Positions 1 through 64,000 of a stretch of 64,000 nt of DNA are shown here, piece by piece. Origin of the DNA: Erwinia endophytica. Lineage in GTDB: Bacteria > Pseudomonadota > Gammaproteobacteria > Enterobacterales > Enterobacteriaceae. The stretch is from assembly GCF_009295515.1 (NCBI RefSeq), contig NZ_RQVV01000011.1, forward strand, positions 62,001-126,000, read 5' to 3'. The translations under genes were made by a program, and so were the position numbers. Below the pieces are notes generated by a model. The model did not search any database and was not told the DNA's origin. It saw nothing but the letters and a program-made list of their open reading frames with translations. Every line of letters starts with the position of its first letter. Position 1 is the first letter of the stretch.

Positions 1-140
1 GCGCAAGGCAGAACGAAGCCATCATTGTAATCAGTATGTTCACCGATCAGGTTAACGCGACCAGGAGCCTGGAACGTATGGTCAGCGGTATAGCCAAACT
101 TGTCGGTAAAAATTTGGTGGGTAGCGTTTTTTAAGGTCAT
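1..140 (-). CDS. galK: Galactokinase, N-terminal part (cut by window start)
   Basis: The first 46 codons of galactokinase, which phosphorylates alpha-D-galactose with ATP in the Leloir pathway. The peptide begins [17 protein letters not shown] and reaches the galactokinase signature [15 protein letters not shown] at about residues 27-41, followed by FVLPCA. The start ATG lies two bases after the galT stop, so the genes are co-transcribed and probably translationally coupled. The rest of the gene lies outside the window. The family signature makes the identification firm; whether the gene is intact cannot be judged. Confidence 0.95.
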
Positions 141-142
141 GG

Positions 143-1189
143 CTATGCTCCCGTCTCGCGGAAATGAATATCACTTACGGAACGCAGACGTTCTGCTGCC
201 TGCTCCGCGGTTAAATCACGCTGGGCTTCCGCCAGCATTTCATACCCCACCATAAATTTGCGTACCGTGGCGGAGCGCAGTAATGGAGGATAGAAGTGAG
301 CATGTAGCTGCCAGTGATCGTTAGCTTTGTCATTAAACGGCGCGCCGTGCCAGCCCATAGAGTACGGAAAAGAGCAATGGAACAGATTGTCATAACGGCT
401 GGTCAACTTTTTCAATGCCAGCGCCAGATCCTGACGTTGCGCATCGGTCAGACTGACCAGACGGCGACAATGTGCTTTGGGCAACAGCAGCGTTTCAAAT
501 GGCCATGCTGCCCACCACGGCACTACCGCCAGCCAGTGTGTGGTTTCGACTACCGTGCGGCGACCATCATTCAGCTCGCGAGCGGTGTAATCCACCAGCA
601 TTGGCGACTGGTGTTGCTCGAAATAAGCACGCTGCAAATCGTCTTCACGCTGCGCTTCATTAGGCAGAAAACTGTTGGCCCAGACCTGACTGTGCGGGTG
701 AGGATTTGAGCAGCCCATTGCTGCCCCTTTGTTCTCAAAGACTTGTACCCATGGGTAACGTTGGCCGAGGTCGGCGGTCTGTTCTTGCCAGGTCCTGACG
801 ACCTCTTCCAGAGCAGAGACGCTGAGTTCAGGCAGCGTTTTGCTGTGGTCTGGCGAAAAGCAAATCACCCGACTGGTGCCACGCGCGTTGGCGTAGCGCA
901 TCAGGACATCATCGTTTTCGGGCGCTTCCGGCGTATCGCTCATCAGCGCGGCAAAATCGTTGGTGAAAACCCAGGTGCCGGTGTAATCCGGATTTTTATC
1001 GCCCGTCACACGTGTATTACCAGGACATAAAAAACAGTCCGGGTCGTGAGCCGGCAGTTGATGTTGAGATGCGGTCTCCTGCGCGCCCTGCCAGGGGCGT
1101 TTGGCGCGGTGCGGTGAAACCAGAACCCACTGATCAGTCAGTGGGTTATAGCGGCGATGTGGGTGATCGGCTGGGTTAAATTTTTGCAT
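143..1189 (-). CDS. galT: Galactose-1-phosphate uridylyltransferase
   Basis: Full-length GalT (348 aa, the usual enterobacterial length). It exchanges UMP between UDP-glucose and galactose-1-phosphate through a uridylyl-histidine intermediate. The active-site His-Pro-His is at residues 164-166 in the motif NPHPHSQ. The zinc ligands Cys52, Cys55 (CFLCPGN) and His115 (SPDHSKT) are all present. In E. coli the operon begins with galE; here galT is the first gene and galK follows directly. The product therefore needs UDP-glucose 4-epimerase from elsewhere in the genome. Expression is probably galactose-inducible, given the GalR operators upstream. Confidence 0.97.
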
Positions 1190-1239
1190 GTTGAGTCCTG
1201 GTAACCATCTTTAATATCCTGGTAGCTTTAGCGAAAAAT

Positions 1240-1245
1240 AGCATA
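1240..1245 (-). promoter_or_regulatory. gal promoter -10 element
   Basis: Reading the minus strand, TATGCT lies 51 bases after the first base of the GalR-type operator. From memory, this is the same spacing as the E. coli galP2 -10 element relative to the external gal operator. A CRP-like half-site (GATCACG) lies between them, as in E. coli. The promoter drives galT directly because galE is missing here. Confidence 0.6.
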
Positions 1246-1280
1246 GTGTGGGAAAACAAAGCGTGATCGAGTCTGAATAA

Positions 1281-1296
1281 ATGGAATCGTTTACAC
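1281..1296 (-). promoter_or_regulatory. GalR/GalS operator (external-type)
   Basis: The minus strand reads GTGTAAACGATTCCAT, differing at one position from my recollection of the E. coli external gal operator GTGTAAACGATTCCAC and fitting the GalR/GalS consensus GTGKAANCGNTTNCAC at all but one of its fixed positions. It lies just upstream of the conserved -10 element, so GalR/GalS probably represses galTK here. Confidence 0.85.
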
Positions 1297-1368
1297 AAGC
1301 GTGAAATTGCTAAATGTCCGGATAAATGACAAAAGAATCCATAAATATGGCAGAGTTATTGATGGTTA

Positions 1369-1384
1369 GTGGTAGCGGTTACAT
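1369..1384 (+). promoter_or_regulatory. GalR/GalS operator (internal-type sequence)
   Basis: GTGGTAGCGGTTACAT matches the E. coli internal gal operator sequence as I recall it. In E. coli that operator lies inside galE; here it is upstream of the first operator, centre-to-centre distance 88 bp, in the gap before the isochorismatase-like gene. Paired operators allow GalR to loop DNA, so the pair may be functional despite the changed arrangement. Confidence 0.75.
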
Positions 1385-1392
1385 TTATAGCG

Positions 1393-1965
1393 TCAGGGTT
1401 GCATCCACTGAAGGGAGGTGGTGATTGTCGCAATACGCTGCAGATTTTCCATACTCTGCAGGTGGCTGGTTTCGCTGTCTGAGGCGCAGAGATCTTCCAG
1501 TACCGTGACCGGGATCCCCCGTTCGTGCGCTTCTCGCACGGTACTCTCAATGGACAGACAGGAACTTAGCCCACCCAGCAGCAGACGATGACGCTGATGT
1601 CGCTGTAACCAGGCTAACAAATTGTTACCAGTGAAGGCGCTCAGGCCAGTGTGATGGAATTGCAGATCGACAGGATCAATTTGTACATCGGGTAGCCACT
1701 GCCCCCCCGGTGAGTGCAGGCGTAAAGCCCCAACCAGTTTCATCTGGGCAAATAGCGGTGAATGGGCAGGCAGATCATGGTAGTCATCACTGAAGCCGAT
1801 GCGGCTCCAGATAACCGGAATTTTGCGCACGCGGGCGTAGATCGCCACGGCATTCACCCGGTTTATCACCTCGCGCGAGGTCAGTTGCTGAAAAGCATGA
1901 TTCGCCCTGCCGCGGCAGGATGCAATATCGTCAATTAAATTTAAAATAAGCAGCGCAGCGGGCAT
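1393..1965 (-). CDS. Isochorismatase-like cysteine hydrolase
   Basis: A 190-residue protein of the isochorismatase/nicotinamidase alpha-beta hydrolase family. The N-terminal strand LLILNLID supplies the usual catalytic Asp (about Asp12). The segment LLLGGLSSCLSIEST carries the nucleophile Cys136 in the family pattern G-x-x-x-x-x-C-[VL]-x-x-T. The Lys expected about four residues before the Ser-Ala-Phe motif appears to be His (HHTGLSAF), so substrate and activity are uncertain. The gene lies upstream of galTK on the same strand, but the GalR operators between them suggest separate transcription. The substrate is unknown; family members cleave isochorismate, nicotinamide, ureidoacrylate and similar compounds. 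Confidence 0.75.
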   Translation of the reverse strand: MPAALLILNLIDDIASCRGRANHAFQQLTSREVINRVNAVAIYARVRKIPVIWSRIGFSDDYHDLPAHSPLFAQMKLVGALRLHSPGGQWLPDVQIDPVDLQFHHTGLSAFTGNNLLAWLQRHQRHRLLLGGLSSCLSIESTVREAHERGIPVTVLEDLCASDSETSHLQSMENLQRIATITTSLQWMQP

Positions 1966-2063
1966 AACGTCTCCTGATAAAAGGCTGTCCGTTAATGATA
2001 AAAAGCCCGGATGAAACTGCCGCCTGTATGTGTTGCCAGATGTGTTGAGCTGTAGGGCGGTTC

Positions 2064-2148
2064 AACACGCGGGAAACCCAGGCCGGGAACCCGTTGTTAT
2101 GGGCGTTTTTTTACGCGCCGACGAGTCTGAGGCCCGGGTTTCCGTGTT
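2064..2148. repeat. Imperfect inverted repeat between modF and the hydrolase gene
   Basis: The left arm (AACACGCGGGAAACCCAGGCC) pairs imperfectly with the right arm ending GGCCCGGGTTTCCGTGTT, with a loop of about 46 bases that includes a run of seven T. It lies just downstream of the modF stop on the minus strand and could act as a transcript end or mRNA-stabilising structure. No clean stem followed by a T-run was found, so its role is open. Confidence 0.4.
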
Positions 2149-2156
2149 GGCGTCGC

Positions 2157-3632
2157 TCAATGACGCAGACTGTCCTGCTGATAGCGATATGTGTCACCGT
2201 CCGGGACAAAGGTCAGGCGGTGGGTGATACACTGCGGGGCATCTTCCGCATGATGCGAAACGAACAGCAATTGGCTCTCACCTTCACTTATCAGCACGTC
2301 GACAAAACGACGTACCAACTGGCGGTTAATTGGATCAAGGCCTTGTAAGGGTTCATCGAGGATCAGTAATGCCGGGTGTTTGATCAGCGCGCGCGCAATC
2401 AGCACCAGGCGTTGTTGGCCCCATGACAGACCGTGGAATGGGGCATCGGCCAGTGGGCCGTCCATGCCCAACAATTGCAACCACTGTCTGGCGAGGAAGT
2501 GCTGACGATCGGAAACGGCTTGATAAATACCGATAGAATCAAAGTATCCGGAGATGATCACGTTACGCACACTGCTACTGACGCGATAGTCCAGATGCAG
2601 GCTGCTGCTGACGTAGCCAATATGCTGTTTGATATCCCAGATGGTTTCGCCACTACCACGACGGCGGCCAAACAGCGTCAGATCGTTGCTGTACCCCTGG
2701 GGATGATCGCCGGTGACCAGACTCAGCAGGGTGGATTTTCCGGCGCCATTCGGGCCCACTATTTGCCAGTGCTGGCCAGGCTTCACTTCCCAGTCCAGAT
2801 GATTAAGGATCGGTTTGTCATTATAGGAAACCACGCCGTCGCGTAGCACAATCAACGGCGCGCCTGCCGCTAATACCGGTTTCAGGGTGGCATCGTCGGG
2901 TTCCGGCAGCGTCATTCCCTGCAGGCGTTCACTGTGTGCCAGTTGGGCCACCAGCGCTTCGGCGAGGATTTCATTGCGCGGGCCAACATGGGTCAGCGTA
3001 CATTCCGCCAGTACGCCCACTTTTTCGATAAAATCAGGAATATCATCAAAACGGTTGAGTACCAGCACGATGGTGTGGCCCTGCAGATGCAGTGTCGCCA
3101 GCACCTGAGCCAGGTTGGCGCGTGAGGCGACATCCAGCCCATCAAACGGCTCATCAAGGATCAATAAATCGGGTTCAGCCATTAATGCCTGACATAACAG
3201 CGTCTTGCGGGTTTCTCCGGTGGAGAGGTATTTGAAGCGGCGATCAAGCAGATGGGGAATACCGAACAAGTCGGCCAGTTGCTGGCAGCGTGTGCTGTCC
3301 TTCACCTCGTCCTGAATGATTTCGGCTGTGGTGCGTCCCGAGTCATCTTCCCCAGGGCTGAGCAGATCGGTGTTGTTGCGCTGCCATTCAGCTGACACCA
3401 ATTGTTGTAATTGTTCCAGTGAAAGGCGGGCAGGGTGCATAAACTGATTTTCCACCGTGCTTTTTGCCGCTTGTAGTTCGCCGGATAACGCGCGCGCCAG
3501 CGAGGATTTTCCGCTGCCGTTAGCGCCAACAAAAGCCCAGCTCTCACCGGACTGCAACGTCAGTTCATTCAGGGTCAGAGTTCGGTTGGCACTCAGGTGA
3601 AACGTGCCTTGCGAAATATGCAACGTTGACAT
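2157..3632 (-). CDS. modF: ModF, tandem ABC ATPase of the mod locus
   Basis: A 491-residue cytoplasmic protein made of two fused ABC ATPase domains and no membrane segments. Domain 1 has Walker A GANGSGKSSL (about residue 37), signature LSTGETRK and Walker B LLILDEPFDGLD. Domain 2 has Walker A GPNGAGKSTLL (about residue 293), signature LSWGQQRL and Walker B LLILDEPLQGLD. It matches E. coli ModF in length and in position directly after modE. ModF is linked to molybdate metabolism by its operon and a ModE-like relationship; its exact biochemical role is not established. The short gap of about 75 bases after modE suggests one modEF transcript. Confidence 0.93.
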   Translation of the reverse strand: MSTLHISQGTFHLSANRTLTLNELTLQSGESWAFVGANGSGKSSLARALSGELQAAKSTVENQFMHPARLSLEQLQQLVSAEWQRNNTDLLSPGEDDSGRTTAEIIQDEVKDSTRCQQLADLFGIPHLLDRRFKYLSTGETRKTLLCQALMAEPDLLILDEPFDGLDVASRANLAQVLATLHLQGHTIVLVLNRFDDIPDFIEKVGVLAECTLTHVGPRNEILAEALVAQLAHSERLQGMTLPEPDDATLKPVLAAGAPLIVLRDGVVSYNDKPILNHLDWEVKPGQHWQIVGPNGAGKSTLLSLVTGDHPQGYSNDLTLFGRRRGSGETIWDIKQHIGYVSSSLHLDYRVSSSVRNVIISGYFDSIGIYQAVSDRQHFLARQWLQLLGMDGPLADAPFHGLSWGQQRLVLIARALIKHPALLILDEPLQGLDPINRQLVRRFVDVLISEGESQLLFVSHHAEDAPQCITHRLTFVPDGDTYRYQQDSLRH

Positions 3633-3707
3633 TGTTTATTCCATTTTATGCATTGTACCCAAACTATTAATCGCCCACGGCTGCAATGTCAAATGTTGTC
3701 ATGGCTC

Positions 3708-4487
3708 TCAGAGCAGTGTGGCAATAATCACCTGGTCGGCATTAAAATGTGCTATGACAGCTTGCCCGGGCTGAAGTTTTTGTTCGTCCACTCGCTGAGT
3801 GCTCAGCGTGGCGCACAAGGTTTCACCGCCCGGTAGCGTTATCAGCACTTCGCTATGTGATTCACCGCGTTCCAGATGGCTCAGTGTACCGTTTAGCTGA
3901 TTATCCGCAGTGGAAGAGATGAGGGTGACATCGATCCACGGGGCTTTGATCAACACCAGCACCTCCTTGCCGGTGGTCAGAGAGAGACGGTTCGCACTTT
4001 GCTCGGTCAGCGCGGCCTTAATGCGGGTGGCGCCATCGGCCAGCAACACCGTTACATGCTGTTGTACCGACTGAGCATCACGCTGTACGACGGTGCCGAA
4101 CAGTTGATTTCGGGCGCTGGTCTGTAGCGAGAAACGGGCAATCGCGCCCAGCAGGCTGCCCAGCGGTACATCATCCTGCAGGACATCAAACGCTTTCTGC
4201 TGAATTTGCTCCATGAGTGCAAATAGCTGGATTAGCCGCTCACCATAAGCCGTGACCAGGGCGCCGCCGCCGCCTTTACCGCCTGTTGCTCGCTCGACCA
4301 GGGTACGGTCCGCCAGTTGGTTCATCTCGTTGATCGCATCCCAGGCGCTTTTGTAGCTGATGCCTGCCAGTTTGGCTCCCTGGCTGATTGAGCCAGTATG
4401 CTGAATTTGTTTGAGTAGTTCGATGCGACGTGGGTCGGCAAACAGACGCTGCTGCAGTTTCAGGATCAGGGTGAGTTCGGCCTGCAT
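3708..4487 (-). CDS. modE: ModE, molybdate-responsive transcription regulator
   Basis: A 259-residue dimeric regulator that binds molybdate, represses modABC and activates moaABCDE in E. coli. The N-terminal winged-helix region contains GSISQGAKLAGISYKSAWDA, nearly the E. coli recognition-helix sequence. The C-terminal half carries the two molybdate-binding (MOP) subdomains, with SARNQLFG and KAPWI motifs. An upstream in-frame ATG would add 26 residues, but the start MQAELTLILKLQQ was chosen because it matches E. coli ModE and follows a GGAG Shine-Dalgarno sequence. Two ModE-type boxes elsewhere in this window (before modA and before moaA) are its likely targets. Confidence 0.96.
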   Translation of the reverse strand: MQAELTLILKLQQRLFADPRRIELLKQIQHTGSISQGAKLAGISYKSAWDAINEMNQLADRTLVERATGGKGGGGALVTAYGERLIQLFALMEQIQQKAFDVLQDDVPLGSLLGAIARFSLQTSARNQLFGTVVQRDAQSVQQHVTVLLADGATRIKAALTEQSANRLSLTTGKEVLVLIKAPWIDVTLISSTADNQLNGTLSHLERGESHSEVLITLPGGETLCATLSTQRVDEQKLQPGQAVIAHFNADQVIIATLL

Positions 4488-4633
4488 AATCGCTCCGCAA
4501 TAAAATAGGGTTCTCTGGATTGTATATCGTAATGGAATATAAACGTAAAAATGGGTAAAACGCACAAAAGGTCAGTGCACTTTTTTTCGCTGTAGATACA
4601 ATGGCTTTTTCAAGTAAGGCATTGGAGGTTAGC

Positions 4634-4786
4634 ATGCTGGAATTACTGAAGGGTCTTGGGGAAGCTATCCTCATGGTTCCTGTGGTGATGGCAATCATAA
4701 TGGGACTGATTTACGGTCTGGGTGAAGTATTTAACGTTATCTCCAAAATTGGTCACCGCGACCAGCCAGCGAAAAACCGCCAGTAA
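4634..4786 (+). CDS. acrZ: AcrZ, small AcrB-associated membrane protein
   Basis: A 50-residue single-span inner-membrane protein beginning [20 protein letters not shown], closely matching E. coli AcrZ (49 aa). AcrZ binds AcrB in the AcrAB-TolC efflux pump and changes its drug export profile. The hydrophobic helix covers roughly residues 8-30 ([19 protein letters not shown]), followed by a short polar tail. The start was set at this ATG because of the homology and a good GGAGGT ribosome site 5 bases upstream; the longer in-frame start has no such support. It is transcribed away from modE, as in E. coli. Confidence 0.95.
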
Positions 4787-4879
4787 GTAAAAACGTCTTT
4801 CTACAGCATGTCCGGCTTTGTCCGGGCGTGTGTTTTCTTGCGTTACCTCAACTTCCTGCTGTTTCTGGCGATAAACTCC

Positions 4880-4907
4880 ATGACAGTGTTTCGGGGCTCG
4901 TTATAGT
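4880..4907 (+). promoter_or_regulatory. modA promoter
   Basis: ATGACA (-35) and TATAGT (-10) are separated by 16 bases. The -10 lies inside the left half of the ModE box, so bound ModE would block RNA polymerase, as in E. coli. Confidence 0.6.
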
Positions 4908-4922
4908 ATCGGCTACATAACG
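4899..4922. promoter_or_regulatory. ModE-molybdate box of modABC
   Basis: A 24-bp imperfect palindrome with half-sites CGTTATA and TACATAACG. It matches the E. coli modA ModE box at nearly every position and overlaps the modA -10 element, consistent with repression of molybdate uptake when molybdate is plentiful. Confidence 0.9.
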
Positions 4923-4941
4923 AAAACCTCTGGAGAACACC

Positions 4942-5712
4942 ATGTCTGCGACATTACGTCATTTATTTGTCGGTACTGTGCTCAGCGTCAGCGTAGCGGG
5001 TTATGCTGTCGCGGCAGAGAATATTACCGTTTTTGCTGCCGCTTCCCTGACCAACGCGCTACAGGATATTGCTGAGCAGTATCAGAAAAGCAAGGATGTC
5101 AAGGTGGTGTCTTCCTTTGCCTCTTCTTCCACGCTGGCGCGCCAGATTGATCAAGGCGCGCCAGTTGATCTGTTTATCTCCGCCGATCAGCAGTGGATGG
5201 ATTATGTCGCACAGAAGCGCCTGATTGATGAGTCCAGTCGGGTGACGCTGCTGGGCAACGATCTGGTGCTGGTGGCACCGACCGCAGGCAACCCACAGCC
5301 GGTCACTATTGCTAAATCCACCGACTGGAAAAGTCTGCTGAAAGGTCAGCGCCTTTCCGTCGGCGATCCGGATCATGTTCCGGCGGGGATCTACGCCAAA
5401 GAGGCGTTGCAGAATTTGGGGGCCTGGGAAACACTGGAGCCAGTACTGGCCCGAGGCAACAGCGTACGTGCTGCGCTGGCGCTGGTTGAACGTAACGAAA
5501 CGCCTTACGGTATTGTCTATGGTTCTGATGCCATTGCCAGTAAAAAAGTCACGGTGGTGGGCGTGTTTCCGCCAGACAGCCACCCACCGGTCAAATACCC
5601 CATGGCGATACTCAAAGGTCATCACTCGGCCGCTGTCACGGCATTTTATGACTATCTGAAAGGCCCGGAAGCCGCCGCCGTGTTCAAACGTTACGGATTT
5701 ACGCCTGAATGA
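4942..5712 (+). CDS. modA: ModA, periplasmic molybdate-binding protein
   Basis: A 256-residue solute-binding protein of the molybdate ABC importer. Residues 1-25 form a signal peptide ending in AVAA, and the mature protein starts at about ENITVFAAASLTNAL, the family's oxyanion-binding segment. The second ligand loop SFASSSTLARQI is also present. The start ATG follows TGGAGA. The stop overlaps the modB start in ATGA (5709-5712), so modA and modB are translationally coupled. Regulation by ModE is indicated by the box 20 bases upstream of the start. Confidence 0.97.
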   Translation: MSATLRHLFVGTVLSVSVAGYAVAAENITVFAAASLTNALQDIAEQYQKSKDVKVVSSFASSSTLARQIDQGAPVDLFISADQQWMDYVAQKRLIDESSRVTLLGNDLVLVAPTAGNPQPVTIAKSTDWKSLLKGQRLSVGDPDHVPAGIYAKEALQNLGAWETLEPVLARGNSVRAALALVERNETPYGIVYGSDAIASKKVTVVGVFPPDSHPPVKYPMAILKGHHSAAVTAFYDYLKGPEAAAVFKRYGFTPE

Positions 5713-6401
5713 TGCTGCTGAGTGACCCCGAATGGCAGGCTGTCGCCCTGAGTCTGAAAGTTTCCAGTGTGGCGGTGATCTGTAGTCTGCCGTGCGGGAT
5801 CCTGATCGCCTGGATCCTGGTCCGTTGTCGCTTCCCAGGCAAAACCCTGCTTGATAGCCTGATCCACCTGCCGTTGGTGTTGCCGCCAGTGGTGGTGGGG
5901 TATCTGCTGTTGATCGGCTTTGGTCGTCGTGGCTTGATTGGCGAATACCTCTACGACTGGTTCGGTTTCACTTTTGCTTTCAGTTGGCGCGGCGCGGCGC
6001 TGGCCTCGGCGGTGATTGCCTTCCCGCTGATGGTCAGAGCCATACGTCTGGCGCTGGAAGGGGTGGACAGTAAGCTGGAACAGGCGGCGCGCACGTTGGG
6101 GGCCGGACGCTGGCGGGTCTTTTTCACCATCACCTTACCGCTGACCATGCCGGGTATTATCGCCGGCACCGTACTGGCGTTTGCCCGTTCACTGGGTGAG
6201 TTCGGCGCGACCATTACCTTTGTGTCTAACATTCCGGGAGAAACGCGCACCATTCCTTCTGCCATGTATACGTTGATTGAAACGCCCGGAGCGGAAAACG
6301 CAGCGGCACGGCTTTGTGTGATCGCTATTATACTGGCGATTTGTTCGCTGTGGGCTTCTGAATGGCTGACCCGCTGGGGCCGTAAGCGGCTGGGGGAGTG
6401 A
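5709..6401 (+). CDS. modB: ModB, molybdate ABC transporter permease
   Basis: A 230-residue inner-membrane permease with about five hydrophobic segments. The ABC-coupling EAA loop is [21 protein letters not shown], followed by a segment rich in Gly and Thr ([21 protein letters not shown]) typical of molybdate permeases. It dimerises with itself and docks onto ModC. It overlaps modA by four bases and the modC start by one, which fixes the operon order modABC. Confidence 0.96.
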
Positions 6402-7459
6402 TGCTGGAATTAAATTTTACCCAACGCCTGGGTAACCATATGCTGCGGGTTGACGCTCAGCTTCCCGCGCAGGGCATCACCGCGATCTTTGGTGTGTCAG
6501 GTGCGGGGAAAACCTCGCTGATCAACGCGATCGGCGGCTTAACTCAACCCCAGTCAGGTTATATTTCGCTGAACGGCAGGCGATTGTACGATGCGGCGAG
6601 TGGACTGAGTCTGCCACCGGAAAAACGACGAATAGGGTATGTGTTCCAGGCGTCACGGTTGTTTCCGCACTATCGTGTGCGTGGGAATCTCGAATATGGC
6701 ATGGCAAAAAATATGCGTCCGCGGTTTGATGCGCTGGTGCGCTTGCTGGGCATTGAAGCACTACTGAATCGATTTCCGCGTTCGTTGTCCGGCGGTGAGA
6801 AACAGCGGGTGGCAATAGGGCGGGCGCTGCTGACCGCACCAGAAATTTTGCTGATGGATGAACCGCTGGCCTCGCTGGATTTGCCGCGTAAGCGTGAGCT
6901 GTTGGCGTATCTGCAGAAACTGGCGCAGCAGGTGGCGATCCCCATCCTCTATGTCAGCCACAGTCTGGATGAAATTTTGCAGTTGGCGGACAACGTGATG
7001 GTACTGGATAACGGTGAAGTTAAGGCGTTTGGAACGCTGGAAAAGGTCTGGGCCAGCAGTGTGATGCGCCCATGGTTGCCGAGAGCGGAGCAGAGTACAG
7101 TGCTCCGGGTTCGGGTGCTTGAGCAACATCCGCATTATGCGATGACGGCATTGTCGTTGGGCAACCAGCCGATCTGGGTCAGCCGGATTGAGGCACCGTT
7201 GAACACCTTGCTGCGGATCCGTATTCAGTCAGCAGACGTCTCTCTGGTGCTGCAGCCGCCGCTTAACAGCAGTATCCGTAACGTGGTTCCTGCCCAGGTG
7301 ATGGAATTGCTGGAAATTGATCAGCAAACAGAAGTGAAGCTGCTAGTGGGGCAAAGTGAGATGTGGGCGCGGATCACGCCCTGGGCGTGTGATGAACTGA
7401 TGATCAAGCCAGGAATGCGACTTTATGCGCAGATCAAGAGTGTGGCAATCACCCTTTGA
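6401..7459 (+). CDS. modC: ModC, molybdate ABC transporter ATPase
   Basis: A 352-residue ATPase energising molybdate import. Walker A is GVSGAGKTS, the signature is LSGGEKQR and Walker B is [12 protein letters not shown], followed by the switch His in YVSHSLDE. From about residue 225 a C-terminal molybdate-binding (MOP) domain follows, which in the family senses intracellular oxyanion. A GTG codon directly in front could also start translation, but ATG at 6401 gives the E. coli N-terminus MLELNF. The start overlaps the last base of the modB stop. Confidence 0.97.
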
Positions 7460-7465
7460 GCGATA

Positions 7466-8284
7466 CTACAGGACTTCGCGACAGATAGTCTCGGCAATGC
7501 CTGGCTCCAGATTGCTGCCGATAACGCGGTCGGCACGCGCTTTAATCGCCTCGTCAGCATTGCCCATCGCCACGCCCAGACCGACCGTTTCCAGCATACT
7601 CAGATCGTTGTAGTTATCGCCAAAAGCCAGCACGTCACTCATCTGCAATCCTTCAGCGGCAACCCATTCCGCCAGGCGCTTGCCTTTGCTGTTACCGGCT
7701 TTGGCGATATCCACCTGGTCGTGCCATGACCATTCACAGGCCAGGCCCATTTCATGTTCTACCTGTTCAGCAAAGCGTTGTAATGCGTGGGTATCAGGGT
7801 GGGACAGGGCGAATTTCCAGATTGAGCGGGCCTGTTCCGCCGCTTTACTCAGGCTTTCTACCTGTTCAAACACCGGACGCTGATGCTCGGGTAAAGAGCG
7901 TCCCCAGTTAAGGGTGCGGGTGACGTGACCGGTTTCGGTCTGATAGAGCATGGCATCATCAACATACAACAGCCCGTGGATCGCCGCCTGATCCAGCATG
8001 TCAATCACCTGTAACGCCTGCTCTTTTGGCAAAGGATCGGATTTTAGTACCTTTTTTGCATGATAATCATACAAATAGGTACCATTACAGCAGATTGCAG
8101 GTGTATCCAGTGCCAGGGCCTGATAAAAAGGATGGATAGCAACATGGTGGCGACCGGTGACGATAATCACCTTAACGCCTGCTTCGCGTGCTTTCTTCAA
8201 TGCGTCCAGCGAGGCAGGAAGAATGGTTTTACGGGGTGTTAACAGGGTGCCGTCCAGGTCCAAAGCAATGACGCGATAACTCAT
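7466..8284 (-). CDS. ybhA: YbhA, HAD-family sugar/pyridoxal phosphatase
   Basis: A 272-residue HAD-superfamily phosphatase of the Cof type. The nucleophile motif [11 protein letters not shown] is at residues 7-17, with motif II ITGRH (about residue 45) and the metal-binding motif DNYNDLSML near the C-terminus. E. coli YbhA dephosphorylates pyridoxal phosphate and some sugar phosphates in vitro. The start [12 protein letters not shown] was chosen over a start 35 codons upstream because it aligns with E. coli YbhA. It converges on modC with a gap of only six bases and is divergent from pgl. Confidence 0.93.
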
Positions 8285-8430
8285 ACACAGTTCCGAAAGT
8301 GGAAAAACAGGATAGTCTGAGTGTACACCTTGCGAGATGCCGGACAAAATGGTCTGCCACAAATCCCTCCACGCGGCGAGAAAAAACACGCTACGCTGTG
8401 GTCAAAAGAACCCCTGAAAAAGGAGAATTC

Positions 8431-9426
8431 ATGAAGCAAATCGTTTATACCGCCAGTCCGGAAAGCCAGCAGATTCATGCCTGGCAACTCAATGATGATG
8501 GCGTGCTTACCCTGCTGCAGGTCGTGGATGTGCCAGGCCAGGTTCAGCCGATGGTGGTCAGCCCTGATCATCGTTTTCTCTATGTCGGCGTGCGTCCTGA
8601 ATTCCGTGTTATTGCCTATAAAATTGACAATGAAGGCAAGCTGAAGGAAGCGGGTCATGCCGCGCTGCCGGGCAGTCCGACACACATTTCGACTGATCGT
8701 CAGGGGCGGTTTATTTTCGTTGGTTCTTACAATAATGCCTGTGTCAGTGTGACGCCAGTCGGTGAAGATGGCCTGCCGGGTGAACCGCTGCAGGTGATCA
8801 GCGGGCTGGAGGGGTGTCACTCCGCTAACATTGATCTACGCAACAAAACGCTGTTTGTTCCGGCGCTGAAGCAGGATCGTATCTGTCTGTTCGATCTGCA
8901 GGAAAACGGTCAACTGCAGCCGCACAAACAGGCTCAGATTGACACTGTGGCTGGGGCCGGGCCGCGTCATATGGTGTTCCACCCTAACCAGCAGTATGCC
9001 TACTGCGTGAACGAACTGGACAGCACGGTTGATGTCTGGCAACTGAATAATGTTCGTGGTGAAGTGGAGCGCGTACAGAGTCTGGATATGATGCCGGCGG
9101 GTTTTAGCGCAACGCGCTGGGCTGCCGATATCCATCTGACGCCGGATGGCCGACATCTTTACAGCTGTGACCGGACCGCCAGCATTCTGACGGTGTTCAG
9201 CGTCAGTGAAGATGGCGGTTTGTTGACGGTGGAGGGCCATCAGCCGACCGAAACCCAGCCGCGTGGCTTTAACATTGATAATCAGGGCAAATATCTGGTC
9301 GTGGCGGGACAGAAATCGCACCATATTGCGGTGTATAAAATTGCAGGAGAGCAGGGATTACTGCAACCGCTGGCGCGCTATGCCGTGGGGCAAGGGCCGA
9401 TGTGGGTAGTGATGACGACGGTCTGA
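8431..9426 (+). CDS. pgl: 6-phosphogluconolactonase (beta-propeller type)
   Basis: A 331-residue cytosolic beta-propeller lactonase (YbhE type) that hydrolyses 6-phosphogluconolactone in the oxidative pentose phosphate pathway. Its sequence follows E. coli Pgl throughout, including [41 protein letters not shown] and the C-terminal GQGPMWVV. The start ATG follows AAGGAGAATTC; an ATG 44 codons upstream in frame was rejected because it extends beyond the family N-terminus. It is divergent from ybhA, as in E. coli. Confidence 0.96.
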
Positions 9427-9511
9427 CAAGACGCGTGAGCCGGCCCCTCTGAGCCCAGGAATAACGATAGCGGGCTGTGTTTCCGGCAGCGATAAAGCGA
9501 TAAGATGACAG

Positions 9512-9530
9512 GAGGCGTAAATTACGCCTC
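9512..9530. repeat. Perfect hairpin after pgl
   Basis: GAGGCGTAA and its complement form a near-perfect palindrome in the 260-base gap between pgl and ybhB. It lacks a T-run on either strand, so it is recorded as a structure downstream of pgl rather than an intrinsic terminator. Confidence 0.5.
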
Positions 9531-9612
9531 TGGTGTTTAAAAAAAAGACCATGGTCAGTCACTACTGCTGTTAAAACGGAGAGATTTATCGAGCCAGTCT
9601 TCAATCTGCCAT

Positions 9613-9645
9613 TAAAAAACGCCCAATTAGCAGTATCAGGCGTTT
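9613..9645 (-). terminator. Intrinsic terminator of ybhB
   Basis: On the minus strand AAACGCC pairs with GGCGTTT around a 15-base loop, and the second arm runs into TTTTTT. It lies about 45 bases beyond the ybhB stop. Confidence 0.75.
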
Positions 9646-9688
9646 AGTGGTTCAATCTCTACGGATTTAGTGGCAGGTGCGGTTGCCG

Positions 9689-10165
9689 TCAGCTGTATAT
9701 CGCGGTAATCGAGGCACTGGCCAGTTGATGGAAATGGATGTTAAAGCCCAGATAAGCGCCACTCACGTCCTCATTCACGTCCAGTTTGTCGACATCCAGC
9801 GCATACACCGTAAAAATATAGCGATGGCTCTCGCCTTTTGGCGGTGCCGCGCCGCCGTATTGCGCGCTACCGAAATCGGTACGGATCTGTACGGCGCCAG
9901 CCGGCAGGTCGCCCACCCCGGAACCTGCGCCTTGTGGCAGCATACGGGTATCGGCTGGCAGGTTGGCCACGCCCCAGTGCCACCAGCCAGAGCCGGTTGG
10001 CGCATCGGGATCGAAACAGGTCACCGCAAAACTTTTGGTTCCTGGCGGTACATCGTCCCATGCCAGATGGGGAGAGAGGTTATCTCCGCTATAACCCATA
10101 CCGTTAAAGACCTGGCGTTCTGGCAGTTTTGCGCCATCGTTGAAATCCTGGCTTGTTAGTTTCAT
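9689..10165 (-). CDS. ybhB: YbhB, PEBP (Raf kinase inhibitor)-like protein
   Basis: A 158-residue phosphatidylethanolamine-binding-protein family member matching E. coli YbhB in length. The family's conserved segments are present: SPHLAWDDVPPGTKSFAVTCFDPDAP (Asp-Pro-Asp-Ala-Pro at about residues 52-56), GWWHWGVANLP and PPKGESHRYIFTVYALD. It is presumed cytosolic, and no catalytic activity is known for the E. coli protein. In E. coli ybhB is linked to bioA; here a DJ-1 family gene is inserted upstream, 15 bases away, probably in the same transcript. Confidence 0.94.
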   Translation of the reverse strand: MKLTSQDFNDGAKLPERQVFNGMGYSGDNLSPHLAWDDVPPGTKSFAVTCFDPDAPTGSGWWHWGVANLPADTRMLPQGAGSGVGDLPAGAVQIRTDFGSAQYGGAAPPKGESHRYIFTVYALDVDKLDVNEDVSGAYLGFNIHFHQLASASITAIYS

Positions 10166-10179
10166 TCCACCTCCTGGTG

Positions 10180-10860
10180 TTATTGGTGAAGCAGTTTCAG
10201 CAGCGCTTTGGCTGCGGCGGCGGAGGATGCGGGATTCTGTCCGGTGACCAGATGACCGTCTGTCAGGGTAAAAACTCCCCAGTCAGCGGTTTTTTCATAA
10301 TTGGCACCCAGTGCGGTCAGAGCATCCTCGACCAGAAAAGGTACCACATTTGTCAGCCCAACGGCGCGCTCTTCGCTGTTGCTAAAACCGGTCACATATT
10401 TGCCGGCGACCAGCGCGCTGCCATCCGGCTTTTTAGCGTGACGTAGCACGCCAGGGGCGTGGCAAACCGCACCCACAGGCTTGCCATTAGCATAAAAACT
10501 TTCGATCAACTCGATGCTGTGTTTGTCTTCTGCCAGGTCCCACAACGGGCCGTGACCGCCAGGATAAAATAGCGCATCGAATTTGCAACTGTCGATAGTC
10601 TCCAGCTGTTGGGTATTCGCCAGCGCTTGCTGCGCGGCGATATCCTGGTGAAACCGTTCAGTGTCGCCGGATTGTGCCTCCGGTTCATCGCTTTTCGGGT
10701 CCAGAGGAGGTAGTCCCCCTGCTGGAGAAGCCAGCACGACATTAATGCCCGCATCACGGAAAACGTAATACGGTGCGGCAAACTCCTCCAGCCAGAATCC
10801 GGTTTTTTTGCCGGTATTGCCCAGTTGATCATGCGATGTCAGCACCATTAAGACTTTCAT
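10180..10860 (-). CDS. DJ-1/PfpI family (class I glutamine amidotransferase-like) protein
   Basis: A 226-residue protein of the DJ-1/PfpI superfamily, closest in architecture to Hsp31/YhbO-type chaperone-glyoxalases. The nucleophile elbow is GAVCHAPG (Cys at about residue 132), and FYPGGHGPLWDL earlier in the chain resembles the family oxyanion/acid region. Such proteins detoxify methylglyoxal or repair glycated groups, but the exact activity here is not known. The ATG follows AAGGAGAACAGG. The start overlaps the stop of a broken oxidoreductase gene in ATGA, so the two were probably once one operon. Confidence 0.85.
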   Translation of the reverse strand: MKVLMVLTSHDQLGNTGKKTGFWLEEFAAPYYVFRDAGINVVLASPAGGLPPLDPKSDEPEAQSGDTERFHQDIAAQQALANTQQLETIDSCKFDALFYPGGHGPLWDLAEDKHSIELIESFYANGKPVGAVCHAPGVLRHAKKPDGSALVAGKYVTGFSNSEERAVGLTNVVPFLVEDALTALGANYEKTADWGVFTLTDGHLVTGQNPASSAAAAKALLKLLHQ

Positions 10861-11015
10861 CCTGTTCTCCTTATCGGTTGATCGCAGGCCACCCTGATGA
10901 GCACTTTGCCGAAATTCTTTCTTTCCAGCATGCTAATAAAGGTTTGCGGCGTGTTGATGATATCTTCGTGAAAGACGAAACGATGACCGTAATAGGTTAG
11001 TTTATTTTTCGGCAT
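10857..11015 (-). pseudogene. Remnant (C-terminus) of a CurA/YncB-like NADP-dependent oxidoreductase
   Basis: A 52-codon frame reads MPKNKLTYYGHRFVFHEDII, then NTPQTFISMLERKNFGKVLI and RVACDQPIRRTG. The segment with the pattern GKNFGKxxIRV and an upstream Glu-Asp-Ile is the C-terminal end of medium-chain NADP-dependent oxidoreductases such as CurA/YncB. The nucleotide-binding and catalytic domains (about 290 residues) are absent upstream, where the sequence is non-coding. The frame ends in ATGA overlapping the DJ-1 gene. It could still be translated, but as a functional enzyme it is gone. Confidence 0.65.
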
Positions 11016-11227
11016 ACGTTTTCCCGCTTTTGCGGGAGCCCGTCAGCTAAAAGCCGGGTGTATTAGCGTCCGCCGCGCCTGGCGTCAGCGGGAAAATGCG
11101 TCTCCATGGTACGATGGTGTGGGGTGAAATTTCAGTTCCGCGATGTCCATTGATAACCAGTGCTGCTTGTTCAGGGCGCGGTGCTGTGATGGCAGCACTG
11201 GATTTTGCTTACGGTTGATGATGACCA

Positions 11228-12517
11228 TCAGGATAGAAACAGGGCCGGTTGCTCAACCGCTTCGGCGATGGCATCGGTCAGCCTGGTTAACGCCTCTGGC
11301 TGGATAACATAAGGCGGCATCAGATAGATAAGCTTACCAAAAGGGCGGATCCATACGCCGCGCTCCACGAAGAAGGCTTGCAGCCGGGCCATATTTACCG
11401 GAAGGCGGCTTTCAACAACGCCAATCGCGCCCAGCACGCGAATATCCGCTACCAATTCTTTTTCCTGTAACGGCAGCAGGGCCGAGCGCAACTGTGTTTC
11501 CATCGCGGCGACTTGCTGCTGCCAGTGATTTTCCTGCAGTATCGCCAGACTCTCACTGGCGACGGCGCAAGCCAGCGGATTGCCCATAAACGTTGGACCA
11601 TGCATAAAGCAACCCGCCTCGCCGTTGCTGATGATATTCGCCACTTCGCGGGTGGTCAGCGTGGCGGAAAGGGTCATGGTGCCACCGGTCAGGGCTTTAC
11701 CGACGCACATAATGTCGGGTGAAATTCCCGCATGTTCACAGGCAAACAATGTACCTGTGCGACCAAAACCGGTGGCAATTTCATCGGCTATCAACAGGAC
11801 ATTGTGGCGATCACAAAGCTCGCGTACCCGCTGTAAATAGCCTGGATGATAAAAGCGCATACCGCCCGCGCCTTGCACAATGGGCTCAAGGATGACGGCG
11901 GCCAGTTCATTGGCATGCTGGCGAATTAAGCCAGCGAAATCATCAATATCTTCTTCCTGCCATTGCCCGGCAAAACGGCTGGTGGGCGCGGTGGCGAACA
12001 GGTGGCTGGGCAGGTAGCCCTGATAGAGGCTGTGCATGGAATTTTGCGGATCGCAAACCGACATAGCCGCAAAGGTATCGCCGTGATAGCCATTGCGCAG
12101 GGTAAGGAAACGCTGGCGCCGTTCGCCACGCGCTTGCCAGTATTGCAGCGCCATTTTCATCGACACTTCAACCGCCACCGATCCCGAATCCGCCAGGAAC
12201 ACACATTCCAGACCTTCCGGAGTCATGGTGACCAGTTTACGGCACAGTGCGACAGCTGAAGGATGAGTCATGCCACCAAACATGACATGTGACATCTGCG
12301 CAATCTGTGCGTTCATTGCCTGATTCAGCCGGGGGTGATTATAGCCGTGGATCGCGGCCCACCAGGAGGACATGCCATCAACCAGCTCGCGCCCATCGGC
12401 CAGTATCAGGGTGGTTCCCTGTGCTGCGACCACCGGATATACCGGCAATGGTTTGCTCATTGAGGTATAGGGGTGCCAGATATGTTCGCGATCAAATGCC
12501 AGGTCGGAAGGGGTCAT
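11228..12517 (-). CDS. bioA: Adenosylmethionine-8-amino-7-oxononanoate aminotransferase
   Basis: A 429-residue PLP-dependent aminotransferase, the same length as E. coli BioA. It makes 7,8-diaminopelargonate from KAPA with S-adenosylmethionine as amino donor. Characteristic segments are [16 protein letters not shown] near the N-terminus, [14 protein letters not shown], and the PLP lysine in [18 protein letters not shown]. The frame continues far upstream, but [20 protein letters not shown] matches the E. coli start, and the upstream stretch crosses the BirA operator. It is divergent from bioBFCD. Confidence 0.97.
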
Positions 12518-12524
12518 AATTTTA

Positions 12525-12557
12525 TTGTAAACCAAATTTAAAAAAATTAGTTTACAA
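12525..12557. promoter_or_regulatory. BirA operator between bioA and bioB
   Basis: Half-sites TTGTAAACC and AGTTTACAA flank a 15-base AT-rich centre. They match the BirA box (TTGTAAACC / GGTTTACAA) with one mismatch. The site lies 8 bases from the bioA start and 54 from the bioB start, so biotinyl-AMP-bound BirA would repress both divergent promoters. Confidence 0.92.
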
Positions 12558-12610
12558 TTATAGCCAGACAGAGACCACAAACCAAACGACAGATTCTTTT
12601 GGAGCAAGCA

Positions 12611-13642
12611 ATGGCAAACCGCTGGACAATCGCACAGGCTCAGGCCCTGTTTGATAAACCTTTTCTCGAATTGATGTTTGAAGCGCAGCAGATCCACCGC
12701 CAGCATTTTGATCCCCGTCAGGTACAGGTCAGCACGCTGCTGTCGATCAAGACCGGTGCCTGCCCGGAAGACTGTAAATACTGTCCGCAGAGCGCCCGCT
12801 ATAAAACCGGGCTGGAATCCGAGCGTCTGATGGAAGTAGAAGAGGTTTTGAACTCGGCTCGTAAGGCTAAGGCCGCAGGTTCTGGCCGTTTTTGCATGGG
12901 AGCTGCATGGAAAAACCCCCATGATCGCGATATGCCTTATCTTGAGCAGATGGTGAAAGGGGTCAGGGAAATGGGAATGGAAACCTGTATGACGCTGGGG
13001 ACGTTGAGTCGCGAACAGGCGCAGCGTCTGGCTGATGCCGGGTTGGATTTTTATAACCATAACCTTGACACCTCACCGGAATTTTACGGCAGCATCATTA
13101 CGACCCGTAGCTATCAGGAGCGTCTGGATACGCTGAGTAAAGTACGTGAGGCGGGCATCAAAGTGTGTTCTGGCGGCATTGTTGGACTGGGCGAAACGGT
13201 CAATGATCGCGCGGGGCTGTTGGTACAGTTAGCTAACCTGCCGACGCCACCGGAAAGTGTGCCGATCAATATGCTGGTGAAAGTGAAAGGCACGCCTCTG
13301 GCCGATAATGACGATGTCGATCCCTTTGATTTCATTCGTACCATTGCCGTGGCGCGTATCATGATGCCAACCTCATATGTTCGTCTTTCCGCGGGTCGTG
13401 AATCCATGACGGAGCAGACTCAGGCCATGTGCTTTATGGCTGGTGCCAACTCAATCTTCTATGGCTGCAAGCTGCTGACGACGCCGAACCCGGAAGAAGA
13501 CAAAGATATGCAACTGTTCCGCAAGCTGGGGTTGAATCCTCAACAGACCACCACCGACGCTGGCGATAACGAGCAGCAGCAGGCGTTGACCGGGCAGTTA
13601 CTGCATGCTGACACCGATATGTTCTATAACGCGGCGGTATAA
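12611..13642 (+). CDS. bioB: Biotin synthase
   Basis: A 343-residue radical-SAM enzyme that inserts sulfur into dethiobiotin. The radical-SAM cluster cysteines are in [12 protein letters not shown] (Cys51, Cys55, Cys58). The segments that hold the auxiliary 2Fe-2S ligands are conserved: [27 protein letters not shown] and [13 protein letters not shown] four codons upstream is in frame, but the GGAG site lies between it and the ATG, so ATG at 12611 is the start. It heads the bioBFCD operon and is probably repressed by BirA. Confidence 0.97.
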
Positions 13643-14800
13643 ATGAGTTGGCAACATCGTATCAGCCAGGCGCTCAATACGCGCCGGGAAAAAGGGCAAT
13701 TCCGCCAGCGCCAGGTCAATCAGCGGGGAGATGCACGAACTCTGCAGGTTGATGGACGACAGTACCTGAATTTTGCCGCGAATGATTATCTCGGTCTGAG
13801 TCATGATCCTCGGATCGTCTCCGCCTGGCAGAAGGGGGCCAGGCGTTACGGCGTGGGAGCGGGAGGCTCAGGTCATGTGACGGGGTATAGCGCCGTACAC
13901 GACGAGTTTGAACAGCAACTGGCGGACTGGCTTGGTTACCCGCGGGCATTATTGTTTATTTCTGGATTTGCCGCGAATCAGGCCATTATTGCGGCGATGT
14001 TGGGAAAAGGTGATCACATTTTTGCCGATAAATTGGCACATGCCTCGTTGTTGGAGGCCGCAGCGCTCAGCCCGGCGACGTTACGGCGTTTCGCCCATAA
14101 TCAGCCTGACTCGCTGGTTAAATTATTTCACAGTCCGCAGGATGACGGTGAAAAACTGGTGGTCACGGAAGGCGTGTTCAGTATGGACGGTGACTGTGCG
14201 CCGCTGGTGGAGTTGCATCAATTGGCCCAACATCACGACGGCTGGTTATTGGTTGACGATGCTCACGGTATTGGCGTCACTGGCGAGCAGGGCCGGGGGA
14301 GTTGTTGGCAGCAGCGAGTGAAGCCTGAGCTGCTGGTGGTGACCTTCGGCAAAGCTTTTGGTCTGAGCGGCGCAGCGGTACTTTGTGGTGTTGATAGCGC
14401 AGATTATCTGCTGCAGTTCGCTCGCCATCTGATTTATAGCACGGCGATGCCACCCGCCCAGGTTTGTGCTCTGCAAGCCTCGTTGTCTTGCATCCAGCAA
14501 GGGGATGAACTGCGCGAACGATTGCAAGGTAATATTGCGCAGTTCCGCCGGGGAGCAGGGCAACTGGGGCTGGCGATTCAGCCTTCTTCCACCGCCATCC
14601 AGCCACTGATCGTGGGTGAAGAAAACCATGCGTTGCGGTTGGCGGAGGTTCTGCGCCTGCAGGGGTGCTGGGTGACGGCCATTCGTCCTCCCACGGTGCC
14701 GCCGGGTACCGCCAGGTTGCGTATTACCCTGAGTGCGGCACACCGACAGGAAGATATAGCACGGTTACTGGAGGCGCTGCATGAGGCAAACCGTCGATAA
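13643..14800 (+). CDS. bioF: 8-Amino-7-oxononanoate synthase
   Basis: A 385-residue PLP enzyme of the alpha-oxoamine synthase family that condenses pimeloyl-ACP with alanine to form KAPA. The glycine-rich region [14 protein letters not shown] is at about residues 70-83, [10 protein letters not shown] supplies the PLP-ring Asp and His, and the Schiff-base lysine is in [13 protein letters not shown]. Its ATG directly follows the bioB stop with no intervening base, and its end overlaps bioC by 20 bases, implying translational coupling through the operon. Confidence 0.96.
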
Positions 14801-15539
14801 GCAGGCGATAGCCCGGGCCTTCGGGCGGGCGGCGCGATGTTATAATCATTATGCCGAGCTCCAGCGTCGGAGTGGTGAACAACTGGCATTCTACGCGCGC
14901 CGTCAGACAGGGCAGAAAGTGCTGGATGCTGGATGTGGTTCGGGATGGTTCAGCCAACGCTGGCGCCGTGCTGGCAACCACGTCACCGCGCTGGATCTGT
15001 CAGCAGAAATGTTGATGCAGGCCCGTTCACAGCACTGCGCCGACCATTATGAAATCGGTGATATCGAGGCGTTGCCCTTTACTGAACCGAGGTTTGATCT
15101 GTGCTGGAGTAACCTTGCGGTGCAGTGGTGCAGTGATTTAAGTTTGGCGATGACAGAGCTGCGACGTGTGACGTTGCCGGGCGGACAGGTGCTGTTCTCA
15201 ACGCTGGCAGCCGGATCGCTCAACGAGCTGCATTCCGCCTGGCATGCACTCGACCTGCCCGCGCCGGTAAATCGTTTTCTCAGTGTCGAATCCATTAATG
15301 AAGCCGGACAGTCGCTACGAGCACAGCTATATCCACAAACGTTAACGCTGGGTTTTCCGGATGTGCTCAGCGCACTGCGTTCCCTGAAAGGGATTGGCGC
15401 GACTCATCTGCACCAGGGACGCAGCGGCACCGTGCTCAGCCGCAGACAGTTGCAGCACCTGGCGTTGTACTGGCCGCGGGACTCGCGGGGCTTTTTGCTC
15501 AGTTATCATCTGGTTTATGGAGTGATTGATTGTGAGTGA
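14781..15539 (+). CDS. bioC: Malonyl-ACP O-methyltransferase
   Basis: A 252-residue SAM-dependent methyltransferase that methylates malonyl-ACP and so starts pimeloyl chain synthesis. The SAM-binding motif is [13 protein letters not shown] (about residues 47-59), followed by ALDLSAEML and a post-I acidic segment, all close to E. coli BioC (251 aa). It starts within the bioF 3' end and overlaps bioD by 8 bases. Confidence 0.95.
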
Positions 15540-16206
15540 GCGTTGGTTTGTTACCGGCACCGATACCGACGTTGGAAAAACGGTTGCCAGTACCGCGTTG
15601 CTGCAGGCGGCGAAAGCGGCGGGTTTTCGCTGCGTGGGTTACAAACCGGTGGCTTCAGGTTGTGAAATGACCGCTGAAGGTATTCGCAACAGTGATGCAC
15701 TGGCTTTGCAGCAGAACAGTGTGTTGTCTCTGTCCTATGACTGTATTAATCCCCTGGCTTTTTTTGAAGCCACATCGCCACATATTGTCAGTGCCGAAGA
15801 AGGGCGGCCGATCCATTTTTCGCAGCTTTCCGCCGGGTTGGCGGCGCTGACCCGTCAGGCTGACTGGGTGCTGACCGAAGGGGCCGGAGGTTGGTTTACG
15901 CCACTTTCGGCAGAAACCACCTTTGCCGACTGGGTGATACAGGAGCAGTTACCGGTGGTATTGGTGGTAGGGGTGAAGCTGGGATGTATTAACCATGCGA
16001 TGCTGACAGCGCAGGCCATTCAGTCCAGCGGACTGAGGCTGGCTGGCTGGATTGCCAATGATATTCTGCCGCCCGGTAAGCGTCATGCTGACTATCTGGC
16101 AAGCCTGAAAGCGCGTCTTCCTGCACCGATGTTGGGGGAGATACCGTTCCTGACTCATCGTGCCCAGTTTGAGCAATTGGGGCAGTATGTGCGATTACCG
16201 GCATAA
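15532..16206 (+). CDS. bioD: Dethiobiotin synthetase
   Basis: A 224-residue ATP-dependent carboxylase that closes the ureido ring of dethiobiotin. The P-loop is GTDTDVGKT at residues 8-16, and EGAGGWFTPLS is the family's substrate loop. GTG at 15532 was chosen because it gives [13 protein letters not shown], aligning with E. coli MSKRYFVTGTDTE, and because GGAG lies about 9 bases upstream. A TTG two codons earlier is the alternative. It is the last gene of bioBFCD, followed by a strong hairpin. Confidence 0.95.
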   Translation: MSERWFVTGTDTDVGKTVASTALLQAAKAAGFRCVGYKPVASGCEMTAEGIRNSDALALQQNSVLSLSYDCINPLAFFEATSPHIVSAEEGRPIHFSQLSAGLAALTRQADWVLTEGAGGWFTPLSAETTFADWVIQEQLPVVLVVGVKLGCINHAMLTAQAIQSSGLRLAGWIANDILPPGKRHADYLASLKARLPAPMLGEIPFLTHRAQFEQLGQYVRLPA

Positions 16207-16229
16207 TTCTTCCTGAGCACCTGAATACT

Positions 16230-16264
16230 CCCTACAGGAGAACGGAGCCTGTTCTTCTGTAGGG
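16230..16264. terminator. Hairpin after bioD
   Basis: CCCTACAGGAGAAC pairs with GTTCTTCTGTAGGG (one G-U pair) around a 7-base loop. The 14-bp stem lies between the converging bioD and urtE-like genes. No long T-run follows on either strand, so it may be a weak bidirectional terminator. Confidence 0.6.
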
Positions 16265-16299
16265 TGCTATTCATTCCATGCTAAATAATGGTTTAGCCG

Positions 16300-17019
16300 T
16301 TATGTCACCGTCAACCAGGTATTGACCACGCTCTCATCCAATTGGGCGACCTTGCCATGCGCCACGTTACGTCCCCGGTGTAGCAGTAGAAAATAGTCTG
16401 CTACTTTGCGGATAAACGAGATACGTTGTTCCAGCAACAGAATAGTCAGGCCAAAATCGTGATTCAGTCGATGGATCAGGTTCCCCATCTCCTCTTCCAG
16501 CCAGGGAGACATCCCCCCGGTCGGCTCATCCAGAATCAACAGTTTGGGTTGTAATACCAGGGCTCTGGCTAACGCCAGTTGCTGTTGCTGGTCGAGGGTC
16601 AGCTCGCCACTGCGTTGGTCACGCAGCGAATAGAGCGCAGGGAACAGATCATAAACCATTTGGGGAATGGCCCGGTGCCGCTCCAGGCCCGCTCCCGCCA
16701 GCAGGGCAATTTGCAGGTTATCCTCCACGCTCAGTTGGGAGAAGATCTGCCGTCCCTGTGGAACATAACCAATGCCCAGAGCGGCGCGCTGTTCCATGGG
16801 TTGTCGTAATAAATCCAGGGGGGGCAGGTTCGCTTCCTGCCAGATAATTGACCCGCTGTTAATCGGCAAGTGGCCCATGATGCAGTTGACCAGCGTGGTT
16901 TTTCCCATGCCTGGACGACCCAGTACGCCGGTACAGGTTCCGGGGGGTAAATCCAGATCAACATCCCACAGAATATGGTGTTGCCCGTAAAACTGGTTAA
17001 TTGAACGTAAGCTGAGCAT
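16300..17019 (-). CDS. Orphan UrtE/LivF-like ABC ATPase with altered signature motif
   Basis: A 239-residue ABC ATPase most like UrtE, the second ATPase of urea/branched-chain amino-acid importers (MLSLRSINQFYGQHHIL start, GIGYVPQGRQIFSQLSVEDNL, and a final LEQR region). Walker A GRPGMGKTT and Walker B LLILDEPTGGMS are intact. The ABC signature, normally LSGGQ, reads LTLDQ here, which removes both glycines that contact ATP in the partner subunit. No urtA, B, C or D gene lies nearby. The start was placed at the ATG after GGAGGAG, 12 codons inside the open frame. It may be a decaying relic or have taken on another role. Confidence 0.75.
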   Translation of the reverse strand: MLSLRSINQFYGQHHILWDVDLDLPPGTCTGVLGRPGMGKTTLVNCIMGHLPINSGSIIWQEANLPPLDLLRQPMEQRAALGIGYVPQGRQIFSQLSVEDNLQIALLAGAGLERHRAIPQMVYDLFPALYSLRDQRSGELTLDQQQQLALARALVLQPKLLILDEPTGGMSPWLEEEMGNLIHRLNHDFGLTILLLEQRISFIRKVADYFLLLHRGRNVAHGKVAQLDESVVNTWLTVT

Positions 17020-17627
17020 CTGACACTCTCCTCCAGACAGTTTTATCCCCGTCATACCTCAAGTTGCAGGTGCATTAGCGCTTACGCTGACCGTATGATT
17101 CAGCCTGATGGCTTCACCGTGTCCGGAGGTGTCCCCGTGTTGTCAAAAAGTGCTTTTGGCATTTTTGTCCTGCAATATGAATATATCGGGTAAAGATCGT
17201 ACCTGATTGCATCCGCTCTCCGTCGTGTGGCAAACGGTTTTCTGTGAAACGCCAGCGGCTTTTCATGCACTGGTGTAGAAAAAAAGCGCGAGGCGGTTGC
17301 AAAATATCCTGCAATTCATGGGCCAACTTCCTTAAATCGTTGTCCGGTGGTGAAAAAACAAATAATCAAGGCCTGTAATTGGTCAGAAATGTTAAACAAT
17401 CGCTTGCGCGGCATTTAGGGCTGCACTTTGTCGGTGCTGCTGGCTAATCATTTCTGTGCAGTTGCCTGCTTCAGAGGCAATCGGGTGGCGAGACAGGTTG
17501 AAAAAATGGTGAGAAAGTTAACCGTGTTACAGGAAACAGATCATTCAGGTCCATCAATCATTCAATAATTAGGCAAAAAAAATTCCAAAAAAAATATTTA
17601 TGAGCGCGATTGAAGGCGAGGAATGAT

Positions 17628-17697
17628 TTATACACATCAGACGGTTCGGGCGCTGAAATCAGTTATCCACTATTCCTGTGGATAACTATGTGTATGA
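17628..17697. promoter_or_regulatory. DnaA-box cluster upstream of uvrB
   Basis: Four matches to the DnaA 9-mer TTATNCACA lie within 70 bases: TTATACACA (17628-17636, +, perfect), TTATCCACT (17663-17671, +, one mismatch), TGTGGATAA (17677-17685, minus, perfect) and TGTGTATGA (17689-17697, minus, one mismatch). The middle two form the inverted repeat AGTTATCCAC / GTGGATAACT. E. coli uvrB is reported to have DnaA boxes near its distal promoter, so the arrangement may be conserved. Confidence 0.7.
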
Positions 17698-17975
17698 ATA
17701 GCTTGAAACCGAGTGAAAACGAGAGCGGGCGCGGCTTGAGCGTGAGTTGGTGCGAAACTCACCCTGTAAATAAAATTATTTAAAATCAATTGATTAATGA
17801 AAATCAAGCCACGAAAAATGATCCGCAAATTTGGGCTGTGCATTTTGTCAGGACTTCTTGACAAATGTTAAAGTCCCATTTTATCTGGGGATAACCTTTT
17901 ACAAACGTTGATCGTTGAGCTCCGGGTGGCCCTGAAAAGTGCATCGCCGTCTTTTATCGCTGCATTATGCAAAGT

Positions 17976-17995
17976 AACTGTAATTATATCCAGTA
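17976..17995. promoter_or_regulatory. LexA (SOS) box of uvrB
   Basis: AACTGTAATTATATCCAGTA fits the SOS pattern CTG-N10-CAG with an AT-rich centre. It lies 78 bases before the uvrB start, as expected for SOS control of uvrB. Confidence 0.85.
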
Positions 17996-18072
17996 TTATT
18001 TGCTGGTAAAATCGGCAGAGCTGAGTAAAATTAGAGTCCGGTTGATGTGATCCTGCTGCAGGTAGCCATGCA

Positions 18073-20097
18073 ATGAGCAAAGTCTTTAAACTTAATTCCG
18101 CTTTCAAACCTTCTGGTGATCAGCCGGAGGCTATCCGCCGTCTCGAAGAAGGGCTGGAAGATGGACTGGCTCATCAGACGTTACTTGGCGTAACGGGGTC
18201 CGGTAAAACGTTCACCGTGGCTAACGTGATTGCCGACCTGAACCGTCCGACCATGGTGTTGGCTCCGAACAAAACGCTGGCCGCGCAGCTTTATGGCGAG
18301 ATGAAGGAATTTTTCCCGGATAACGCGGTAGAGTATTTTGTTTCCTATTACGATTATTATCAGCCGGAAGCCTATGTTCCCAGCTCCGATACCTTCATTG
18401 AAAAAGACGCCTCGGTTAATGAACACATTGAACAGATGAGGCTTTCGGCCACCAAAGCGTTACTGGAACGGAGAGATGTTATCGTGGTGGCCTCTGTTTC
18501 GGCCATTTATGGCCTTGGCGATCCGGATTTATATCTGAAAATGATGCTGCATTTGACGCGCGGTATGGTGATTGATCAACGCGCGATCCTGCGGCGGCTG
18601 GCCGAGTTGCAGTATACCCGTAATGATCAGGCCTTCCAGCGCGGTACCTTCCGTGTTCGCGGCGAAGTGATTGATATCTTCCCGGCAGAATCTGATGACT
18701 ATGCGTTGCGCGTCGAGTTGTTCGATGAGGAAGTGGAGCGGTTGTCGATTTTTGACCCGCTGACCGGTCAAATCGACTCTGTGGTTCCTCGCTACACTAT
18801 CTACCCGAAAACACACTACGTCACCCCGCGAGAGCGTATTCTGCAGGCGATGGAAGCGATCAAGACAGAACTGGCGGAGCGCCGTAAGGTGTTGCTGGAA
18901 AACAACAAGTTGCTGGAAGAACAACGCCTCTCGCAGCGCACTCAGTTTGACCTAGAGATGATGAACGAGTTGGGCTACTGTTCTGGCATTGAAAACTATT
19001 CGCGCTATCTCTCTGGTCGTGGACCAGGCGAACCGCCTCCCACGTTGTTTGACTACCTGCCAGCCGATGGGTTGCTGGTCATTGACGAATCCCATGTGAC
19101 CGTCCCGCAGATTGGCAGTATGTATCGTGGTGACCGGGCGCGTAAAGAGACACTGGTGGAATATGGCTTCCGTCTACCCTCGGCGCTGGACAACCGCCCA
19201 ATGAAATTTGAAGAATTTGAGTCCCTGGTGCCGCAAACCATTTATGTCTCCGCGACGCCGGGGAACTATGAACTGGAGAAGTCGGGAGGCGAGGTTATCG
19301 ATCAGGTGGTGCGTCCTACCGGATTGCTTGATCCGCTGATTGAGGTTCGACCCGTGAGCACGCAGGTTGATGATTTGCTGTCGGAAATTCGTCAGAGAGT
19401 GGCAATCAACGAGCGTGTGTTGGTGACGGTACTGACCAAGCGTATGGCGGAAGATCTGACGGAATATCTGGAAGAACATGGCGAGAGAGTCCGTTATCTG
19501 CATTCGGATATTGATACCGTTGAGCGCGTGGAGATCATCCGCGACCTGAGGTTGGGAGAGTTTGACGTGCTGGTGGGGATCAACTTGCTGAGGGAAGGGC
19601 TGGATATGCCGGAAGTGTCGCTGGTGGCGATCCTTGATGCGGATAAAGAAGGTTTCCTGCGTTCTGAACGTTCGCTGATCCAAACCATCGGACGGGCGGC
19701 GCGTAACATCAATGGTAAAGCGATTCTCTATGGCGACAGGATCACGCCGTCGATGGCGCGGGCGATTAATGAAACTGAACGCCGCCGTGAGAAGCAGCAG
19801 ATCTATAACCAGGAAAGGGGCATCGTGCCACAGGGACTCAACAAGAAAATCGCCGATATTCTTGAGTTGGGGCAGGGGATCAACAAGAACAAAAGCAAAA
19901 TGCGCGGTAAATCACCTCGCCGCATCGTGGAAGACGATACGCCACTGATGGATATGTCACCCAAAGGGCTACAGAAAAAAATTCGCGAACTGGAAGCGAA
20001 AATGCAGCAACATGCGCAGAATCTGGAATTCGAAGAGGCTGCCCAGGTCCGCGATCAACTGCATCAGATGCGCGAATTGTTTATCGCCGCGTCCTGA
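18073..20097 (+). CDS. uvrB: UvrB, excinuclease ABC subunit B
   Basis: A 674-residue DNA-damage recognition helicase of nucleotide excision repair. UvrA loads it, and it recruits UvrC for incision. Walker A is GVTGSGKT (residues 39-46), the beta-hairpin that grips damaged DNA contains [16 protein letters not shown] is motif II, and QTIGRAARN is motif VI. The C-terminal UVR domain that binds UvrC is visible as [19 protein letters not shown]. Length and sequence follow E. coli UvrB (673 aa). The LexA box upstream indicates DNA-damage induction. Confidence 0.98.
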
Positions 20098-20132
20098 TGC
20101 TCACTGGCGCTGATGAGACAGGCACTTTGCTT

Positions 20133-21041
20133 TCAGCTAATCGACTGGAGGACGTGTTCCAGCGCGTTATGCAGCCGTTGGCGATCGTGGCGGTATTTGA
20201 TATCGGCAGCTTCCAGTGATTGTTGGATAATCAGTCGGTCAGTGACGTTGCGGGTATCTACCTGTGGGCTGACGACCACGGCATCAATCACCTTCTTGCC
20301 AATGTATTTCTCTAAAATCGCCAGTTTGTCAGCCAGTGTCAGTCGTGCTGCCGCCGGGCTTAATTCTTTGCCCAAATTTCCGATAAAAACCATCGTAGCC
20401 GGTGTGCGGCGTAGCGCCTGAGCCAGCTCCGCTATGAGTAATAGTGGCATCAGACTGGTATAAAAGCTGCCTGGACCAATCAGGATCAGGTCAGCTTCTC
20501 CGATAACCTCAATCGCCTCGCGCGTGGCATCGACAGCTGGCGACAGCATCAGTTCTTGCGGCGGCTGCCGCATTTGATCAATCTCGGTTTCGCCATAAAT
20601 CAACAGCCCTTCGTGGTCGACCGCGACCAGATCGGCGGGTTGCTCGGACATCGGGATCAGAAACGCATCCACCTTCAGCAGGTTACGGAGCACGTTGATG
20701 GCTTCAAGGGGACGCACGTTCAGGTTTTCCAGCGCTTTTAACATCAGATTGCCCAGGTTATGGCCAGCCAGTTCACCATTGCCAGCAAAGCGGTACTCGA
20801 ACATTGCTGAGGCGATGCTGGGTTCGGTGATCAGTTGGTTCAGACAGTTACGCAGGTCACCCCAGGCGATTCCTCCTTCGGCGCGGCGGATTCGTCCGGT
20901 GGAGCCGCCGTTATCCGTGGTGGCGACAATGCCGGTGAGGCGAGAACCCAAAGCGGAGAGTGCTGACATTACGCGACCCAGGCCATGACCGCCGCCCAGA
21001 GCGACCACGCGATCGAGATCGGCTAATGTGCGATTGCGCAT
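20133..21041 (-). CDS. ybhK: YvcK/CofD-family protein YbhK
   Basis: A 302-residue member of the YvcK (gluconeogenesis factor)/CofD-like family, the same length as E. coli YbhK. Conserved features are the N-terminal [14 protein letters not shown], the [13 protein letters not shown] loop that binds UDP-sugars in YvcK relatives, and [15 protein letters not shown]. In Bacillus, YvcK affects cell shape and carbon use through UDP-GlcNAc; the role in enterobacteria is unclear. It converges on uvrB (35-base gap) and is divergent from moaA. Confidence 0.92.
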
Positions 21042-21135
21042 AAAATTCCTTCTAAATGTTAAGAGCGTACTGGAAATCCAGTCGATATTTTTGCTTGTTT
21101 TATACTGACGTACAGTAAAGAGGGGATGAAAAAAA

Positions 21136-21159
21136 CGTTATATATCAAAATACATAGCG
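21136..21159. promoter_or_regulatory. ModE-molybdate box upstream of moaA
   Basis: A 24-bp site with left half CGTTATAT and right half TACATAGCG, one mismatch in the half-sites against the E. coli ModE box. It lies about 58 bases upstream of the start implied by a TAGAAT -10 at 21194-21199, a position suited to the activation of moa known in E. coli. Confidence 0.75.
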
Positions 21160-21234
21160 AAACTCTGTTCTGGTAACTGCTTCACAATAGCGGTAGAATT
21201 TTTCTACCAATGATTTACCGATGTGCGGTAAGTC

Positions 21235-21343
21235 ACACTTAGCCTTGGTACCTAAGTCTGCGGATACGGTGCCCTGGCCGCAACCTTAGTGTTGCCAGGG
21301 TGCAGAAAGAAATGCCTGCATCTCCCGTCTTTGGAAAGGTGTA
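21235..21343 (+). ncRNA. Molybdenum-cofactor (Moco) riboswitch of moaABCDE
   Basis: The moaA leader folds into several clear helices: ACTTAG/CTAAGT near the 5' end, a perfect 7-bp stem CCCTGGC (21272-21278) / GCCAGGG (21294-21300), and TGCAG/CTGCA (21301-21320) around AAAGAAATGC. It then reaches CTTTGGAAAGG at the ribosome site. This sequence and placement correspond to the Moco RNA motif found before moaA in enterobacteria. The 3' part contains the moaA Shine-Dalgarno, so ligand binding may block translation. The call rests on recognition of the motif without a covariance-model search. Confidence 0.8.
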
Positions 21344-22333
21344 GTGGTGTCACAATTTACTGATAGTTTTGACCGCAGTTTTTATTATCTGCGTCTGTCG
21401 ATCACTGATGTCTGCAATTTTCGTTGTCGCTACTGTCTGCCTGACGGTTATCAACCACAGGGCGTCGCCAACAAAAGTTTCCTCTCGCTGGATGAAATTC
21501 GGCGCGTGACGCGTGCCTTTGTGGCGGCGGGCACTGAAAAAGTGCGCCTGACGGGTGGCGAGCCTTCGCTGCGGCGTGACTTTATCGATATTATCGCCGC
21601 AGTGCGCGAAAATTCAGCTATTCGCCAGTTGGCGGTGACCACTAACGGTTACCGGTTGGCACGCGATGTCGCCGCCTGGCGCGATGCCGGTCTGACCTCG
21701 ATTAATGTCAGTGTCGACAGCCTGGATGCCCGCCAGTTTCATGCCATCACCGGTCAGGATAAATTTCAGCAGGTGATGAGCGGCATCGATGCTGCTTTTG
21801 CGGCTGGGTTCAGCAAGGTTAAAGTCAACACCGTGCTGATGCGTAACATCAATCACAATAGCCTGCAAACTTTTCTCGACTGGATCCGTAGTCGTCCCAT
21901 CCAGTTACGCTTTATTGAGCTGATGGAGACTGGCGATGGCGGTAAACTGTTTCGCGAGCACCATATCTCCGGCTCGGTTATCCGTGACCGTCTGTTGATG
22001 CAGGGATGGGTAAGCCAGCCGCGTGGGCGTAGCGACGGTCCGGCGCAAGTATTCCGCCATCCTGATTATCTGGGTGAAATTGGCCTGATCATGCCTTATG
22101 AAAAGGGCTTCTGCGCCAGTTGCAACCGCTTGCGTGTTTCCGCCACCGGCAAACTCCATCTGTGCCTGTTCGGCGACGGCGGCATCTCGCTACGTGATTT
22201 ACTGGCGGATGACGATCAGCAGGACCAGTTGCAGGCGCGGATAGCCGCTTGTCTGAGCACGAAAAAACAAACACATTTCCTGCATCAGGGCAATACCGGC
22301 ATTACGCAGAATCTCTCTTATATTGGCGGTTGA
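21344..22333 (+). CDS. moaA: MoaA, GTP 3',8-cyclase
   Basis: A 329-residue radical-SAM enzyme that, with MoaC, turns GTP into cyclic pyranopterin monophosphate, the first step of molybdenum-cofactor synthesis. The N-terminal cluster motif is CNFRCRYC (Cys24, Cys28, Cys31). The second cluster is in CASCNRLR plus a later Cys, and the chain ends in the Gly-Gly tail YIGG needed by MoaA. The frame starts with tandem GTG codons; the first gives MVSQFTDSF, aligning with E. coli MASQLTDAF. AAAGG lies upstream inside the riboswitch. Confidence 0.96.
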
Positions 22334-22350
22334 CGCTAAGGAGACAAAAA

Positions 22351-22866
22351 ATGGGAAAAACTACGGCTGAATTTATCGCGCTTAATGCGGCGGTACTGAC
22401 GGTATCTGACAGCCACGACGTGGCCAGCGACAGTTCCGGTGACTATCTGCGCGAGGCACTGGCCGAGGCCGGTCATCGGGTGACGGGGCATGCGCTGGTG
22501 CAGGATAACCGCTACCGTATCCGTGCGGTGGTCTCCAGTTGGATAGCCAGTGACGATGTCCAGGTGGTTATCATTAATGGTGGCACGGGTTTTAACAGTA
22601 AAAACAGCACCCCGGAAGCGCTGTCGCCGCTGTTTGATCGTGAAATTGCTGGCTTTGGTGAATTGTTCCGGATGATCTCTTTTGAGGAGATAGGCAGCTC
22701 AACACTCCAGTCCCGTGCGATAGCCGGGATGGCTAACCAGACGCTGATTTTCGCCGTGCCCGGTTCAACCGGCGCTTGCCGCAGCGCATGGGAGGGGATT
22801 ATTAAGGATCAACTTGATGCCCGAACCCGCCCGTGCAACTTTGTCTCACATCTCAAGAAACCCTGA
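22351..22866 (+). CDS. moaB: MoaB, molybdopterin adenylyltransferase-like protein
   Basis: A 171-residue MogA/MoaB-fold protein. The family loop [17 protein letters not shown] (compare E. coli ITGGTGLTEGDQAPEAL) and the [14 protein letters not shown] segment are present. Many MoaB proteins adenylate molybdopterin; in E. coli MogA performs that step and MoaB appears inactive. The loop here differs from the usual acidic GGTG-x-x-x-x-D pattern. The start ATG follows AAGGAGAC. It lies 17 bases after moaA. Confidence 0.93.
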
Positions 22867-22870
22867 TCCT

Positions 22871-23356
22871 ATGTCGCAACTGACCCATATCAATGCCGCA
22901 GGCGAAGCCCACATGGTGGATGTCTCGGCTAAAAATGACACTGTCCGTGAAGCACGGGCTGAAGCGTTGGTGGTGATGAACCCCGAAACACTGCAGATGA
23001 TTATCGATGGCAGTCACCATAAAGGTGACGTTTTCGCTACCGCGCGTATTGCCGGTATTCAGGCGGCCAAACGTACATGGGAGTTGATCCCGCTGTGTCA
23101 TCCGTTGCTGTTGAGTAAAGTTGAAGTGATGCTGAGCGCGGAGGTGGAACATCACCGGGTGCGGATTGAATCACTGTGCCGCCTGAGCGGAAAAACCGGT
23201 GTTGAAATGGAAGCGTTGACGGCGGTTTCGGTGGCTGCTCTGACCATCTACGATATGTGTAAAGCGGTACAGAAGGACATCAGCATTGAACATTGTCGTC
23301 TGCTGAGTAAAAGTGGCGGTAAATCGGGTGATTTTCGGGCGGTGGAAGATGATTAA
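22871..23356 (+). CDS. moaC: MoaC, cyclic pyranopterin monophosphate synthase
   Basis: A 161-residue enzyme acting after MoaA to form cyclic pyranopterin monophosphate. Typical conserved segments are [15 protein letters not shown] near the N-terminus, [16 protein letters not shown] with the catalytic His, [27 protein letters not shown] and the C-terminal KSGGKSGDF. The start (four bases after moaB) aligns with E. coli; there is no strong Shine-Dalgarno, consistent with coupling to moaB translation. It overlaps moaD by 8 bases. Confidence 0.96.
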
Positions 23357-23594
23357 GGTTCTGTTCTTCGCCCAGGTGCGAGAGCTGGTGGGGACCGGTA
23401 GCATCACCGTGACCGAAGCGTTTGCCACGGTGGACGTGCTGCGCACCGCTCTGGCCGCCAAAGGTGAGCGCTGGGCGTTGGCGCTGGAGTCCGGTAAGCT
23501 GCTGGCAGCGGTAAACCAGACGTTGGTTTCTATGCAACATCCACTTGAACCCGGTGACGAAGTGGCCTTCTTCCCACCGGTCACCGGAGGATAA
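23349..23594 (+). CDS. moaD: MoaD, molybdopterin synthase small (sulfur-carrier) subunit
   Basis: An 81-residue ubiquitin-fold sulfur carrier ending in the required Gly-Gly (PPVTGG), whose C-terminus is thiocarboxylated by MoeB. The start [15 protein letters not shown] matches E. coli MoaD, and the upstream in-frame ATG was rejected because it lies 12 codons inside moaC. It lies between moaC (8-base overlap) and moaE (one-base gap). Confidence 0.96.
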
Positions 23595-23595
23595 G

Positions 23596-24048
23596 ATGGA
23601 CACGAGAATTATCGTCGGTGTGGCGCCGTTCGATATGGCTGAAGAATATCGCTGGCTGTCAGCCAGTGCAGAAGACGGCGCCGTGGTAACGTTTACTGGA
23701 AAAGTCCGCAATCATAATCTCGGCGATACTGTCGCCGCCCTGACGCTGGAACACTATCCGGGCATGACCGAAAAAGCGCTACAAGAGATTGTCGACGAGG
23801 CTCGCCAGCGCTGGCCGATACAGCGTGTCACAGTAATTCATCGCATCGGTGAATTGTTTCCTGGCGATGAGATCGTGATGGTCGGCGTCAGTGGCTCCCA
23901 TCGATCCGGGGCGTTTGCCGCCGCAGAATTTATTATGGACTACCTGAAAACACGCGCACCTTTCTGGAAGCGGGAAGTCACGTCGGAGGGGAAGCGTTGG
24001 GTGGCGTCGCGTGACAGCGACCAGTTGGCCGCTTCGCGCTGGAAATAA
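23596..24048 (+). CDS. moaE: MoaE, molybdopterin synthase large subunit
   Basis: A 150-residue catalytic subunit that, with MoaD thiocarboxylate, adds the dithiolene sulfurs to cyclic pyranopterin monophosphate. VTFTGKVRNHNLGD and LEHYPGMTEKAL are family hallmarks, and the active-site lysine segment KTRAPFWKREV is present. It ends the moaABCDE operon. ATG at 23596 follows GGAGG. Confidence 0.96.
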   Translation: MDTRIIVGVAPFDMAEEYRWLSASAEDGAVVTFTGKVRNHNLGDTVAALTLEHYPGMTEKALQEIVDEARQRWPIQRVTVIHRIGELFPGDEIVMVGVSGSHRSGAFAAAEFIMDYLKTRAPFWKREVTSEGKRWVASRDSDQLAASRWK

Positions 24049-24222
24049 GCTTATCAGGGCAGGGGATGTTTTTCTCTTGGTAGAAGCATCGCCACTGGGG
24101 CCGTTGACGCCCGGAATTGAACATTGTTGTATTGTGCCCGTTGGCGACTCTTCGTTCCGATGAATGTTGCCGTCCGATTTGTGTCTCTTCAGGATAAAGG
24201 CTGTTAATTAACAAGGAAAGCA

Positions 24223-25317
24223 ATGCGTTACGCAATAATTAAGCATCTGTTTTTGTTGGTGCTATTGGTACTGGCAGGGTGTAGCAGTAAACCAGCGCCT
24301 CAGACGCCAGCACGTTATCCGGCTGAAGTGAAAACACGAATTACCCAATTGTTGCCGTCGAAAGTCGGTGATCGTCAGGGCTGGGCGAATGATATTTTTG
24401 TCGCGTTTACTCGTCAGGGCATTGACCCTTCCATCAGTAACTTGTGCTCGGTCATCGCTATCGCTGATCAGGAATCCGGCTTCAGCGCTGATGCTGATGT
24501 TCCTGGCCTGCCAAAAATTGCCTGGAAAGAAATCGATAACCGCGCCGCTAAGCTGCACATCCCCTCGTTCATGGTGCATACCGCATTATTGATTAAATCC
24601 CCTAACGGCAAGAGCTACGCTGAGCGTTTGGATAACGTCCGTAGTGAAAAAGATCTGAGTGAGATTTTTGATGATTTTATCAGCATGGTGCCGATGGGAC
24701 AGACGCTGTTTGGCAGCCTTAACCCGATTCACACCGCCGGTCCGATGCAGGTCAGCGTCGCATTTGCTGAGGCCCATGCCCGGGACTATCCATACCCGGT
24801 TGATGGCTCGATTCGCCGTGAAGTCTTCACCCGCCGTGGTGGGGTATATTTCGGTACTTTGCATTTGCTTGGCTATCCGGCAAATTACAGTCGGCAGATT
24901 TACCGTTTTGCCGATTTTAATGCCGGCTGGTATGCCAGTCGCAACGCAGCATTTCAGGCCGCTGTGGCCCGTCTTAGCGGGATTAACCTGGCGCTGGATG
25001 GGGATTTGATCCAGTATGGGTCTGATGCAGCCGGATCGACTGAGCTGGCAGTACGCTCGTTGGGGAAACGTCTGGGCATCAGCAGCAGCGCTATCCGCCG
25101 CTCGCTGGAAAAAGGCCAGACGCTGGAGTTTGAGAAAACCGACTTATGGCGGAAGGTGTTTGCGCTGGCGGATAAAAACGCCGGGAAGCGACTGCCACGT
25201 GAGATGCTGCCAGGGATCAAACTGGAAAGTCCGAAGATAACCCGTAATCTGACCACTGCCTGGTTCGCTCAGCGAGTCGATAGCCGTTATCAGGGGTGCC
25301 TGGCACGCGGGAAGTAA
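24223..25317 (+). CDS. yaiW: YaiW-like DUF1615 lipoprotein
   Basis: A 364-residue lipoprotein, the same length as E. coli YaiW. The lipobox LVLAGC puts the lipidated Cys at residue 20. The DUF1615 body includes CSVIAIADQESGFSADADVPGLP, SLNPIHTAGPMQVSVAFAE and GGVYFGTLHLLGYP. The ESGF and GPMQVS segments resemble lytic-transglycosylase-type folds. E. coli YaiW is a surface-exposed outer-membrane lipoprotein linked to SbmA and uptake of proline-rich peptides. Here it stands alone between moaE and ybhL, away from any sbmA gene. Confidence 0.85.
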   Translation: MRYAIIKHLFLLVLLVLAGCSSKPAPQTPARYPAEVKTRITQLLPSKVGDRQGWANDIFVAFTRQGIDPSISNLCSVIAIADQESGFSADADVPGLPKIAWKEIDNRAAKLHIPSFMVHTALLIKSPNGKSYAERLDNVRSEKDLSEIFDDFISMVPMGQTLFGSLNPIHTAGPMQVSVAFAEAHARDYPYPVDGSIRREVFTRRGGVYFGTLHLLGYPANYSRQIYRFADFNAGWYASRNAAFQAAVARLSGINLALDGDLIQYGSDAAGSTELAVRSLGKRLGISSSAIRRSLEKGQTLEFEKTDLWRKVFALADKNAGKRLPREMLPGIKLESPKITRNLTTAWFAQRVDSRYQGCLARGK

Positions 25318-25467
25318 GGCCTGGGGGCGGATAAATCAATCGTTGCTTCAATCGCAGACTAACCAGATGTGAAAATCGGCCTGTGGGGCTGGCTTAATCT
25401 CATCTGAATGTGTCAGACTTACCGTGACCAACATTAAATTTCACTTGCATATAAAGAGGGGAGCATC

Positions 25468-26178
25468 ATGGATCGATATCCACGTTCCAACGGTTCGATT
25501 GTTTCACCGGCCAGTACCGGGATACAAACCTATATGGCGCAGGTCTATGGCTGGATGACTTGTGGTTTGTTACTGACCGCGTTTGTCTCGTGGTTTGCCG
25601 CCCGCACGCCAGCGGTGATGGAACTGGTTTTTGCTAACCGTATCACCTTCTTTGGGTTGATTATTGTTCAGCTTGGCCTTGTTTTCGTGCTGTCAGGCAT
25701 GGTGCATAAATTAAGCGGCGCGGCAGCGACCGGCCTGTTTATGCTTTATTCGGCGCTCACCGGACTCACCATGGCCAGTATCTTCCTGGTTTACACCTAT
25801 TCCTCTATCGCCAGTACTTTCCTGGTGACCGGCGGGATGTTTGGTGCGATGAGTTTCTGGGGGTACACCACCAAACGTGATCTCAGCGGTATGGGTAGTA
25901 TGCTGTTTATGGCGCTGATTGGGATTGTGCTGGCGTCGCTGGTAAATATATGGCTGAAAAGCAGCACACTGACGTGGGCGGTAACCTATATTGGCGTAGT
26001 GGTGTTTGTGGGACTCACCGCTTACGATACCCAGAAGCTAAAAAATATCGGCGAGGGGATCAATGTCGATGACAAAGAGAACTTGCGTCGTTTTTCGATT
26101 GTGGGGGCTCTGACGCTGTATCTGGACTTTATTAACCTGTTCCTGATGCTGTTGCGTATTTTCGGCAATCGTCGGTAA
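25468..26178 (+). CDS. ybhL: YbhL, BAX inhibitor-1 family membrane protein
   Basis: A 236-residue inner-membrane protein of the BI-1/YccA (UPF0005) family with seven hydrophobic segments. It closely follows E. coli YbhL, including the N-terminal TYMAQVYGWMTCGLLLTAFV, MLYSALTGLTMASIF, the conserved TAYDTQKLKN loop and the C-terminal LYLDFINLFLMLLRIFGNRR. Relatives act as pH-gated calcium leak channels or modulate FtsH; the function of YbhL itself is not known. The start follows GAGGGGAGC. Confidence 0.93.
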   Translation: MDRYPRSNGSIVSPASTGIQTYMAQVYGWMTCGLLLTAFVSWFAARTPAVMELVFANRITFFGLIIVQLGLVFVLSGMVHKLSGAAATGLFMLYSALTGLTMASIFLVYTYSSIASTFLVTGGMFGAMSFWGYTTKRDLSGMGSMLFMALIGIVLASLVNIWLKSSTLTWAVTYIGVVVFVGLTAYDTQKLKNIGEGINVDDKENLRRFSIVGALTLYLDFINLFLMLLRIFGNRR

Positions 26179-26724
26179 ATTTTGACGCCATCGGCATCGA
26201 ATTGGCCTGGAAAACATCGACCATTGGTCAAGCGATAAAAAATACCTTTTATGGCCCTTTATCTCGCGCCGGGTTTGGCGCGGGATATTTTACTCAATAG
26301 CGGATATTTGCTTGCCGTGCGTTGAATCTGTCATCTTGGGGTGTCTGGTCAGTTTTTCACCTGCGGTTTATGGACCGCATGGAATCCCCATTACCTCCTG
26401 GAGAAATACGATCTCCGCCGAGATGGCAAGGCCGTATCACGCAGATCAGGCAGGATAAACGACAGTTAAAAGCGTAAAAATCCATGTGACGTATTGATCG
26501 TCAGGGCTTTTAGTGAAAATCCTCGCATGTTTTGTGACATACTGTGCGCGCGGACTTCTTTTCGACGGTTGAAGAGTAAAGTGCAGTCTTTGTCACAAAA
26601 GAGTGCCGACACGTCGCGATATTTGCGGCATTATCCGAAAACTGCGTTAATCTGAGGACATTCGTTATCACGCACGGTGTTAACAAGGCTGGGCGACCTG
26701 TGTTGGGTCTGCCAGGAGAAAACA
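26179..26724. other. Intergenic region ybhL-ybhQ
   Basis: Non-coding as far as I can see. It holds a likely ybhL terminator (stem TCGCGCC / GGCGCGG at 26264-26283, then GATATTTTA) and, further on, an inverted repeat TTTTGTGACA (26530-26539) / TGTCACAAAA (26591-26600), perhaps a regulatory pair for ybhQ. In E. coli ybhM, ybhN, clsB and ybhP lie in this interval; none is present here. Confidence 0.5.
26264..26292 (+). terminator. Candidate terminator of ybhL
   Basis: TCGCGCC pairs with GGCGCGG across a GGGTTT loop, followed by a short T-rich tract (GATATTTTA). It lies 85 bases past the ybhL stop. Confidence 0.5.
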
Positions 26725-27108
26725 ATGAAATGGTCTAACCGTATTCAGATTGTCACCGGACAAACCTGTGTACATATCACCCTGCATCTCCTGCTGATTG
26801 CCGGGTTGGTGTGGGGATGGAAGCACCAGGCGTTGCTGCAGGTTAGTACGGTTTTACTGGTGTTATATGTCAGTGTATTTACTGTCATGTTGCTGACTCA
26901 GCGGTTACCTCGCTTACGTCATATCGGCGACTTCCTTGAAGATGTCACCACCACGTACTACTTCGGGGCCGCTATGCTGGTGCTGTATATGCTTTCCCGC
27001 GTGATCCACCACCACCTGTTGTTGGGGGTGGTTGGTGTGCTGATGCTGACCGGACCCGCAGTGGTCTCTCTGCTGGCAGAAGGGCCGGTTCGCGCTCGCC
27101 AGCGCTGA
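26725..27108 (+). CDS. ybhQ: YbhQ, inner-membrane protein
   Basis: A 127-residue hydrophobic protein with about four membrane segments. It is recognisable as E. coli YbhQ by the MKW start, FLEDVTTTYYFGAAMLVLYMLSRV (E. coli VLEELTTTWYFGAALIVLWLLSRV) and LTGPAVVSLLAE near the C-terminus. The function is unknown. The internal ATG at 26725 after AGGAGAAAACA was chosen over an upstream in-frame start lacking a ribosome site. The C-terminus is shorter than in E. coli. Confidence 0.88.
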   Translation: MKWSNRIQIVTGQTCVHITLHLLLIAGLVWGWKHQALLQVSTVLLVLYVSVFTVMLLTQRLPRLRHIGDFLEDVTTTYYFGAAMLVLYMLSRVIHHHLLLGVVGVLMLTGPAVVSLLAEGPVRARQR

Positions 27109-27277
27109 TGCGCAACGGGTCGCCTTATCGCGGCCCGTTGCTGTTATTTTCCCGCAAAAATGTGACATAACCTCCTGTACTGGATGGTTTACGTTGTCAG
27201 TATCTCAAAGCCACTGTCCCGGTTATAAACAGCATACGCTAACCTGAAATCACACCGTGTCAGGGAGAGTCATCCTG

Positions 27278-27642
27278 GTGAATATAGTCATTTGTCGTCG
27301 TGCGGACAGGTTAGCGCTGGCACTGATTTTTGTAGAAATGAACGATTATTATTTTGGTGATAACAGCATTAGTGTTGCTGAGATGACGTCATTTCTGGAA
27401 CACCACCTTTTTAGTGAATTCTCCGGAGTGACAGGGGTCTGTTGCCGTGATGAGAATGGAATGATCGTCGGGGTTACCACTTTTTCCCTGATGTATCCCG
27501 CCCCTTATGCCACCGGACAGATTTATATGAAGGAACGGTTTGTCACCGCATCTGCGCGAGGCATGGGAGTGGGTCAGGCTTGATTCAGGCAATGTGCAAT
27601 ATCTGGCCGACCGGTTCTAAACGTCGCATAGATTTTCAGTGA
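27278..27642 (+). pseudogene. Frameshifted GNAT-family acetyltransferase
   Basis: The frame starts at GTG 27278 (MNIVICRRADRLALAL) and runs to a stop at 27581-27583, directly after the acetyl-CoA pyrophosphate loop ARGMGVGQA. In the next frame, without a break, the sequence continues LIQAMCNIWPTGSKRRIDFQ up to a stop at 27640-27642. A single lost base at about 27580 would explain this. The rest of the GNAT domain (the strand and helix that normally follow motif A) is also missing. A decayed gene of unknown substrate. Confidence 0.7.
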
Positions 27643-27954
27643 TATATCCCGGCCATACTTTACGCCGCAGGGCGTGATGTCCCGGCGTCTGCGTACCGGG
27701 TTGCATGGTGAAAGGTCTCCAGCCCTGGCGAACGTTGTCTGGCAATGAGGTTTTTTACGTGTTGGCCATCAGGATATTTTACATCTGTTAAAAGAAACGT
27801 TCTCTATCCTGACATAATCTCTGTTATAATTCAGTCCTTACGCACCGTGGTTTGTGCTCCCTTTCAAACGTCAGGCGAAGCCTGGCGTCATATTCTCCCC
27901 CTGGAAACTACACCGTTTATCACGGTCAGGGTGGATCCGGAGTCAGTCAATTTT
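27643..27954. other. rhlE leader region
   Basis: No gene seen. TATAAT at 27825-27830, preceded by TGT, is the best candidate -10 and would give a leader of about 115 bases. The frame of rhlE stays open upstream to 27745, but nothing there resembles the RhlE family. Confidence 0.5.
27825..27830 (+). promoter_or_regulatory. Candidate rhlE promoter -10
   Basis: Perfect TATAAT in the context CTGTTATAATTCAG, about 130 bases upstream of the rhlE ATG; no strong -35 was found. Confidence 0.45.
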
Positions 27955-29355
27955 ATGTCATTTGATTCTCTCGGCCTGAATGCCGACATTTTGCGTGCTG
28001 TTGCAGAACAGGGTTATAACCAGCCCACGCCCATTCAACAACAAGCTATTCCTGTGGTCCTGGCGGGACGTGACCTGATGGCCAGCGCCCAGACCGGAAC
28101 CGGTAAAACGGCCGGTTTTACACTGCCGCTGTTACAACTGCTGAGCAGTAGTACAGCGCAGCATTCGAAAGGACGTCGTCCGATACGTGCGCTGATCCTG
28201 ACCCCGACTCGTGAACTGGCGGCGCAGGTCGGTGAAAACGTTCAGGCTTACAGTAAATATCTCGATCTGCGCTCACTGGTGGTCTTCGGTGGCGTGAGCA
28301 TCAATCCACAGATGATGAAACTGCGTGGTGGCGTGGATGTGTTGGTCGCCACCCCAGGCCGCTTGCTGGATCTGGAACATCAGAATGCGTTGGATCTCTC
28401 TCAGGTGGAGATTCTGGTGCTGGACGAAGCCGATCGTATGCTGGATATGGGGTTTATCCACGATATCCGCCGTGTGCTGGCCAGGCTGCCTGCTAAACGT
28501 CAGAATCTGCTGTTTTCCGCTACTTTCTCTGATGAAATCAAAGATTTGGCCGTTAAACTGCTGCACAATCCTGAGCAGGTCTCGGTGGCTCGCCGTAACA
28601 CTGCTTCCGAGCAGATTACCCAGCACGTGCATTTTGTCGATAAGAAGCGTAAGCGGGAACTGCTGTCTTTCCTGATCGGTCGTGATAACTGGCAACAGGT
28701 GTTGGTGTTTACCCGTACCAAGCATGGCGCGAACCATCTGGCTGAGCAACTGAACAAAGACGGCATAACTGCCGCGGCGATCCACGGTAATAAAAGTCAG
28801 GGCGCGCGTACTCGCGCACTGAGCGATTTTAAACAAAATAATATTCGTGTACTGGTTGCCACTGATATTGCCGCGCGTGGGATTGATATTTCGGAGTTGC
28901 CGCACGTGGTGAATTACGAGCTGCCAAACGTACCGGAGGACTATGTACACCGCATTGGTCGTACGGGGCGTGCTGCGGCTACGGGTGAAGCGTTGTCACT
29001 GGTTTGCGTCGATGAACACAAATTGCTGCGTGATATTGAACGCGTGCTGAAGCGTGAGATCCCGCGTATTGCGATTGCAGGCTATGAGCCGGACCCGTCG
29101 ATTAAAGCGGAGCCGATTCAGAATGGGCGTCAGCAACGCGGCGGCGGTAATGGCGGCAGTCGTGGTCGTGGAGCACCTCAGGGCCAGCGAGGCAACGGTG
29201 AGCGTAGCCAACCTGCTGCTGGTGAACGGCGTCAGGCTGAGGGTCAGCGCCGTCAGGGAGCGCCAGGCGCTGCACGAGGCACCAGACCGGAAGGGCGCAG
29301 TGCTGCTGGCGAGCCTCGTAACAAAACCCGTCAGCGCCGGGCTAACCCGGCTTAA
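27955..29355 (+). CDS. rhlE: RhlE, DEAD-box ATP-dependent RNA helicase
   Basis: A 466-residue DEAD-box helicase involved in RNA remodelling and ribosome assembly in E. coli. All core motifs are visible: the Q motif (PTPIQQQAI), motif I AQTGTGKT, Ia [12 protein letters not shown] in [12 protein letters not shown] (LLFSATFS), and [10 protein letters not shown]. From about residue 375 the tail becomes rich in Arg, Gly and Gln and likely binds RNA. ATG at 27955 gives [21 protein letters not shown], as in E. coli; the longer open frame upstream covers promoter sequence. Confidence 0.96.
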
Positions 29356-29368
29356 AATTCTCTCTCCT

Positions 29369-29394
29369 GGGGATCGTCAGATCCCCTTATTTTA
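29369..29394 (+). terminator. Intrinsic terminator of rhlE
   Basis: A perfect 7-bp stem GGGGATC / GATCCCC with a GTCA loop, followed by TTATTTTA, 14 bases after the rhlE stop. Confidence 0.85.
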
Positions 29395-29418
29395 TCGATG
29401 AACGAGTAGTGAAGTGAC

Positions 29419-30378
29419 ATGCGCGTTTTACTGGCCCCGATGGAAGGCGTACTGGATTCTCTGGTGCGTGAGCTGCTCACCGAGGTGAATGATTACGACC
29501 TCTGCGTCACGGAGTTTCTGCGGGTTGTCGACCAGTTGCTGCCAGTCAAATTGTTTCATCGTCTTTGTCCTGAACTTCTTCATGCCAGCCGCACGCCATC
29601 GGGAACGCTGGTACGTGTCCAGCTATTAGGTCAGTACCCAGAGTGGTTGGCGGAAAACGCCGCCCGTGCTGTGGAATTGGGTTCCTGGGGAGTTGATCTG
29701 AACTGTGGTTGCCCATCTAAAACCGTCAATGGTAGCGGCGGCGGGGCGACGCTGTTGAAAAATCCTGAACTTATTTATCAGGGCGCCAAAGCGATGCGTG
29801 CTGCCGTACCGGCTCATCTGCCCGTCACAGTGAAAGTGCGTCTGGGGTGGGAGTCTGGCGCGCGTCAGTTTGAAATTGCTGATGCAGTACAGCAGGCGGG
29901 TGCTACCGAGCTGACAGTCCATGGGCGCACCCGGGAAGACGGTTATAAGGCGGAAAAGATTAACTGGGCGGCCATTGGCGAAATCCGCCAGCGCCTCAAT
30001 ATTCCGGTTATTGCCAATGGTGAGATCTGGGACTGGCAAAGTGCTCAGGAGTGTCTGCGCGTGACCGGCTGTGATGCAGTGATGATTGGTCGCGGCGCGT
30101 TGAACATGCCCAATCTCAGTAGAGTCATTAAGTATCACGAGCCGCGGATGCCGTGGCCTGGTGTGGTGAAGTTGCTGTATAAATACGTACAGTTGGAAAA
30201 GCAGGGCAATACGGGCCAGTATCACGTGGCGAGGATTAAGCAGTGGTTGGGGTTTCTGCGCAAAGAGTATGAGCAGGCCAGCGAACTGTTCGGCCATATC
30301 CGGACGCTGAAGACTTCGGGTGAAATAGCCGGTTTTATTGAACGTTATGTTATTTCCAGTACCCTGGAAATGGGGTGA
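29419..30378 (+). CDS. dusC: DusC, tRNA-dihydrouridine(16) synthase
   Basis: A 319-residue FMN-dependent enzyme reducing U16 in tRNA. The catalytic loop is [20 protein letters not shown] (active Cys at about residue 98). The FMN-binding regions [17 protein letters not shown] and [11 protein letters not shown] follow. Identity with E. coli DusC is high along the whole length (315 aa there). Transcription is probably independent of rhlE because a strong terminator lies between them. Confidence 0.95.
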
Positions 30379-30587
30379 ACGATCTGCCTCAAAATTTTAT
30401 TTTGCCAGCCCGCTTCAGATCGGTGGAAACGACTGTCTTTTATACTAAATTTAATTTGAGTGGCTGGCCAGGGGGGCCTTTGCCTGCTGTTGACGGAATT
30501 CGTCACATTTATCAATATTCTTGGCAGGATATATTAGATTCCTAAGGGTATGATAAGTCTTACATCACACCTATTTTTGGCTCTGAC

Positions 30588-31784
30588 ATGTCTTCGATCC
30601 CCGCATTATCCAATGCGCAGCTTAACAAACGCATTATTTCTGTCGTCGTTTTTACCTTCTTTTGTTATCTGTCGATCGGTTTACCGCTGGCGGTGTTGCC
30701 TGGGTATGTGCATAACCACCTGGGTTATAGCTCGTTTATCGCAGGATTAATTATCAGTCTGCAGTATTTTGCCACGTTGATCAGTCGTCCGCAGGCTGGG
30801 CGTTATGCTGACTTGCTGGGCCCTAAAAAAGTGGTGTTGGTGGGATTGTTGCTCTGTGGGGCCAGCGGCCTGTTTAGCCTGTTGGCGGTGATGTTTGATG
30901 CCAGCCCGTTAACCAAATTGATCCTGTTGGCAGTGGGGCGCGTGGTGCTGGGCGTGGGGGAGAGCCTGACCGCCACGGGATCTATTTTGTGGGGGATTAA
31001 TATTGTCGGTACGGTGCAGAGTGCACGTGTTATTTCCTGGAACGGTGTGGCGACTTATCTGGCGATGGCCGTTGGCGCGCCACTTGGTGTGATGCTTAAC
31101 ACGGCTTTTGGTATTCCTGGTTTTGCCGTACTGATTATGTTGATGGCGATTTTTGGTTTCTGGCTGGCGACTCAGCGTCCTGCGGTGGTGGTCGCTGTTG
31201 GTCAGCGGATCCCCTTCAACAAAGTGTTCTCCCGTATCTGGTTGTACGGTCTGTGTCTGGGGTTGGGAACCGTTGGATTCGGGACGATCGCCACCTTCAT
31301 TACCCTCTATTTTTCCAGCAACAACTGGAGCGGCGCCGCATTTTCGCTGACCCTGTTCAGTCTCGGTTTTGTCGCTATGCGGCTGATATTCAGCAACACC
31401 ATTGGTCGTTTCGGCGGTATTCGCGTGTCTCTGGTTTCCTTTGCCATTGAAGGCGTCGGCTTGCTCATGATCTGGCAGGGTGGGTCATCACTGCTGGTGG
31501 ATATCGGGGCGTTTCTGACCGGATCGGGTTTTTCATTGATCTTTCCGGCGCTGGGTGTGGAGGCGATCAAACAGGTGGAACCGCAGAACCAGGGATCGGC
31601 ATTGGGATTGTATTCCGCCTTCCTCGACTTCGGACTGGGGATAACCGGGCCTCTGGCTGGCGTATTAATTGGACATTGGGGAATCGGTTCGATTTATCTG
31701 GTGGCCGCTGTGGTGGTGATGTTCGCCTTTGCTATTACTCTCAGATTGCAATGGATGGTCCGTATTGTTCAGCAACGTGGTTAG
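30588..31784 (+). CDS. MFS transporter of the YfcJ/YhhS family
   Basis: A 398-residue inner-membrane protein with about twelve hydrophobic segments. It has the family's features: VFTFFCYLSIGLPLAVLPGYVH at the first helix, RPQAGRYADLLGPKK (the MFS loop 2-3 motif), GESLTATGSILWG, and SLIFPALGVEAIKQV in the second half, as in E. coli YfcJ and YhhS (UPF0226). Substrates of this group are poorly defined. The ATG has only a weak ribosome site. It lies alone between dusC and the DUF481 gene. Confidence 0.88.
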   Translation: MSSIPALSNAQLNKRIISVVVFTFFCYLSIGLPLAVLPGYVHNHLGYSSFIAGLIISLQYFATLISRPQAGRYADLLGPKKVVLVGLLLCGASGLFSLLAVMFDASPLTKLILLAVGRVVLGVGESLTATGSILWGINIVGTVQSARVISWNGVATYLAMAVGAPLGVMLNTAFGIPGFAVLIMLMAIFGFWLATQRPAVVVAVGQRIPFNKVFSRIWLYGLCLGLGTVGFGTIATFITLYFSSNNWSGAAFSLTLFSLGFVAMRLIFSNTIGRFGGIRVSLVSFAIEGVGLLMIWQGGSSLLVDIGAFLTGSGFSLIFPALGVEAIKQVEPQNQGSALGLYSAFLDFGLGITGPLAGVLIGHWGIGSIYLVAAVVVMFAFAITLRLQWMVRIVQQRG

Positions 31785-31868
31785 CATTTTTCTCCTGTAA
31801 CTCGCCTTATTTGGCTATTATCGGATATATTCCCCTGAATACGGCGAACAATATTTCCTGGTATAACC

Positions 31869-32930
31869 ATGCTGCGCCGCAATTTGAGGAAACGCTGCAC
31901 CGTGATCAGTGCTCCCCGTCCCACCGCAATCCGGCTGGCTGGTTTGCTGGCTTACCTGGCAATAATCCCAGCGTCGGCCCTGGCTGATACTGTCTGGATG
32001 AAGAATGGCGACCGACTCAGTGGGACGGTGCGTTCTCTTGGCAATGGCAAGTTGGTGATGGACACTACTTATGGTGGGACGCTGTCGCTCAACTGGAATG
32101 CGGTCAGTACGCTTTCCAGTGAACAGGTCATTGAAGTACATAGCGGTACAAGCAGGCAGGTCTCTAAGGCACAGCTGATGGCGGCCGATCCCGGTTATAT
32201 CATGGTGAAGCGCGGTGAGGATGTCCAACGGGTCCAGGTGGCGAAATTGGAAGAATTTATCAAGCCGAAACCGAAAACCGACACGCTGAACTGGACCGGT
32301 AATATTGATGTGGGCGTTAACCTGAAAAAAAATTCAGGCCAGAGCCAGGACTATCACTTCGCATACAACAACAAAATCAATGTCGGTAAATGGCGTAATG
32401 ATTTTGGTGGTACCTGGAATCGTGATAAAGAAGACGGCACCATGGACAGCGAAAATTATAGCCTGCGCTATGCACTGGACTACATGTTCCGGGACCAGTA
32501 TTTCTGGCAGGGCAGAGCACGTTATAAGCGGGACTGGGTAGAGGATTTATCGCAGCAGGCGGTTATTGGCACGGGGCCGGGCTATCAATTCTGGGACGAT
32601 GAGTTGGGCTCTTTCTCATTGGCTATACTGGGCGGTGCGTTTACCTATGGTTATAGCGATAGCAGCTCTGCCAGTCACTTTGGCGCCTTGGTTCGCTGGG
32701 ACTATCAACGTTATCTACAGGGCAGGAAGGTCGTTCTGTTCACCCAGGGGGATGTCGGGCATTCACTGGATGAGGATGGCATTTTCACCCTGGATGCGGA
32801 GATTGGCCTGCGTTATCAACTGACTAACTGGTCATCGCTTAACATTACTTATGGACATAATCTGGTCAGTGGTACGAGGGATAGCCTCAATGAACGCGAT
32901 TTTACCACTGGGCTGGGTGTGAAGTGGTAA
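31869..32930 (+). CDS. DUF481 (YdiY-like) outer-membrane protein with N-terminal extension domain
   Basis: A 353-residue exported protein. A long signal peptide (residues 1 to about 39, ending ASALA) is followed by a small beta-rich domain (DTVWMKNGDRLSGTVRSLGN). From about residue 135 comes a DUF481 barrel-like region with alternating aromatic strands (NWTGNIDVGVNL, YSLRYALDYMFRDQYFW), ending in the terminal aromatic GLGVKW typical of outer-membrane beta-barrels. E. coli YdiY has only the DUF481 part and is about 100 residues shorter. The role is unknown; an acid-inducible function is suggested for YdiY. Confidence 0.85.
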   Translation: MLRRNLRKRCTVISAPRPTAIRLAGLLAYLAIIPASALADTVWMKNGDRLSGTVRSLGNGKLVMDTTYGGTLSLNWNAVSTLSSEQVIEVHSGTSRQVSKAQLMAADPGYIMVKRGEDVQRVQVAKLEEFIKPKPKTDTLNWTGNIDVGVNLKKNSGQSQDYHFAYNNKINVGKWRNDFGGTWNRDKEDGTMDSENYSLRYALDYMFRDQYFWQGRARYKRDWVEDLSQQAVIGTGPGYQFWDDELGSFSLAILGGAFTYGYSDSSSASHFGALVRWDYQRYLQGRKVVLFTQGDVGHSLDEDGIFTLDAEIGLRYQLTNWSSLNITYGHNLVSGTRDSLNERDFTTGLGVKW

Positions 32931-33084
32931 TCGGCATGATTAGGTTTCGCCCGGGGAGGGGAACCGCGGACATCGGTTAACACGTAAACATGTTATACCT
33001 GATGTTCGGTTGATTGCTGGTCAGGGCGCAAAACGCGACATGATGGCCGATATTTCCTGTGTTTTGAGTTGCGCCGTTATCGGT

Positions 33085-33105
33085 CACGGGCCGTTAAGGC
33101 CCGTG
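33085..33105 (-). terminator. Hairpin after the L,D-transpeptidase gene
   Basis: CACGGGCC pairs with GGCCCGTG across a five-base loop, four bases beyond the stop codon. No T-run follows, so it may stabilise the transcript end or act as a weak terminator. Confidence 0.5.
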
Positions 33106-33109
33106 GTGA

Positions 33110-34354
33110 TTAAGACTGGCTGTTACTGCGGGTTGTTGCTGGCGTGGCGGATTTTGCCGAAACCGAGGACGGTTTAGGTTCATAAATCGGGCCGGGTTGT
33201 TTCGGGACCACAAAGGTGTTGTTATCCGATGCGGCTGGTGCCTGTTCTCCTGTCGCAGAGTTTTCCGCAGGGACATTATTGTCTGGCGAGCTGGCACCAG
33301 CGGGTGCTGGAGCAGAATCCTGGTCCATCGCGTTAGTACTCTGGTCAGTGATCAGCGTTGTGGGGCCTTCTTTCGGCATCGCGCCATCCTGTTCCTGTAC
33401 GGGAATTGGGGTCGCAAAGCTATTGTCGGCAGCACCGTTCACTTTGGTTGGCATCCCCGAACGGATTTTTAGTGCCTCTTCCAGTGCAGCGCTATCAACG
33501 CTGGCATCCGACACCACTTTGTTCACCACCGGGGTGAGCGTCAGCGGGAGCGGTTTGTTGGAGTTAAACTGCTCTTCAGTCTGGGATAACGGGTTATGTA
33601 CTTCTACCAGACGGGAACCGTCAGGCTCAACGGTGGCTTTAATCGGCTGATCGATAAACTGTACGCGCGTGCCTACCGGCACGTTATCGAACAGCCATTT
33701 AATATCATCAGCACGCAGACGCACACAGCCGTGGCTTACGCGCAAACCGATACCGAAGTTAGCATTGGTGCCGTGGATAGCATACAGACGGCCAATATAC
33801 AGTGCATACAGACCCATCGGGTTATCCGGACCCGCAGGGAAGATGGCGGGCAATGGCGTACCCGCGGCTGCGGCATCTTCATGCATTTTTTTGGTCGGCG
33901 TCCAGGTTGGGCCGTCTTTTTTTCTTTCTACCTTAGTTGTCCAGTTAATTGGCGTATCTTTACCCAATTCCCCCACACCGATCGGTAGCACAACTACCGT
34001 ATTGCTCCCTTTCGGGTAGTAATAAAGGCGCATTTCAGCGCTGTTGATAATGATGCCTTCACGTGGGGCATTTGGCAGGATCAACTGCTGAGGAATAATC
34101 AGTTTGCTACCCGCTTTGGGCAAGTACACATCCACACCTGGGTTGGCTTCCAGCATATTGCTCAAGCCCATCTGGTACTGTGCGGCAAAGGCTTCCAGAG
34201 GAAGTTTGCTGTCCTGAGGGATGGTAATTTCAAGATTCTGACCAATCAGACGACTGTTTGCTGCAGGCAGAGGGTAAACAACGGCAAAGACTGAGTGGCT
34301 GTATGCGGTAACGGCCAGGGCTAAAGCGACTAATACGCGGATGCTCTTTTTCAT
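33110..34354 (-). CDS. ldtB: L,D-transpeptidase (LdtB/YbiS-like) with long C-terminal tail
   Basis: A 414-residue periplasmic L,D-transpeptidase. E. coli LdtB attaches Braun lipoprotein to peptidoglycan. Residues 1-24 are a signal peptide (ending SVFA), a LysM-like segment follows (about 40-95), and the YkuD catalytic domain ends with SHGCVRL (Cys210). The first 306 residues align with the whole of E. coli LdtB (306 aa). Residues 307-414 are an added low-complexity tail rich in Pro, Ala, Ser, Asn and Thr. The choice of LdtB over other paralogues rests on close sequence match ([20 protein letters not shown]). Confidence 0.88.
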
Positions 34355-34570
34355 ATTCTTCAGGTGTAGCGCCTATAATCAGTGGATAAATGAGGCAGTA
34401 TAGCTCGGGGGTGACCGGCTGCACATTATATGGGCATAATCCATTAGGATGAAACCAGGATTTGTAACAGTTGAACTAACTTTACTCAGAATAATCTGCA
34501 AAAATGGCACCGAAGTAAATAAAATGTCCCGACGCCAAATTATTCAGTTTGTAAAAAAGGTCGCAACGCG

Positions 34571-35140
34571 CTACTGCGGTTCACGTTCAGAACGGCGTTT
34601 AATGTAGAGTCTGATCCCCCAGGCCACGGCAATGGCCAGCACCACCCAGATAATCTTTTTAATATGATGATCCAGCAAGTGCAGCCATGGGGCGATAACC
34701 TGACCGCCAAGGTAACCCAGCGTGACAAAAATTAACGCCCACGCCATGGCGCCCACCACGTTAAGCAGCAGGAATTTTTGTGGCTTCAGCTTGCTGGCGC
34801 CGATAATAATCGGGCCGATTATCCGTAAGCCATACATAAATCGCACACCGATGACAAACAGCACGGGGCGTTTGCGGATCAGCGTATTCGCTTTGTCTAT
34901 TTGCTTCTGGTGTTTTTTAAATCGCACCAGGATTCTCGGACCGTAGTGACGACCGATAAAAAACAGGGCGGTATCGCCCAGGACGCCGCCAGCCATAGCA
35001 ATCAGTACCACCAGAACATAGTTCAGCAGTCCTTCATGCGCTGCCACACCACCCAGCAGCGTGAAAGTTTCTCCTTCGGCAATGCAGCCAATAAATAGCG
35101 CCAGATAACCATATTGTGTAATGAGATGATTGGCATCCAT
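34571..35140 (-). CDS. yohD: DedA-family membrane protein (YohD-like)
   Basis: A 189-residue DedA (SNARE-associated/VTT) inner-membrane protein with several hydrophobic segments. The DedA signatures are present: AEGETFTLLGGVAAHEG, GGVLGDTALFFIGRHYG, and RFMYGLRIIGPIIIGASKL. Members affect membrane lipid scrambling and proton-motive force. The match is best to E. coli YohD, and the pbpG neighbourhood agrees. The start ATG after AGGAGAAAAAGCCT was preferred over an in-frame one 13 codons upstream. Confidence 0.88.
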   Translation of the reverse strand: MDANHLITQYGYLALFIGCIAEGETFTLLGGVAAHEGLLNYVLVVLIAMAGGVLGDTALFFIGRHYGPRILVRFKKHQKQIDKANTLIRKRPVLFVIGVRFMYGLRIIGPIIIGASKLKPQKFLLLNVVGAMAWALIFVTLGYLGGQVIAPWLHLLDHHIKKIIWVVLAIAVAWGIRLYIKRRSEREPQ

Positions 35141-35554
35141 AGGCTTTTTCTCCTGCGGTTGATGCGCTATATCCTGCATACTTTACGCGACCGGCGCGTG
35201 GGTTGCACGAAGGTAATCTGGCCACTGATCTGAGTCTGTTCCCGCGGGTTTCATTCACTCTCCTGGATAACTCACCTGAATAAGTGCATCGGAATTTGTT
35301 CACTTACCGTGGAATTTGGACTGAGTATGGTTTGCTGATGGCGGTGCTCAGGGGGGATGCTTACGGGCTTTTCTAACGTTTCCGCCACTGGTTTATCGGC
35401 GGTTGCTCATTAACGCTCAGAAACGAATATCCTTTAGGGAAAAACTGAATATCCAGCGTATTATGCGCCGGTTAGCCCCGCGAGTCCTGCCTTTTGCGGT
35501 GGCGGCGTGCGGCGTTGCCGTGCCTGAATCATTACCTGATTAAGTTTTCCCAAG
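35141..35554. other. Intergenic region between yohD-like gene and pbpG
   Basis: A 414-base divergent promoter region. I find no gene, no recognisable repeat and no clear operator in it. Confidence 0.5.
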
Positions 35555-36505
35555 ATGTCTGCAAAAATTCGCTTGTCGCTTCTGAGTTTGGCTGTGCTTT
35601 TTTCTGGGCAGGTTTTCCTGCATCAGGCCGACGCCAGCCCCCGTCCGGCCAATGAGGCCACACTTTCGCAGCCCCAGATTGCCTCTGGTAGCGCCATGGT
35701 TGTCGATCTCAACAGCAATAAAGTTATCTATGCCAGTCACCCCGATTTAGTCCGTCCCATGGCTTCCCTCACTAAACTGATGACGGTCATGGTGACGCTG
35801 GATGCTCATCTGCCGTTGGATGAGCTGCTGAGTGTCGATATCAGCCATACGCCAGAAATGCGGGGTGTTTATTCCCGTGTACGTCTGAACAGTCAGATCA
35901 GTCGTAAAAATATGATGTTGCTGGCGTTGATGTCTTCCGAAAACCGTGCGGCAGCCAGCCTGGCACACCATTATCCTGGTGGCTACAATGCTTTTATTCG
36001 TGCAATGAATGCCAAGGCCCGTGCGCTGGGCATGACGCATACCCGTTATGTTGAGCCTACTGGCCTGTCGACTCAGAATGTCTCGACGGCACGCGATCTG
36101 ATTAAATTATTGATTGCGACTAAACGTTATCCCCTGATTGGGCAACTTAGCACGACCCATGAAGATATGGCGACATTCAAAAGTCCGAACTACACTCTGC
36201 CTTTTCGCAATACTAACCATCTGGTGTTCCGCCCTGACTGGAATATACAACTGACCAAAACGGGATTTACCAATGAAGCGGGCCATTGTCTGGTGATGCG
36301 TACGGTGATTAATCAACGACCGGTTGCGTTGGTGGTGATGGATGCTTTTGGTAAATATACGCATTTTGCTGATGCTAATCGCCTGCGTACCTGGATAGAA
36401 ACCGGCAAGGTTTCACCCATACCGGCTGCGGCGCTGAGCTATAAGAAACAGAAAGCGGCAGAAGAAATGGTGAGTAATGGCAGTGCCGCAGAGGTTGTTG
36501 AGTAG
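35555..36505 (+). CDS. pbpG: PBP7, D-alanyl-D-alanine endopeptidase
   Basis: A 316-residue periplasmic serine endopeptidase that cuts D-Ala-mDAP cross-links in peptidoglycan. Signal peptide residues 1-27 (ending ADA). The active site is SLTK (Ser71, Lys74), the second motif is SEN (127-129), and KTG lies in [13 protein letters not shown]. Length and sequence match E. coli PbpG. In E. coli dld lies between pbpG and bglX; here a mechanosensitive channel gene takes that place. Confidence 0.96.
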
Positions 36506-36604
36506 TCAATAAATCCTATAGTTTCGGCGTGGGCGAAAGCATAGACTGATGTTGGTTTTCTGGTGTTTTTATGCTGGAAATTATCTCTATATCTGGAAAT
36601 ATTC

Positions 36605-39046
36605 ATGTCGACGTTGTTAACCTTTTTTCGTGTGTGCTTGTTGGCGCTAGTTGTTTTTTCTCCGTTGATGGCGCAGGCTGCTGACAACGACGATGCCAGC
36701 CAGCAAAGTGGTGAGGTCCAGTCCAAAGTTGATGCCGCAGTTGAACTGCCGAAAATGCAAAAGGTGCTGGATAATATTAAACAGCAGGTTTCAGGCGAAA
36801 CTAACGATAGCCGCCTGTCAGCGCTGAATGATATGGCGCTGGCGTTATCGGGTGATGTTGATACCTTGATCCAGGGGATCACGCCCCAACTGGCTCAATT
36901 GCAGGCCCAGCTTGCCGTGCTTGGCCCCGCTCCCAAACCGGAAAGCGGCGTGAAAGAAACCGCCGAGGTCACCAGGACACGCAATAATCTGGAAAATCAG
37001 AAGCGCAAAATGGATGACCAGATCCAGCAGGCGTCGGTCATCAAAAACGGGGCGATCAACCTCTCTGTGCAGATTGCTAACTTGCGTCGCGATGCACTTA
37101 AAACTCAGTTAGCGCTAAATTCAGGGAGTATTTTCGGGCCGCGTTTTTGGGCGCCATTGTTCAATGATCAGAGCGATGACTCAGCCAGACTCGATGATTT
37201 TATCAGCGAGTTGACGGATACCGCAGCACTTTCCTGGCAACCAGGCTGGCGTATTGGCACGGTATTCTGGGTGGTACTGGCGGGTCTGGTCGCCACATTG
37301 GGACGTCGTTATCTTGAAGAATTTCTGGCATGGGTGGGGATTCATCACTTGCCGGAAGGTCGCCTGCGTCGCAGCTTCCTGGCGGCGGCGGTGGCGATGA
37401 CCACCCTGGTCTCGGTGATACTGGCCTTTAACTTCGTCGATCATGCTTTCACCCGTCATGACAGCGTGGAGGATGATGTACGGATGTTTGCCGATAAGCT
37501 GGTGGGTCTGAGCATTTTTTGCGGGTTGATTGCCGGACTGGGCCGGGCATTCCTGTCAAACCGTCGTCCCTCCTGGCGACTGCCGAATATTTCTAATGAA
37601 GTGGCGTTAGCACTCAGGCCGTTTCCGCCATTGGCGGCCATGCTGGTGTTTGTTTTCCAGACGGTGGAAACGCTCAATAGCAGTGCCAATACCAGTGTCA
37701 GCACCACCATTTTTGCCAACGGTATTACAGCGTTACTGATTGGTACGACGGCGCTGATGATCAGTTTCCGTACCAATCGTGTACGGCGCAGAATGATTCT
37801 GGCAGGTACGCCACCGGAAGCAAAATCCATGTTGGTGGGACTGATCCAGATGGCTATTACTCTGTGTGGGGTAGCGATTATGGTGACGTTGGTTGTCGGT
37901 TACGTCACCCTCGCACGCTTCCTCAGCTATGAGCTGATTTGGATGGGTATTGTCTTTGGCTCGTTTTATATTCTCAGCCAATTGGTGGTTGATAGCAGCG
38001 AAAGTTTGTTTTCCACTAGTAATGCCACCGGTAAAAGCATCCAGCGTTCGCTAAATATTGATGCGCGTCATCTGTCGCAGGTTGCGACACTGCTGGGTGC
38101 CATCGGTAAAACCATACTGGTGTTGGTGGCGGCCATGGCGTTGTTGAATGGTACGCTTGGCAGCGCAACGCCGATTGAATTAATACAAAAAGCGATCGAG
38201 TTTTGGGGCGGCAAGGGGCTGGAATCCCTGGATATTGTGCCTGCCCATGTGCTGAATGCATTGATATGCCTGATTGTCGGCATTTATGTACTGCGCTCGG
38301 TCAGGCGTTGGCTCGATCAGGAATTCCTGCCAAAGACCACAATGGCGGCAGGGATGCGGATTTCGTTGATCACCCTGTTCAGCAATGTGGGCTATGTGGT
38401 GGTGTTCCTGCTGGCCTTGTCGGTGATGGGGCTGCAGTGGAACAAGCTGGCGTGGATTGTTAGCGCCCTGTCGGTGGGGATTGGTTTCGGTCTGCAAGAG
38501 ATCGTGAAAAACTTTATGTCTGGCCTGATCCTGCTGACCGAACGTCCGGTGAAAGTGGGCGATTTAGTCAGCATTAGTGGTATCGAAGGGGATATACGGC
38601 GTATTAATGTACGTGCTACCGAGATTCAATTGAGTGACAAATCCACCGTGATTGTACCGAACTCCCAGTTCATCTCGCAGAACGTGCGTAATGCCACCAT
38701 GGGCAATGCGCAGGGGGTGGCAACCATTACGCTGACATTTCCTCTGGATATCGATCCGGTTTTGGTGCGTAAGTTGTTGCTGGATGTGTACAGCGAAAAC
38801 GAGCGTATCCTGGATACGCCGGAACCGTCGGTGTCCTTTAAAGATCTGACTTCTTCGGGGATAGTGATGGCGGTGACGGGGAATGTCGCCAGCCCGCGTC
38901 AGGTGTCAGGAGCGAAGAGCGAGTTGTTGTTTGCCATTCTCACTCGCCTGCGAAAAGAGGGCGTGATGCTTTCTACGCCGCAGATGATGATTGTCGAACA
39001 ACGTAATGGCCAGAGAGTGGTGGTGGACGACGGCGAGATGCCTTAA
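36605..39046 (+). CDS. Large MscS-family mechanosensitive channel (DUF3772 type)
   Basis: An 813-residue inner-membrane protein. A signal peptide (residues 1-26, ending AQA) precedes a periplasmic coiled-coil/DUF3772 region (about 27-210), then about ten membrane segments, then the MscS domain. The pore-lining helix and beta domain appear as GIGFGLQEIVKNFMSGLILL, followed by ERPVKVGDLVSI and IVPNSQFISQNVRN. It has the same build as MscK/YbiO-type multi-helix channels but belongs to the DUF3772 subgroup, which I do not associate with a named E. coli gene. The ATG at 36605 was chosen because it starts the signal peptide. A role in osmotic down-shock protection is inferred. Confidence 0.85.
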   Translation: MSTLLTFFRVCLLALVVFSPLMAQAADNDDASQQSGEVQSKVDAAVELPKMQKVLDNIKQQVSGETNDSRLSALNDMALALSGDVDTLIQGITPQLAQLQAQLAVLGPAPKPESGVKETAEVTRTRNNLENQKRKMDDQIQQASVIKNGAINLSVQIANLRRDALKTQLALNSGSIFGPRFWAPLFNDQSDDSARLDDFISELTDTAALSWQPGWRIGTVFWVVLAGLVATLGRRYLEEFLAWVGIHHLPEGRLRRSFLAAAVAMTTLVSVILAFNFVDHAFTRHDSVEDDVRMFADKLVGLSIFCGLIAGLGRAFLSNRRPSWRLPNISNEVALALRPFPPLAAMLVFVFQTVETLNSSANTSVSTTIFANGITALLIGTTALMISFRTNRVRRRMILAGTPPEAKSMLVGLIQMAITLCGVAIMVTLVVGYVTLARFLSYELIWMGIVFGSFYILSQLVVDSSESLFSTSNATGKSIQRSLNIDARHLSQVATLLGAIGKTILVLVAAMALLNGTLGSATPIELIQKAIEFWGGKGLESLDIVPAHVLNALICLIVGIYVLRSVRRWLDQEFLPKTTMAAGMRISLITLFSNVGYVVVFLLALSVMGLQWNKLAWIVSALSVGIGFGLQEIVKNFMSGLILLTERPVKVGDLVSISGIEGDIRRINVRATEIQLSDKSTVIVPNSQFISQNVRNATMGNAQGVATITLTFPLDIDPVLVRKLLLDVYSENERILDTPEPSVSFKDLTSSGIVMAVTGNVASPRQVSGAKSELLFAILTRLRKEGVMLSTPQMMIVEQRNGQRVVVDDGEMP

Positions 39047-39097
39047 CTTCCTTCCCTGGGGCCTGATACGGCGAGAAGCGTGCCGCCAACGGTCAGC

Positions 39098-39124
39098 AGG
39101 TGTGGTCTGGCAATGTCCACACCT
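39098..39124 (+). terminator. Hairpin after the mechanosensitive channel gene
   Basis: AGGTGTGG pairs with CCACACCT around an 11-base loop, 51 bases past the stop; no T-run follows, so termination is uncertain. Confidence 0.4.
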
Positions 39125-39343
39125 GTTCGACTGCGCCAGACAACAGAATTTTATCCATCCTCAATGGTCGGCAATGTCATGGCAGAGCCTCGTCTGAGTG
39201 AATTGCTGAGTATAAAATCAGATCCAGATCGCGTCAGTGTGTTGAAAATTACCGGCTTCCCCCAACTTATGGCACACTGGGTGCTTTATGAAGTCATTAC
39301 ACAATAATTCCTTGTTTTTTAGTTATTTGAGAGAAATCACCTG

Positions 39344-41641
39344 ATGAAATGGATGTGCTCTGTCAGCCTCGTTGTCGCTTTGACTCTGCAGCCTGCTTTT
39401 GCTGAAAGCCTGATTGGTCCACACGCGTTAACGCCGGAAGCCCGTGATGCCTTTGTGACCGATCTCCTGAAAAAAATGACCCTTGACGAGAAAATCGGTC
39501 AGCTCAGATTGCTCAGTGTCGGGCCGGATAACCCGAAAAAGGCGATCCGGGAGATGATTAAGCATGGTCAGGTCGGTGCCATTTTCAATACGGTGACCCG
39601 GCCGGATATCCGCGTCATGCAGGATCAGGCGATGCAACTCTCGCGCCTGAAGATTCCGCTGTTTTTTGCTTACGATGTGGTACACGGTCAACGAACGGTG
39701 TTTCCCATCCCGTTGGGGCTGGCGGCTAGCTGGGATCTGGATGCGGTAGCCGAAGTGGGGCGTATTTCCGCGTATGAGGCGGCGGACGATGGGTTGAATA
39801 TGACCTGGGCGCCGATGGTGGATGTGACGCGCGAACCTCGCTGGGGCCGGGTTTCTGAAGGATTTGGTGAAGACACTTATCTGACCTCGCAAATGGGGCG
39901 CACCATGGTGACGTCAATGCAGGGGAAAAGCCCGGCAGATCGCTATTCAGTGATGACCAGCGTCAAGCACTTCGCCGCTTACGGCGCGGTGGAAGGTGGC
40001 CGGGAATACAATACGGTGGACATGAGCCCACAGCGCCTGGCACAGGATTATTTGCCGCCGTACAAAGCTGCGCTGGATGCCGGTAGCGGAGGCGTGATGG
40101 TGGCGCTCATCTCGTTGAACGGTGTGCCTGCCACGGCCAATAGCTGGCTGTTGAAAGATCTTCTGCGTGATGACTGGAAGTTTAAGGGCATTACCATCAG
40201 CGACCACGGCGCAATCAAAGAGTTGATCAAACATGGTGTTGCCCGCGATCCGCAGGATGCGGTGCGTATCGCTATTCAGTCTGGCGTTAATATGAGTATG
40301 AGCGATGAATTCTACAGCAAGTACTTGCCTGGACTGGTAAAAAGCGGAGCGGTCAGCGAGCAGGAGATTGACGATGCGGCCCGCCACGTATTGAACGTAA
40401 AGTACGATATGGGCCTGTTTAATGATCCTTACAGCCATCTCGGCCCGAAAAGCAGCGATCCGCTGGATACTAACGCCGAAAGTCGCCTGCATCGTCAGCA
40501 AGCCCGCGATGTGGCACGTAAAAGTATCGTTTTGTTGAAAAACCGGCTTGAAACGTTGCCGTTGAAAAAAACGGGCACTATCGCGTTGATCGGCCCTTTG
40601 GCCGACAGTCAGCGTGACATTATGGGCAGTTGGTCGGCGGCTGGTGTGGCTTCTCAATCAGTCACCGTGTTGCAGGGGATAAAAAATGCCACCGCCGGTA
40701 AAGCAACGGTGTTGTATGCCAAAGGGGCCAATATCACCGACAACAAAGGGGTGCAGGATTTCCTTAATATCTATGAAAAATCGGTAACGATAGATCCTCA
40801 TTCGCCGCAAGAAATGCTGGACGAGGCGGTCACTACCGCGAAGAAATCTGACGTGGTGGTGGCGGTGGTGGGGGAAGCTCAGGGCATGGCGCATGAGGCT
40901 TCCAGCCGTAGTGATATCACCCTGCCGCCAGGCCAGTTGGCGTTGATTGATGCGCTGAAGGCCACCGGGAAACCGTTGGTGCTGGTATTGATGAATGGTC
41001 GTCCGCTGGCGCTGGTGAAGGAGAACATGCAGGCTGACGCCTTGCTGGAAACCTGGTTCAGCGGCACGGAAGGGGGCAATGCCATTGCCGATGTGTTGTT
41101 TGGTGATTACAACCCGTCAGGTAAGTTGCCGATATCGTTTCCTCGGTCAGTCGGACAGATCCCGATTTATTACAATCATCTGAACACCGGGCGTCCGTAT
41201 GATGCAAACCACCCGGACAAGTACACGTCGCATTATTATGATGCCGTTAACGGGCCACTGTTTCCGTTCGGCTATGGGTTGAGTTATACCACTTTCAAGG
41301 TGTCGCCAGTCACTCTGTCGTCGAAAACCATGCCGCATAACGGTACAGTCAACGCCAGTGTGACGGTTACCAATACCGGTCGTCGTGATGGCGCGACGGT
41401 GGTACAGATGTATCTGCATGATGAAGTCGCGAGTATCAGCCGTCCGGTACAAGAGCTTAAGGGCTTTAAGCGCATTATGCTGAAAGCGGGCGAGACGAAG
41501 ACGGTTACCTTCCCGATTGATGTCAATGATTTGATGTTCTGGAATGCCAGAATGCAGCAGGTGGCCGAACCGGGTGAATTCAATGTGATGATCGGTCTGG
41601 ATTCAGTCCATACCAATAGCGCGGAATTCGATTATCTTTAA
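39344..41641 (+). CDS. bglX: Periplasmic beta-glucosidase BglX
   Basis: A 765-residue GH3 beta-glucosidase, the same length as E. coli BglX. Signal peptide residues 1-20 (ending AFA). The catalytic nucleophile Asp287 is in ITISDHGAIKEL, and KHFAAYGAVEGG and the GH3 C-terminal domain (GEAQGMAHEASSR) are present. The C-terminal fibronectin-III-like domain starts at about residue 660. It acts on short beta-glucosides in the periplasm, a useful trait for a plant-associated bacterium. It probably has its own promoter. Confidence 0.97.
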   Translation: MKWMCSVSLVVALTLQPAFAESLIGPHALTPEARDAFVTDLLKKMTLDEKIGQLRLLSVGPDNPKKAIREMIKHGQVGAIFNTVTRPDIRVMQDQAMQLSRLKIPLFFAYDVVHGQRTVFPIPLGLAASWDLDAVAEVGRISAYEAADDGLNMTWAPMVDVTREPRWGRVSEGFGEDTYLTSQMGRTMVTSMQGKSPADRYSVMTSVKHFAAYGAVEGGREYNTVDMSPQRLAQDYLPPYKAALDAGSGGVMVALISLNGVPATANSWLLKDLLRDDWKFKGITISDHGAIKELIKHGVARDPQDAVRIAIQSGVNMSMSDEFYSKYLPGLVKSGAVSEQEIDDAARHVLNVKYDMGLFNDPYSHLGPKSSDPLDTNAESRLHRQQARDVARKSIVLLKNRLETLPLKKTGTIALIGPLADSQRDIMGSWSAAGVASQSVTVLQGIKNATAGKATVLYAKGANITDNKGVQDFLNIYEKSVTIDPHSPQEMLDEAVTTAKKSDVVVAVVGEAQGMAHEASSRSDITLPPGQLALIDALKATGKPLVLVLMNGRPLALVKENMQADALLETWFSGTEGGNAIADVLFGDYNPSGKLPISFPRSVGQIPIYYNHLNTGRPYDANHPDKYTSHYYDAVNGPLFPFGYGLSYTTFKVSPVTLSSKTMPHNGTVNASVTVTNTGRRDGATVVQMYLHDEVASISRPVQELKGFKRIMLKAGETKTVTFPIDVNDLMFWNARMQQVAEPGEFNVMIGLDSVHTNSAEFDYL

Positions 41642-41721
41642 CTCGCCGTTTGCATGCTGAATGATGGGGTAGCTGATGCTGATATTACGCGGATGGCTTC
41701 CCCGTACCGCTGTAGAGACTG

Positions 41722-41747
41722 AAGGGACGCATCTGTCCGTCCCTTTT
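41722..41747 (+). terminator. Intrinsic terminator of bglX
   Basis: An 8-bp stem AAGGGACG / CGTCCCTT with an 8-base loop, running into TTTTC, 80 bases after bglX. Confidence 0.8.
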
Positions 41748-41769
41748 CACTTGAAATGATTAACCGGTG

Positions 41770-42648
41770 ATGACGATGTTTTCGGTTCGTGACAGGATTC
41801 AGCAACAGATCTTTCGTCTGAATGGCCTGGCAAGCAATGATTTCGATCTTTCTCAGCCGGTTGGCGATCCGGGGCTGTATGGCCCGGAGAGTATAATATG
41901 GCGGGTACACGGCGATTTTTCTTCCATGCTGTGCGGTGGCATTTCAGCCTTATTGCTACAGATGCTGCACCCGCTGGCATTGGCTGGTGTCTGGGATCAC
42001 TCCACCTTTCGCGAGGATATGCTGGGCAGACTGCGACGTACCAGTCAGTTTATCGCTGTCACCACGTTTGGTAATACTGCTGACGCTCATATGCTGATTG
42101 ATCGCGTGAAGCGTATTCATCGCCAGGTGACCGGTGAGGATGCGCTGGGCAAGCCCTATGCCGCCAGTGATCCGGCACTACTGACGTGGGTGCATGTGGC
42201 GGAAACCAGTCGTTTTCTCGCTTCTCATCTGCGCTATAAAAACCCGCGGCTCAGCCTCGCAGAGCAGGATCGTTACTATGCAGAGGCCGCCGTGGTGGCG
42301 GAAGCGCTGGGTGCAGAGAATGTGCCAAAAACAGCCCAGGCGGTGGCGGATTATCTACGGGCGATGCAGCCTCAGTTACGTTGCGATGAGCGGACAAGAG
42401 CAGTGTTAACTTTGTTGTTGCAGGCTCCAGCGCCCAGCCGACAGGCGCGCCCGGCGATGCGTATAATGATGATGGCGGGTATTGAGCTGCTACCGGAATG
42501 GGCCCAGCAGCAGTTTGGTTTCCGGTTTTCTATGTGGCGTCGTGTATTGATCCGTAAACGTCTTAATTTGCTGGTTACCTTGCTGCGCTGGTGCATTCGC
42601 CGTGGCGCTTATCACCGTGCGATGGCGCGAATGGGAAGGGACTTGTGA
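41770..42648 (+). CDS. DUF2236 (MpaB-like oxygenase) family protein
   Basis: A 292-residue soluble protein of the DUF2236 family, now called MpaB-like, some members of which are haem-dependent oxygenases (latex-clearing protein, MpaB). Characteristic features are the N-terminal DPGLYGPESIIWRVHGDFSSML, LLQMLHPLALAGVWDHSTFREDMLGRLRRT, and the His-containing RIHRQVTG plus WVHVAETSRFLAS segments that supply the conserved His/Arg residues. The substrate is unknown. Translation may start at GTG 41767 or ATG 41770; no good ribosome site distinguishes them. Confidence 0.8.
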   Translation: MTMFSVRDRIQQQIFRLNGLASNDFDLSQPVGDPGLYGPESIIWRVHGDFSSMLCGGISALLLQMLHPLALAGVWDHSTFREDMLGRLRRTSQFIAVTTFGNTADAHMLIDRVKRIHRQVTGEDALGKPYAASDPALLTWVHVAETSRFLASHLRYKNPRLSLAEQDRYYAEAAVVAEALGAENVPKTAQAVADYLRAMQPQLRCDERTRAVLTLLLQAPAPSRQARPAMRIMMMAGIELLPEWAQQQFGFRFSMWRRVLIRKRLNLLVTLLRWCIRRGAYHRAMARMGRDL

Positions 42649-42974
42649 GTTTTGTCCGTGCGACGGTATGGCGCAATGTTGGTTGTTGGTAAAGGGAGAC
42701 GCGACAACGCCATGGCGGGATTCTCCTTGCTCATCGTCTGCTGTTTTGCCCGGTACGGGATTATCATGAATATTTTTCGTTTTTGTGTTTTTTGCTCCGC
42801 TGAACACGGGTCCGTGTAAAGGGACGTTTTCGGCAGACTGCTAAGAAAGATGAGTTTTTAACGGAATAAATGCTGCATTTAACTGCATTTCTTGTCACAT
42901 AATTGTACGATTTTATGCAGCCAGAACGCGGCGAGATATGCCACAATATCTGGGATAAATCTGAAGGAGTATGC
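42649..42974. other. idi upstream region
   Basis: A 326-base non-coding stretch. TTGTCA at about 42892 followed by AT-rich sequence may be the idi promoter; nothing else was recognised. Confidence 0.4.
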
Positions 42975-43517
42975 ATGTCTGCGATCGAAGTTGTCCTGGT
43001 TGATTGTCATGATCGTCCCATCGGCAGAATGGAAAAGCTTGAAGTACATAAAAAGGGCCTGCTGCATCGCGCGGTTACCGTGTATGTCTTCAATTCACGC
43101 CATCAACTACTATTACAACAGCGCGCCAACAGTAAATACCACTGCGGCGGACTATGGAGCAATACCACCTGTGGTCATCCTTATCCGCAGGAATCCACCC
43201 AGCATGCGGCAGAGCGCCGTCTGTGGGAAGAGATGGGACTGCGTCTGACGCTTTATCCCATGTTTGAACTGAGTTATAACCTGCCGCTGAATAATGGTCT
43301 GACCGAACACGAATATGGTCATGTCTATTTCACCTTCAGTGATGAGCTGCCTCAGCCCAATCAGGAAGAAGCTGAAGGGTGGCGTTATGCATCGCTGGCA
43401 GAAATTCAGCAGGAAATCGATCAGCATCCTGAGCGTTTCACCCCGTGGTTCCTGCACACATTTTCCCGTATTCCCGCCGAACTGCAACGTTTTACCGCTC
43501 AGCGTCTGGCTGGCTAA
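42975..43517 (+). CDS. idi: Isopentenyl-diphosphate delta-isomerase (type 1)
   Basis: A 180-residue Nudix-fold enzyme interconverting IPP and DMAPP for isoprenoid synthesis. The catalytic Cys66 is in NTTCGHP. His25, His32 and His68 are placed to bind the metal, and the catalytic Glu pair is in LTEHEYGHV (Glu111, Glu113). The Nudix helix is AAERRLWEEMG. ATG at 42975 follows AAGGAG; the frame extends 24 codons upstream without homology. E. coli Idi has 182 residues. Confidence 0.95.
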   Translation: MSAIEVVLVDCHDRPIGRMEKLEVHKKGLLHRAVTVYVFNSRHQLLLQQRANSKYHCGGLWSNTTCGHPYPQESTQHAAERRLWEEMGLRLTLYPMFELSYNLPLNNGLTEHEYGHVYFTFSDELPQPNQEEAEGWRYASLAEIQQEIDQHPERFTPWFLHTFSRIPAELQRFTAQRLAG

Positions 43518-43886
43518 CGTTGCCTGTTGGCGTCAAACAAGGGACTGAAACGTGCGCTGCCATTAAATGCATCGCCTGCATAGCGCGAACGATGAACACG
43601 GAATAACGTGGAACCTGCGGACAAAATTTCCCGGTTAATGCGGATACCGGCGTGGGGCAGAGAGAGGAGGAAAGTTCCTTTTTGGCCCATATCTTCCAGT
43701 AATTTTCGCAACACCGGCGGGTCATTTTCAGATGCAGGGAAAGCGTGAGACTCTGCTTGATCGACATTGATCAGCAGATATTTAGCGTGGTTTCCAGCGG
43801 CAACAGAACCGAGCGGATCACCATTTGATCATTTTTATCCCCAGCGGCTCAATAGCTGCATTCTGACGATATAGTTTAGCTGACAT
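43514..43886 (-). pseudogene. Broken RES-domain protein gene
   Basis: Reading the minus strand, a start at 43886 gives MSAKLYRQNAAIEPLGIKMI and then a stop within a few codons. A second frame, open from about 43820, continues GDPLGSVAAGNHAKYLLINV and later RKLLEDMGQKGTFLLSLPHA. It then reaches LFRVHRSRYAGDAFNGSARF, the start of a RES domain (Arg in RVH, GRFSP-like SARFSP). The frame stops at 43514, soon after this motif, so the Glu and Ser catalytic regions are missing. RES proteins are NAD-degrading toxins or related enzymes. One frameshift and a C-terminal truncation mark this as a decayed gene; no partner antitoxin gene is visible. Confidence 0.7.
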
Positions 43887-43999
43887 GACGCTTCCCTTGA
43901 ATATATTGCATATATCGCAGATACAGTCATTTGTCTAATAAATGAGTATTTGGCGAGGGAAGACGGCCAGCAGCGATGTTGCTGGCCGGAGAGCGGGGG

Positions 44000-45478
44000 T
44001 TATTGCGGCTGTACAGCAAAATCCTCTGCATCGACATCGTAGCCTGACGGCTCCCAGCGGATGGCCAGCAGTGCAATCAGTCCTGCCAGCGGGGCCAAAG
44101 CAATCACCCAGAATACGTTAGTACTCAGTGCTGCTGCCAGTAGCGGAAACAGGAACAGTGAGACGGTTGAACTGCCGCGCATCAGCGTCTGGTTAAAGCC
44201 TACCCCCACGCCGCGCAGTGAGGTTGGATAGCTCAGCGAGGCAAAAGTCATGGTGTGTGAGCCGGGGCCAAAGCCCTGACCGAGCAGGAATAACGCCAGC
44301 ATCGCAATGGAGATAGCGGCCTGGCCGCCATCGGCAGGTTTCCCGACCAGCGCCAGTCCAGTCAGCGCCACAAACTGGACACCATAACCCAGCACGGTCA
44401 TTTTCCATGCGCCAAAGCGGGGAACCAGACGTACCGCCAGTACGCCGCCTACAAAGGCAAACAGCAAGTTCAGCGCCAGCGAAACCAGAATGGTGGTCAG
44501 CATTGATTGCGCCAGAAAACTGGAGATGATCACGGGCAGCCCAAAAGCCACGGCATTATAGGCAAAGGCTGAGGCAATAGCGGTGACAGTCGCCAGAATA
44601 GTACGGCGTAAATACACGCCTTTCAGCAGCTGACCATAATTTCGCCAACTGGCCTGGCGGGCAGGCGTTGCCGGCGTTAAATCGGCATCTTTTGCCACCT
44701 GGGCGTTAATGCCCCAGGCCGAGCGAAGAATCGCCGCAGCCCCTTGCAGATTGCCCTGATTGGCCGCCCATACGGGTGACTCGCTCATATAACGGCTGCG
44801 GATAATGATAATCAGCAGCGCGGGAACCGCGCCAAAGCCGAGGATAATACGCCATAGCCAGCCTGAGTGCGCATCGGGCAGGACCGAATAGAAAAACAGC
44901 ACCAGCAGGTAGGAAATCGAAATAGCGGCATACCAGGTCGGACACCACATTGCAATACTGGCGGCTTTGTTGCCGCGCCCTTTGAGTTTCGAGAACTCGG
45001 CAAGAAACGCCATGGCGACGGGTAAATCAATGCCCACGCCCAGTCCCATCACAAAACGGGCCGCGCTGAGCACCGCAGCATTGGGTGCAAATGCACAGGC
45101 CAGCGCGGCAACCACAAAGAAGAACATATCCGCCATAAAGACGCGATAGCGGCCAATCTTGTCCGTCAGGTAGCCGCCAATCAGTGCGCCGACGATAGCC
45201 CCGAAAGCAATAGATGATGCGACGATACCGGCCCCGGTTGGCGACAGACCAAATTCGTGGGTGACGTCTTTCATCCCGAAGGCCAGCGCCCCCAGGTCGT
45301 AAGCATCAAGGAACACGCCGCCCAGGGCGATACCAATCACGATCCGCGCGTTACTGCGTGCCTGGGTACTGGTGTTGACCAGATGAGAGACATCAGCGGC
45401 TTGCCGAATAAAAACAGGCTCGCCAGATGGGGTATTACCTGCCATGGCGACATGCGCCGAAGAAGTTAAATCAGTCAT
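44000..45478 (-). CDS. MFS transporter (sugar-porter/MhpT-like)
   Basis: A 492-residue major facilitator with twelve predicted helices and a cytoplasmic N-terminus of about 42 residues. It has the sugar-porter-type loop motif GGYLTDKIGRYR between helices 2 and 3, FVMGLGVGIDLPVAMAFLAEFSK after helix 4, and a large middle loop with SRYMSESPVW (a PESPRW-like element). Sugars, phenylpropionates or inorganic phosphate are substrates of such proteins; this one is not assigned. It stands alone and is transcribed toward the broken RES gene. Confidence 0.85.
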   Translation of the reverse strand: MTDLTSSAHVAMAGNTPSGEPVFIRQAADVSHLVNTSTQARSNARIVIGIALGGVFLDAYDLGALAFGMKDVTHEFGLSPTGAGIVASSIAFGAIVGALIGGYLTDKIGRYRVFMADMFFFVVAALACAFAPNAAVLSAARFVMGLGVGIDLPVAMAFLAEFSKLKGRGNKAASIAMWCPTWYAAISISYLLVLFFYSVLPDAHSGWLWRIILGFGAVPALLIIIIRSRYMSESPVWAANQGNLQGAAAILRSAWGINAQVAKDADLTPATPARQASWRNYGQLLKGVYLRRTILATVTAIASAFAYNAVAFGLPVIISSFLAQSMLTTILVSLALNLLFAFVGGVLAVRLVPRFGAWKMTVLGYGVQFVALTGLALVGKPADGGQAAISIAMLALFLLGQGFGPGSHTMTFASLSYPTSLRGVGVGFNQTLMRGSSTVSLFLFPLLAAALSTNVFWVIALAPLAGLIALLAIRWEPSGYDVDAEDFAVQPQ

Positions 45479-45670
45479 GATGGGGGGATAAGTTTATCAG
45501 AATAAGCCCAGAGAATACTCTCGCCTGACACAGACTTAAATTCCATCTGGTTATAAGTTAAAACCAAATAGTCATTGTCTGGACACGCTTAGCGGAGACC
45601 GCTTTTGCGGGGATGGGCGGAGGCGTTGCCAACGATGGCGACTTAACCGTGTGCTGCAGCGGTCAATGGT

Positions 45671-45787
45671 TTAAGAACGGATAATAATGGTATAGCCTAC
45701 CAGCATAACACCGCCAATGCCGCCAAGCGCCATCATCGCGAAAATACAGATCACTCCAATTTTTTGCCAGTTCATCACATTGTCCAT
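45671..45787 (-). CDS. yohO: YohO-like single-span small membrane protein
   Basis: A 38-codon frame reads [20 protein letters not shown], then [18 protein letters not shown]. From the second Met (45775) the protein is 34 residues and fits E. coli YohO, which has [15 protein letters not shown] and GYT at the same places. It is one hydrophobic helix with a short charged N-terminus, presumably in the inner membrane; the function is unknown. Neither Met has a strong ribosome site. TATACT about 35 bases upstream of 45787 is a possible -10. It is too short for routine gene finding. Confidence 0.75.
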
Positions 45788-45905
45788 TTTAGCTGTCACA
45801 GCAAGAAGGCAAAGTATATCGCCTTTTATCCTCATGGGGTAAGCCTTTAGGGGGGAATCTCTCTATCTGCCGGATTGTCGCCACTGACCAAAGCAAAGCC
45901 ATCAA

Positions 45906-45961
45906 TATTTATCTGTATATTGCAGGGCGGCGCTATTTATCTGTATATTTTAGGGCGGCGT
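45906..45961. repeat. 28-bp tandem repeat, two copies
   Basis: TATTTATCTGTATATT followed by a GGGCGGCG block occurs twice head to tail (45906-45933 and 45934-45961), with 25 of 28 positions the same. It lies in the gap upstream of the GNAT gene and yohO. The role is unknown; it may be a duplicated regulator site or replication slippage. Confidence 0.75.
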
Positions 45962-46157
45962 TTTTATCGGCCATAACGCATAACGCGCCGCCAGTAGAAG
46001 GGATGGAGCAGCATATCTGGCTACTGTCTGCGCTTTCACCTGACGGGGCGCTCTTCTTTTCACGCGCCAGAGACCGTTGGCGCTCATTACCTGTTGGTGG
46101 TCTGTCGCCAATGAACATTTCTCACCATGATGCTCTGAACGCAACGAGAGTCACGCA

Positions 46158-46685
46158 ATGAATCATATTCACTATCAATGCCTGGATGCCAGTCAGGCCA
46201 CAGCTGAACTGACGTCACTGGTCCATGTCCTCAGCGCGTGTGTCGCGCAGGATGCGAGCGTCGGTTTTATCAGTCTTGACCCGCAACCGATGCGTACCTT
46301 CTGGCAGGGCGTGGTTAGCAGTCTGGCCAGTGGGGAGCAACAGTTGTTGGTCGCGCGGCAGAATGGAACGCTGGTCGGCACGGTTATTGTGGGATTGGGG
46401 ATGATGCCAAACGGGCAACACCGGGCAGAAATTGCCAAGCTGCTGGTTCATCCACATGCCAGACGGCAGGGAATTGCCCGGGCGTTGCTTGATGGTGCGG
46501 AAGCACTGGCAAGACAGGCTGGCAGAACACTGTTGGTGCTGGATACTCGCAGTGGTGATGTAGCGGAACATATTTATCGGCGTGCGGGCTGGCAGGTCAG
46601 CGGTCAGATCCCGCGCTATGCGTTATCGCCTGCCGGGGTGCTTGATGCCACCACTGTGATGTACAAATTTTTGTCACCCGCCTGA
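46158..46685 (+). CDS. GNAT-family N-acetyltransferase
   Basis: A 175-residue acetyltransferase. The acetyl-CoA loop (motif A) is LLVHPHARRQGIARALLDGAEA (Arg-Arg-Gln-Gly-Ile-Ala pattern at about residues 111-118), and motif B is visible as HIYRRAGWQVSGQIPRYAL. The VGTVIVGLGMMPNGQHRAEI region resembles the tabtoxin-resistance (Ttr)-like subgroup, which suggests a small toxic amine or antibiotic as substrate, but this is inference. Monocistronic. Confidence 0.85.
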   Translation: MNHIHYQCLDASQATAELTSLVHVLSACVAQDASVGFISLDPQPMRTFWQGVVSSLASGEQQLLVARQNGTLVGTVIVGLGMMPNGQHRAEIAKLLVHPHARRQGIARALLDGAEALARQAGRTLLVLDTRSGDVAEHIYRRAGWQVSGQIPRYALSPAGVLDATTVMYKFLSPA

Positions 46686-47132
46686 TTGGCCGTCGCTCTT
46701 GAAGAGGCCCATTGTGTGGATGCTGAAAAATTGATGACCATGTTGTCCGCTGTACTGGAAAAACCGGCTGGAAGCACTGGACAGGGCAGTTTTTCAGTGA
46801 AGAAGATCTGTACATACGTGCTCCAAATATCGCTGCACTTTTGCCAACCCCTGTTTGCCACCCGGGAACGTACTGACGGTTTCCATGAAATGACAGACTA
46901 TATTGGCATGGCAAGTACTGTTTGCCTGGGGCGGGCGATTATCTGAAATGTATTCGGAATTCATTGCTTTAACAAGGTATTTTTCTTAGAGTTCCTTGTC
47001 TTCCGAGACATTTAACGGGGATGCGTTCCTGGTGTGTCGAATGAGTTTGACTGCAATGGGGCCGCCTCAATAAACCAGGGATGTGGTATGCAGCCTGAAT
47101 GATTGGATTAAAATATAAGGATATTGAGCATT
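46686..47132. other. Intergenic region between GNAT and Ail-like genes
   Basis: A 447-base stretch with one open frame from a TTG (46686-46946) that has no recognisable sequence and no ribosome site. I see nothing else definite here. Confidence 0.4.
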
Positions 47133-47705
47133 TTGAAGACTTTTTCCCAGGCAGCGATTGTTGTCATTATTTTTATGGGCGAGGCCCACGCAGAGAGGCA
47201 CACACTTTCAGCCGGGTATGCTTATCAGGAAGTAAAGCATTTTAACCATTTTGCGGGTATCAATCTTAAGTATCGTTATGAGTTTAACCACCGTTATGGA
47301 CTGATCAGTTCATTCAGCTTTATTTCAGGTAGTGATCCTTATGATGGGCTGAGCAGCACGGGTCGTACGGTGAAAAATAACGTTAGAGTGAAAACGACTA
47401 GTTTTCTGGTTGGCCCTGCTTATCGTATTAACCGTCATGTCAGTATCTATGGGTTGATTGGCCTGAACAATGGTCAGGTCAGTTATTCTCCCCTGCGGGA
47501 TAGCTCAGGTACCCGTCCCTTTGCCAGGGACGACAACCTTTATGGCATGAAGCACACCAACAGCTTTGCCTGGGGGGGAGGGGTGCAAATTAATCCGGTC
47601 AGCTTTTTGACGGTTGATCTTGGCTATGAAGGAACCCGGGCAGACATTAAAGGTAAGCGTTATACCATGAGTGGTTTTAACATCGGTATGGGATATTCTT
47701 TCTGA
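47133..47705 (+). CDS. Ail/OmpX/Lom-family outer-membrane protein
   Basis: An eight-stranded beta-barrel of the Ail/OmpX type (about 190 residues). After a signal peptide (ending EAHA) the mature protein begins RHTLSAGYAYQEV, typical of this family, and ends GFNIGMGYSF with the C-terminal Phe used for BAM insertion. Alternating strands such as GINLKYRYEF and FAWGGGVQINP are visible. Members promote adhesion, serum resistance or invasion. The start is a TTG: 47133 is 11 bases from AAGGA; the alternative TTG 47124 is too close to it. Confidence 0.82.
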   Translation: MKTFSQAAIVVIIFMGEAHAERHTLSAGYAYQEVKHFNHFAGINLKYRYEFNHRYGLISSFSFISGSDPYDGLSSTGRTVKNNVRVKTTSFLVGPAYRINRHVSIYGLIGLNNGQVSYSPLRDSSGTRPFARDDNLYGMKHTNSFAWGGGVQINPVSFLTVDLGYEGTRADIKGKRYTMSGFNIGMGYSF

Positions 47706-47740
47706 CTGACCGAATCCGCCTTTTGCACTGAAAAGGTGCA

Positions 47741-48691
47741 TCAGGCGATACCCAGCGCGTCCATGAACACTTTAATAATCTGATTAATCTTGCGCCCTTT
47801 TTTAATGATCAGGCAAAAGGGCGCGGTAATCTGCAATTCAGGTGGACCGAGAGCCCGCAACTTATTTTCGTTGACGTAACGTTGTGCATAATGCTCGGGC
47901 AGATAACCAATAAAATGGCCGGTCAGAATCAGCATCGCGACAGCTTCCACTTGCACCGCCTGAATGTTGCTTTCATTAAAGGCGAACAGCTTGTTACTGT
48001 GGCGATGGGTGACGTAAGTATGATTAATAATCCTCTGCTGTTTTAGTCGTTCCAGTGTAATCTTATTATGGTCTTCATTAAATAAAACATGCTCACAGCT
48101 ACAATATAAGCAGGATATTTCGTCATATATATTATAATAATCAAAATCACTTTTCTTTTCGTAAGCGGGAGCAATGGCGCAATTAAAACGTCCTTCGTTG
48201 AGTCCTTTTTCAATATCGTCAAGATGGGCGGTTTGCAGGCGAATGTTTACTTTTGGTGCAGCTATATGTAGCTGTTGCACAGCTTTGGTGACGGGGGACT
48301 GCGGGTCTGAAATGGTATTATCAACGACACTGAGGCTGAAGTCGCCCAGCAGTTCATTGCGGCTGTGATGCAGACGGTCACGGAAAGTATTTAGCGAGGC
48401 AAAAAGCTCCAGCGTGGCTTGATAGACTGTAATGCCGTAGGCGGTCAGTTCAAACCCTTCGCGGCCCCGACTGCACAGCGTCATCCCCAGGCGGATTTCT
48501 AAATCAGAGACTTGTTTACTGATCGTCGCCAGGCCGGTATTCAGTTCATGGCTGGCCGAGGTCAATCCACCGGCTTCCACCACGCATTTAAATACCCGTA
48601 ATAATTTCAGATCGACATTGTTAATGGATACTGAGGAATTATCCGTACGGGGATAATTCATGTTTCCCATATTGGAAACCTTACTTTCCAT
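47741..48691 (-). CDS. LysR-type regulator, probably of the lyase/transport operon
   Basis: A 316-residue LysR-family transcription factor. The winged-HTH covers about residues 25-85 (LKLLRVFKCVVEAGGLTSASHELNTGLATISKQVSDLEIRLG in one run; split here: SHELNTGLATISKQVSDLE is the recognition helix region). It is followed by the inducer-binding domain with FSLSVVDNTISDPQSPV. The gene is transcribed away from the argH-like gene across a 165-base intergenic region with an inverted repeat, the standard layout for a LysR activator and its target. The inducer is unknown. Confidence 0.88.
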   Translation of the reverse strand: MESKVSNMGNMNYPRTDNSSVSINNVDLKLLRVFKCVVEAGGLTSASHELNTGLATISKQVSDLEIRLGMTLCSRGREGFELTAYGITVYQATLELFASLNTFRDRLHHSRNELLGDFSLSVVDNTISDPQSPVTKAVQQLHIAAPKVNIRLQTAHLDDIEKGLNEGRFNCAIAPAYEKKSDFDYYNIYDEISCLYCSCEHVLFNEDHNKITLERLKQQRIINHTYVTHRHSNKLFAFNESNIQAVQVEAVAMLILTGHFIGYLPEHYAQRYVNENKLRALGPPELQITAPFCLIIKKGRKINQIIKVFMDALGIA

Positions 48692-48762
48692 AATAACTAT
48701 TCATCTCCGCAAGAAATGCAGTGAAAGTAAGAGTGAACCTGAAATAGCCGCTAATTACCAGA

Positions 48763-48794
48763 TAGTGATTGAAAATAACTTTTATTTATCACTA
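48763..48794. promoter_or_regulatory. Inverted repeat in the LysR/lyase divergent promoter region
   Basis: TAGTGAT (48763-48769) and ATCACTA (48788-48794) form a perfect inverted repeat with an AT-rich 18-base spacer. It lies centrally between the two divergent genes, so it is a good candidate operator for the LysR protein. Confidence 0.5.
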
Positions 48795-48856
48795 ACGCCA
48801 CAGTCAGATGTTTTTTTTATTCCTGCTCTGTGACGTTATGCCAGGAGAGATAAATT

Positions 48857-50284
48857 ATGTCTGATCGTGCCGATCGTTTATGGGGAGCCCGTTTTAAAAG
48901 CGCGCCTGCCGCCGCCTTAACCGCGCTATCGCGCAGTCCGGAACATTATTTTGCGCTGGCTCCTTACGATTTGGCCGGTTGCCGTGCACACGCCCATGAA
49001 CTTGAACGCGCAGGGTTACTGACCGCCGCAGAGACGGTGACGATGATCGCCGCGATTGACCAACTGGACGCGGATTACCGTGACGGGAAAGTAGCCCCGA
49101 TCGCGGCGGATGAGGATGTACATACTTTCATTGAGCGAGTGCTGACTGAACGGTTGGGGGCGCTGGGCGGCAAGTTGCGTGCCGGTCGTTCGCGCAATGA
49201 TCAAACTGTCAACGATTTGCGTCTCTATCTGCGTGATCATGTGCGGAAAATCACTTCCGCATTGCTGGCGTTACAGCAGGCATTGCTGGCGCAGGCTCAG
49301 CAGCACATTAACACCATCGCGCCAGGCTTTACCCATTTGCAACAGGCCCAGCCCATCGTGTTTGGTCACCAGTTGCTGGCGCACGCGCAGGCTTTTGCAC
49401 GGGATATTGACCGTCTGCAGGACTGGGATCGCCGTAGCGCTTTCTCACCGTTGGGGGCGGCGGCGATGGCGGGTTCGGCTATTGCCCGCCATCCGGAGCT
49501 TGCTGCGCAGGAACTGGGCTATCTGGGGGCGTGTGAAAACTCGATTGATGCTGTTGCCAGTCGTGATTACGTGGCGGAATTCCTGTTTATTACCAGCATG
49601 ATTGGCGTCAACCTGTCGCGTATCAGTGAAGAAGTCTGTTTGTGGACCTCCCGTCAATTTCGCTGGGTGGAAATCAGCGACAGCTACGCGACGGGGAGCT
49701 CGATCATGCCGCAGAAAAAGAATCCGGATATTGCTGAACTCACCCGTGGCCGTAGTGGTCGCCTGATTGGTAACCTGACCGCGATGCTTGCCACCATGAA
49801 GTCGCTGCCGCTTGCCTACAATCGCGATCTGAGTGAAGACAAACGCGGCGCGATTGATTCTGTCGACACGTTGTTGCTGGTTCTGCCGGCGATGGCTGGC
49901 ATGATTGCCACCATGAAGGTCAATGAGGCTGAATTGCTGAAGCAGGCGCCGGAGGGTTTCACCCTGGCGACCGAAGTCGCCGACTGGCTGGCGATGCGGG
50001 GCGTACCGTTTAAGGAAGCGCACGAAATCACCGGCAAGTTGGTGCAGTTGTGTGAATTCCATCAGCAGGGGTTGTCCGATTTGAGCGATGAGCAGTTGGC
50101 GGAAGTCGACACTCGCCTGACGGCGGACGTGCGCAGCGCCCTGACGCTGGAGGCGGCTATTCACTCTCGCGATGGTTTTGGCGGCACTGCGCCAGCACGC
50201 GTCAGTGAACAGATTACTCGCCTGCGGGAGCGCATGCAGCAGCACGCCGACTGGGTCAGCGCCTGGCAGGGGCCGCGTCTGTAA
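48857..50284 (+). CDS. Argininosuccinate lyase-family C-N lyase
   Basis: A 475-residue member of the aspartase/fumarase superfamily, ArgH branch. Landmarks are GGKLRAGRSRNDQTVNDL (110-116 RSRNDQ), the catalytic TH pair in GFTHLQQAQP (Thr159-His160), and the mobile signature loop GSSIMPQKKNPD with the catalytic Ser at about 281-282. In ArgH the enzyme splits argininosuccinate to arginine and fumarate; relatives split EDDS and iminodisuccinate. HLQQAQP replaces the HLQRAQP usual in ArgH. It heads an operon with an amino-acid importer, two NodB-like enzymes and an MmgE/PrpD protein, so a catabolic N-succinyl amino acid substrate is more likely than arginine synthesis. Confidence 0.85.
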   Translation: MSDRADRLWGARFKSAPAAALTALSRSPEHYFALAPYDLAGCRAHAHELERAGLLTAAETVTMIAAIDQLDADYRDGKVAPIAADEDVHTFIERVLTERLGALGGKLRAGRSRNDQTVNDLRLYLRDHVRKITSALLALQQALLAQAQQHINTIAPGFTHLQQAQPIVFGHQLLAHAQAFARDIDRLQDWDRRSAFSPLGAAAMAGSAIARHPELAAQELGYLGACENSIDAVASRDYVAEFLFITSMIGVNLSRISEEVCLWTSRQFRWVEISDSYATGSSIMPQKKNPDIAELTRGRSGRLIGNLTAMLATMKSLPLAYNRDLSEDKRGAIDSVDTLLLVLPAMAGMIATMKVNEAELLKQAPEGFTLATEVADWLAMRGVPFKEAHEITGKLVQLCEFHQQGLSDLSDEQLAEVDTRLTADVRSALTLEAAIHSRDGFGGTAPARVSEQITRLRERMQQHADWVSAWQGPRL

Positions 50285-50309
50285 TCGTTAATTCAACGCT
50301 GGAGGCGGC

Positions 50310-51188
50310 ATGAACACATCGCAACATTCTGGAGTCACGGGCAATCGGGGGACGGGCGAACCCTCTTACGATCTTAAACAGTATGAAGTCGTGCCAAAGC
50401 GCTATTACGGACGTATCACCGCCACCGTGGTGATCATCCTGCTGCTGGCGGCACTGGTTCACGCCTTCTCTCAGGGCAAAATTGAGTGGGCTTATGTCGG
50501 ACAGTTTTTTACCGCCAGGGCGATCCTTGATGGGGTCATTAACACCCTGGTGATGTCGATTCTGGCAATGGCGTTGGGGATTGTTTTTGGCGTGGTGGCG
50601 GCGATTATGTACATGTCACCCAATCCGGTGCTGCATTATCTCTCGCTAGTCTACGCCTGGGTTTTTCGCGGTACGCCGTTGATCCTGCAACTTTTGCTGT
50701 GGTTTAACCTCGCGCTGGTGTTTCCGACTATCTCGATCCCTGGCGTGTTTAGTGTGGAAACAGTCAATGTGATGACGCCGTTTGTCGCCGCATTGCTGGG
50801 ACTGAGTATCAACCAGGGCGCTTATACTTCCGAAGTGGTGCGCGCCGGGTTGCTGTCGGTCGATACCGGTCAATATGAAGCGGCGAAGTCGATAGGTATG
50901 CCACGTTTGCAGGCGTTGCATCGCATTATTCTGCCGCAGGCAATGCGGGTGATTTTGCCGCCGGTGGGCAATGAATTTATCAGCATGATCAAAACCACCA
51001 GTCTGGCGAGCATGATCCAATATTCCGAGTTGCTCTACAACACGCAGAACATCTACTACGCCAACGCGCGGGTGATGGAACTGCTGTTCGTGGCGGGCAT
51101 CTGGTACCTGATTATCGTCACCGTGCTGTCGTTCGGGCAAAGCCGTCTTGAACGTTATTTCTCTCGCGGCCAGCGCCGCCGTAACTAA
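50310..51188 (+). CDS. Polar amino-acid ABC transporter permease (first system)
   Basis: A 292-residue HisM/GlnP-type permease with an unusual N-terminal cytoplasmic extension of about 35 residues ([20 protein letters not shown]). Five or six hydrophobic segments follow. The ATPase-docking EAA loop is [21 protein letters not shown], preceded by [23 protein letters not shown]. It is the only permease in the operon, so it probably acts as a homodimer. It lies 25 bases after the lyase gene. Confidence 0.92.
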
Positions 51189-51199
51189 GGAGGATCGCG

Positions 51200-51964
51200 A
51201 TGAGGAATATCGTCCGTGCCGTTGAGGTGAACAAGTATTTTGACAATTTCCATGCCCTGAAAGACGTCAGTCTGGAGGTGAACTACGGCGAGGTGATGTG
51301 CATTCTCGGGCCATCAGGTTCGGGGAAAAGTACTTTCCTGCGTTGTATCAACCAACTGGAAAAGGTCGATCAGGGCGGGATCTGGATCGATAACGAACTG
51401 GCGGGGTACCGCATTGTCGGCAACAAACTGCATCCATTGAGTGACAGGCAAATCGCTCGCCAGCGTTTACAGACTGGCATGGTATTCCAGCGTTTTAATC
51501 TTTTTCCGCATAAAACCGCGCTGGAAAACGTCATCGAAGGGCCCTACCGTGTGCTGTTACGACCCAGGCGCGAAGCGACGGAAGAAGCGATGCAACTGCT
51601 GGACAGGGTTGGGCTGGCGAATAAAGCGCACGCTTATCCACAGTCGTTATCCGGTGGGCAGCAGCAGCGTGTGGCCATCGCCCGGGCACTGGCGATGAAA
51701 CCCAAACTGATGTTGTTTGATGAGCCGACGTCCGCCCTTGACCCGGAAATGGTCGGGGAGGTGCTGGCAGTGATGCGTACGCTGGCAAAAGAAGGAACCA
51801 CCATGATTGTGGTGACTCACGAAATGGGGTTTGCCCGCGAAGTGGCTAACCAGGTGGTGTTCATGGACGAGGGGCGCATCATTGAACGCGGTGCGCCTGA
51901 AGACATCCTGCTGAACCCGCAAAATCCGCGGATGCAGAATTTTATTTCCGCCATTCTTCTTTAA
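51200..51964 (+). CDS. Polar amino-acid ABC transporter ATPase (first system)
   Basis: A 254-residue GlnQ/HisP-type ATPase. Walker A is GPSGSGKST, the Q-loop segment is [19 protein letters not shown], the signature is LSGGQQQR, Walker B is [14 protein letters not shown], and the switch His is in [12 protein letters not shown]. Between Walker A and the Q-loop it has the longer insert ([20 protein letters not shown]) seen in some subgroups. The ATG follows AAGGAGG. It powers the permease upstream together with the binding protein downstream. Confidence 0.94.
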
Positions 51965-51982
51965 ATAACCAGGGGAATCCAG

Positions 51983-52804
51983 ATGAAAAAGATCGTACTT
52001 TCTGCCGTTGTAGCGACGGTATTGTTGCAATCCACCGCCTGGTCCGCTGAGTTACCTGCGGCCCTGAAAGCGAAAGGGGAAATGACGGTAGCGATAATGC
52101 CGAACTACCCGCCAATGGAGTTTAAAGATCCAGCCAGCAACACGCTGAGTGGGGTGGATGTCGATTTGGGCAATGCCATAGGGAACAAACTGGGCATCAA
52201 AATCAACTGGCAGGAAATTGCTTTTGAACAGATGGTGAATGCTGTCGCGACCAAACGAGTCGATATGGTGATGTCGGGGATGACCGATACCCCGGAGCGT
52301 CAGAAGGTGGTCAGCTTTATCGACTACTTCACCACCGGTCCGCAGTTCTACACCCTGGTCGCACGTAAAGACATCAATACTGCGTCCGATTTGTGCGGTA
52401 AAAAAGTCGGTACCAGCCGTCGTACTACCTTCCCGCAGGAAATTGCTAAATGGAGTCAGGCGAACTGCGAAGCTAAAGGAAAGCCCGCTATCGTGGTAGT
52501 TGGAGCGGAAGGTACTGCGGATGCCCGTACCCAGCTGCGTCAGCGGCGTCTGGATGGGGCGGTACAGGGCAGCGAAACGTTGCCATACGTGATGAATCTG
52601 GAGAAAAACACCTACAAGCCGTTGGATAAAGCCATTGCCGTGCAGTTCACCGGGATGGCGATCGACAAAAATGATCCGGCGCTGATCGCTGCCGTGCAGG
52701 GCGCGGTGAATGCGCTGATTGCTGACGGCACTTACGCGAAGATCCTGAATAAATGGGGACTGGGCGCTAACGCAGTCAAGACGGCGACCGTTAACGGGAA
52801 ATAA
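51983..52804 (+). CDS. Polar amino-acid ABC transporter substrate-binding protein (first system)
   Basis: A 273-residue periplasmic binding protein (SBP family 3). The signal peptide covers residues 1-22 (ending AWSA). Motifs include MPNYPPMEFKDPASNTLSGVDVDLGNAIG and DMVMSGMTDTPERQKVVSF. The ligand-contact region LCGKKVGTSRRTT precedes the second lobe; a Cys pair may be formed by Cys residues in DLCGKK and ANCEAK. The ligand is unknown; the motifs fit a cationic or polar amino acid derivative. Confidence 0.92.
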   Translation: MKKIVLSAVVATVLLQSTAWSAELPAALKAKGEMTVAIMPNYPPMEFKDPASNTLSGVDVDLGNAIGNKLGIKINWQEIAFEQMVNAVATKRVDMVMSGMTDTPERQKVVSFIDYFTTGPQFYTLVARKDINTASDLCGKKVGTSRRTTFPQEIAKWSQANCEAKGKPAIVVVGAEGTADARTQLRQRRLDGAVQGSETLPYVMNLEKNTYKPLDKAIAVQFTGMAIDKNDPALIAAVQGAVNALIADGTYAKILNKWGLGANAVKTATVNGK

Positions 52805-52806
52805 TC

Positions 52807-53655
52807 ATGATAGCACCTGACGTTCGCCCACGCTGGCCGCAGGGTAAGGTGGGCTGTATGGCGCTGGCTTTTGACCTTGACGGGCCAACCGGTGACGCGA
52901 TGCTCAACGGCACCATTTGGCAGAAACCGGAATATTTCACGTTTGGCGGCTACGGCCCATTTCGCGCACTGGGGCGGTTGCTGGATTTGCTTGAACAATA
53001 TGACCTTCCAGCCACTTTCTTCATCCCCAGTTGGGTGGTGGAGCAGTGGCCGCAACAGTGCGCCGCGATTGTGGAAAAAGGGCATGAGGTGGCGTACCAC
53101 GGTTATCGCCATGAATCTTTTTATGCTCTTAGCGGTGATGAGCAGCGTCAGGTGATGGAAAAATCACGCGCGATATTTTGGCAGCGGCTGGGCATCCGTG
53201 CCGAAGGTTTCCGAACCCCTTCGGGCGACTGGCATCAGGAAACCCCCAGCGTATTACTGGATGCGGGCGTGACTTACTCCAGCAGTATGCGTGGCGATGA
53301 TCGGCCTTATGCCATCAGCGTACCGGGTTATCAGCAGCCGTTGGTTGAGATCCCCGGTAAGTGGGAGATGGACGATTATGCTTCGCTGGCTTATACCCGT
53401 GAACCGAATTTCCCGCAGGGGTTGGATCGCACCGCCAGTTATGCGCTGACGCTGGATAACTGGTGCCGTGAATTTGATGGCGCGATGGACGAAGGTCTGT
53501 GCCTGACCACTTTATTTCACCCTAAAATCAGCGGTAAACCCGGGCGCATCCTGTTGCTTGAGCAATTTATCGCCCATATGCGCCAGCGGGATGTTTGGTT
53601 CGCCCGCTGCCGCGACGTCGCCCACTGGTATCTGCAGGAGCAGCGACATGACTGA
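52807..53655 (+). CDS. NodB-fold (polysaccharide-deacetylase-like) hydrolase A
   Basis: A 282-residue cytosolic NodB/CE4-superfamily protein with no signal peptide, unlike cell-wall deacetylases. It has the metal triad pattern: Asp in MALAFDLDGPTG (motif 1), His-Gly-Tyr-Arg-His in VAYHGYRHES (motif 2, H-x3-H), and RTPSGDW (motif 3, Arg-x-Pro-x-Gly). A late catalytic-type His is in LTTLFHPKISGKPGR. Such cytosolic proteins include allantoinase PuuE-type amidohydrolases, so the substrate may be a cyclic or acylated amino compound. It starts three bases after the binding-protein gene. Confidence 0.85.
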   Translation: MIAPDVRPRWPQGKVGCMALAFDLDGPTGDAMLNGTIWQKPEYFTFGGYGPFRALGRLLDLLEQYDLPATFFIPSWVVEQWPQQCAAIVEKGHEVAYHGYRHESFYALSGDEQRQVMEKSRAIFWQRLGIRAEGFRTPSGDWHQETPSVLLDAGVTYSSSMRGDDRPYAISVPGYQQPLVEIPGKWEMDDYASLAYTREPNFPQGLDRTASYALTLDNWCREFDGAMDEGLCLTTLFHPKISGKPGRILLLEQFIAHMRQRDVWFARCRDVAHWYLQEQRHD

Positions 53656-54529
53656 ACAGACTCGCTGGCCAGCCGGGCAGCAATCGGCGGTGGTACTGAC
53701 CATCGATTTTAACGATATTCATGGCATTCTGACCCAGACGCCTGCGGTGGCTGGCAGGGATAAGACTCTGTCAGTCTGGCGTTATGGTACGCTGCGCGGT
53801 GTTGATCGCTTGCTGGCGTTGATGGCCAGGAAAAATCTGCGAGCCACCTGGTGTTTACCCGCCATTGTGGCAGAAGAAAACCCAGCCATATTTGCCCGGG
53901 TGGTGGCGGCAGGACACGAGATTGCCGGTAGTGGCGAACGTCATCAAAACTTCGATACGCTGACCTTGCAGGAGCAGATTACCAGTGTTAAGCAAGGTTG
54001 TGCCCGGTTGCAGGCGGCTTGCGGGCATCCGGTGGTGGGCTTTCGCACACCCGCCGGACAATGGAAACCCGGTCTGGCTGAAGCGCTGGCCGCGGCAGGG
54101 ATCCGCTGGTCTTCCTCATGGCGTGGTGACGACTTACCCTATTTTCATCCGTCTACCCGGCTGGTGGAGTTACCGCTGCACTATGAACTGGAAGATGAAC
54201 CCTATTTCGCCTTCAATCTAAGTCCGGCAGTGCCGCCGGGGCAGTCACGAATTGCCTCGTATCAACAAACGCTGGAGAACCTCAAGCTGGATTTCCGCGG
54301 TTTTCACCGTTTTGGTTTGTGTTATGTACTGCGTCTTCATCCAGAAATCATCGGCACGGCAGGGCGAATTGGCCTGCTGAGTGAATTGCTGGACTTTATT
54401 ACCGGACAGCAACAGGTGTGGCTGGCGACAGCGGGAGACGTGGCGGACTGGTGGCAGACGCAGCCGGATAATGTCAGCGAACACCCGGCTGAAATCTTCC
54501 AGCGGCAGATTCAGGAGCAAAACGGATGA
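53648..54529 (+). CDS. NodB-fold hydrolase B, with altered metal motifs
   Basis: A 293-residue paralogue of the preceding NodB-fold protein, overlapping it by 8 bases. Aligning the two, motif 1 reads LTIDFNDIHG (the second Asp of FDLDG is Asn). Motif 2 reads IAGSGERHQN, so the first His of H-x3-H is Ser and only the second His stays. Motif 3 RTPAGQW and LRLHPEIIGTAGR are kept. It may have changed chemistry or be a non-catalytic partner of the first enzyme. ATG at 53648 follows AGGAG. Confidence 0.82.
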   Translation: MTEQTRWPAGQQSAVVLTIDFNDIHGILTQTPAVAGRDKTLSVWRYGTLRGVDRLLALMARKNLRATWCLPAIVAEENPAIFARVVAAGHEIAGSGERHQNFDTLTLQEQITSVKQGCARLQAACGHPVVGFRTPAGQWKPGLAEALAAAGIRWSSSWRGDDLPYFHPSTRLVELPLHYELEDEPYFAFNLSPAVPPGQSRIASYQQTLENLKLDFRGFHRFGLCYVLRLHPEIIGTAGRIGLLSELLDFITGQQQVWLATAGDVADWWQTQPDNVSEHPAEIFQRQIQEQNG

Positions 54530-55884
54530 ATCAGGCAATGCAGCAACTGGCGCGCTTTATCGCGCAAACCCGTTTCAGTGATCTGCCTGCGTCGCTGGTC
54601 GAACGGGCGCAGCGGCATATTCTGGATACTTTCGGCGCCGCGCTGGCAGGCAGCGACAGCCCGATAACGCAGGCAGTACGGCAAACGGTGATTGCTGAAG
54701 GGGGTACGTCGCAGGCGGTGGTGTGGGGCAGCGCATTGCAAACCAGTCCGCGAAATGCGGCGTGGCTCAATGGTATCGCTGCGCATATGTATGAGTTGGA
54801 TGATACCGGCGGTTGCGATCATTCCGGCGCGGTGGTGTTGCCGGCGGTTCTGGCGGCATTGCCCTTGTGCGATGGGCCGGTTTCTGGTCAGCATTTAATC
54901 AGCGCGGTGGTGTTGGGCTATGATGTCGGGCGTCGTGTGCTGGAAGCCTGTGGCGGTTACGCGCCGCATAACGAGGCGGGCTGGCATTCTACCGCCACCT
55001 GTGGGGTGTTTGGCGCCGCTGCGGCAGTCGCAGCGTTGCTGCGGCTCAGTGAACAGCAGATTGTGCAGGCACTGGGGATTGCCGCCAGCTTCAGTAGTGG
55101 GGTATGGGGCTTTATCCACGATGGTTCTCAGAGTAAAAAATTGCATGCCGGACGGGCGGCGGAAGGGGGATTGTTGGCGGCGATGCTGGCGGCAAACGGT
55201 ATCACGGGTGCCTCACAAACCTTTGAAGATGTGTGGGGGGGATTCCTGAAAACGTTCGCGCCGCTCACCAGCCAGCCAGCGGCACTGACTGCCGGATTGG
55301 GGGAGGTCTGGAAGCTGAACCGTTGTTCGATTAAACCCTACGCCTCCTGCCGGGGGACGCATTCGGCGATTGATGCTATTGGTCTGTTGATGGATGAACA
55401 GCACTGTTCAGCCGATCAAATAGCGGGAATTCATGTCTGGCTCAATCCGTTCCTGCTGGAGATGTGCGGCAATACCGACAGGCAAAGCCTGGCTGCCGCG
55501 CAGATGAGCCTGCCGTATGCACTGGCGGCGCGGGTGGTGTTTGGCCATGCCGGGTTGGATGCTTATGACGCTGATCGACGGGCCAGCGCGGCAATCAGCG
55601 CCATGCTGCCACGCATTACGGTGCACATCGATCCTGAGCAGAGCAGTAACGACGAACCGATAGTCGAGCTGGAAACGATCAGCGGTCAGCGTTGGCGCAG
55701 GCAGGTGACTGTGCCGCTGGGCTCACCACAAAATCCGCTCAGCGATGATGCCCTGGTAGCAAAATTTAATCGACTGGCAGCGCGAGTCATGGCGGCAGAG
55801 CAGTGCGACCTGTTGCGTGAGTGCTGCCTGGGATTAGCCGGGATCGCTGATATTTCGATGCTGGTCAGGTTGTTGCAAAAGTAA
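54526..55884 (+). CDS. MmgE/PrpD family protein
   Basis: A 452-residue MmgE/PrpD protein. Members include 2-methylcitrate dehydratase, cis-aconitate decarboxylase and iminodisuccinate epimerase. Visible family segments are LDTFGAALAGSDSP, MYELDDTGGCDHSGAVVLPAVLAA (Asp/His-containing active-site region), GWHSTATCGVFGAAAA, DGSQSKKLHAGRAAEGG and KPYASCRGTHSAIDA. It overlaps the preceding gene in ATGA and ends the seven-gene operon, followed by a hairpin. With the C-N lyase as first gene, an epimerase role (as in iminodisuccinate breakdown) is a specific but unproven possibility. Confidence 0.88.
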   Translation: MNQAMQQLARFIAQTRFSDLPASLVERAQRHILDTFGAALAGSDSPITQAVRQTVIAEGGTSQAVVWGSALQTSPRNAAWLNGIAAHMYELDDTGGCDHSGAVVLPAVLAALPLCDGPVSGQHLISAVVLGYDVGRRVLEACGGYAPHNEAGWHSTATCGVFGAAAAVAALLRLSEQQIVQALGIAASFSSGVWGFIHDGSQSKKLHAGRAAEGGLLAAMLAANGITGASQTFEDVWGGFLKTFAPLTSQPAALTAGLGEVWKLNRCSIKPYASCRGTHSAIDAIGLLMDEQHCSADQIAGIHVWLNPFLLEMCGNTDRQSLAAAQMSLPYALAARVVFGHAGLDAYDADRRASAAISAMLPRITVHIDPEQSSNDEPIVELETISGQRWRRQVTVPLGSPQNPLSDDALVAKFNRLAARVMAAEQCDLLRECCLGLAGIADISMLVRLLQK

Positions 55885-56293
55885 TGCGTACTTTCCCGCA
55901 GAACTGGCGGGAAAATAAAAAAGGGTCAATCACACAATGTCATTCATGTAAGAAATACCGGCCCGAGTCTCCGGGCCTTTAACAGGAATGTATGGCTAAT
56001 AAAACAAGCAGTTATCCCACCTCTGCCGTCCCCTTAAACGCCGGTTCCGCCCCCCAGAGACAGCCCTCCGTTAAAATGAGGGGATTAACCGTGGGGAGAT
56101 TGGACGCCATGGCAGAGGTATATTCCTGGAAAGAGCCAAAGCAGCCCTTCGCTCACTCAGTTTTTCTCCCGATAACCGGAAAAAGGTTATCGGGTTGCCA
56201 TCCGTCAGAATTATTCCGGTTGCCCAATAATTCTCTATGACACAGACGATGAAATCGTCCAGATTATGCGGACGCTGCCCGCATCGTACTCTC
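55885..56293. other. Intergenic region after the lyase operon
   Basis: It contains the operon terminator and a set of short open frames. One frame (55992-56240, 82 codons, starting MANKTSSYPTSAVPL) has no recognisable sequence. In another, GYRVAIRQNYSGCPIILYDT continues to DDEIVQIMRTLP and looks coding-like but lacks a start. It may be the decayed end of a lost gene; I cannot identify it. Confidence 0.35.
55960..55980 (+). terminator. Intrinsic terminator of the lyase operon
   Basis: GGCCCG pairs with CGGGCC with loop AGTCTC, followed by TTT, 76 bases after the MmgE/PrpD stop; a second stem TTTCCCGC/GCGGGAAA lies just before at about 55892. Confidence 0.65.
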
Positions 56294-57622
56294 TTACATC
56301 ATCTGTGGTTCGCGGATGGCATTCCCCTTAGCAAACCGCGCCAGACGATATGGCGTAACATCAGTATAAGGTCGGCTGTTAGTGAGAATTTGTCCGCACA
56401 ATTCACCCGCGCCGGGACCAATGCCAAAGCCATGTCCGCTGAAACCAGCGGCAATAAACAGTCCGGGAACATTATCCATTTCATCAATCACCGGGACTAA
56501 ATCCGGCGTGGTATCAATCCATCCCCCCCAGGCATGATCGATAGCAATTCCTTTGAGATCGGGAAACAGTTCAACCAGCGTTTGCAGCGCTTCGCGTAAA
56601 ATTTGTTTATCCGGGGCCGGATCCAGCACGCGAATTTTCTCAAAGGGCGAGACTTGATCATTAGACCAGGTGCCTGCGGCTTCAGGGCCGCTAAAGAAGG
56701 ATCCGTTGAGGCGGACTTTCAATTGCTTGGCGATATTGCTGCGATACATGGGATAAAATTTTGCCGCATAACGGATATTCTGCGGCGCTAAATTCAGGCG
56801 GCCACGGCCAGGGATTGCCACGGTGTAGCTGCCATCGAGACGCCGTCTGATGCACAGGTTCGGCGTACTCAGGCAACCGTTGAGCACTTCTGGTGCCGCA
56901 GTGGTTTTAAACGCCGTTCCCAGAATGTTGGCGCTGGGCAGTTCAATGCCATACTGTTTACAGAAACGTGAACTCCATGCGCCGCCGCAGCAGATAACCC
57001 GGTTGGTTTTAACCAGGCCGCGTTCTGTCCAGACGCCAGAGACGCGTCCGGCGCTGATGTCCAGACCGCGCACCGCACAGTGTTGATGAATAAATGCCCC
57101 TCGTTGCTGTGCGCCGGTTGCGATCGCGGGAGCGGCCATCGACGGTTCAGCGCGACCGTCGGTCGGTGACCAGACGCCGCCCAGCCACGGTAAACGATCG
57201 CCAATGCGTTGCTGTGCTTCACTTGCCGTGAGCAGGTGGCTGACAAATCCCAGTTGCTTTGCCTGCGCGCCCCAGGCTTCCCATTTGGCAAGATCAGCTT
57301 CATTCAGCGTGCCATAAGCAATACCATGACGGCGAAAACCAAGGTCAAGCCCGGTCTCCTTACCCAATTCTTCCCAGCGTTGCAGGCTGCGCATCGCCAT
57401 AGGTAGTTCATACAGATCGCGATTCTGTTGCCTTACCCAGCCCCAGTTGCGGCCTGATTGCTCTCCCCCGATGACGCCTTTTTCAAACAACGCTACTGAC
57501 ACCCCGCGTTTTGCCAGTTCATAGGTGACAGAGGTACCAATGATACCGCCGCCGATGACCACAACATCAACCTCTTCGGGAAACGTAGCGTTATCGGTTA
57601 CAGCATTAACTTTTATACGCAT
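56294..57622 (-). CDS. FAD-dependent amino-acid/amine oxidoreductase (DAO family)
   Basis: A 442-residue FAD enzyme of the D-amino-acid-oxidase (DAO) superfamily. The Rossmann motif VVVIGGGIIGTSVTYELAKRG is at about residues 20-40, the next FAD motif is SGRNWGWVRQQNRDL, and the C-terminal FAD/substrate region is FIAAGFSGHGFGIGPGAGELCGQ. No signal or membrane segment. Relatives oxidise D-amino acids, glycine derivatives, gamma-glutamylputrescine (PuuB) or opines. It is upstream of and convergent with the lyase operon, and likely forms an operon with the XRE-cupin regulator behind it (44-base gap). Confidence 0.85.
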   Translation of the reverse strand: MRIKVNAVTDNATFPEEVDVVVIGGGIIGTSVTYELAKRGVSVALFEKGVIGGEQSGRNWGWVRQQNRDLYELPMAMRSLQRWEELGKETGLDLGFRRHGIAYGTLNEADLAKWEAWGAQAKQLGFVSHLLTASEAQQRIGDRLPWLGGVWSPTDGRAEPSMAAPAIATGAQQRGAFIHQHCAVRGLDISAGRVSGVWTERGLVKTNRVICCGGAWSSRFCKQYGIELPSANILGTAFKTTAAPEVLNGCLSTPNLCIRRRLDGSYTVAIPGRGRLNLAPQNIRYAAKFYPMYRSNIAKQLKVRLNGSFFSGPEAAGTWSNDQVSPFEKIRVLDPAPDKQILREALQTLVELFPDLKGIAIDHAWGGWIDTTPDLVPVIDEMDNVPGLFIAAGFSGHGFGIGPGAGELCGQILTNSRPYTDVTPYRLARFAKGNAIREPQMM

Positions 57623-57666
57623 TGACTGACCTTCCTGACAGATACGGTGACGAAAAGGGAATAAAT

Positions 57667-58272
57667 TCAGAGATGATATTCAGACGGAATATACATAATC
57701 CATACTATTCTGGCTGCGGTATCACTATGGTTAAAAATATTGTGTGGTAACTGACTGCTAAACTGGAAACTATCACCAGAAAAAAGCGGTGCAGCATCAT
57801 TGCCAATTTCCAGCGTCAATTCACCGTCAATGACCAGTCCCGCTTTTTCACCCATCCCCATCAACATTTCATCCGAACGAACACCGGGGGGAACCGTAAT
57901 GAACATGAACTGTACGTTGTGATCGCCAGATGGCGACAACATTTCTTTGGCTATACCGTATTTACCCACATTGAAATGCGGCCGGGCATGGCAGCGACGA
58001 ATATAATGTTCAGCCCCCTTGTGCAAGCGGGGCGTTTCTTCGAGAAACGCCGATAAGGGGACTTTCAGCACCAATCGTAATTGTTCCAACACTCTTACGG
58101 TAGGATTCGTCAGGTTACGTTCAATTTGACTAATTGCGCCGGCGGAAACATTCGCCTGACAGGCCAGTTCGGTGATGGTCATATTACGCGCCTTACGCAG
58201 TGTTTTCAGCCGTGAACCAATATCAGCGGCAAACACGTCCGGGTCAGTTTTCCAGTTAGGTATTTTTTTCAT
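57667..58272 (-). CDS. XRE-family regulator with C-terminal cupin
   Basis: A 201-residue transcription factor with an N-terminal XRE helix-turn-helix (RLKTLRKARNMTITELACQA, then NVSAGAISQIERNLTNPTVR) and a C-terminal cupin sensor (VIDGELTLEIGNDAAPLFSGDSFQFSSQLPHNIFNHSD). This is the PuuR/SutR build, used to sense amines or sulfur compounds. It lies between the FAD oxidase and the binding-protein genes, all on the minus strand. Two identical palindromes at the divergent promoters nearby (59133-59148, 59332-59351) are its best candidate binding sites. Confidence 0.88.
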   Translation of the reverse strand: MKKIPNWKTDPDVFAADIGSRLKTLRKARNMTITELACQANVSAGAISQIERNLTNPTVRVLEQLRLVLKVPLSAFLEETPRLHKGAEHYIRRCHARPHFNVGKYGIAKEMLSPSGDHNVQFMFITVPPGVRSDEMLMGMGEKAGLVIDGELTLEIGNDAAPLFSGDSFQFSSQLPHNIFNHSDTAARIVWIMYIPSEYHL

Positions 58273-58328
58273 TTAACACGATCCGTAAGCGGTGGCTCTT
58301 TATTTTATATCGCCGTCATACCTTATAC

Positions 58329-59096
58329 TTATGGCATTCCCCATTTGTTTTTAATTTTCTGTAAGGTTCCATCCGCTTTCATCTCTGTCAGGGCATGATT
58401 AATTTTAGCCAGTAAGGCGTCATTACCTTTTTTCACACCAAAAGCCATCGGTGAGATAGTCTGCGGTTTATAGTCGTCGACCACGTGCATGCCTTTTAAT
58501 CCACCGGCATTCTGCTGAGCTTTCAGAATAGGGTAATCATTCATCCCCACATTAATACGTCCCAGAGAAAGGTCTCGGGTCATATCCGCCGGGCTGTCAT
58601 AGACTTTCACTTCTTTAGCGATCCCGCTGGTCATCAGGCTTTGCGTATAGTCTGTTCCCGCCATACTGCCAACAATTTCACCTTTAAGATCTTGCCAGTC
58701 ATGATAGGTTTTTTTGTTATCATCCCGCACGACGATACCCGCGCCAAACGCGGTCACCGGTTGTGAAAAAGAAATGCGTTTTTCCCGTTCTTTTGTTGGG
58801 GTCATGCCGGCGACAATGAGGTCGATTTTACCGGCAATAACCGACTGGATCAGGGTCGAAAAAGGAATGGCGGTAAAGTTTACATCCAGATGCTGACGTT
58901 TAATCACCTCCGCCGCGACGTCTGGCATAAACCCTTCAATTTTTCCCGTTTGCGTATTGAGAAAGGTCGTTGGCGCGCTGGAAGGGGGCGAGCCTGCGGT
59001 CAGAACGGCAGACTGTGCGCTAAAACTGACCGCCGCAGCAAAACTGACCGCCAGACAGTAACAGCTGCTCAAAAATCGTGAACGCATGACAGACAT
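58329..59096 (-). CDS. Polar amino-acid ABC transporter substrate-binding protein (second system)
   Basis: A 255-residue SBP family 3 protein. After the start MSVMRSRFLSS (chosen because AGGAGAAAGTT precedes it; the longer frame start lacks this) a signal peptide runs to about residue 29 (ending AQSA). Motifs include FMPDVAAEVIKRQHL, DLIVAGMTPTKEREKRISFSQP and VGSMAGTDYTQSL. The permease and ATPase genes of this system are on the other strand across the divergent promoter region, so regulator, binding protein and membrane parts are probably co-controlled. Confidence 0.9.
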   Translation of the reverse strand: MSVMRSRFLSSCYCLAVSFAAAVSFSAQSAVLTAGSPPSSAPTTFLNTQTGKIEGFMPDVAAEVIKRQHLDVNFTAIPFSTLIQSVIAGKIDLIVAGMTPTKEREKRISFSQPVTAFGAGIVVRDDNKKTYHDWQDLKGEIVGSMAGTDYTQSLMTSGIAKEVKVYDSPADMTRDLSLGRINVGMNDYPILKAQQNAGGLKGMHVVDDYKPQTISPMAFGVKKGNDALLAKINHALTEMKADGTLQKIKNKWGMP

Positions 59097-59132
59097 AACT
59101 TTCTCCTGGATTATATACAACGGGGAAGGTAT

Positions 59133-59148
59133 TTTCATTATAATGAAA
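59133..59148. promoter_or_regulatory. Palindromic operator, copy 1
   Basis: TTTCATTATAATGAAA, a perfect 16-bp palindrome 37 bases upstream of the second binding-protein start. On the minus strand TTGACA and TATTAA (18-base gap) lie just before it, so a bound protein would block that promoter. Confidence 0.7.
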
Positions 59149-59331
59149 TTAATACTGCCACTATCAAGCTGCTGTCAATGTTTTATTTTTTAATTCAATG
59201 TGGGTTGTTATGCTGCCAATTCCTTTTATTTTATTGGATTAACTTATATTTATAACCAATTTATATGAAGCCGATAAGTAAAAGCTATTACCCTGGCGCG
59301 GTAATTTATTGACAGCGATTTGGCAAGAAAG

Positions 59332-59351
59332 ATATTCATTATAATGAATAT
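59332..59351. promoter_or_regulatory. Palindromic operator, copy 2
   Basis: ATATTCATTATAATGAATAT, a perfect 20-bp palindrome sharing the core TTCATTATAATGAA with copy 1. TTGACAGC at 59309-59316 gives a -35 on the plus strand, 17-18 bases before the operator, mirroring the other promoter. It probably controls the permease-ATPase transcript. Confidence 0.7.
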
Positions 59352-59504
59352 TCCGTTGATGCCGTGAAGAGTTTGCGTGATAAGTCAGCGACAGGTGAAG
59401 GCCCGATGCGATGATATCGGTCATTGATTCATGCCCAATGCAGCAGTTGCTTGCCGCATGACCGGAATATCAGGCAGGAAGAAGCCGTTGAACAGGAGAA
59501 GATA

Positions 59505-60155
59505 ATGGATTGGGGCAGTATTCATATTTATCTACCCTTTTTATTAAAAGGGGCTGAAATGACTATTTACATTACTATTCTGTCCCTGATCATCAGTACG
59601 CCTTTAGGGTTGTTATTCGCGGCTGCCAAAATGTGTCCCTGGCGAGTCATTTCCTGGCCAACAGCCACGGTGATTAACATTACGCGTGGTCTGCCGATGA
59701 TCGTGGTGCTGTTTTATATTTATTTTGTTTTTCCTGATATCGGCATAACGCTCACTTCTTTTGAGGCCAGTGTTATTGGTATCGCCTTTTGTTTCTCGAC
59801 CTATATTGCCGAGATATTTCGTGCCGGTATTGAGGCTGTCGATGGTGGCCAACTTGAAGCAGCGCGCGCGATGGGGATGAGCTTCAGTAAGGCCATGCGT
59901 CGTGTGGTTCTGCCCCAAGCTTTTCACATCGCGTTACCGCCCTACAGCAATACGCTGGTGATGATGCTGAAAGATTCCGCGTTGGCCTCAACCATTGCCG
60001 TTACCGAAATGACGCGTCAGGGGCAATTAATCGCCGCGTCGACATTTGACAATACCACCGTGTATACCCTGGTCGCATTGCTCTACCTGCTGATGAGTTT
60101 GCCATTAATGGCGCTGACGAAGCGGCTGGAAAAACGCCAGATCACAGGAAAATGA
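59505..60155 (+). CDS. Polar amino-acid ABC transporter permease (second system)
   Basis: A 216-residue HisM/GlnP-type permease with five hydrophobic segments. The EAA loop is [21 protein letters not shown], preceded by [23 protein letters not shown] at 59505 after AGGAGAAGATA was chosen; the frame's first Met lies 27 codons upstream without support. It pairs with the ATPase gene one base downstream. It differs clearly in sequence from the first-system permease, so the two transporters are not a recent duplication. Confidence 0.92.
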
Positions 60156-60156
60156 C

Positions 60157-60924
60157 ATGATTGAAATTAAGGGTGTTCATAAAAAATTTGCGCATGTTGA
60201 GGTGCTGAAAGGGGTGAATTTTACCGTCGCAGAGGGTGAAGTGGTTTGTTTGATTGGCCCGTCCGGTTCAGGAAAATCGACCCTGTTGCGTTGTATCAAT
60301 GGCCTGGAAAGCTACGAAGAAGGTGATATTTATGTCCTTGGGCAACGGGTGAATAACAAAGATAAGAATATTAATAATTTGCGAAGACAGATTGGTATGG
60401 TTTTTCAGCGCTTCAACCTCTTTCCACATCGTAGTGTGTTGGAAAACGTGATGGAAGGCCCGATACACGTTAACGGTGAACCGCGCAGTGTGGCGGAAAA
60501 ACGTGCCAAAGCGTTGCTCTCCATGGTCGGTCTGGCTGAAAAGTTCAATGCGTTCCCCGCTCAACTTTCAGGGGGGCAGCAACAACGCGTGGCGATTGCG
60601 CGGACCCTGGCGCTGCAACCGAAAGCGATTTTGTTTGATGAGCCAACCTCAGCGCTGGATCCCGAGTTGGTTGGCGAGGTATTGCAGGTTATGCGCACTC
60701 TGGCGGCGGAAGGCATGACCATGATTGTTGTTACCCACGAAATGCATTTTGCGCGTGAAGTGGCGGATCGGGTTTGTTTTCTGCACAGTGGGCTTATTGT
60801 TGAACAGGGCTCGGCAGAGCAGGTGCTGTTGCAACCACAGGAACTGCGTACCCAGGATTTTTTGCGCCGGGTCCTGGGCAGTGGTGGGGGAATGCCGCCT
60901 GACGGCGTGCAAACCTGTGCTTAG
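60157..60924 (+). CDS. Polar amino-acid ABC transporter ATPase (second system)
   Basis: A 255-residue GlnQ-type ATPase. Walker A is GPSGSGKST, the Q-loop region is [19 protein letters not shown], the signature is LSGGQQQR, Walker B is [14 protein letters not shown], and the switch His is in [12 protein letters not shown]. The C-terminus ([19 protein letters not shown]) is a short Gly-rich tail. It starts one base after the permease stop. It is followed by a convergent dehydrogenase gene and a hairpin. Confidence 0.94.
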
Positions 60925-60957
60925 GCGAGGGGGGCGGGCAGCGCGATGCAACAGACA

Positions 60958-60982
60958 GGCAACCGGTGCGCGCCCGGTTGCC
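60958..60982. terminator. Hairpin between converging genes
   Basis: A perfect 9-bp stem GGCAACCGG / CCGGTTGCC with a 7-base loop, between the ATPase gene and the dehydrogenase gene. T-runs are weak on both sides; it may end both transcripts. Confidence 0.6.
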
Positions 60983-60997
60983 ATTGCTCTCTGAGTT

Positions 60998-62086
60998 TCA
61001 GGTCAGTTCAGCCGCCAGCGCTTCAATACGCGCAATGGCCTGATACAGCCCCTCGACGGTTACCGGCTCTGCCATATTCTCCATGTCTGGCGCATGAACG
61101 GATCCACGCACGATAACCTCCAGATCCGCTTCCGTTACGTCCGCAATCTCTGTCAGACTTAGCGGTACGCCACATTCCCGCGCCAGTTGCATCTCATGTC
61201 GTAGTTCTTCATCACTGCGTTGTTCCAGCGCCAGCAGGCACAGATTGCCGTAACCCACCAGCAGGCCATGACCGAACTCGCGGGTTTTATCGCAGAAAGT
61301 GAACCCTTCGTAGATAGCATGGGCCGCCGCCGCGTGCGCACCATTGCTCATCAGTGAGGTCAGTCCGGCAACGGTAAAGATCACATCCAGCACCTGATCC
61401 AGGTGATGATCCGGCAGCATGTTGCGTACCGCGGCACAGGCCTTCGCCCCGTGAGCGGCAATGATTTCATAACAGATCAGACTGTGCGCCAGTGACGAAC
61501 GGGCATTGGCATACAACGCCGGATGACGCTGACTGACGGCGCGAAACTCATACCACTTTGCCAGCGTGTCGCCCAGTCCCGCGGACAACCAGCGCAGGGG
61601 CGCTCTGGCCAGCAGTTCGCTGTCGATAATCACCGCGGCAGGCGCCTGGGGCAACGGGAAAATATCAAGGAAGTTACCGTTATCGTCATAGCGAATGCTC
61701 AGTGGCGTGACCGCAGAGCAGGTGGCGGCGATGGTCGGGATGGTTATGACCGGGATGTTATGTTCAGCGCCAACCGCCTTACAGGTATCCAGCGATTTGC
61801 CACCGCCCGCGGCAATAATCACGTCCACTTGCTGCGATGTCGCCAGTTCGCCCAGCCGGGCAATCTGCTGTAGAGAGGTCTCGCCACCAAACCATTCACT
61901 GCCTGACAAGGCAACGCCAGCATCGGCCAGTTGCGAGCGCACCAGGGGTTCGACGGCTTTCAGCGCCTGATGCCCGCCAATCAGCAGCGCGCGCTGCCCC
62001 AACTCACTACAAATTTCGCCGAGCTGATGTAACACCCCGGCACCCCGTAACACGCGGGCGGGAAAAACCAGATTTTGTTCAGACAT
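60998..62086 (-). CDS. Iron-containing alcohol dehydrogenase (HcxA/YbdH-like)
   Basis: A 362-residue group III metal-dependent dehydrogenase of the glycerol dehydrogenase branch. The NAD-binding segment is IIAAGGGKSLDTCKAVG, and TIPTIAATCSAVTPLSI is nearly as in E. coli HcxA (YbdH), a hydroxycarboxylate dehydrogenase that reduces 2-oxoacids. Metal ligands are expected in GLGDTLAKWYEF (Asp) and the two His of AAAHAIYEG and EFGHGLLVG. The start MSEQNLVFPARVLRG was preferred to an ATG 31 codons upstream. The physiological substrate is not known. It lies downstream of the ureohydrolase gene on the same strand. Confidence 0.85.
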   Translation of the reverse strand: MSEQNLVFPARVLRGAGVLHQLGEICSELGQRALLIGGHQALKAVEPLVRSQLADAGVALSGSEWFGGETSLQQIARLGELATSQQVDVIIAAGGGKSLDTCKAVGAEHNIPVITIPTIAATCSAVTPLSIRYDDNGNFLDIFPLPQAPAAVIIDSELLARAPLRWLSAGLGDTLAKWYEFRAVSQRHPALYANARSSLAHSLICYEIIAAHGAKACAAVRNMLPDHHLDQVLDVIFTVAGLTSLMSNGAHAAAAHAIYEGFTFCDKTREFGHGLLVGYGNLCLLALEQRSDEELRHEMQLARECGVPLSLTEIADVTEADLEVIVRGSVHAPDMENMAEPVTVEGLYQAIARIEALAAELT

Positions 62087-62311
62087 GCTGACTTTCGCCT
62101 CAGTAGTTCGGCGCATTGCGCCGTGATTGCCTTGATACGTCAGGTTGCCGGAGGTTGACGGTGCGAACGCTTCCCTCACTGCCTTGAGTGAGCCGCCGGG
62201 GATGGATGCTGAGCAGTCGATTCAGCCGGTCGGTTCGACTCCCCAGGGCTGGCGCTGCCCAACCCGTTTTTAGCGTTTTGTCCGGTAACCTGCATGGATC
62301 AGGCGGTGATT

Positions 62312-63268
62312 TTAATTTACTCCGGGTAACACACAGAGGATCTCATACAGAATATTGGCTGCCAATTGGGACGTGGTGCCGCTGATATCGTAAGGCGGCG
62401 AGACTTCGACCAGATCGGCGCCAATCAGATTCAGTCCCCGGCAACCGCGTACGATTTCCAGGCCCTGTATTGATGTCAGGCCGCCAACTTCCGGGGTACC
62501 GGTTCCGGGCGCCCAGGCCGGATCGAAACTGTCGATATCATAAGAAAGATAGACCGGCCCGTCTCCCATTCGCTGGCGTACCTCGGCCATCAGCGGTGTC
62601 ATCGACTGGTACCAGCATTTTTCCGCCGGGATCAGATTGAAACCCTGATCTACGCCCCACTGGAAATCTCCGGCTGCGTAGCCCTGCGCTCGCTGACCAA
62701 TCTGCACCACGCGTTGCCGGTCCAGCAGGCCTTCTTCCACCGCACGGCGGAAGGTCGTGCCGTGAGCAATTTTTTCACCAAACATTTCATCATTGGTGTC
62801 GGTGTGTGCATCGACATGGATTAACCCCACGGGACCCTGTTTTTTCACCAACGCTCTTAAGATTGGCAACGTCAGGGTGTGATCGCCGCCCATCGTCAGC
62901 GGCACCAGCGGAAAGGCGTTCAGCCGACTGTAATAGTCCTCAATAATTTGCAGCGACTTATGCAAATTATAGGGGTTGATCGGCACATCGCCGAGATCAG
63001 CCACGCGCAGGGCATCGAATGGCGCTGCGCCGGTCGCCATATTATAGGGGCGGATCATCACTGAATCAGCCCGGATGGCCCTTGGCCCATAGCGGGTTCC
63101 GGAACGTTGCGAAGTGCCGATATCCAGCGGAATACCGATGAAAGCGGCATCCAGCCCATCGGGTTGATCGACTGCTGGCAGACGCATCATCGTGCTGCGA
63201 CCGGCAAAGCGAGGCATGTCATTAGCGCTTTGCGGCTGTGGAAAAGGGGAAGCGCGATCAGAATCCAT
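62312..63268 (-). CDS. gbuA: Ureohydrolase, guanidinobutyrase-like (agmatinase family)
   Basis: A 318-residue binuclear-manganese ureohydrolase. The metal motifs are MGGDHTLTLP, HVDAHTDTND (DAHxD) and SYDIDSFDPAW (SxDxDxxDP), followed by GTGTPEVGGL. Its length, the NDMPRFAG N-terminus and the RPYNMATGAAPFDALRVADLGDV-type middle match Pseudomonas guanidinobutyrase GbuA more closely than agmatinase SpeB. The expected reaction is 4-guanidinobutyrate to GABA and urea; guanidinopropionase is an alternative. A LysR gene is divergent from it, as gbuR is from gbuA in Pseudomonas. It probably lies in a transcript with the dehydrogenase. Confidence 0.8.
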   Translation of the reverse strand: MDSDRASPFPQPQSANDMPRFAGRSTMMRLPAVDQPDGLDAAFIGIPLDIGTSQRSGTRYGPRAIRADSVMIRPYNMATGAAPFDALRVADLGDVPINPYNLHKSLQIIEDYYSRLNAFPLVPLTMGGDHTLTLPILRALVKKQGPVGLIHVDAHTDTNDEMFGEKIAHGTTFRRAVEEGLLDRQRVVQIGQRAQGYAAGDFQWGVDQGFNLIPAEKCWYQSMTPLMAEVRQRMGDGPVYLSYDIDSFDPAWAPGTGTPEVGGLTSIQGLEIVRGCRGLNLIGADLVEVSPPYDISGTTSQLAANILYEILCVLPGVN

Positions 63269-63383
63269 CAGTAGCTCTCCATTGAATCATATGACAGGTC
63301 ACTATCATCTGTCGGATAAGACTGAGAAAAAATCATTGGCAACAAATAATCAGTTCAGGAATTACTTAACTATCTCTGCCATA

Positions 63384-63396
63384 CTGCCAATGGCAG
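63384..63396. promoter_or_regulatory. Palindrome between ureohydrolase and LysR genes
   Basis: CTGCCA-A-TGGCAG, a 13-bp perfect palindrome about 75 bases upstream of the LysR GTG; a possible operator. Confidence 0.35.
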
Positions 63397-63471
63397 CGCA
63401 GTGCAAAAGCGTTTTATCCGGTGACTTGCATTTATCGGGGGATCTATTTTTTGTCAACTGAAGGAGATGCT

Positions 63472-64000
63472 GTGAGCGTCAATCGCCTGCCTAATCTGAA
63501 ATTGCTGACTATTTTTGCCACTGTAGCCCGTTGTCAGGGCTATTCCCGGGCGCAACAGGCGCTGAATATGACTACGCCAGCGATCAGCGGTTATATGAGC
63601 GAGCTGGAAGCGCAACTGGGATTTGTGCTCTGTCAGCGTGGGCGTGGCGGTTTTGCGTTAACGCCGAAAGGGGAACAGTTTTTGCAATACAGCCTGCAAT
63701 TGCTGAGTACCCTGTCGGACTTTGATCGTCAGGTCGACAGTCTGAAAACGGCGCAGGGCGGCATTTTTTCGCTAGGGGTGGTGGATTCGACCGTGACTGA
63801 CCGTCAACTGGGGTTGGCGGAAAGCATTAATCAGTTCAGCGAGCGCTTTCCGGCGGTGTATCTGAATCTGTCGGTGCACGATCCTAACGAATTGCAGCAG
63901 CAGGTGCTGGATAACCGGCTTGATCTGGCGGTCGGCCATTTTCCGCTCAACGTGAATAATCTACTGACGGTGCCGCTGCACCACGAGCAGCACTGGTTGT
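63472..64000 (+). CDS. LysR-type regulator, N-terminal part (cut by window end)
   Basis: A 176-codon open start of a LysR protein, running off the window. GTG at 63472 follows AAGGAG; an ATG five bases earlier is out of frame and stops at once. The HTH region is LKLLTIFATVARCQGYSRAQ, then QALNMTTPAISGYMSELEAQLG, and the inducer domain begins GGIFSLGVVDSTVTDRQLGL. Its FSLGVVDSTVTD region resembles the other LysR protein of this window (FSLSVVDNTISD). It is divergent from the ureohydrolase gene and probably its activator (GbuR-like). Confidence 0.9.
   Translation, partial: MSVNRLPNLKLLTIFATVARCQGYSRAQQALNMTTPAISGYMSELEAQLGFVLCQRGRGGFALTPKGEQFLQYSLQLLSTLSDFDRQVDSLKTAQGGIFSLGVVDSTVTDRQLGLAESINQFSERFPAVYLNLSVHDPNELQQQVLDNRLDLAVGHFPLNVNNLLTVPLHHEQHWL

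Follow-up and report, generated by a model that had tools for sequence, protein, structure and literature searches.

The window analyzed here, a 64,000-nucleotide stretch of the Erwinia endophytica genome, holds an operon of seven genes that are an accessory cassette conserved across plant- and soil-associated bacteria. We tentatively propose that this operon imports an N-succinyl guanidino acid, opens its ring, epimerises it and cleaves it to fumarate and a guanidino acid for guanidinobutyrase. The genes were called from open reading frames together with Pfam and NCBIfam profile matches (Table 1), which confirmed the order given in the initial annotation (lyase, permease, ATPase, binding protein, NodB-A, NodB-B, MmgE/PrpD), the LysR gene facing the operon and gaps of no more than 25 bases; from the lyase to NodB-A, these gaps measure 25, 11, 18 and 2 bases. 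Rather than the several overlaps described there, a single 8-base overlap joins NodB-A to NodB-B and a single 4-base ATGA overlap joins NodB-B to MmgE, and the last gene stops at 55884, not at 55981, which lies just beyond a downstream hairpin. A simple scan of the divergent intergenic region found no sigma-70-like match, and a terminator scan of the region gave 7 terminator-like sites against a shuffle mean of 10.1.

Table 1. The operon and its flanking features, by position in the window.
Feature	Position	Strand	Basis or remark
LysR-family regulator	47741-48691	-	Pfam HTH_1 and LysR_substrate; faces operon
Divergent intergenic region, 165 bases	48692-48856	.	Between LysR gene and lyase gene
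ArgH-superfamily lyase, altered at presumed amino-acid end	48857-50284	+	TIGR00838, tree, residue comparison
Polar-amino-acid-type ABC permease	50310-51188	+	BPD_transp_1, HEQRo_perm_3TM
ABC ATPase	51200-51964	+	Pfam; GlnQ/TcyN/EhuA-like, each below its equivalog cut-off
Family-3 solute-binding protein	51983-52804	+	SBP_bac_3; family alignment of 94 sequences
NodB-A, NodB-fold PuuE/3rxz-type amidohydrolase, Asp-His-His triad intact	52807-53655	+	Pfam/NCBIfam, AlphaFold2 model
NodB-B, NodB-A paralogue without metal site	53648-54529	+	Domain match, residue comparison
MmgE/PrpD-family protein, possible epimerase	54526-55884	+	Domain match, active-site comparison
GC-rich hairpin downstream of operon	55960-55977	scored on -; weak T-run on +	Terminator scan
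Iron-alcohol/glycerol-dehydrogenase-like protein	60998-62179	-	Match below family cut-off; conserved neighbour
Guanidinobutyrase (GbuA)-type ureohydrolase	62312-63268	-	Solved-structure scores; conserved convergent neighbour in Pantoea/Erwinia-type loci

The gene set recurs across loci more than chance would allow. For a search of other genomes, as suggested in the initial annotation, 80 loci were fetched. Of these, 74 contain the lyase, the three ABC genes and both NodBs together, and contig ends interrupt the remaining 6. MmgE is also present in 61 of the 74 uncut loci; in the other 13, all from Pseudomonas, no match covers half the length of MmgE. An opposite-strand LysR match is seen in 72 of the 80, among which L056 is the locus of the laboratory strain Pseudomonas fluorescens FW300-N2E3. 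Among 398 Pseudomonadota genomes, NodB-A was found in 7; 6 of these carry all seven genes on a single piece, and in the remaining one a contig end cuts the operon. The lyase, the ABC genes and both NodBs recur in Burkholderia and on alphaproteobacterial plasmids, and relatives of NodB-A exist in Actinomycetota. The Pseudorhizobium locus (L136) lacks MmgE and both NodBs, and a family-wide rhizobial search placed 1 of 11 NodB relatives inside a full operon. Searches of the openly licensed literature on the gene set and on the S. meliloti tags returned no description of the pathway.

The lyase shares with ArgH (M. tuberculosis 6iem, duck delta-2 crystallin) its fold family, the catalytic His/Ser, Lys, Asn and Thr, and the fumarate-side residues. 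Residues T161, H162, S283, K289, N291, N116 and R238 (duck numbering throughout) are kept in 74 of 74 operon lyases compared, that of the window included; H162 belongs to the catalytic and fumarate-side residues, and we take T161, S283, K289, N291, N116 and R238 to have such roles too. The operon lyases differ from ArgH, however, in their context of import and catabolism and at positions 33, 328 and 332 (29, 323 and 332 in a second clade). In the lyase tree, 22 rows form an operon clade sister to actinobacterial ArgH (100/99) and 4 rows form another, sister to Pseudomonas/Burkholderia ArgH (98/97); two ArgH-type lineages have been recruited into the operon separately. Q328 and D33 are kept in 21 of 21 ordinary ArgHs and in none of the 22 first-clade lyases; second-clade lyases keep both (4 of 4) and are changed at S29 and Y323 (4 of 4), and E332 is changed in all 26. 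The changed residues, invariant in the 21 ordinary ArgHs, cluster near 29-33 and 323-332, segments that presumably form the arginine-binding end of ArgH, with positions 29, 33, 323, 328 and 331 assumed to bind the arginine end of its substrate. The initial annotation's picture of an importer-and-enzyme operon built around an ArgH-family lyase is supported: the operon is conserved, and the lyase has the fumarate-forming residues and is distinct from the biosynthetic ArgH of the host, a separate, stronger argH being present elsewhere in the genome (G000:C26:7065-8426).

The binding protein is altered as well. A family alignment of 94 sequences showed that the carboxylate Arg is kept and an extra conserved Arg is present, and that the alpha-ammonium Asp position is replaced in at least 95% of sequences, which carry a QG.ET motif instead. 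In family-3 binding proteins we take the Arg to hold the carboxylate and the Asp the alpha-ammonium group, and of this pair, by which an alpha-amino-acid binder would be recognized, the operon protein has the Arg alone. These residue comparisons support a probable loss of ordinary amino-acid recognition in both the lyase and the binding protein. An AlphaFold2 model of the binding protein (mean pLDDT 69) was left out of the analysis.

The operon is also repeatedly linked to guanidino-acid ureohydrolases, an observation that is new relative to the initial annotation although one such gene sits in the window. Two of the linked ureohydrolases were compared with solved structures and are nearest to guanidinobutyrase and guanidinopropionase. 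The product of 62312-63268 scores 504 bits against guanidinobutyrase (3nio) and 328 against the next entry, 3-guanidinopropionase (3nip), and is close enough to the characterised GbuA to be classed with it. In 9 of the 80 loci, a guanidinobutyrase gene lies 1.1-2.7 kb beyond MmgE, these being 9 of the 12 titled Pantoea, Erwinia, Enterobacter or Mangrovibacter, and a GpuA-like (guanidinopropionase-like) gene directly follows NodB in three rhizobial records (L139, L173 and L174). The stretches fetched for the 59 Pseudomonas loci, and for many others, yielded no ureohydrolase of the GbuA or GpuA type, and the linkage in Pantoea/Erwinia may be mere inherited neighbourhood. In R. etli CIAT 652 the rhizobial ureohydrolase is present, and the stretch read there holds no operon. 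The linked ureohydrolase genes constitute the likeness to GbuA/GpuA catabolism, in which we know of no NodB/MmgE/ArgH cassette. In Paracoccus (L092), arginase and ornithine cyclodeaminase genes adjoin the operon, and the lyase is absent from that stretch.

The two NodB proteins differ in their active sites. The Asp-His-His triad, which we assume to be the metal triad of NodB-fold (CE4-type) amidohydrolases, is present in 92 of 92 NodB-A sequences, and NodB-A is classed as CE4-type on this basis; NodB-B is not, its Asp being Asn in 85 of 92 sequences and its first His being kept in only 4 of 92. An AlphaFold2 model of NodB-A (pLDDT 82) has 3rxz, HP0310 and PuuE allantoinase as its best folds, with TM-scores of 0.77-0.85 by NodB-A length; carbohydrate deacetylases score lower, at about 0.5-0.58 by NodB-A length, and reach 0.81 at most when the shorter length of the deacetylase is used. 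PuuE and 3rxz-type proteins, several relatives of which are found in small-molecule catabolic operons, resemble the pair in NodB fold, length and architecture, but only NodB-A has the triad and both proteins score far below the PuuE cut-off (TIGR03212; 72.4 and 68.7 bits against 424.6). We rejected PuuE allantoinase for the pair on these scores, as well as NodB chitooligosaccharide deacetylase (TIGR04243; 39.7 and 37.5 bits against a cut-off of 240).

In the pathway that we tentatively favor, the ABC importer would bring into the cell a guanidino acid carrying an N-succinyl (N-1,2-dicarboxyethyl) group, a candidate being an argininosuccinate-like compound without the free alpha-amino-acid head, such as succino-4-guanidinobutyrate or its five-membered cyclic form. 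NodB-A would open the cyclised substrate with NodB-B as its non-metal partner subunit, and the MmgE/PrpD protein would epimerise the product at the succinyl carbon, so that the stereospecific lyase could act. The re-tuned argininosuccinate lyase would then split the substrate into fumarate and a guanidino acid, which the linked guanidinobutyrase would likely turn into urea and an amino acid, the compound serving as a nitrogen source. We infer the substrate and all of the enzymatic steps. Also on the side of this pathway are the cyclic anhydrides of argininosuccinate, the behaviour of argH2 in S. meliloti and the gene neighbourhood in L162, all given below. The proposed order of ring opening, racemisation and stereospecific C-N cleavage resembles that of the hydantoinase process (hydantoinase, hydantoin racemase, carbamoylase), but the three enzymes of that process come from other families than those of the operon, which would release fumarate. 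A further reading, which we hold to be rather doubtful, is of an undescribed catabolism of cyclised succino-guanidino acids in which a heteromeric NodB-A/B opens an imidazolone-type ring, MmgE/PrpD fixes the stereocentre, a twice-retuned ArgH cleaves and guanidinobutyrase finishes; if this is true, such acids would form a pool around plants that has gone unrecognised. It is unlikely that plain argininosuccinate and its cyclic anhydrides are scavenged, through import, NodB ring opening, epimerisation and splitting, to yield arginine and fumarate. Argininosuccinate does form five-membered cyclic anhydrides, according to one study (PMC6918381). The lyase is a true ArgH relative, its second clade keeps Q328 and D33, and the arginase and ornithine cyclodeaminase genes beside the Paracoccus operon speak for this reading; yet that stretch lacks the lyase, Q328 and D33 are lost in all 22 main-clade lyases, the binding protein is without the alpha-ammonium aspartate, and the two linked ureohydrolases compared are nearest to guanidinobutyrase and guanidinopropionase.

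Two comparisons bear on a chelator as substrate. The nearest solved relative of the MmgE/PrpD protein is iminodisuccinate (IDS) epimerase (2hp0; 133 bits), which belongs with cis-aconitate decarboxylase to the same family, and the Asp-Asp, H99, H154 and K204 are conserved between the two. Two bases, H99 and Y145, have been proposed for IDS epimerase (PMC7347537); Y145 is N149 in the operon protein, and all 10 operon MmgEs that were aligned share this N149. With one of the two bases missing, we rejected identity with IDS epimerase, and because of this replacement the MmgE/PrpD protein, a possible epimerase by its sequence, retains only a putative activity; Y331 was considered as a candidate replacement base. 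Among solved structures, the lyase scores highest against M. tuberculosis ArgH (6iem; 487 bits, rank 1), whereas the EDDS-lyase entry 6g3d ranks 17th with 200 bits; 6g3d shares its sequence with 6g3h, named EDDS lyase in PMC12363623. EDDS and iminodisuccinate lyases (Chelativorans, Agrobacterium BY6) share with the operon lyase the ArgH superfamily and N-dicarboxyethyl cleavage to fumarate, but the difference in scores led us to reject this identity. To our knowledge, no NodB genes accompany such lyases. It is thus quite improbable that an aminopolycarboxylate or chelator (EDDS, iminodisuccinate, or an aspergillomarasmine-like fungal or opine-like compound) is first isomerised in the manner of IDS epimerase and then cleaved by a lyase of the EDDS/IDS type: the lyase clusters with ArgH, the second base is replaced and the operon is linked to guanidino enzymes, even though H99 is kept and neither the binding protein nor the lyase still looks amino-acid specific. 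The substrate class first suggested therefore stands in part, with N-succinyl compounds partly supported and the chelators, together with the EDDS-type lyase and the IDS-epimerase-type route, not supported.

ArgH-superfamily reactions are reversible, and in 58 of the 80 loci, all of them Pseudomonas, the operon is followed by an MFS gene (Pfam was checked on two). The operon might on these grounds work in the making direction: the lyase would join an amine to fumarate, the product would be tailored by NodB and MmgE, and the MFS protein would export it. This is very unlikely given the amino-acid-type importer genes in the 74 uncut loci, the degradative nature of the linked ureohydrolases and co-expression with nitrogen scavenging in S. 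meliloti, where a tolC mutant shows a joint fall of nitrogen-control genes, argH2 and the ABC genes that go with argH2 (PMC2912261). NCBIfam does name the lyase argH (TIGR00838; 523 bits, cut-off 279.5), but the chance that it is an ordinary second arginine-biosynthesis argH, fortuitously beside an amino-acid transporter, is minimal, since the genome's own ArgH scores 693 bits, a separate, higher-scoring ArgH is present in all 7 operon-bearing genomes checked, another ArgH lineage replaces the lyase in some operons, and the tree and the residue changes also led us to reject plain duplication.

Were the cleavage of an N-succinyl guanidino acid correct, a fumarate-releasing, hydantoinase-like pathway would join bacterial nitrogen scavenging, and an enzyme of arginine biosynthesis would have entered one and the same catabolic operon on two occasions. 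In Pantoea, Pseudomonas, Burkholderia and rhizobia, many genes labelled 'argininosuccinate lyase', 'polysaccharide deacetylase' and 'MmgE/PrpD' would be re-annotated, and argH2 on pSymB of S. meliloti is likely one of them. The pathway would also point to a rhizosphere nitrogen compound not yet listed, perhaps plant- or fungus-derived.

Two further neighbourhoods were observed. An iron-alcohol/glycerol-dehydrogenase-like gene lies near the operon in 16 of the 80 loci, and in L016, L017 and L018 such a gene directly follows MmgE on the same strand. In another locus (L162), a NodB relative is accompanied by an M20 deacylase, an ornithine cyclodeaminase and a protein of the hydantoin-racemase family.

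The operon is conserved and catabolic in design, and its organization is real. The initial annotation had read it as an ArgH-family lyase, a permease, an ATPase, a family-3 binding protein, two NodB-domain proteins (NodB-A and NodB-B) and an MmgE/PrpD protein, faced by a LysR gene, and ORF and domain searches agree. The window covers positions 62001-126000 of its contig (G000:C3). The genes are separated by 25, 11, 18 and 2 bases and then overlap by 8 and 4, the last ending at 55884. Across the whole scan that gave the downstream hairpin listed in the table, promoter- and terminator-like sites were no more numerous than in shuffled sequence. Most likely, the operon serves the catabolism of an N-succinyl guanidino acid, the predicted substrate, which the importer would take up; predicted ring opening and a possible epimerisation would then precede a cleavage releasing fumarate.

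To follow the cassette in other genomes, we searched genome contigs with a profile built from a NodB-A alignment; 315 relatives were confirmed and the best 80 kept, with 59 record titles naming Pseudomonas and 21 Enterobacterales. The nearest named relatives by NodB-A identity are Pantoea sp. BAV 3049 (94%) and Erwinia typographi (92%). The lyase, the three importer genes and both NodB genes occur together in 74 of the 80 loci, and a contig end interrupts the other six (L022, L031, L038, L052, L054 and L084); in L019 and L035 it falls within the lyase. An opposite-strand LysR is present in 72 of the 80. MmgE is matched over half its length in 61 of the 74 loci, and the 13 lacking such a match are all from Pseudomonas. 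A downstream MFS gene was found in 58 loci, every one Pseudomonas (Pfam check on two), placed after MmgE or NodB-B (L056:13053-14276 and 57 others). The trait is rare in evenly drawn genomes, being found in 7/398 Pseudomonadota and 2/295 genomes of the order, the window's own genome included; all seven genes lie on a single piece in six of those seven Pseudomonadota, and a contig end interrupts the locus in G130.

The same gene set is present in Burkholderia stagnalis, on annotated plasmids. Variants in S. meliloti, Shinella and Chelatococcus have the lyase, ABC genes, MmgE and a single NodB, that of Rhizobium CC-CFT758 is without MmgE, and that of Pseudorhizobium has only lyase and ABC genes. 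Judged by these loci, the lyase and importer appear to form the core, with NodB and MmgE as added steps; the Paracoccus locus, which has no lyase within the stretch read, is an exception. No description of the pathway turned up in literature searches on the gene set or the S. meliloti SMb tags. From gene order, we infer that the tags SMb21094-21097 denote the S. meliloti operon (L100). According to PMC2912261, a tolC mutant gives 10- to 21-fold lower microarray values for argH2 (SMb21094) and SMb21095-21097 (4.5-fold by RT-PCR for argH2); nitrogen-control genes fall with them, and the authors describe the transporter as of unknown function.

The lyase is distinct from the biosynthetic enzyme. 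A second ArgH elsewhere in the Erwinia genome scores 693 bits versus 523 for the operon lyase, and a separate ArgH is also encoded in G377, G130, G324, G249, G308 and G051. In a 50-row tree, operon lyases form two separate groups: one, of 22 rows, has actinobacterial ArgH as its sister (100/99), and the other, of four alphaproteobacterial rows, has that of Pseudomonas/Burkholderia (98/97). Residues were counted over these 22 and 4 rows and 21 ordinary ArgHs, after removal of six duplicates (L128-L133) and three distant rows (L142-L144), with L138 and L145 classed as ordinary by tree place and context and L134 as operon-type without its context being read. In duck numbering, Q328 and D33 are present in 21/21 ordinary and 4/4 second-clade enzymes and altered in 22/22 of the first clade; E332 is altered in all 26 operon lyases, and S29 and Y323 in 4/4 of the second clade. 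The catalytic and fumarate-side positions are retained, and the altered segments, going by ArgH structures, presumably hold the arginine end. In L094, L095, L096 and L109 the lyase belongs to another ArgH lineage and lies after MmgE rather than first, which is gene replacement within the cassette. L134 (G249:C66:89288-90646) is an additional operon-type lyase in a genome whose operon already has one.

Across 94 members of the binding-protein family, the carboxylate-binding arginine is retained alongside another conserved arginine (SR.T), and a QG.ET motif stands in place of the aspartate with which ordinary amino-acid binders hold the alpha-ammonium group. Such a site would suit a ligand that bears several carboxylate groups and lacks a free amino-acid head.

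NodB-A retains Asp25, His98 and His102 in 92/92 sequences; in NodB-B, Asn replaces Asp in 85/92 and the first histidine is kept in only 4/92. The NodB-A model (pLDDT 82) is nearest to the NodB-fold structure 3rxz, HP0310 and PuuE allantoinase (TM 0.77-0.85 by NodB-A length), versus about 0.5-0.58 for carbohydrate deacetylases, which reach 0.81 by their own shorter length. More distant NodB-A relatives often lie near amidase, hydantoinase, creatininase-family, asparaginase or ureohydrolase genes, that of Thermomicrobium being an exception. Argininosuccinate forms five-membered cyclic anhydrides, according to PMC6918381. The nearest solved relative of MmgE is iminodisuccinate epimerase (133 bits), for which PMC7347537 proposes two bases, H99 and Y145; H99 is retained and Y145 is replaced by N149. 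Absence of MmgE from 13/74 loci would fit a putative accessory epimerase. One NodB relative (L162, in G520) lies in an operon with genes for an M20 deacylase, an M28 peptidase, a protein of the Asp/Glu/hydantoin racemase family, a peptide ABC importer and ornithine cyclodeaminase, possibly a sister pathway.

Features downstream of the operon in the window
Feature	Coordinates	Position	Evidence
Hairpin	55960-55977	downstream of operon	terminator/promoter scan
ABC/FAD-oxidase/cupin-regulator block	56294-60924	between MmgE and the dehydrogenase/guanidinobutyrase pair	
Iron-alcohol-dehydrogenase-like gene	60998-62179	window	
Guanidinobutyrase-type ureohydrolase	62312-63268	window	504 bits to 3nio

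The guanidino assignment draws on neighbouring ureohydrolases. Among the 12 loci whose titles name Pantoea, Erwinia, Enterobacter or Mangrovibacter (L112, on the same contig as L085, counted once), nine have the guanidinobutyrase in convergent orientation 1.1-2.7 kb downstream of MmgE. A ureohydrolase stands immediately 3′ of NodB in A. tumefaciens (nearest 3-guanidinopropionase, 285 bits), Rhizobium CC-CFT758 and Neorhizobium, whose NodB is 87.5% identical to that of A. tumefaciens though its record says epimerase, and an arginase and ornithine cyclodeaminase adjoin the Paracoccus locus. Since the Erwinia genome has four ureohydrolase-family genes, one such linkage might arise by chance, but several would be less likely to. 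The substrates of both nearest characterised enzymes are guanidino acids that lack an alpha-amino group, which fits the changes in the lyase and binding protein. Counting against the link, the fetched Pseudomonas stretches yielded no ureohydrolase of these types, and a rhizobial search across the whole family (NodB relatives in 11/199 genomes) placed only one of the 11 relatives within the full operon; R. etli CIAT 652 has the same rhizobial ureohydrolase as A. tumefaciens with no operon beside it in the stretch read. The FAD-oxidase, regulator and binding-protein genes of the intervening block had no match above 38% identity in 128 stretches searched. The iron-alcohol-dehydrogenase-like gene is near the operon in 16/80 loci, and in L016, L017 and L018 (about 13300-14400) immediately follows MmgE on the same strand. 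A NodB-fold gene at L174:8096-8968 is annotated as ribulose-phosphate 3-epimerase, apparently a misannotation. On P. aeruginosa plasmid pF061_1 (L140), agmatinase-family and NodB-fold genes are adjacent, with SDR and LysR genes, forming another guanidino-NodB pair.
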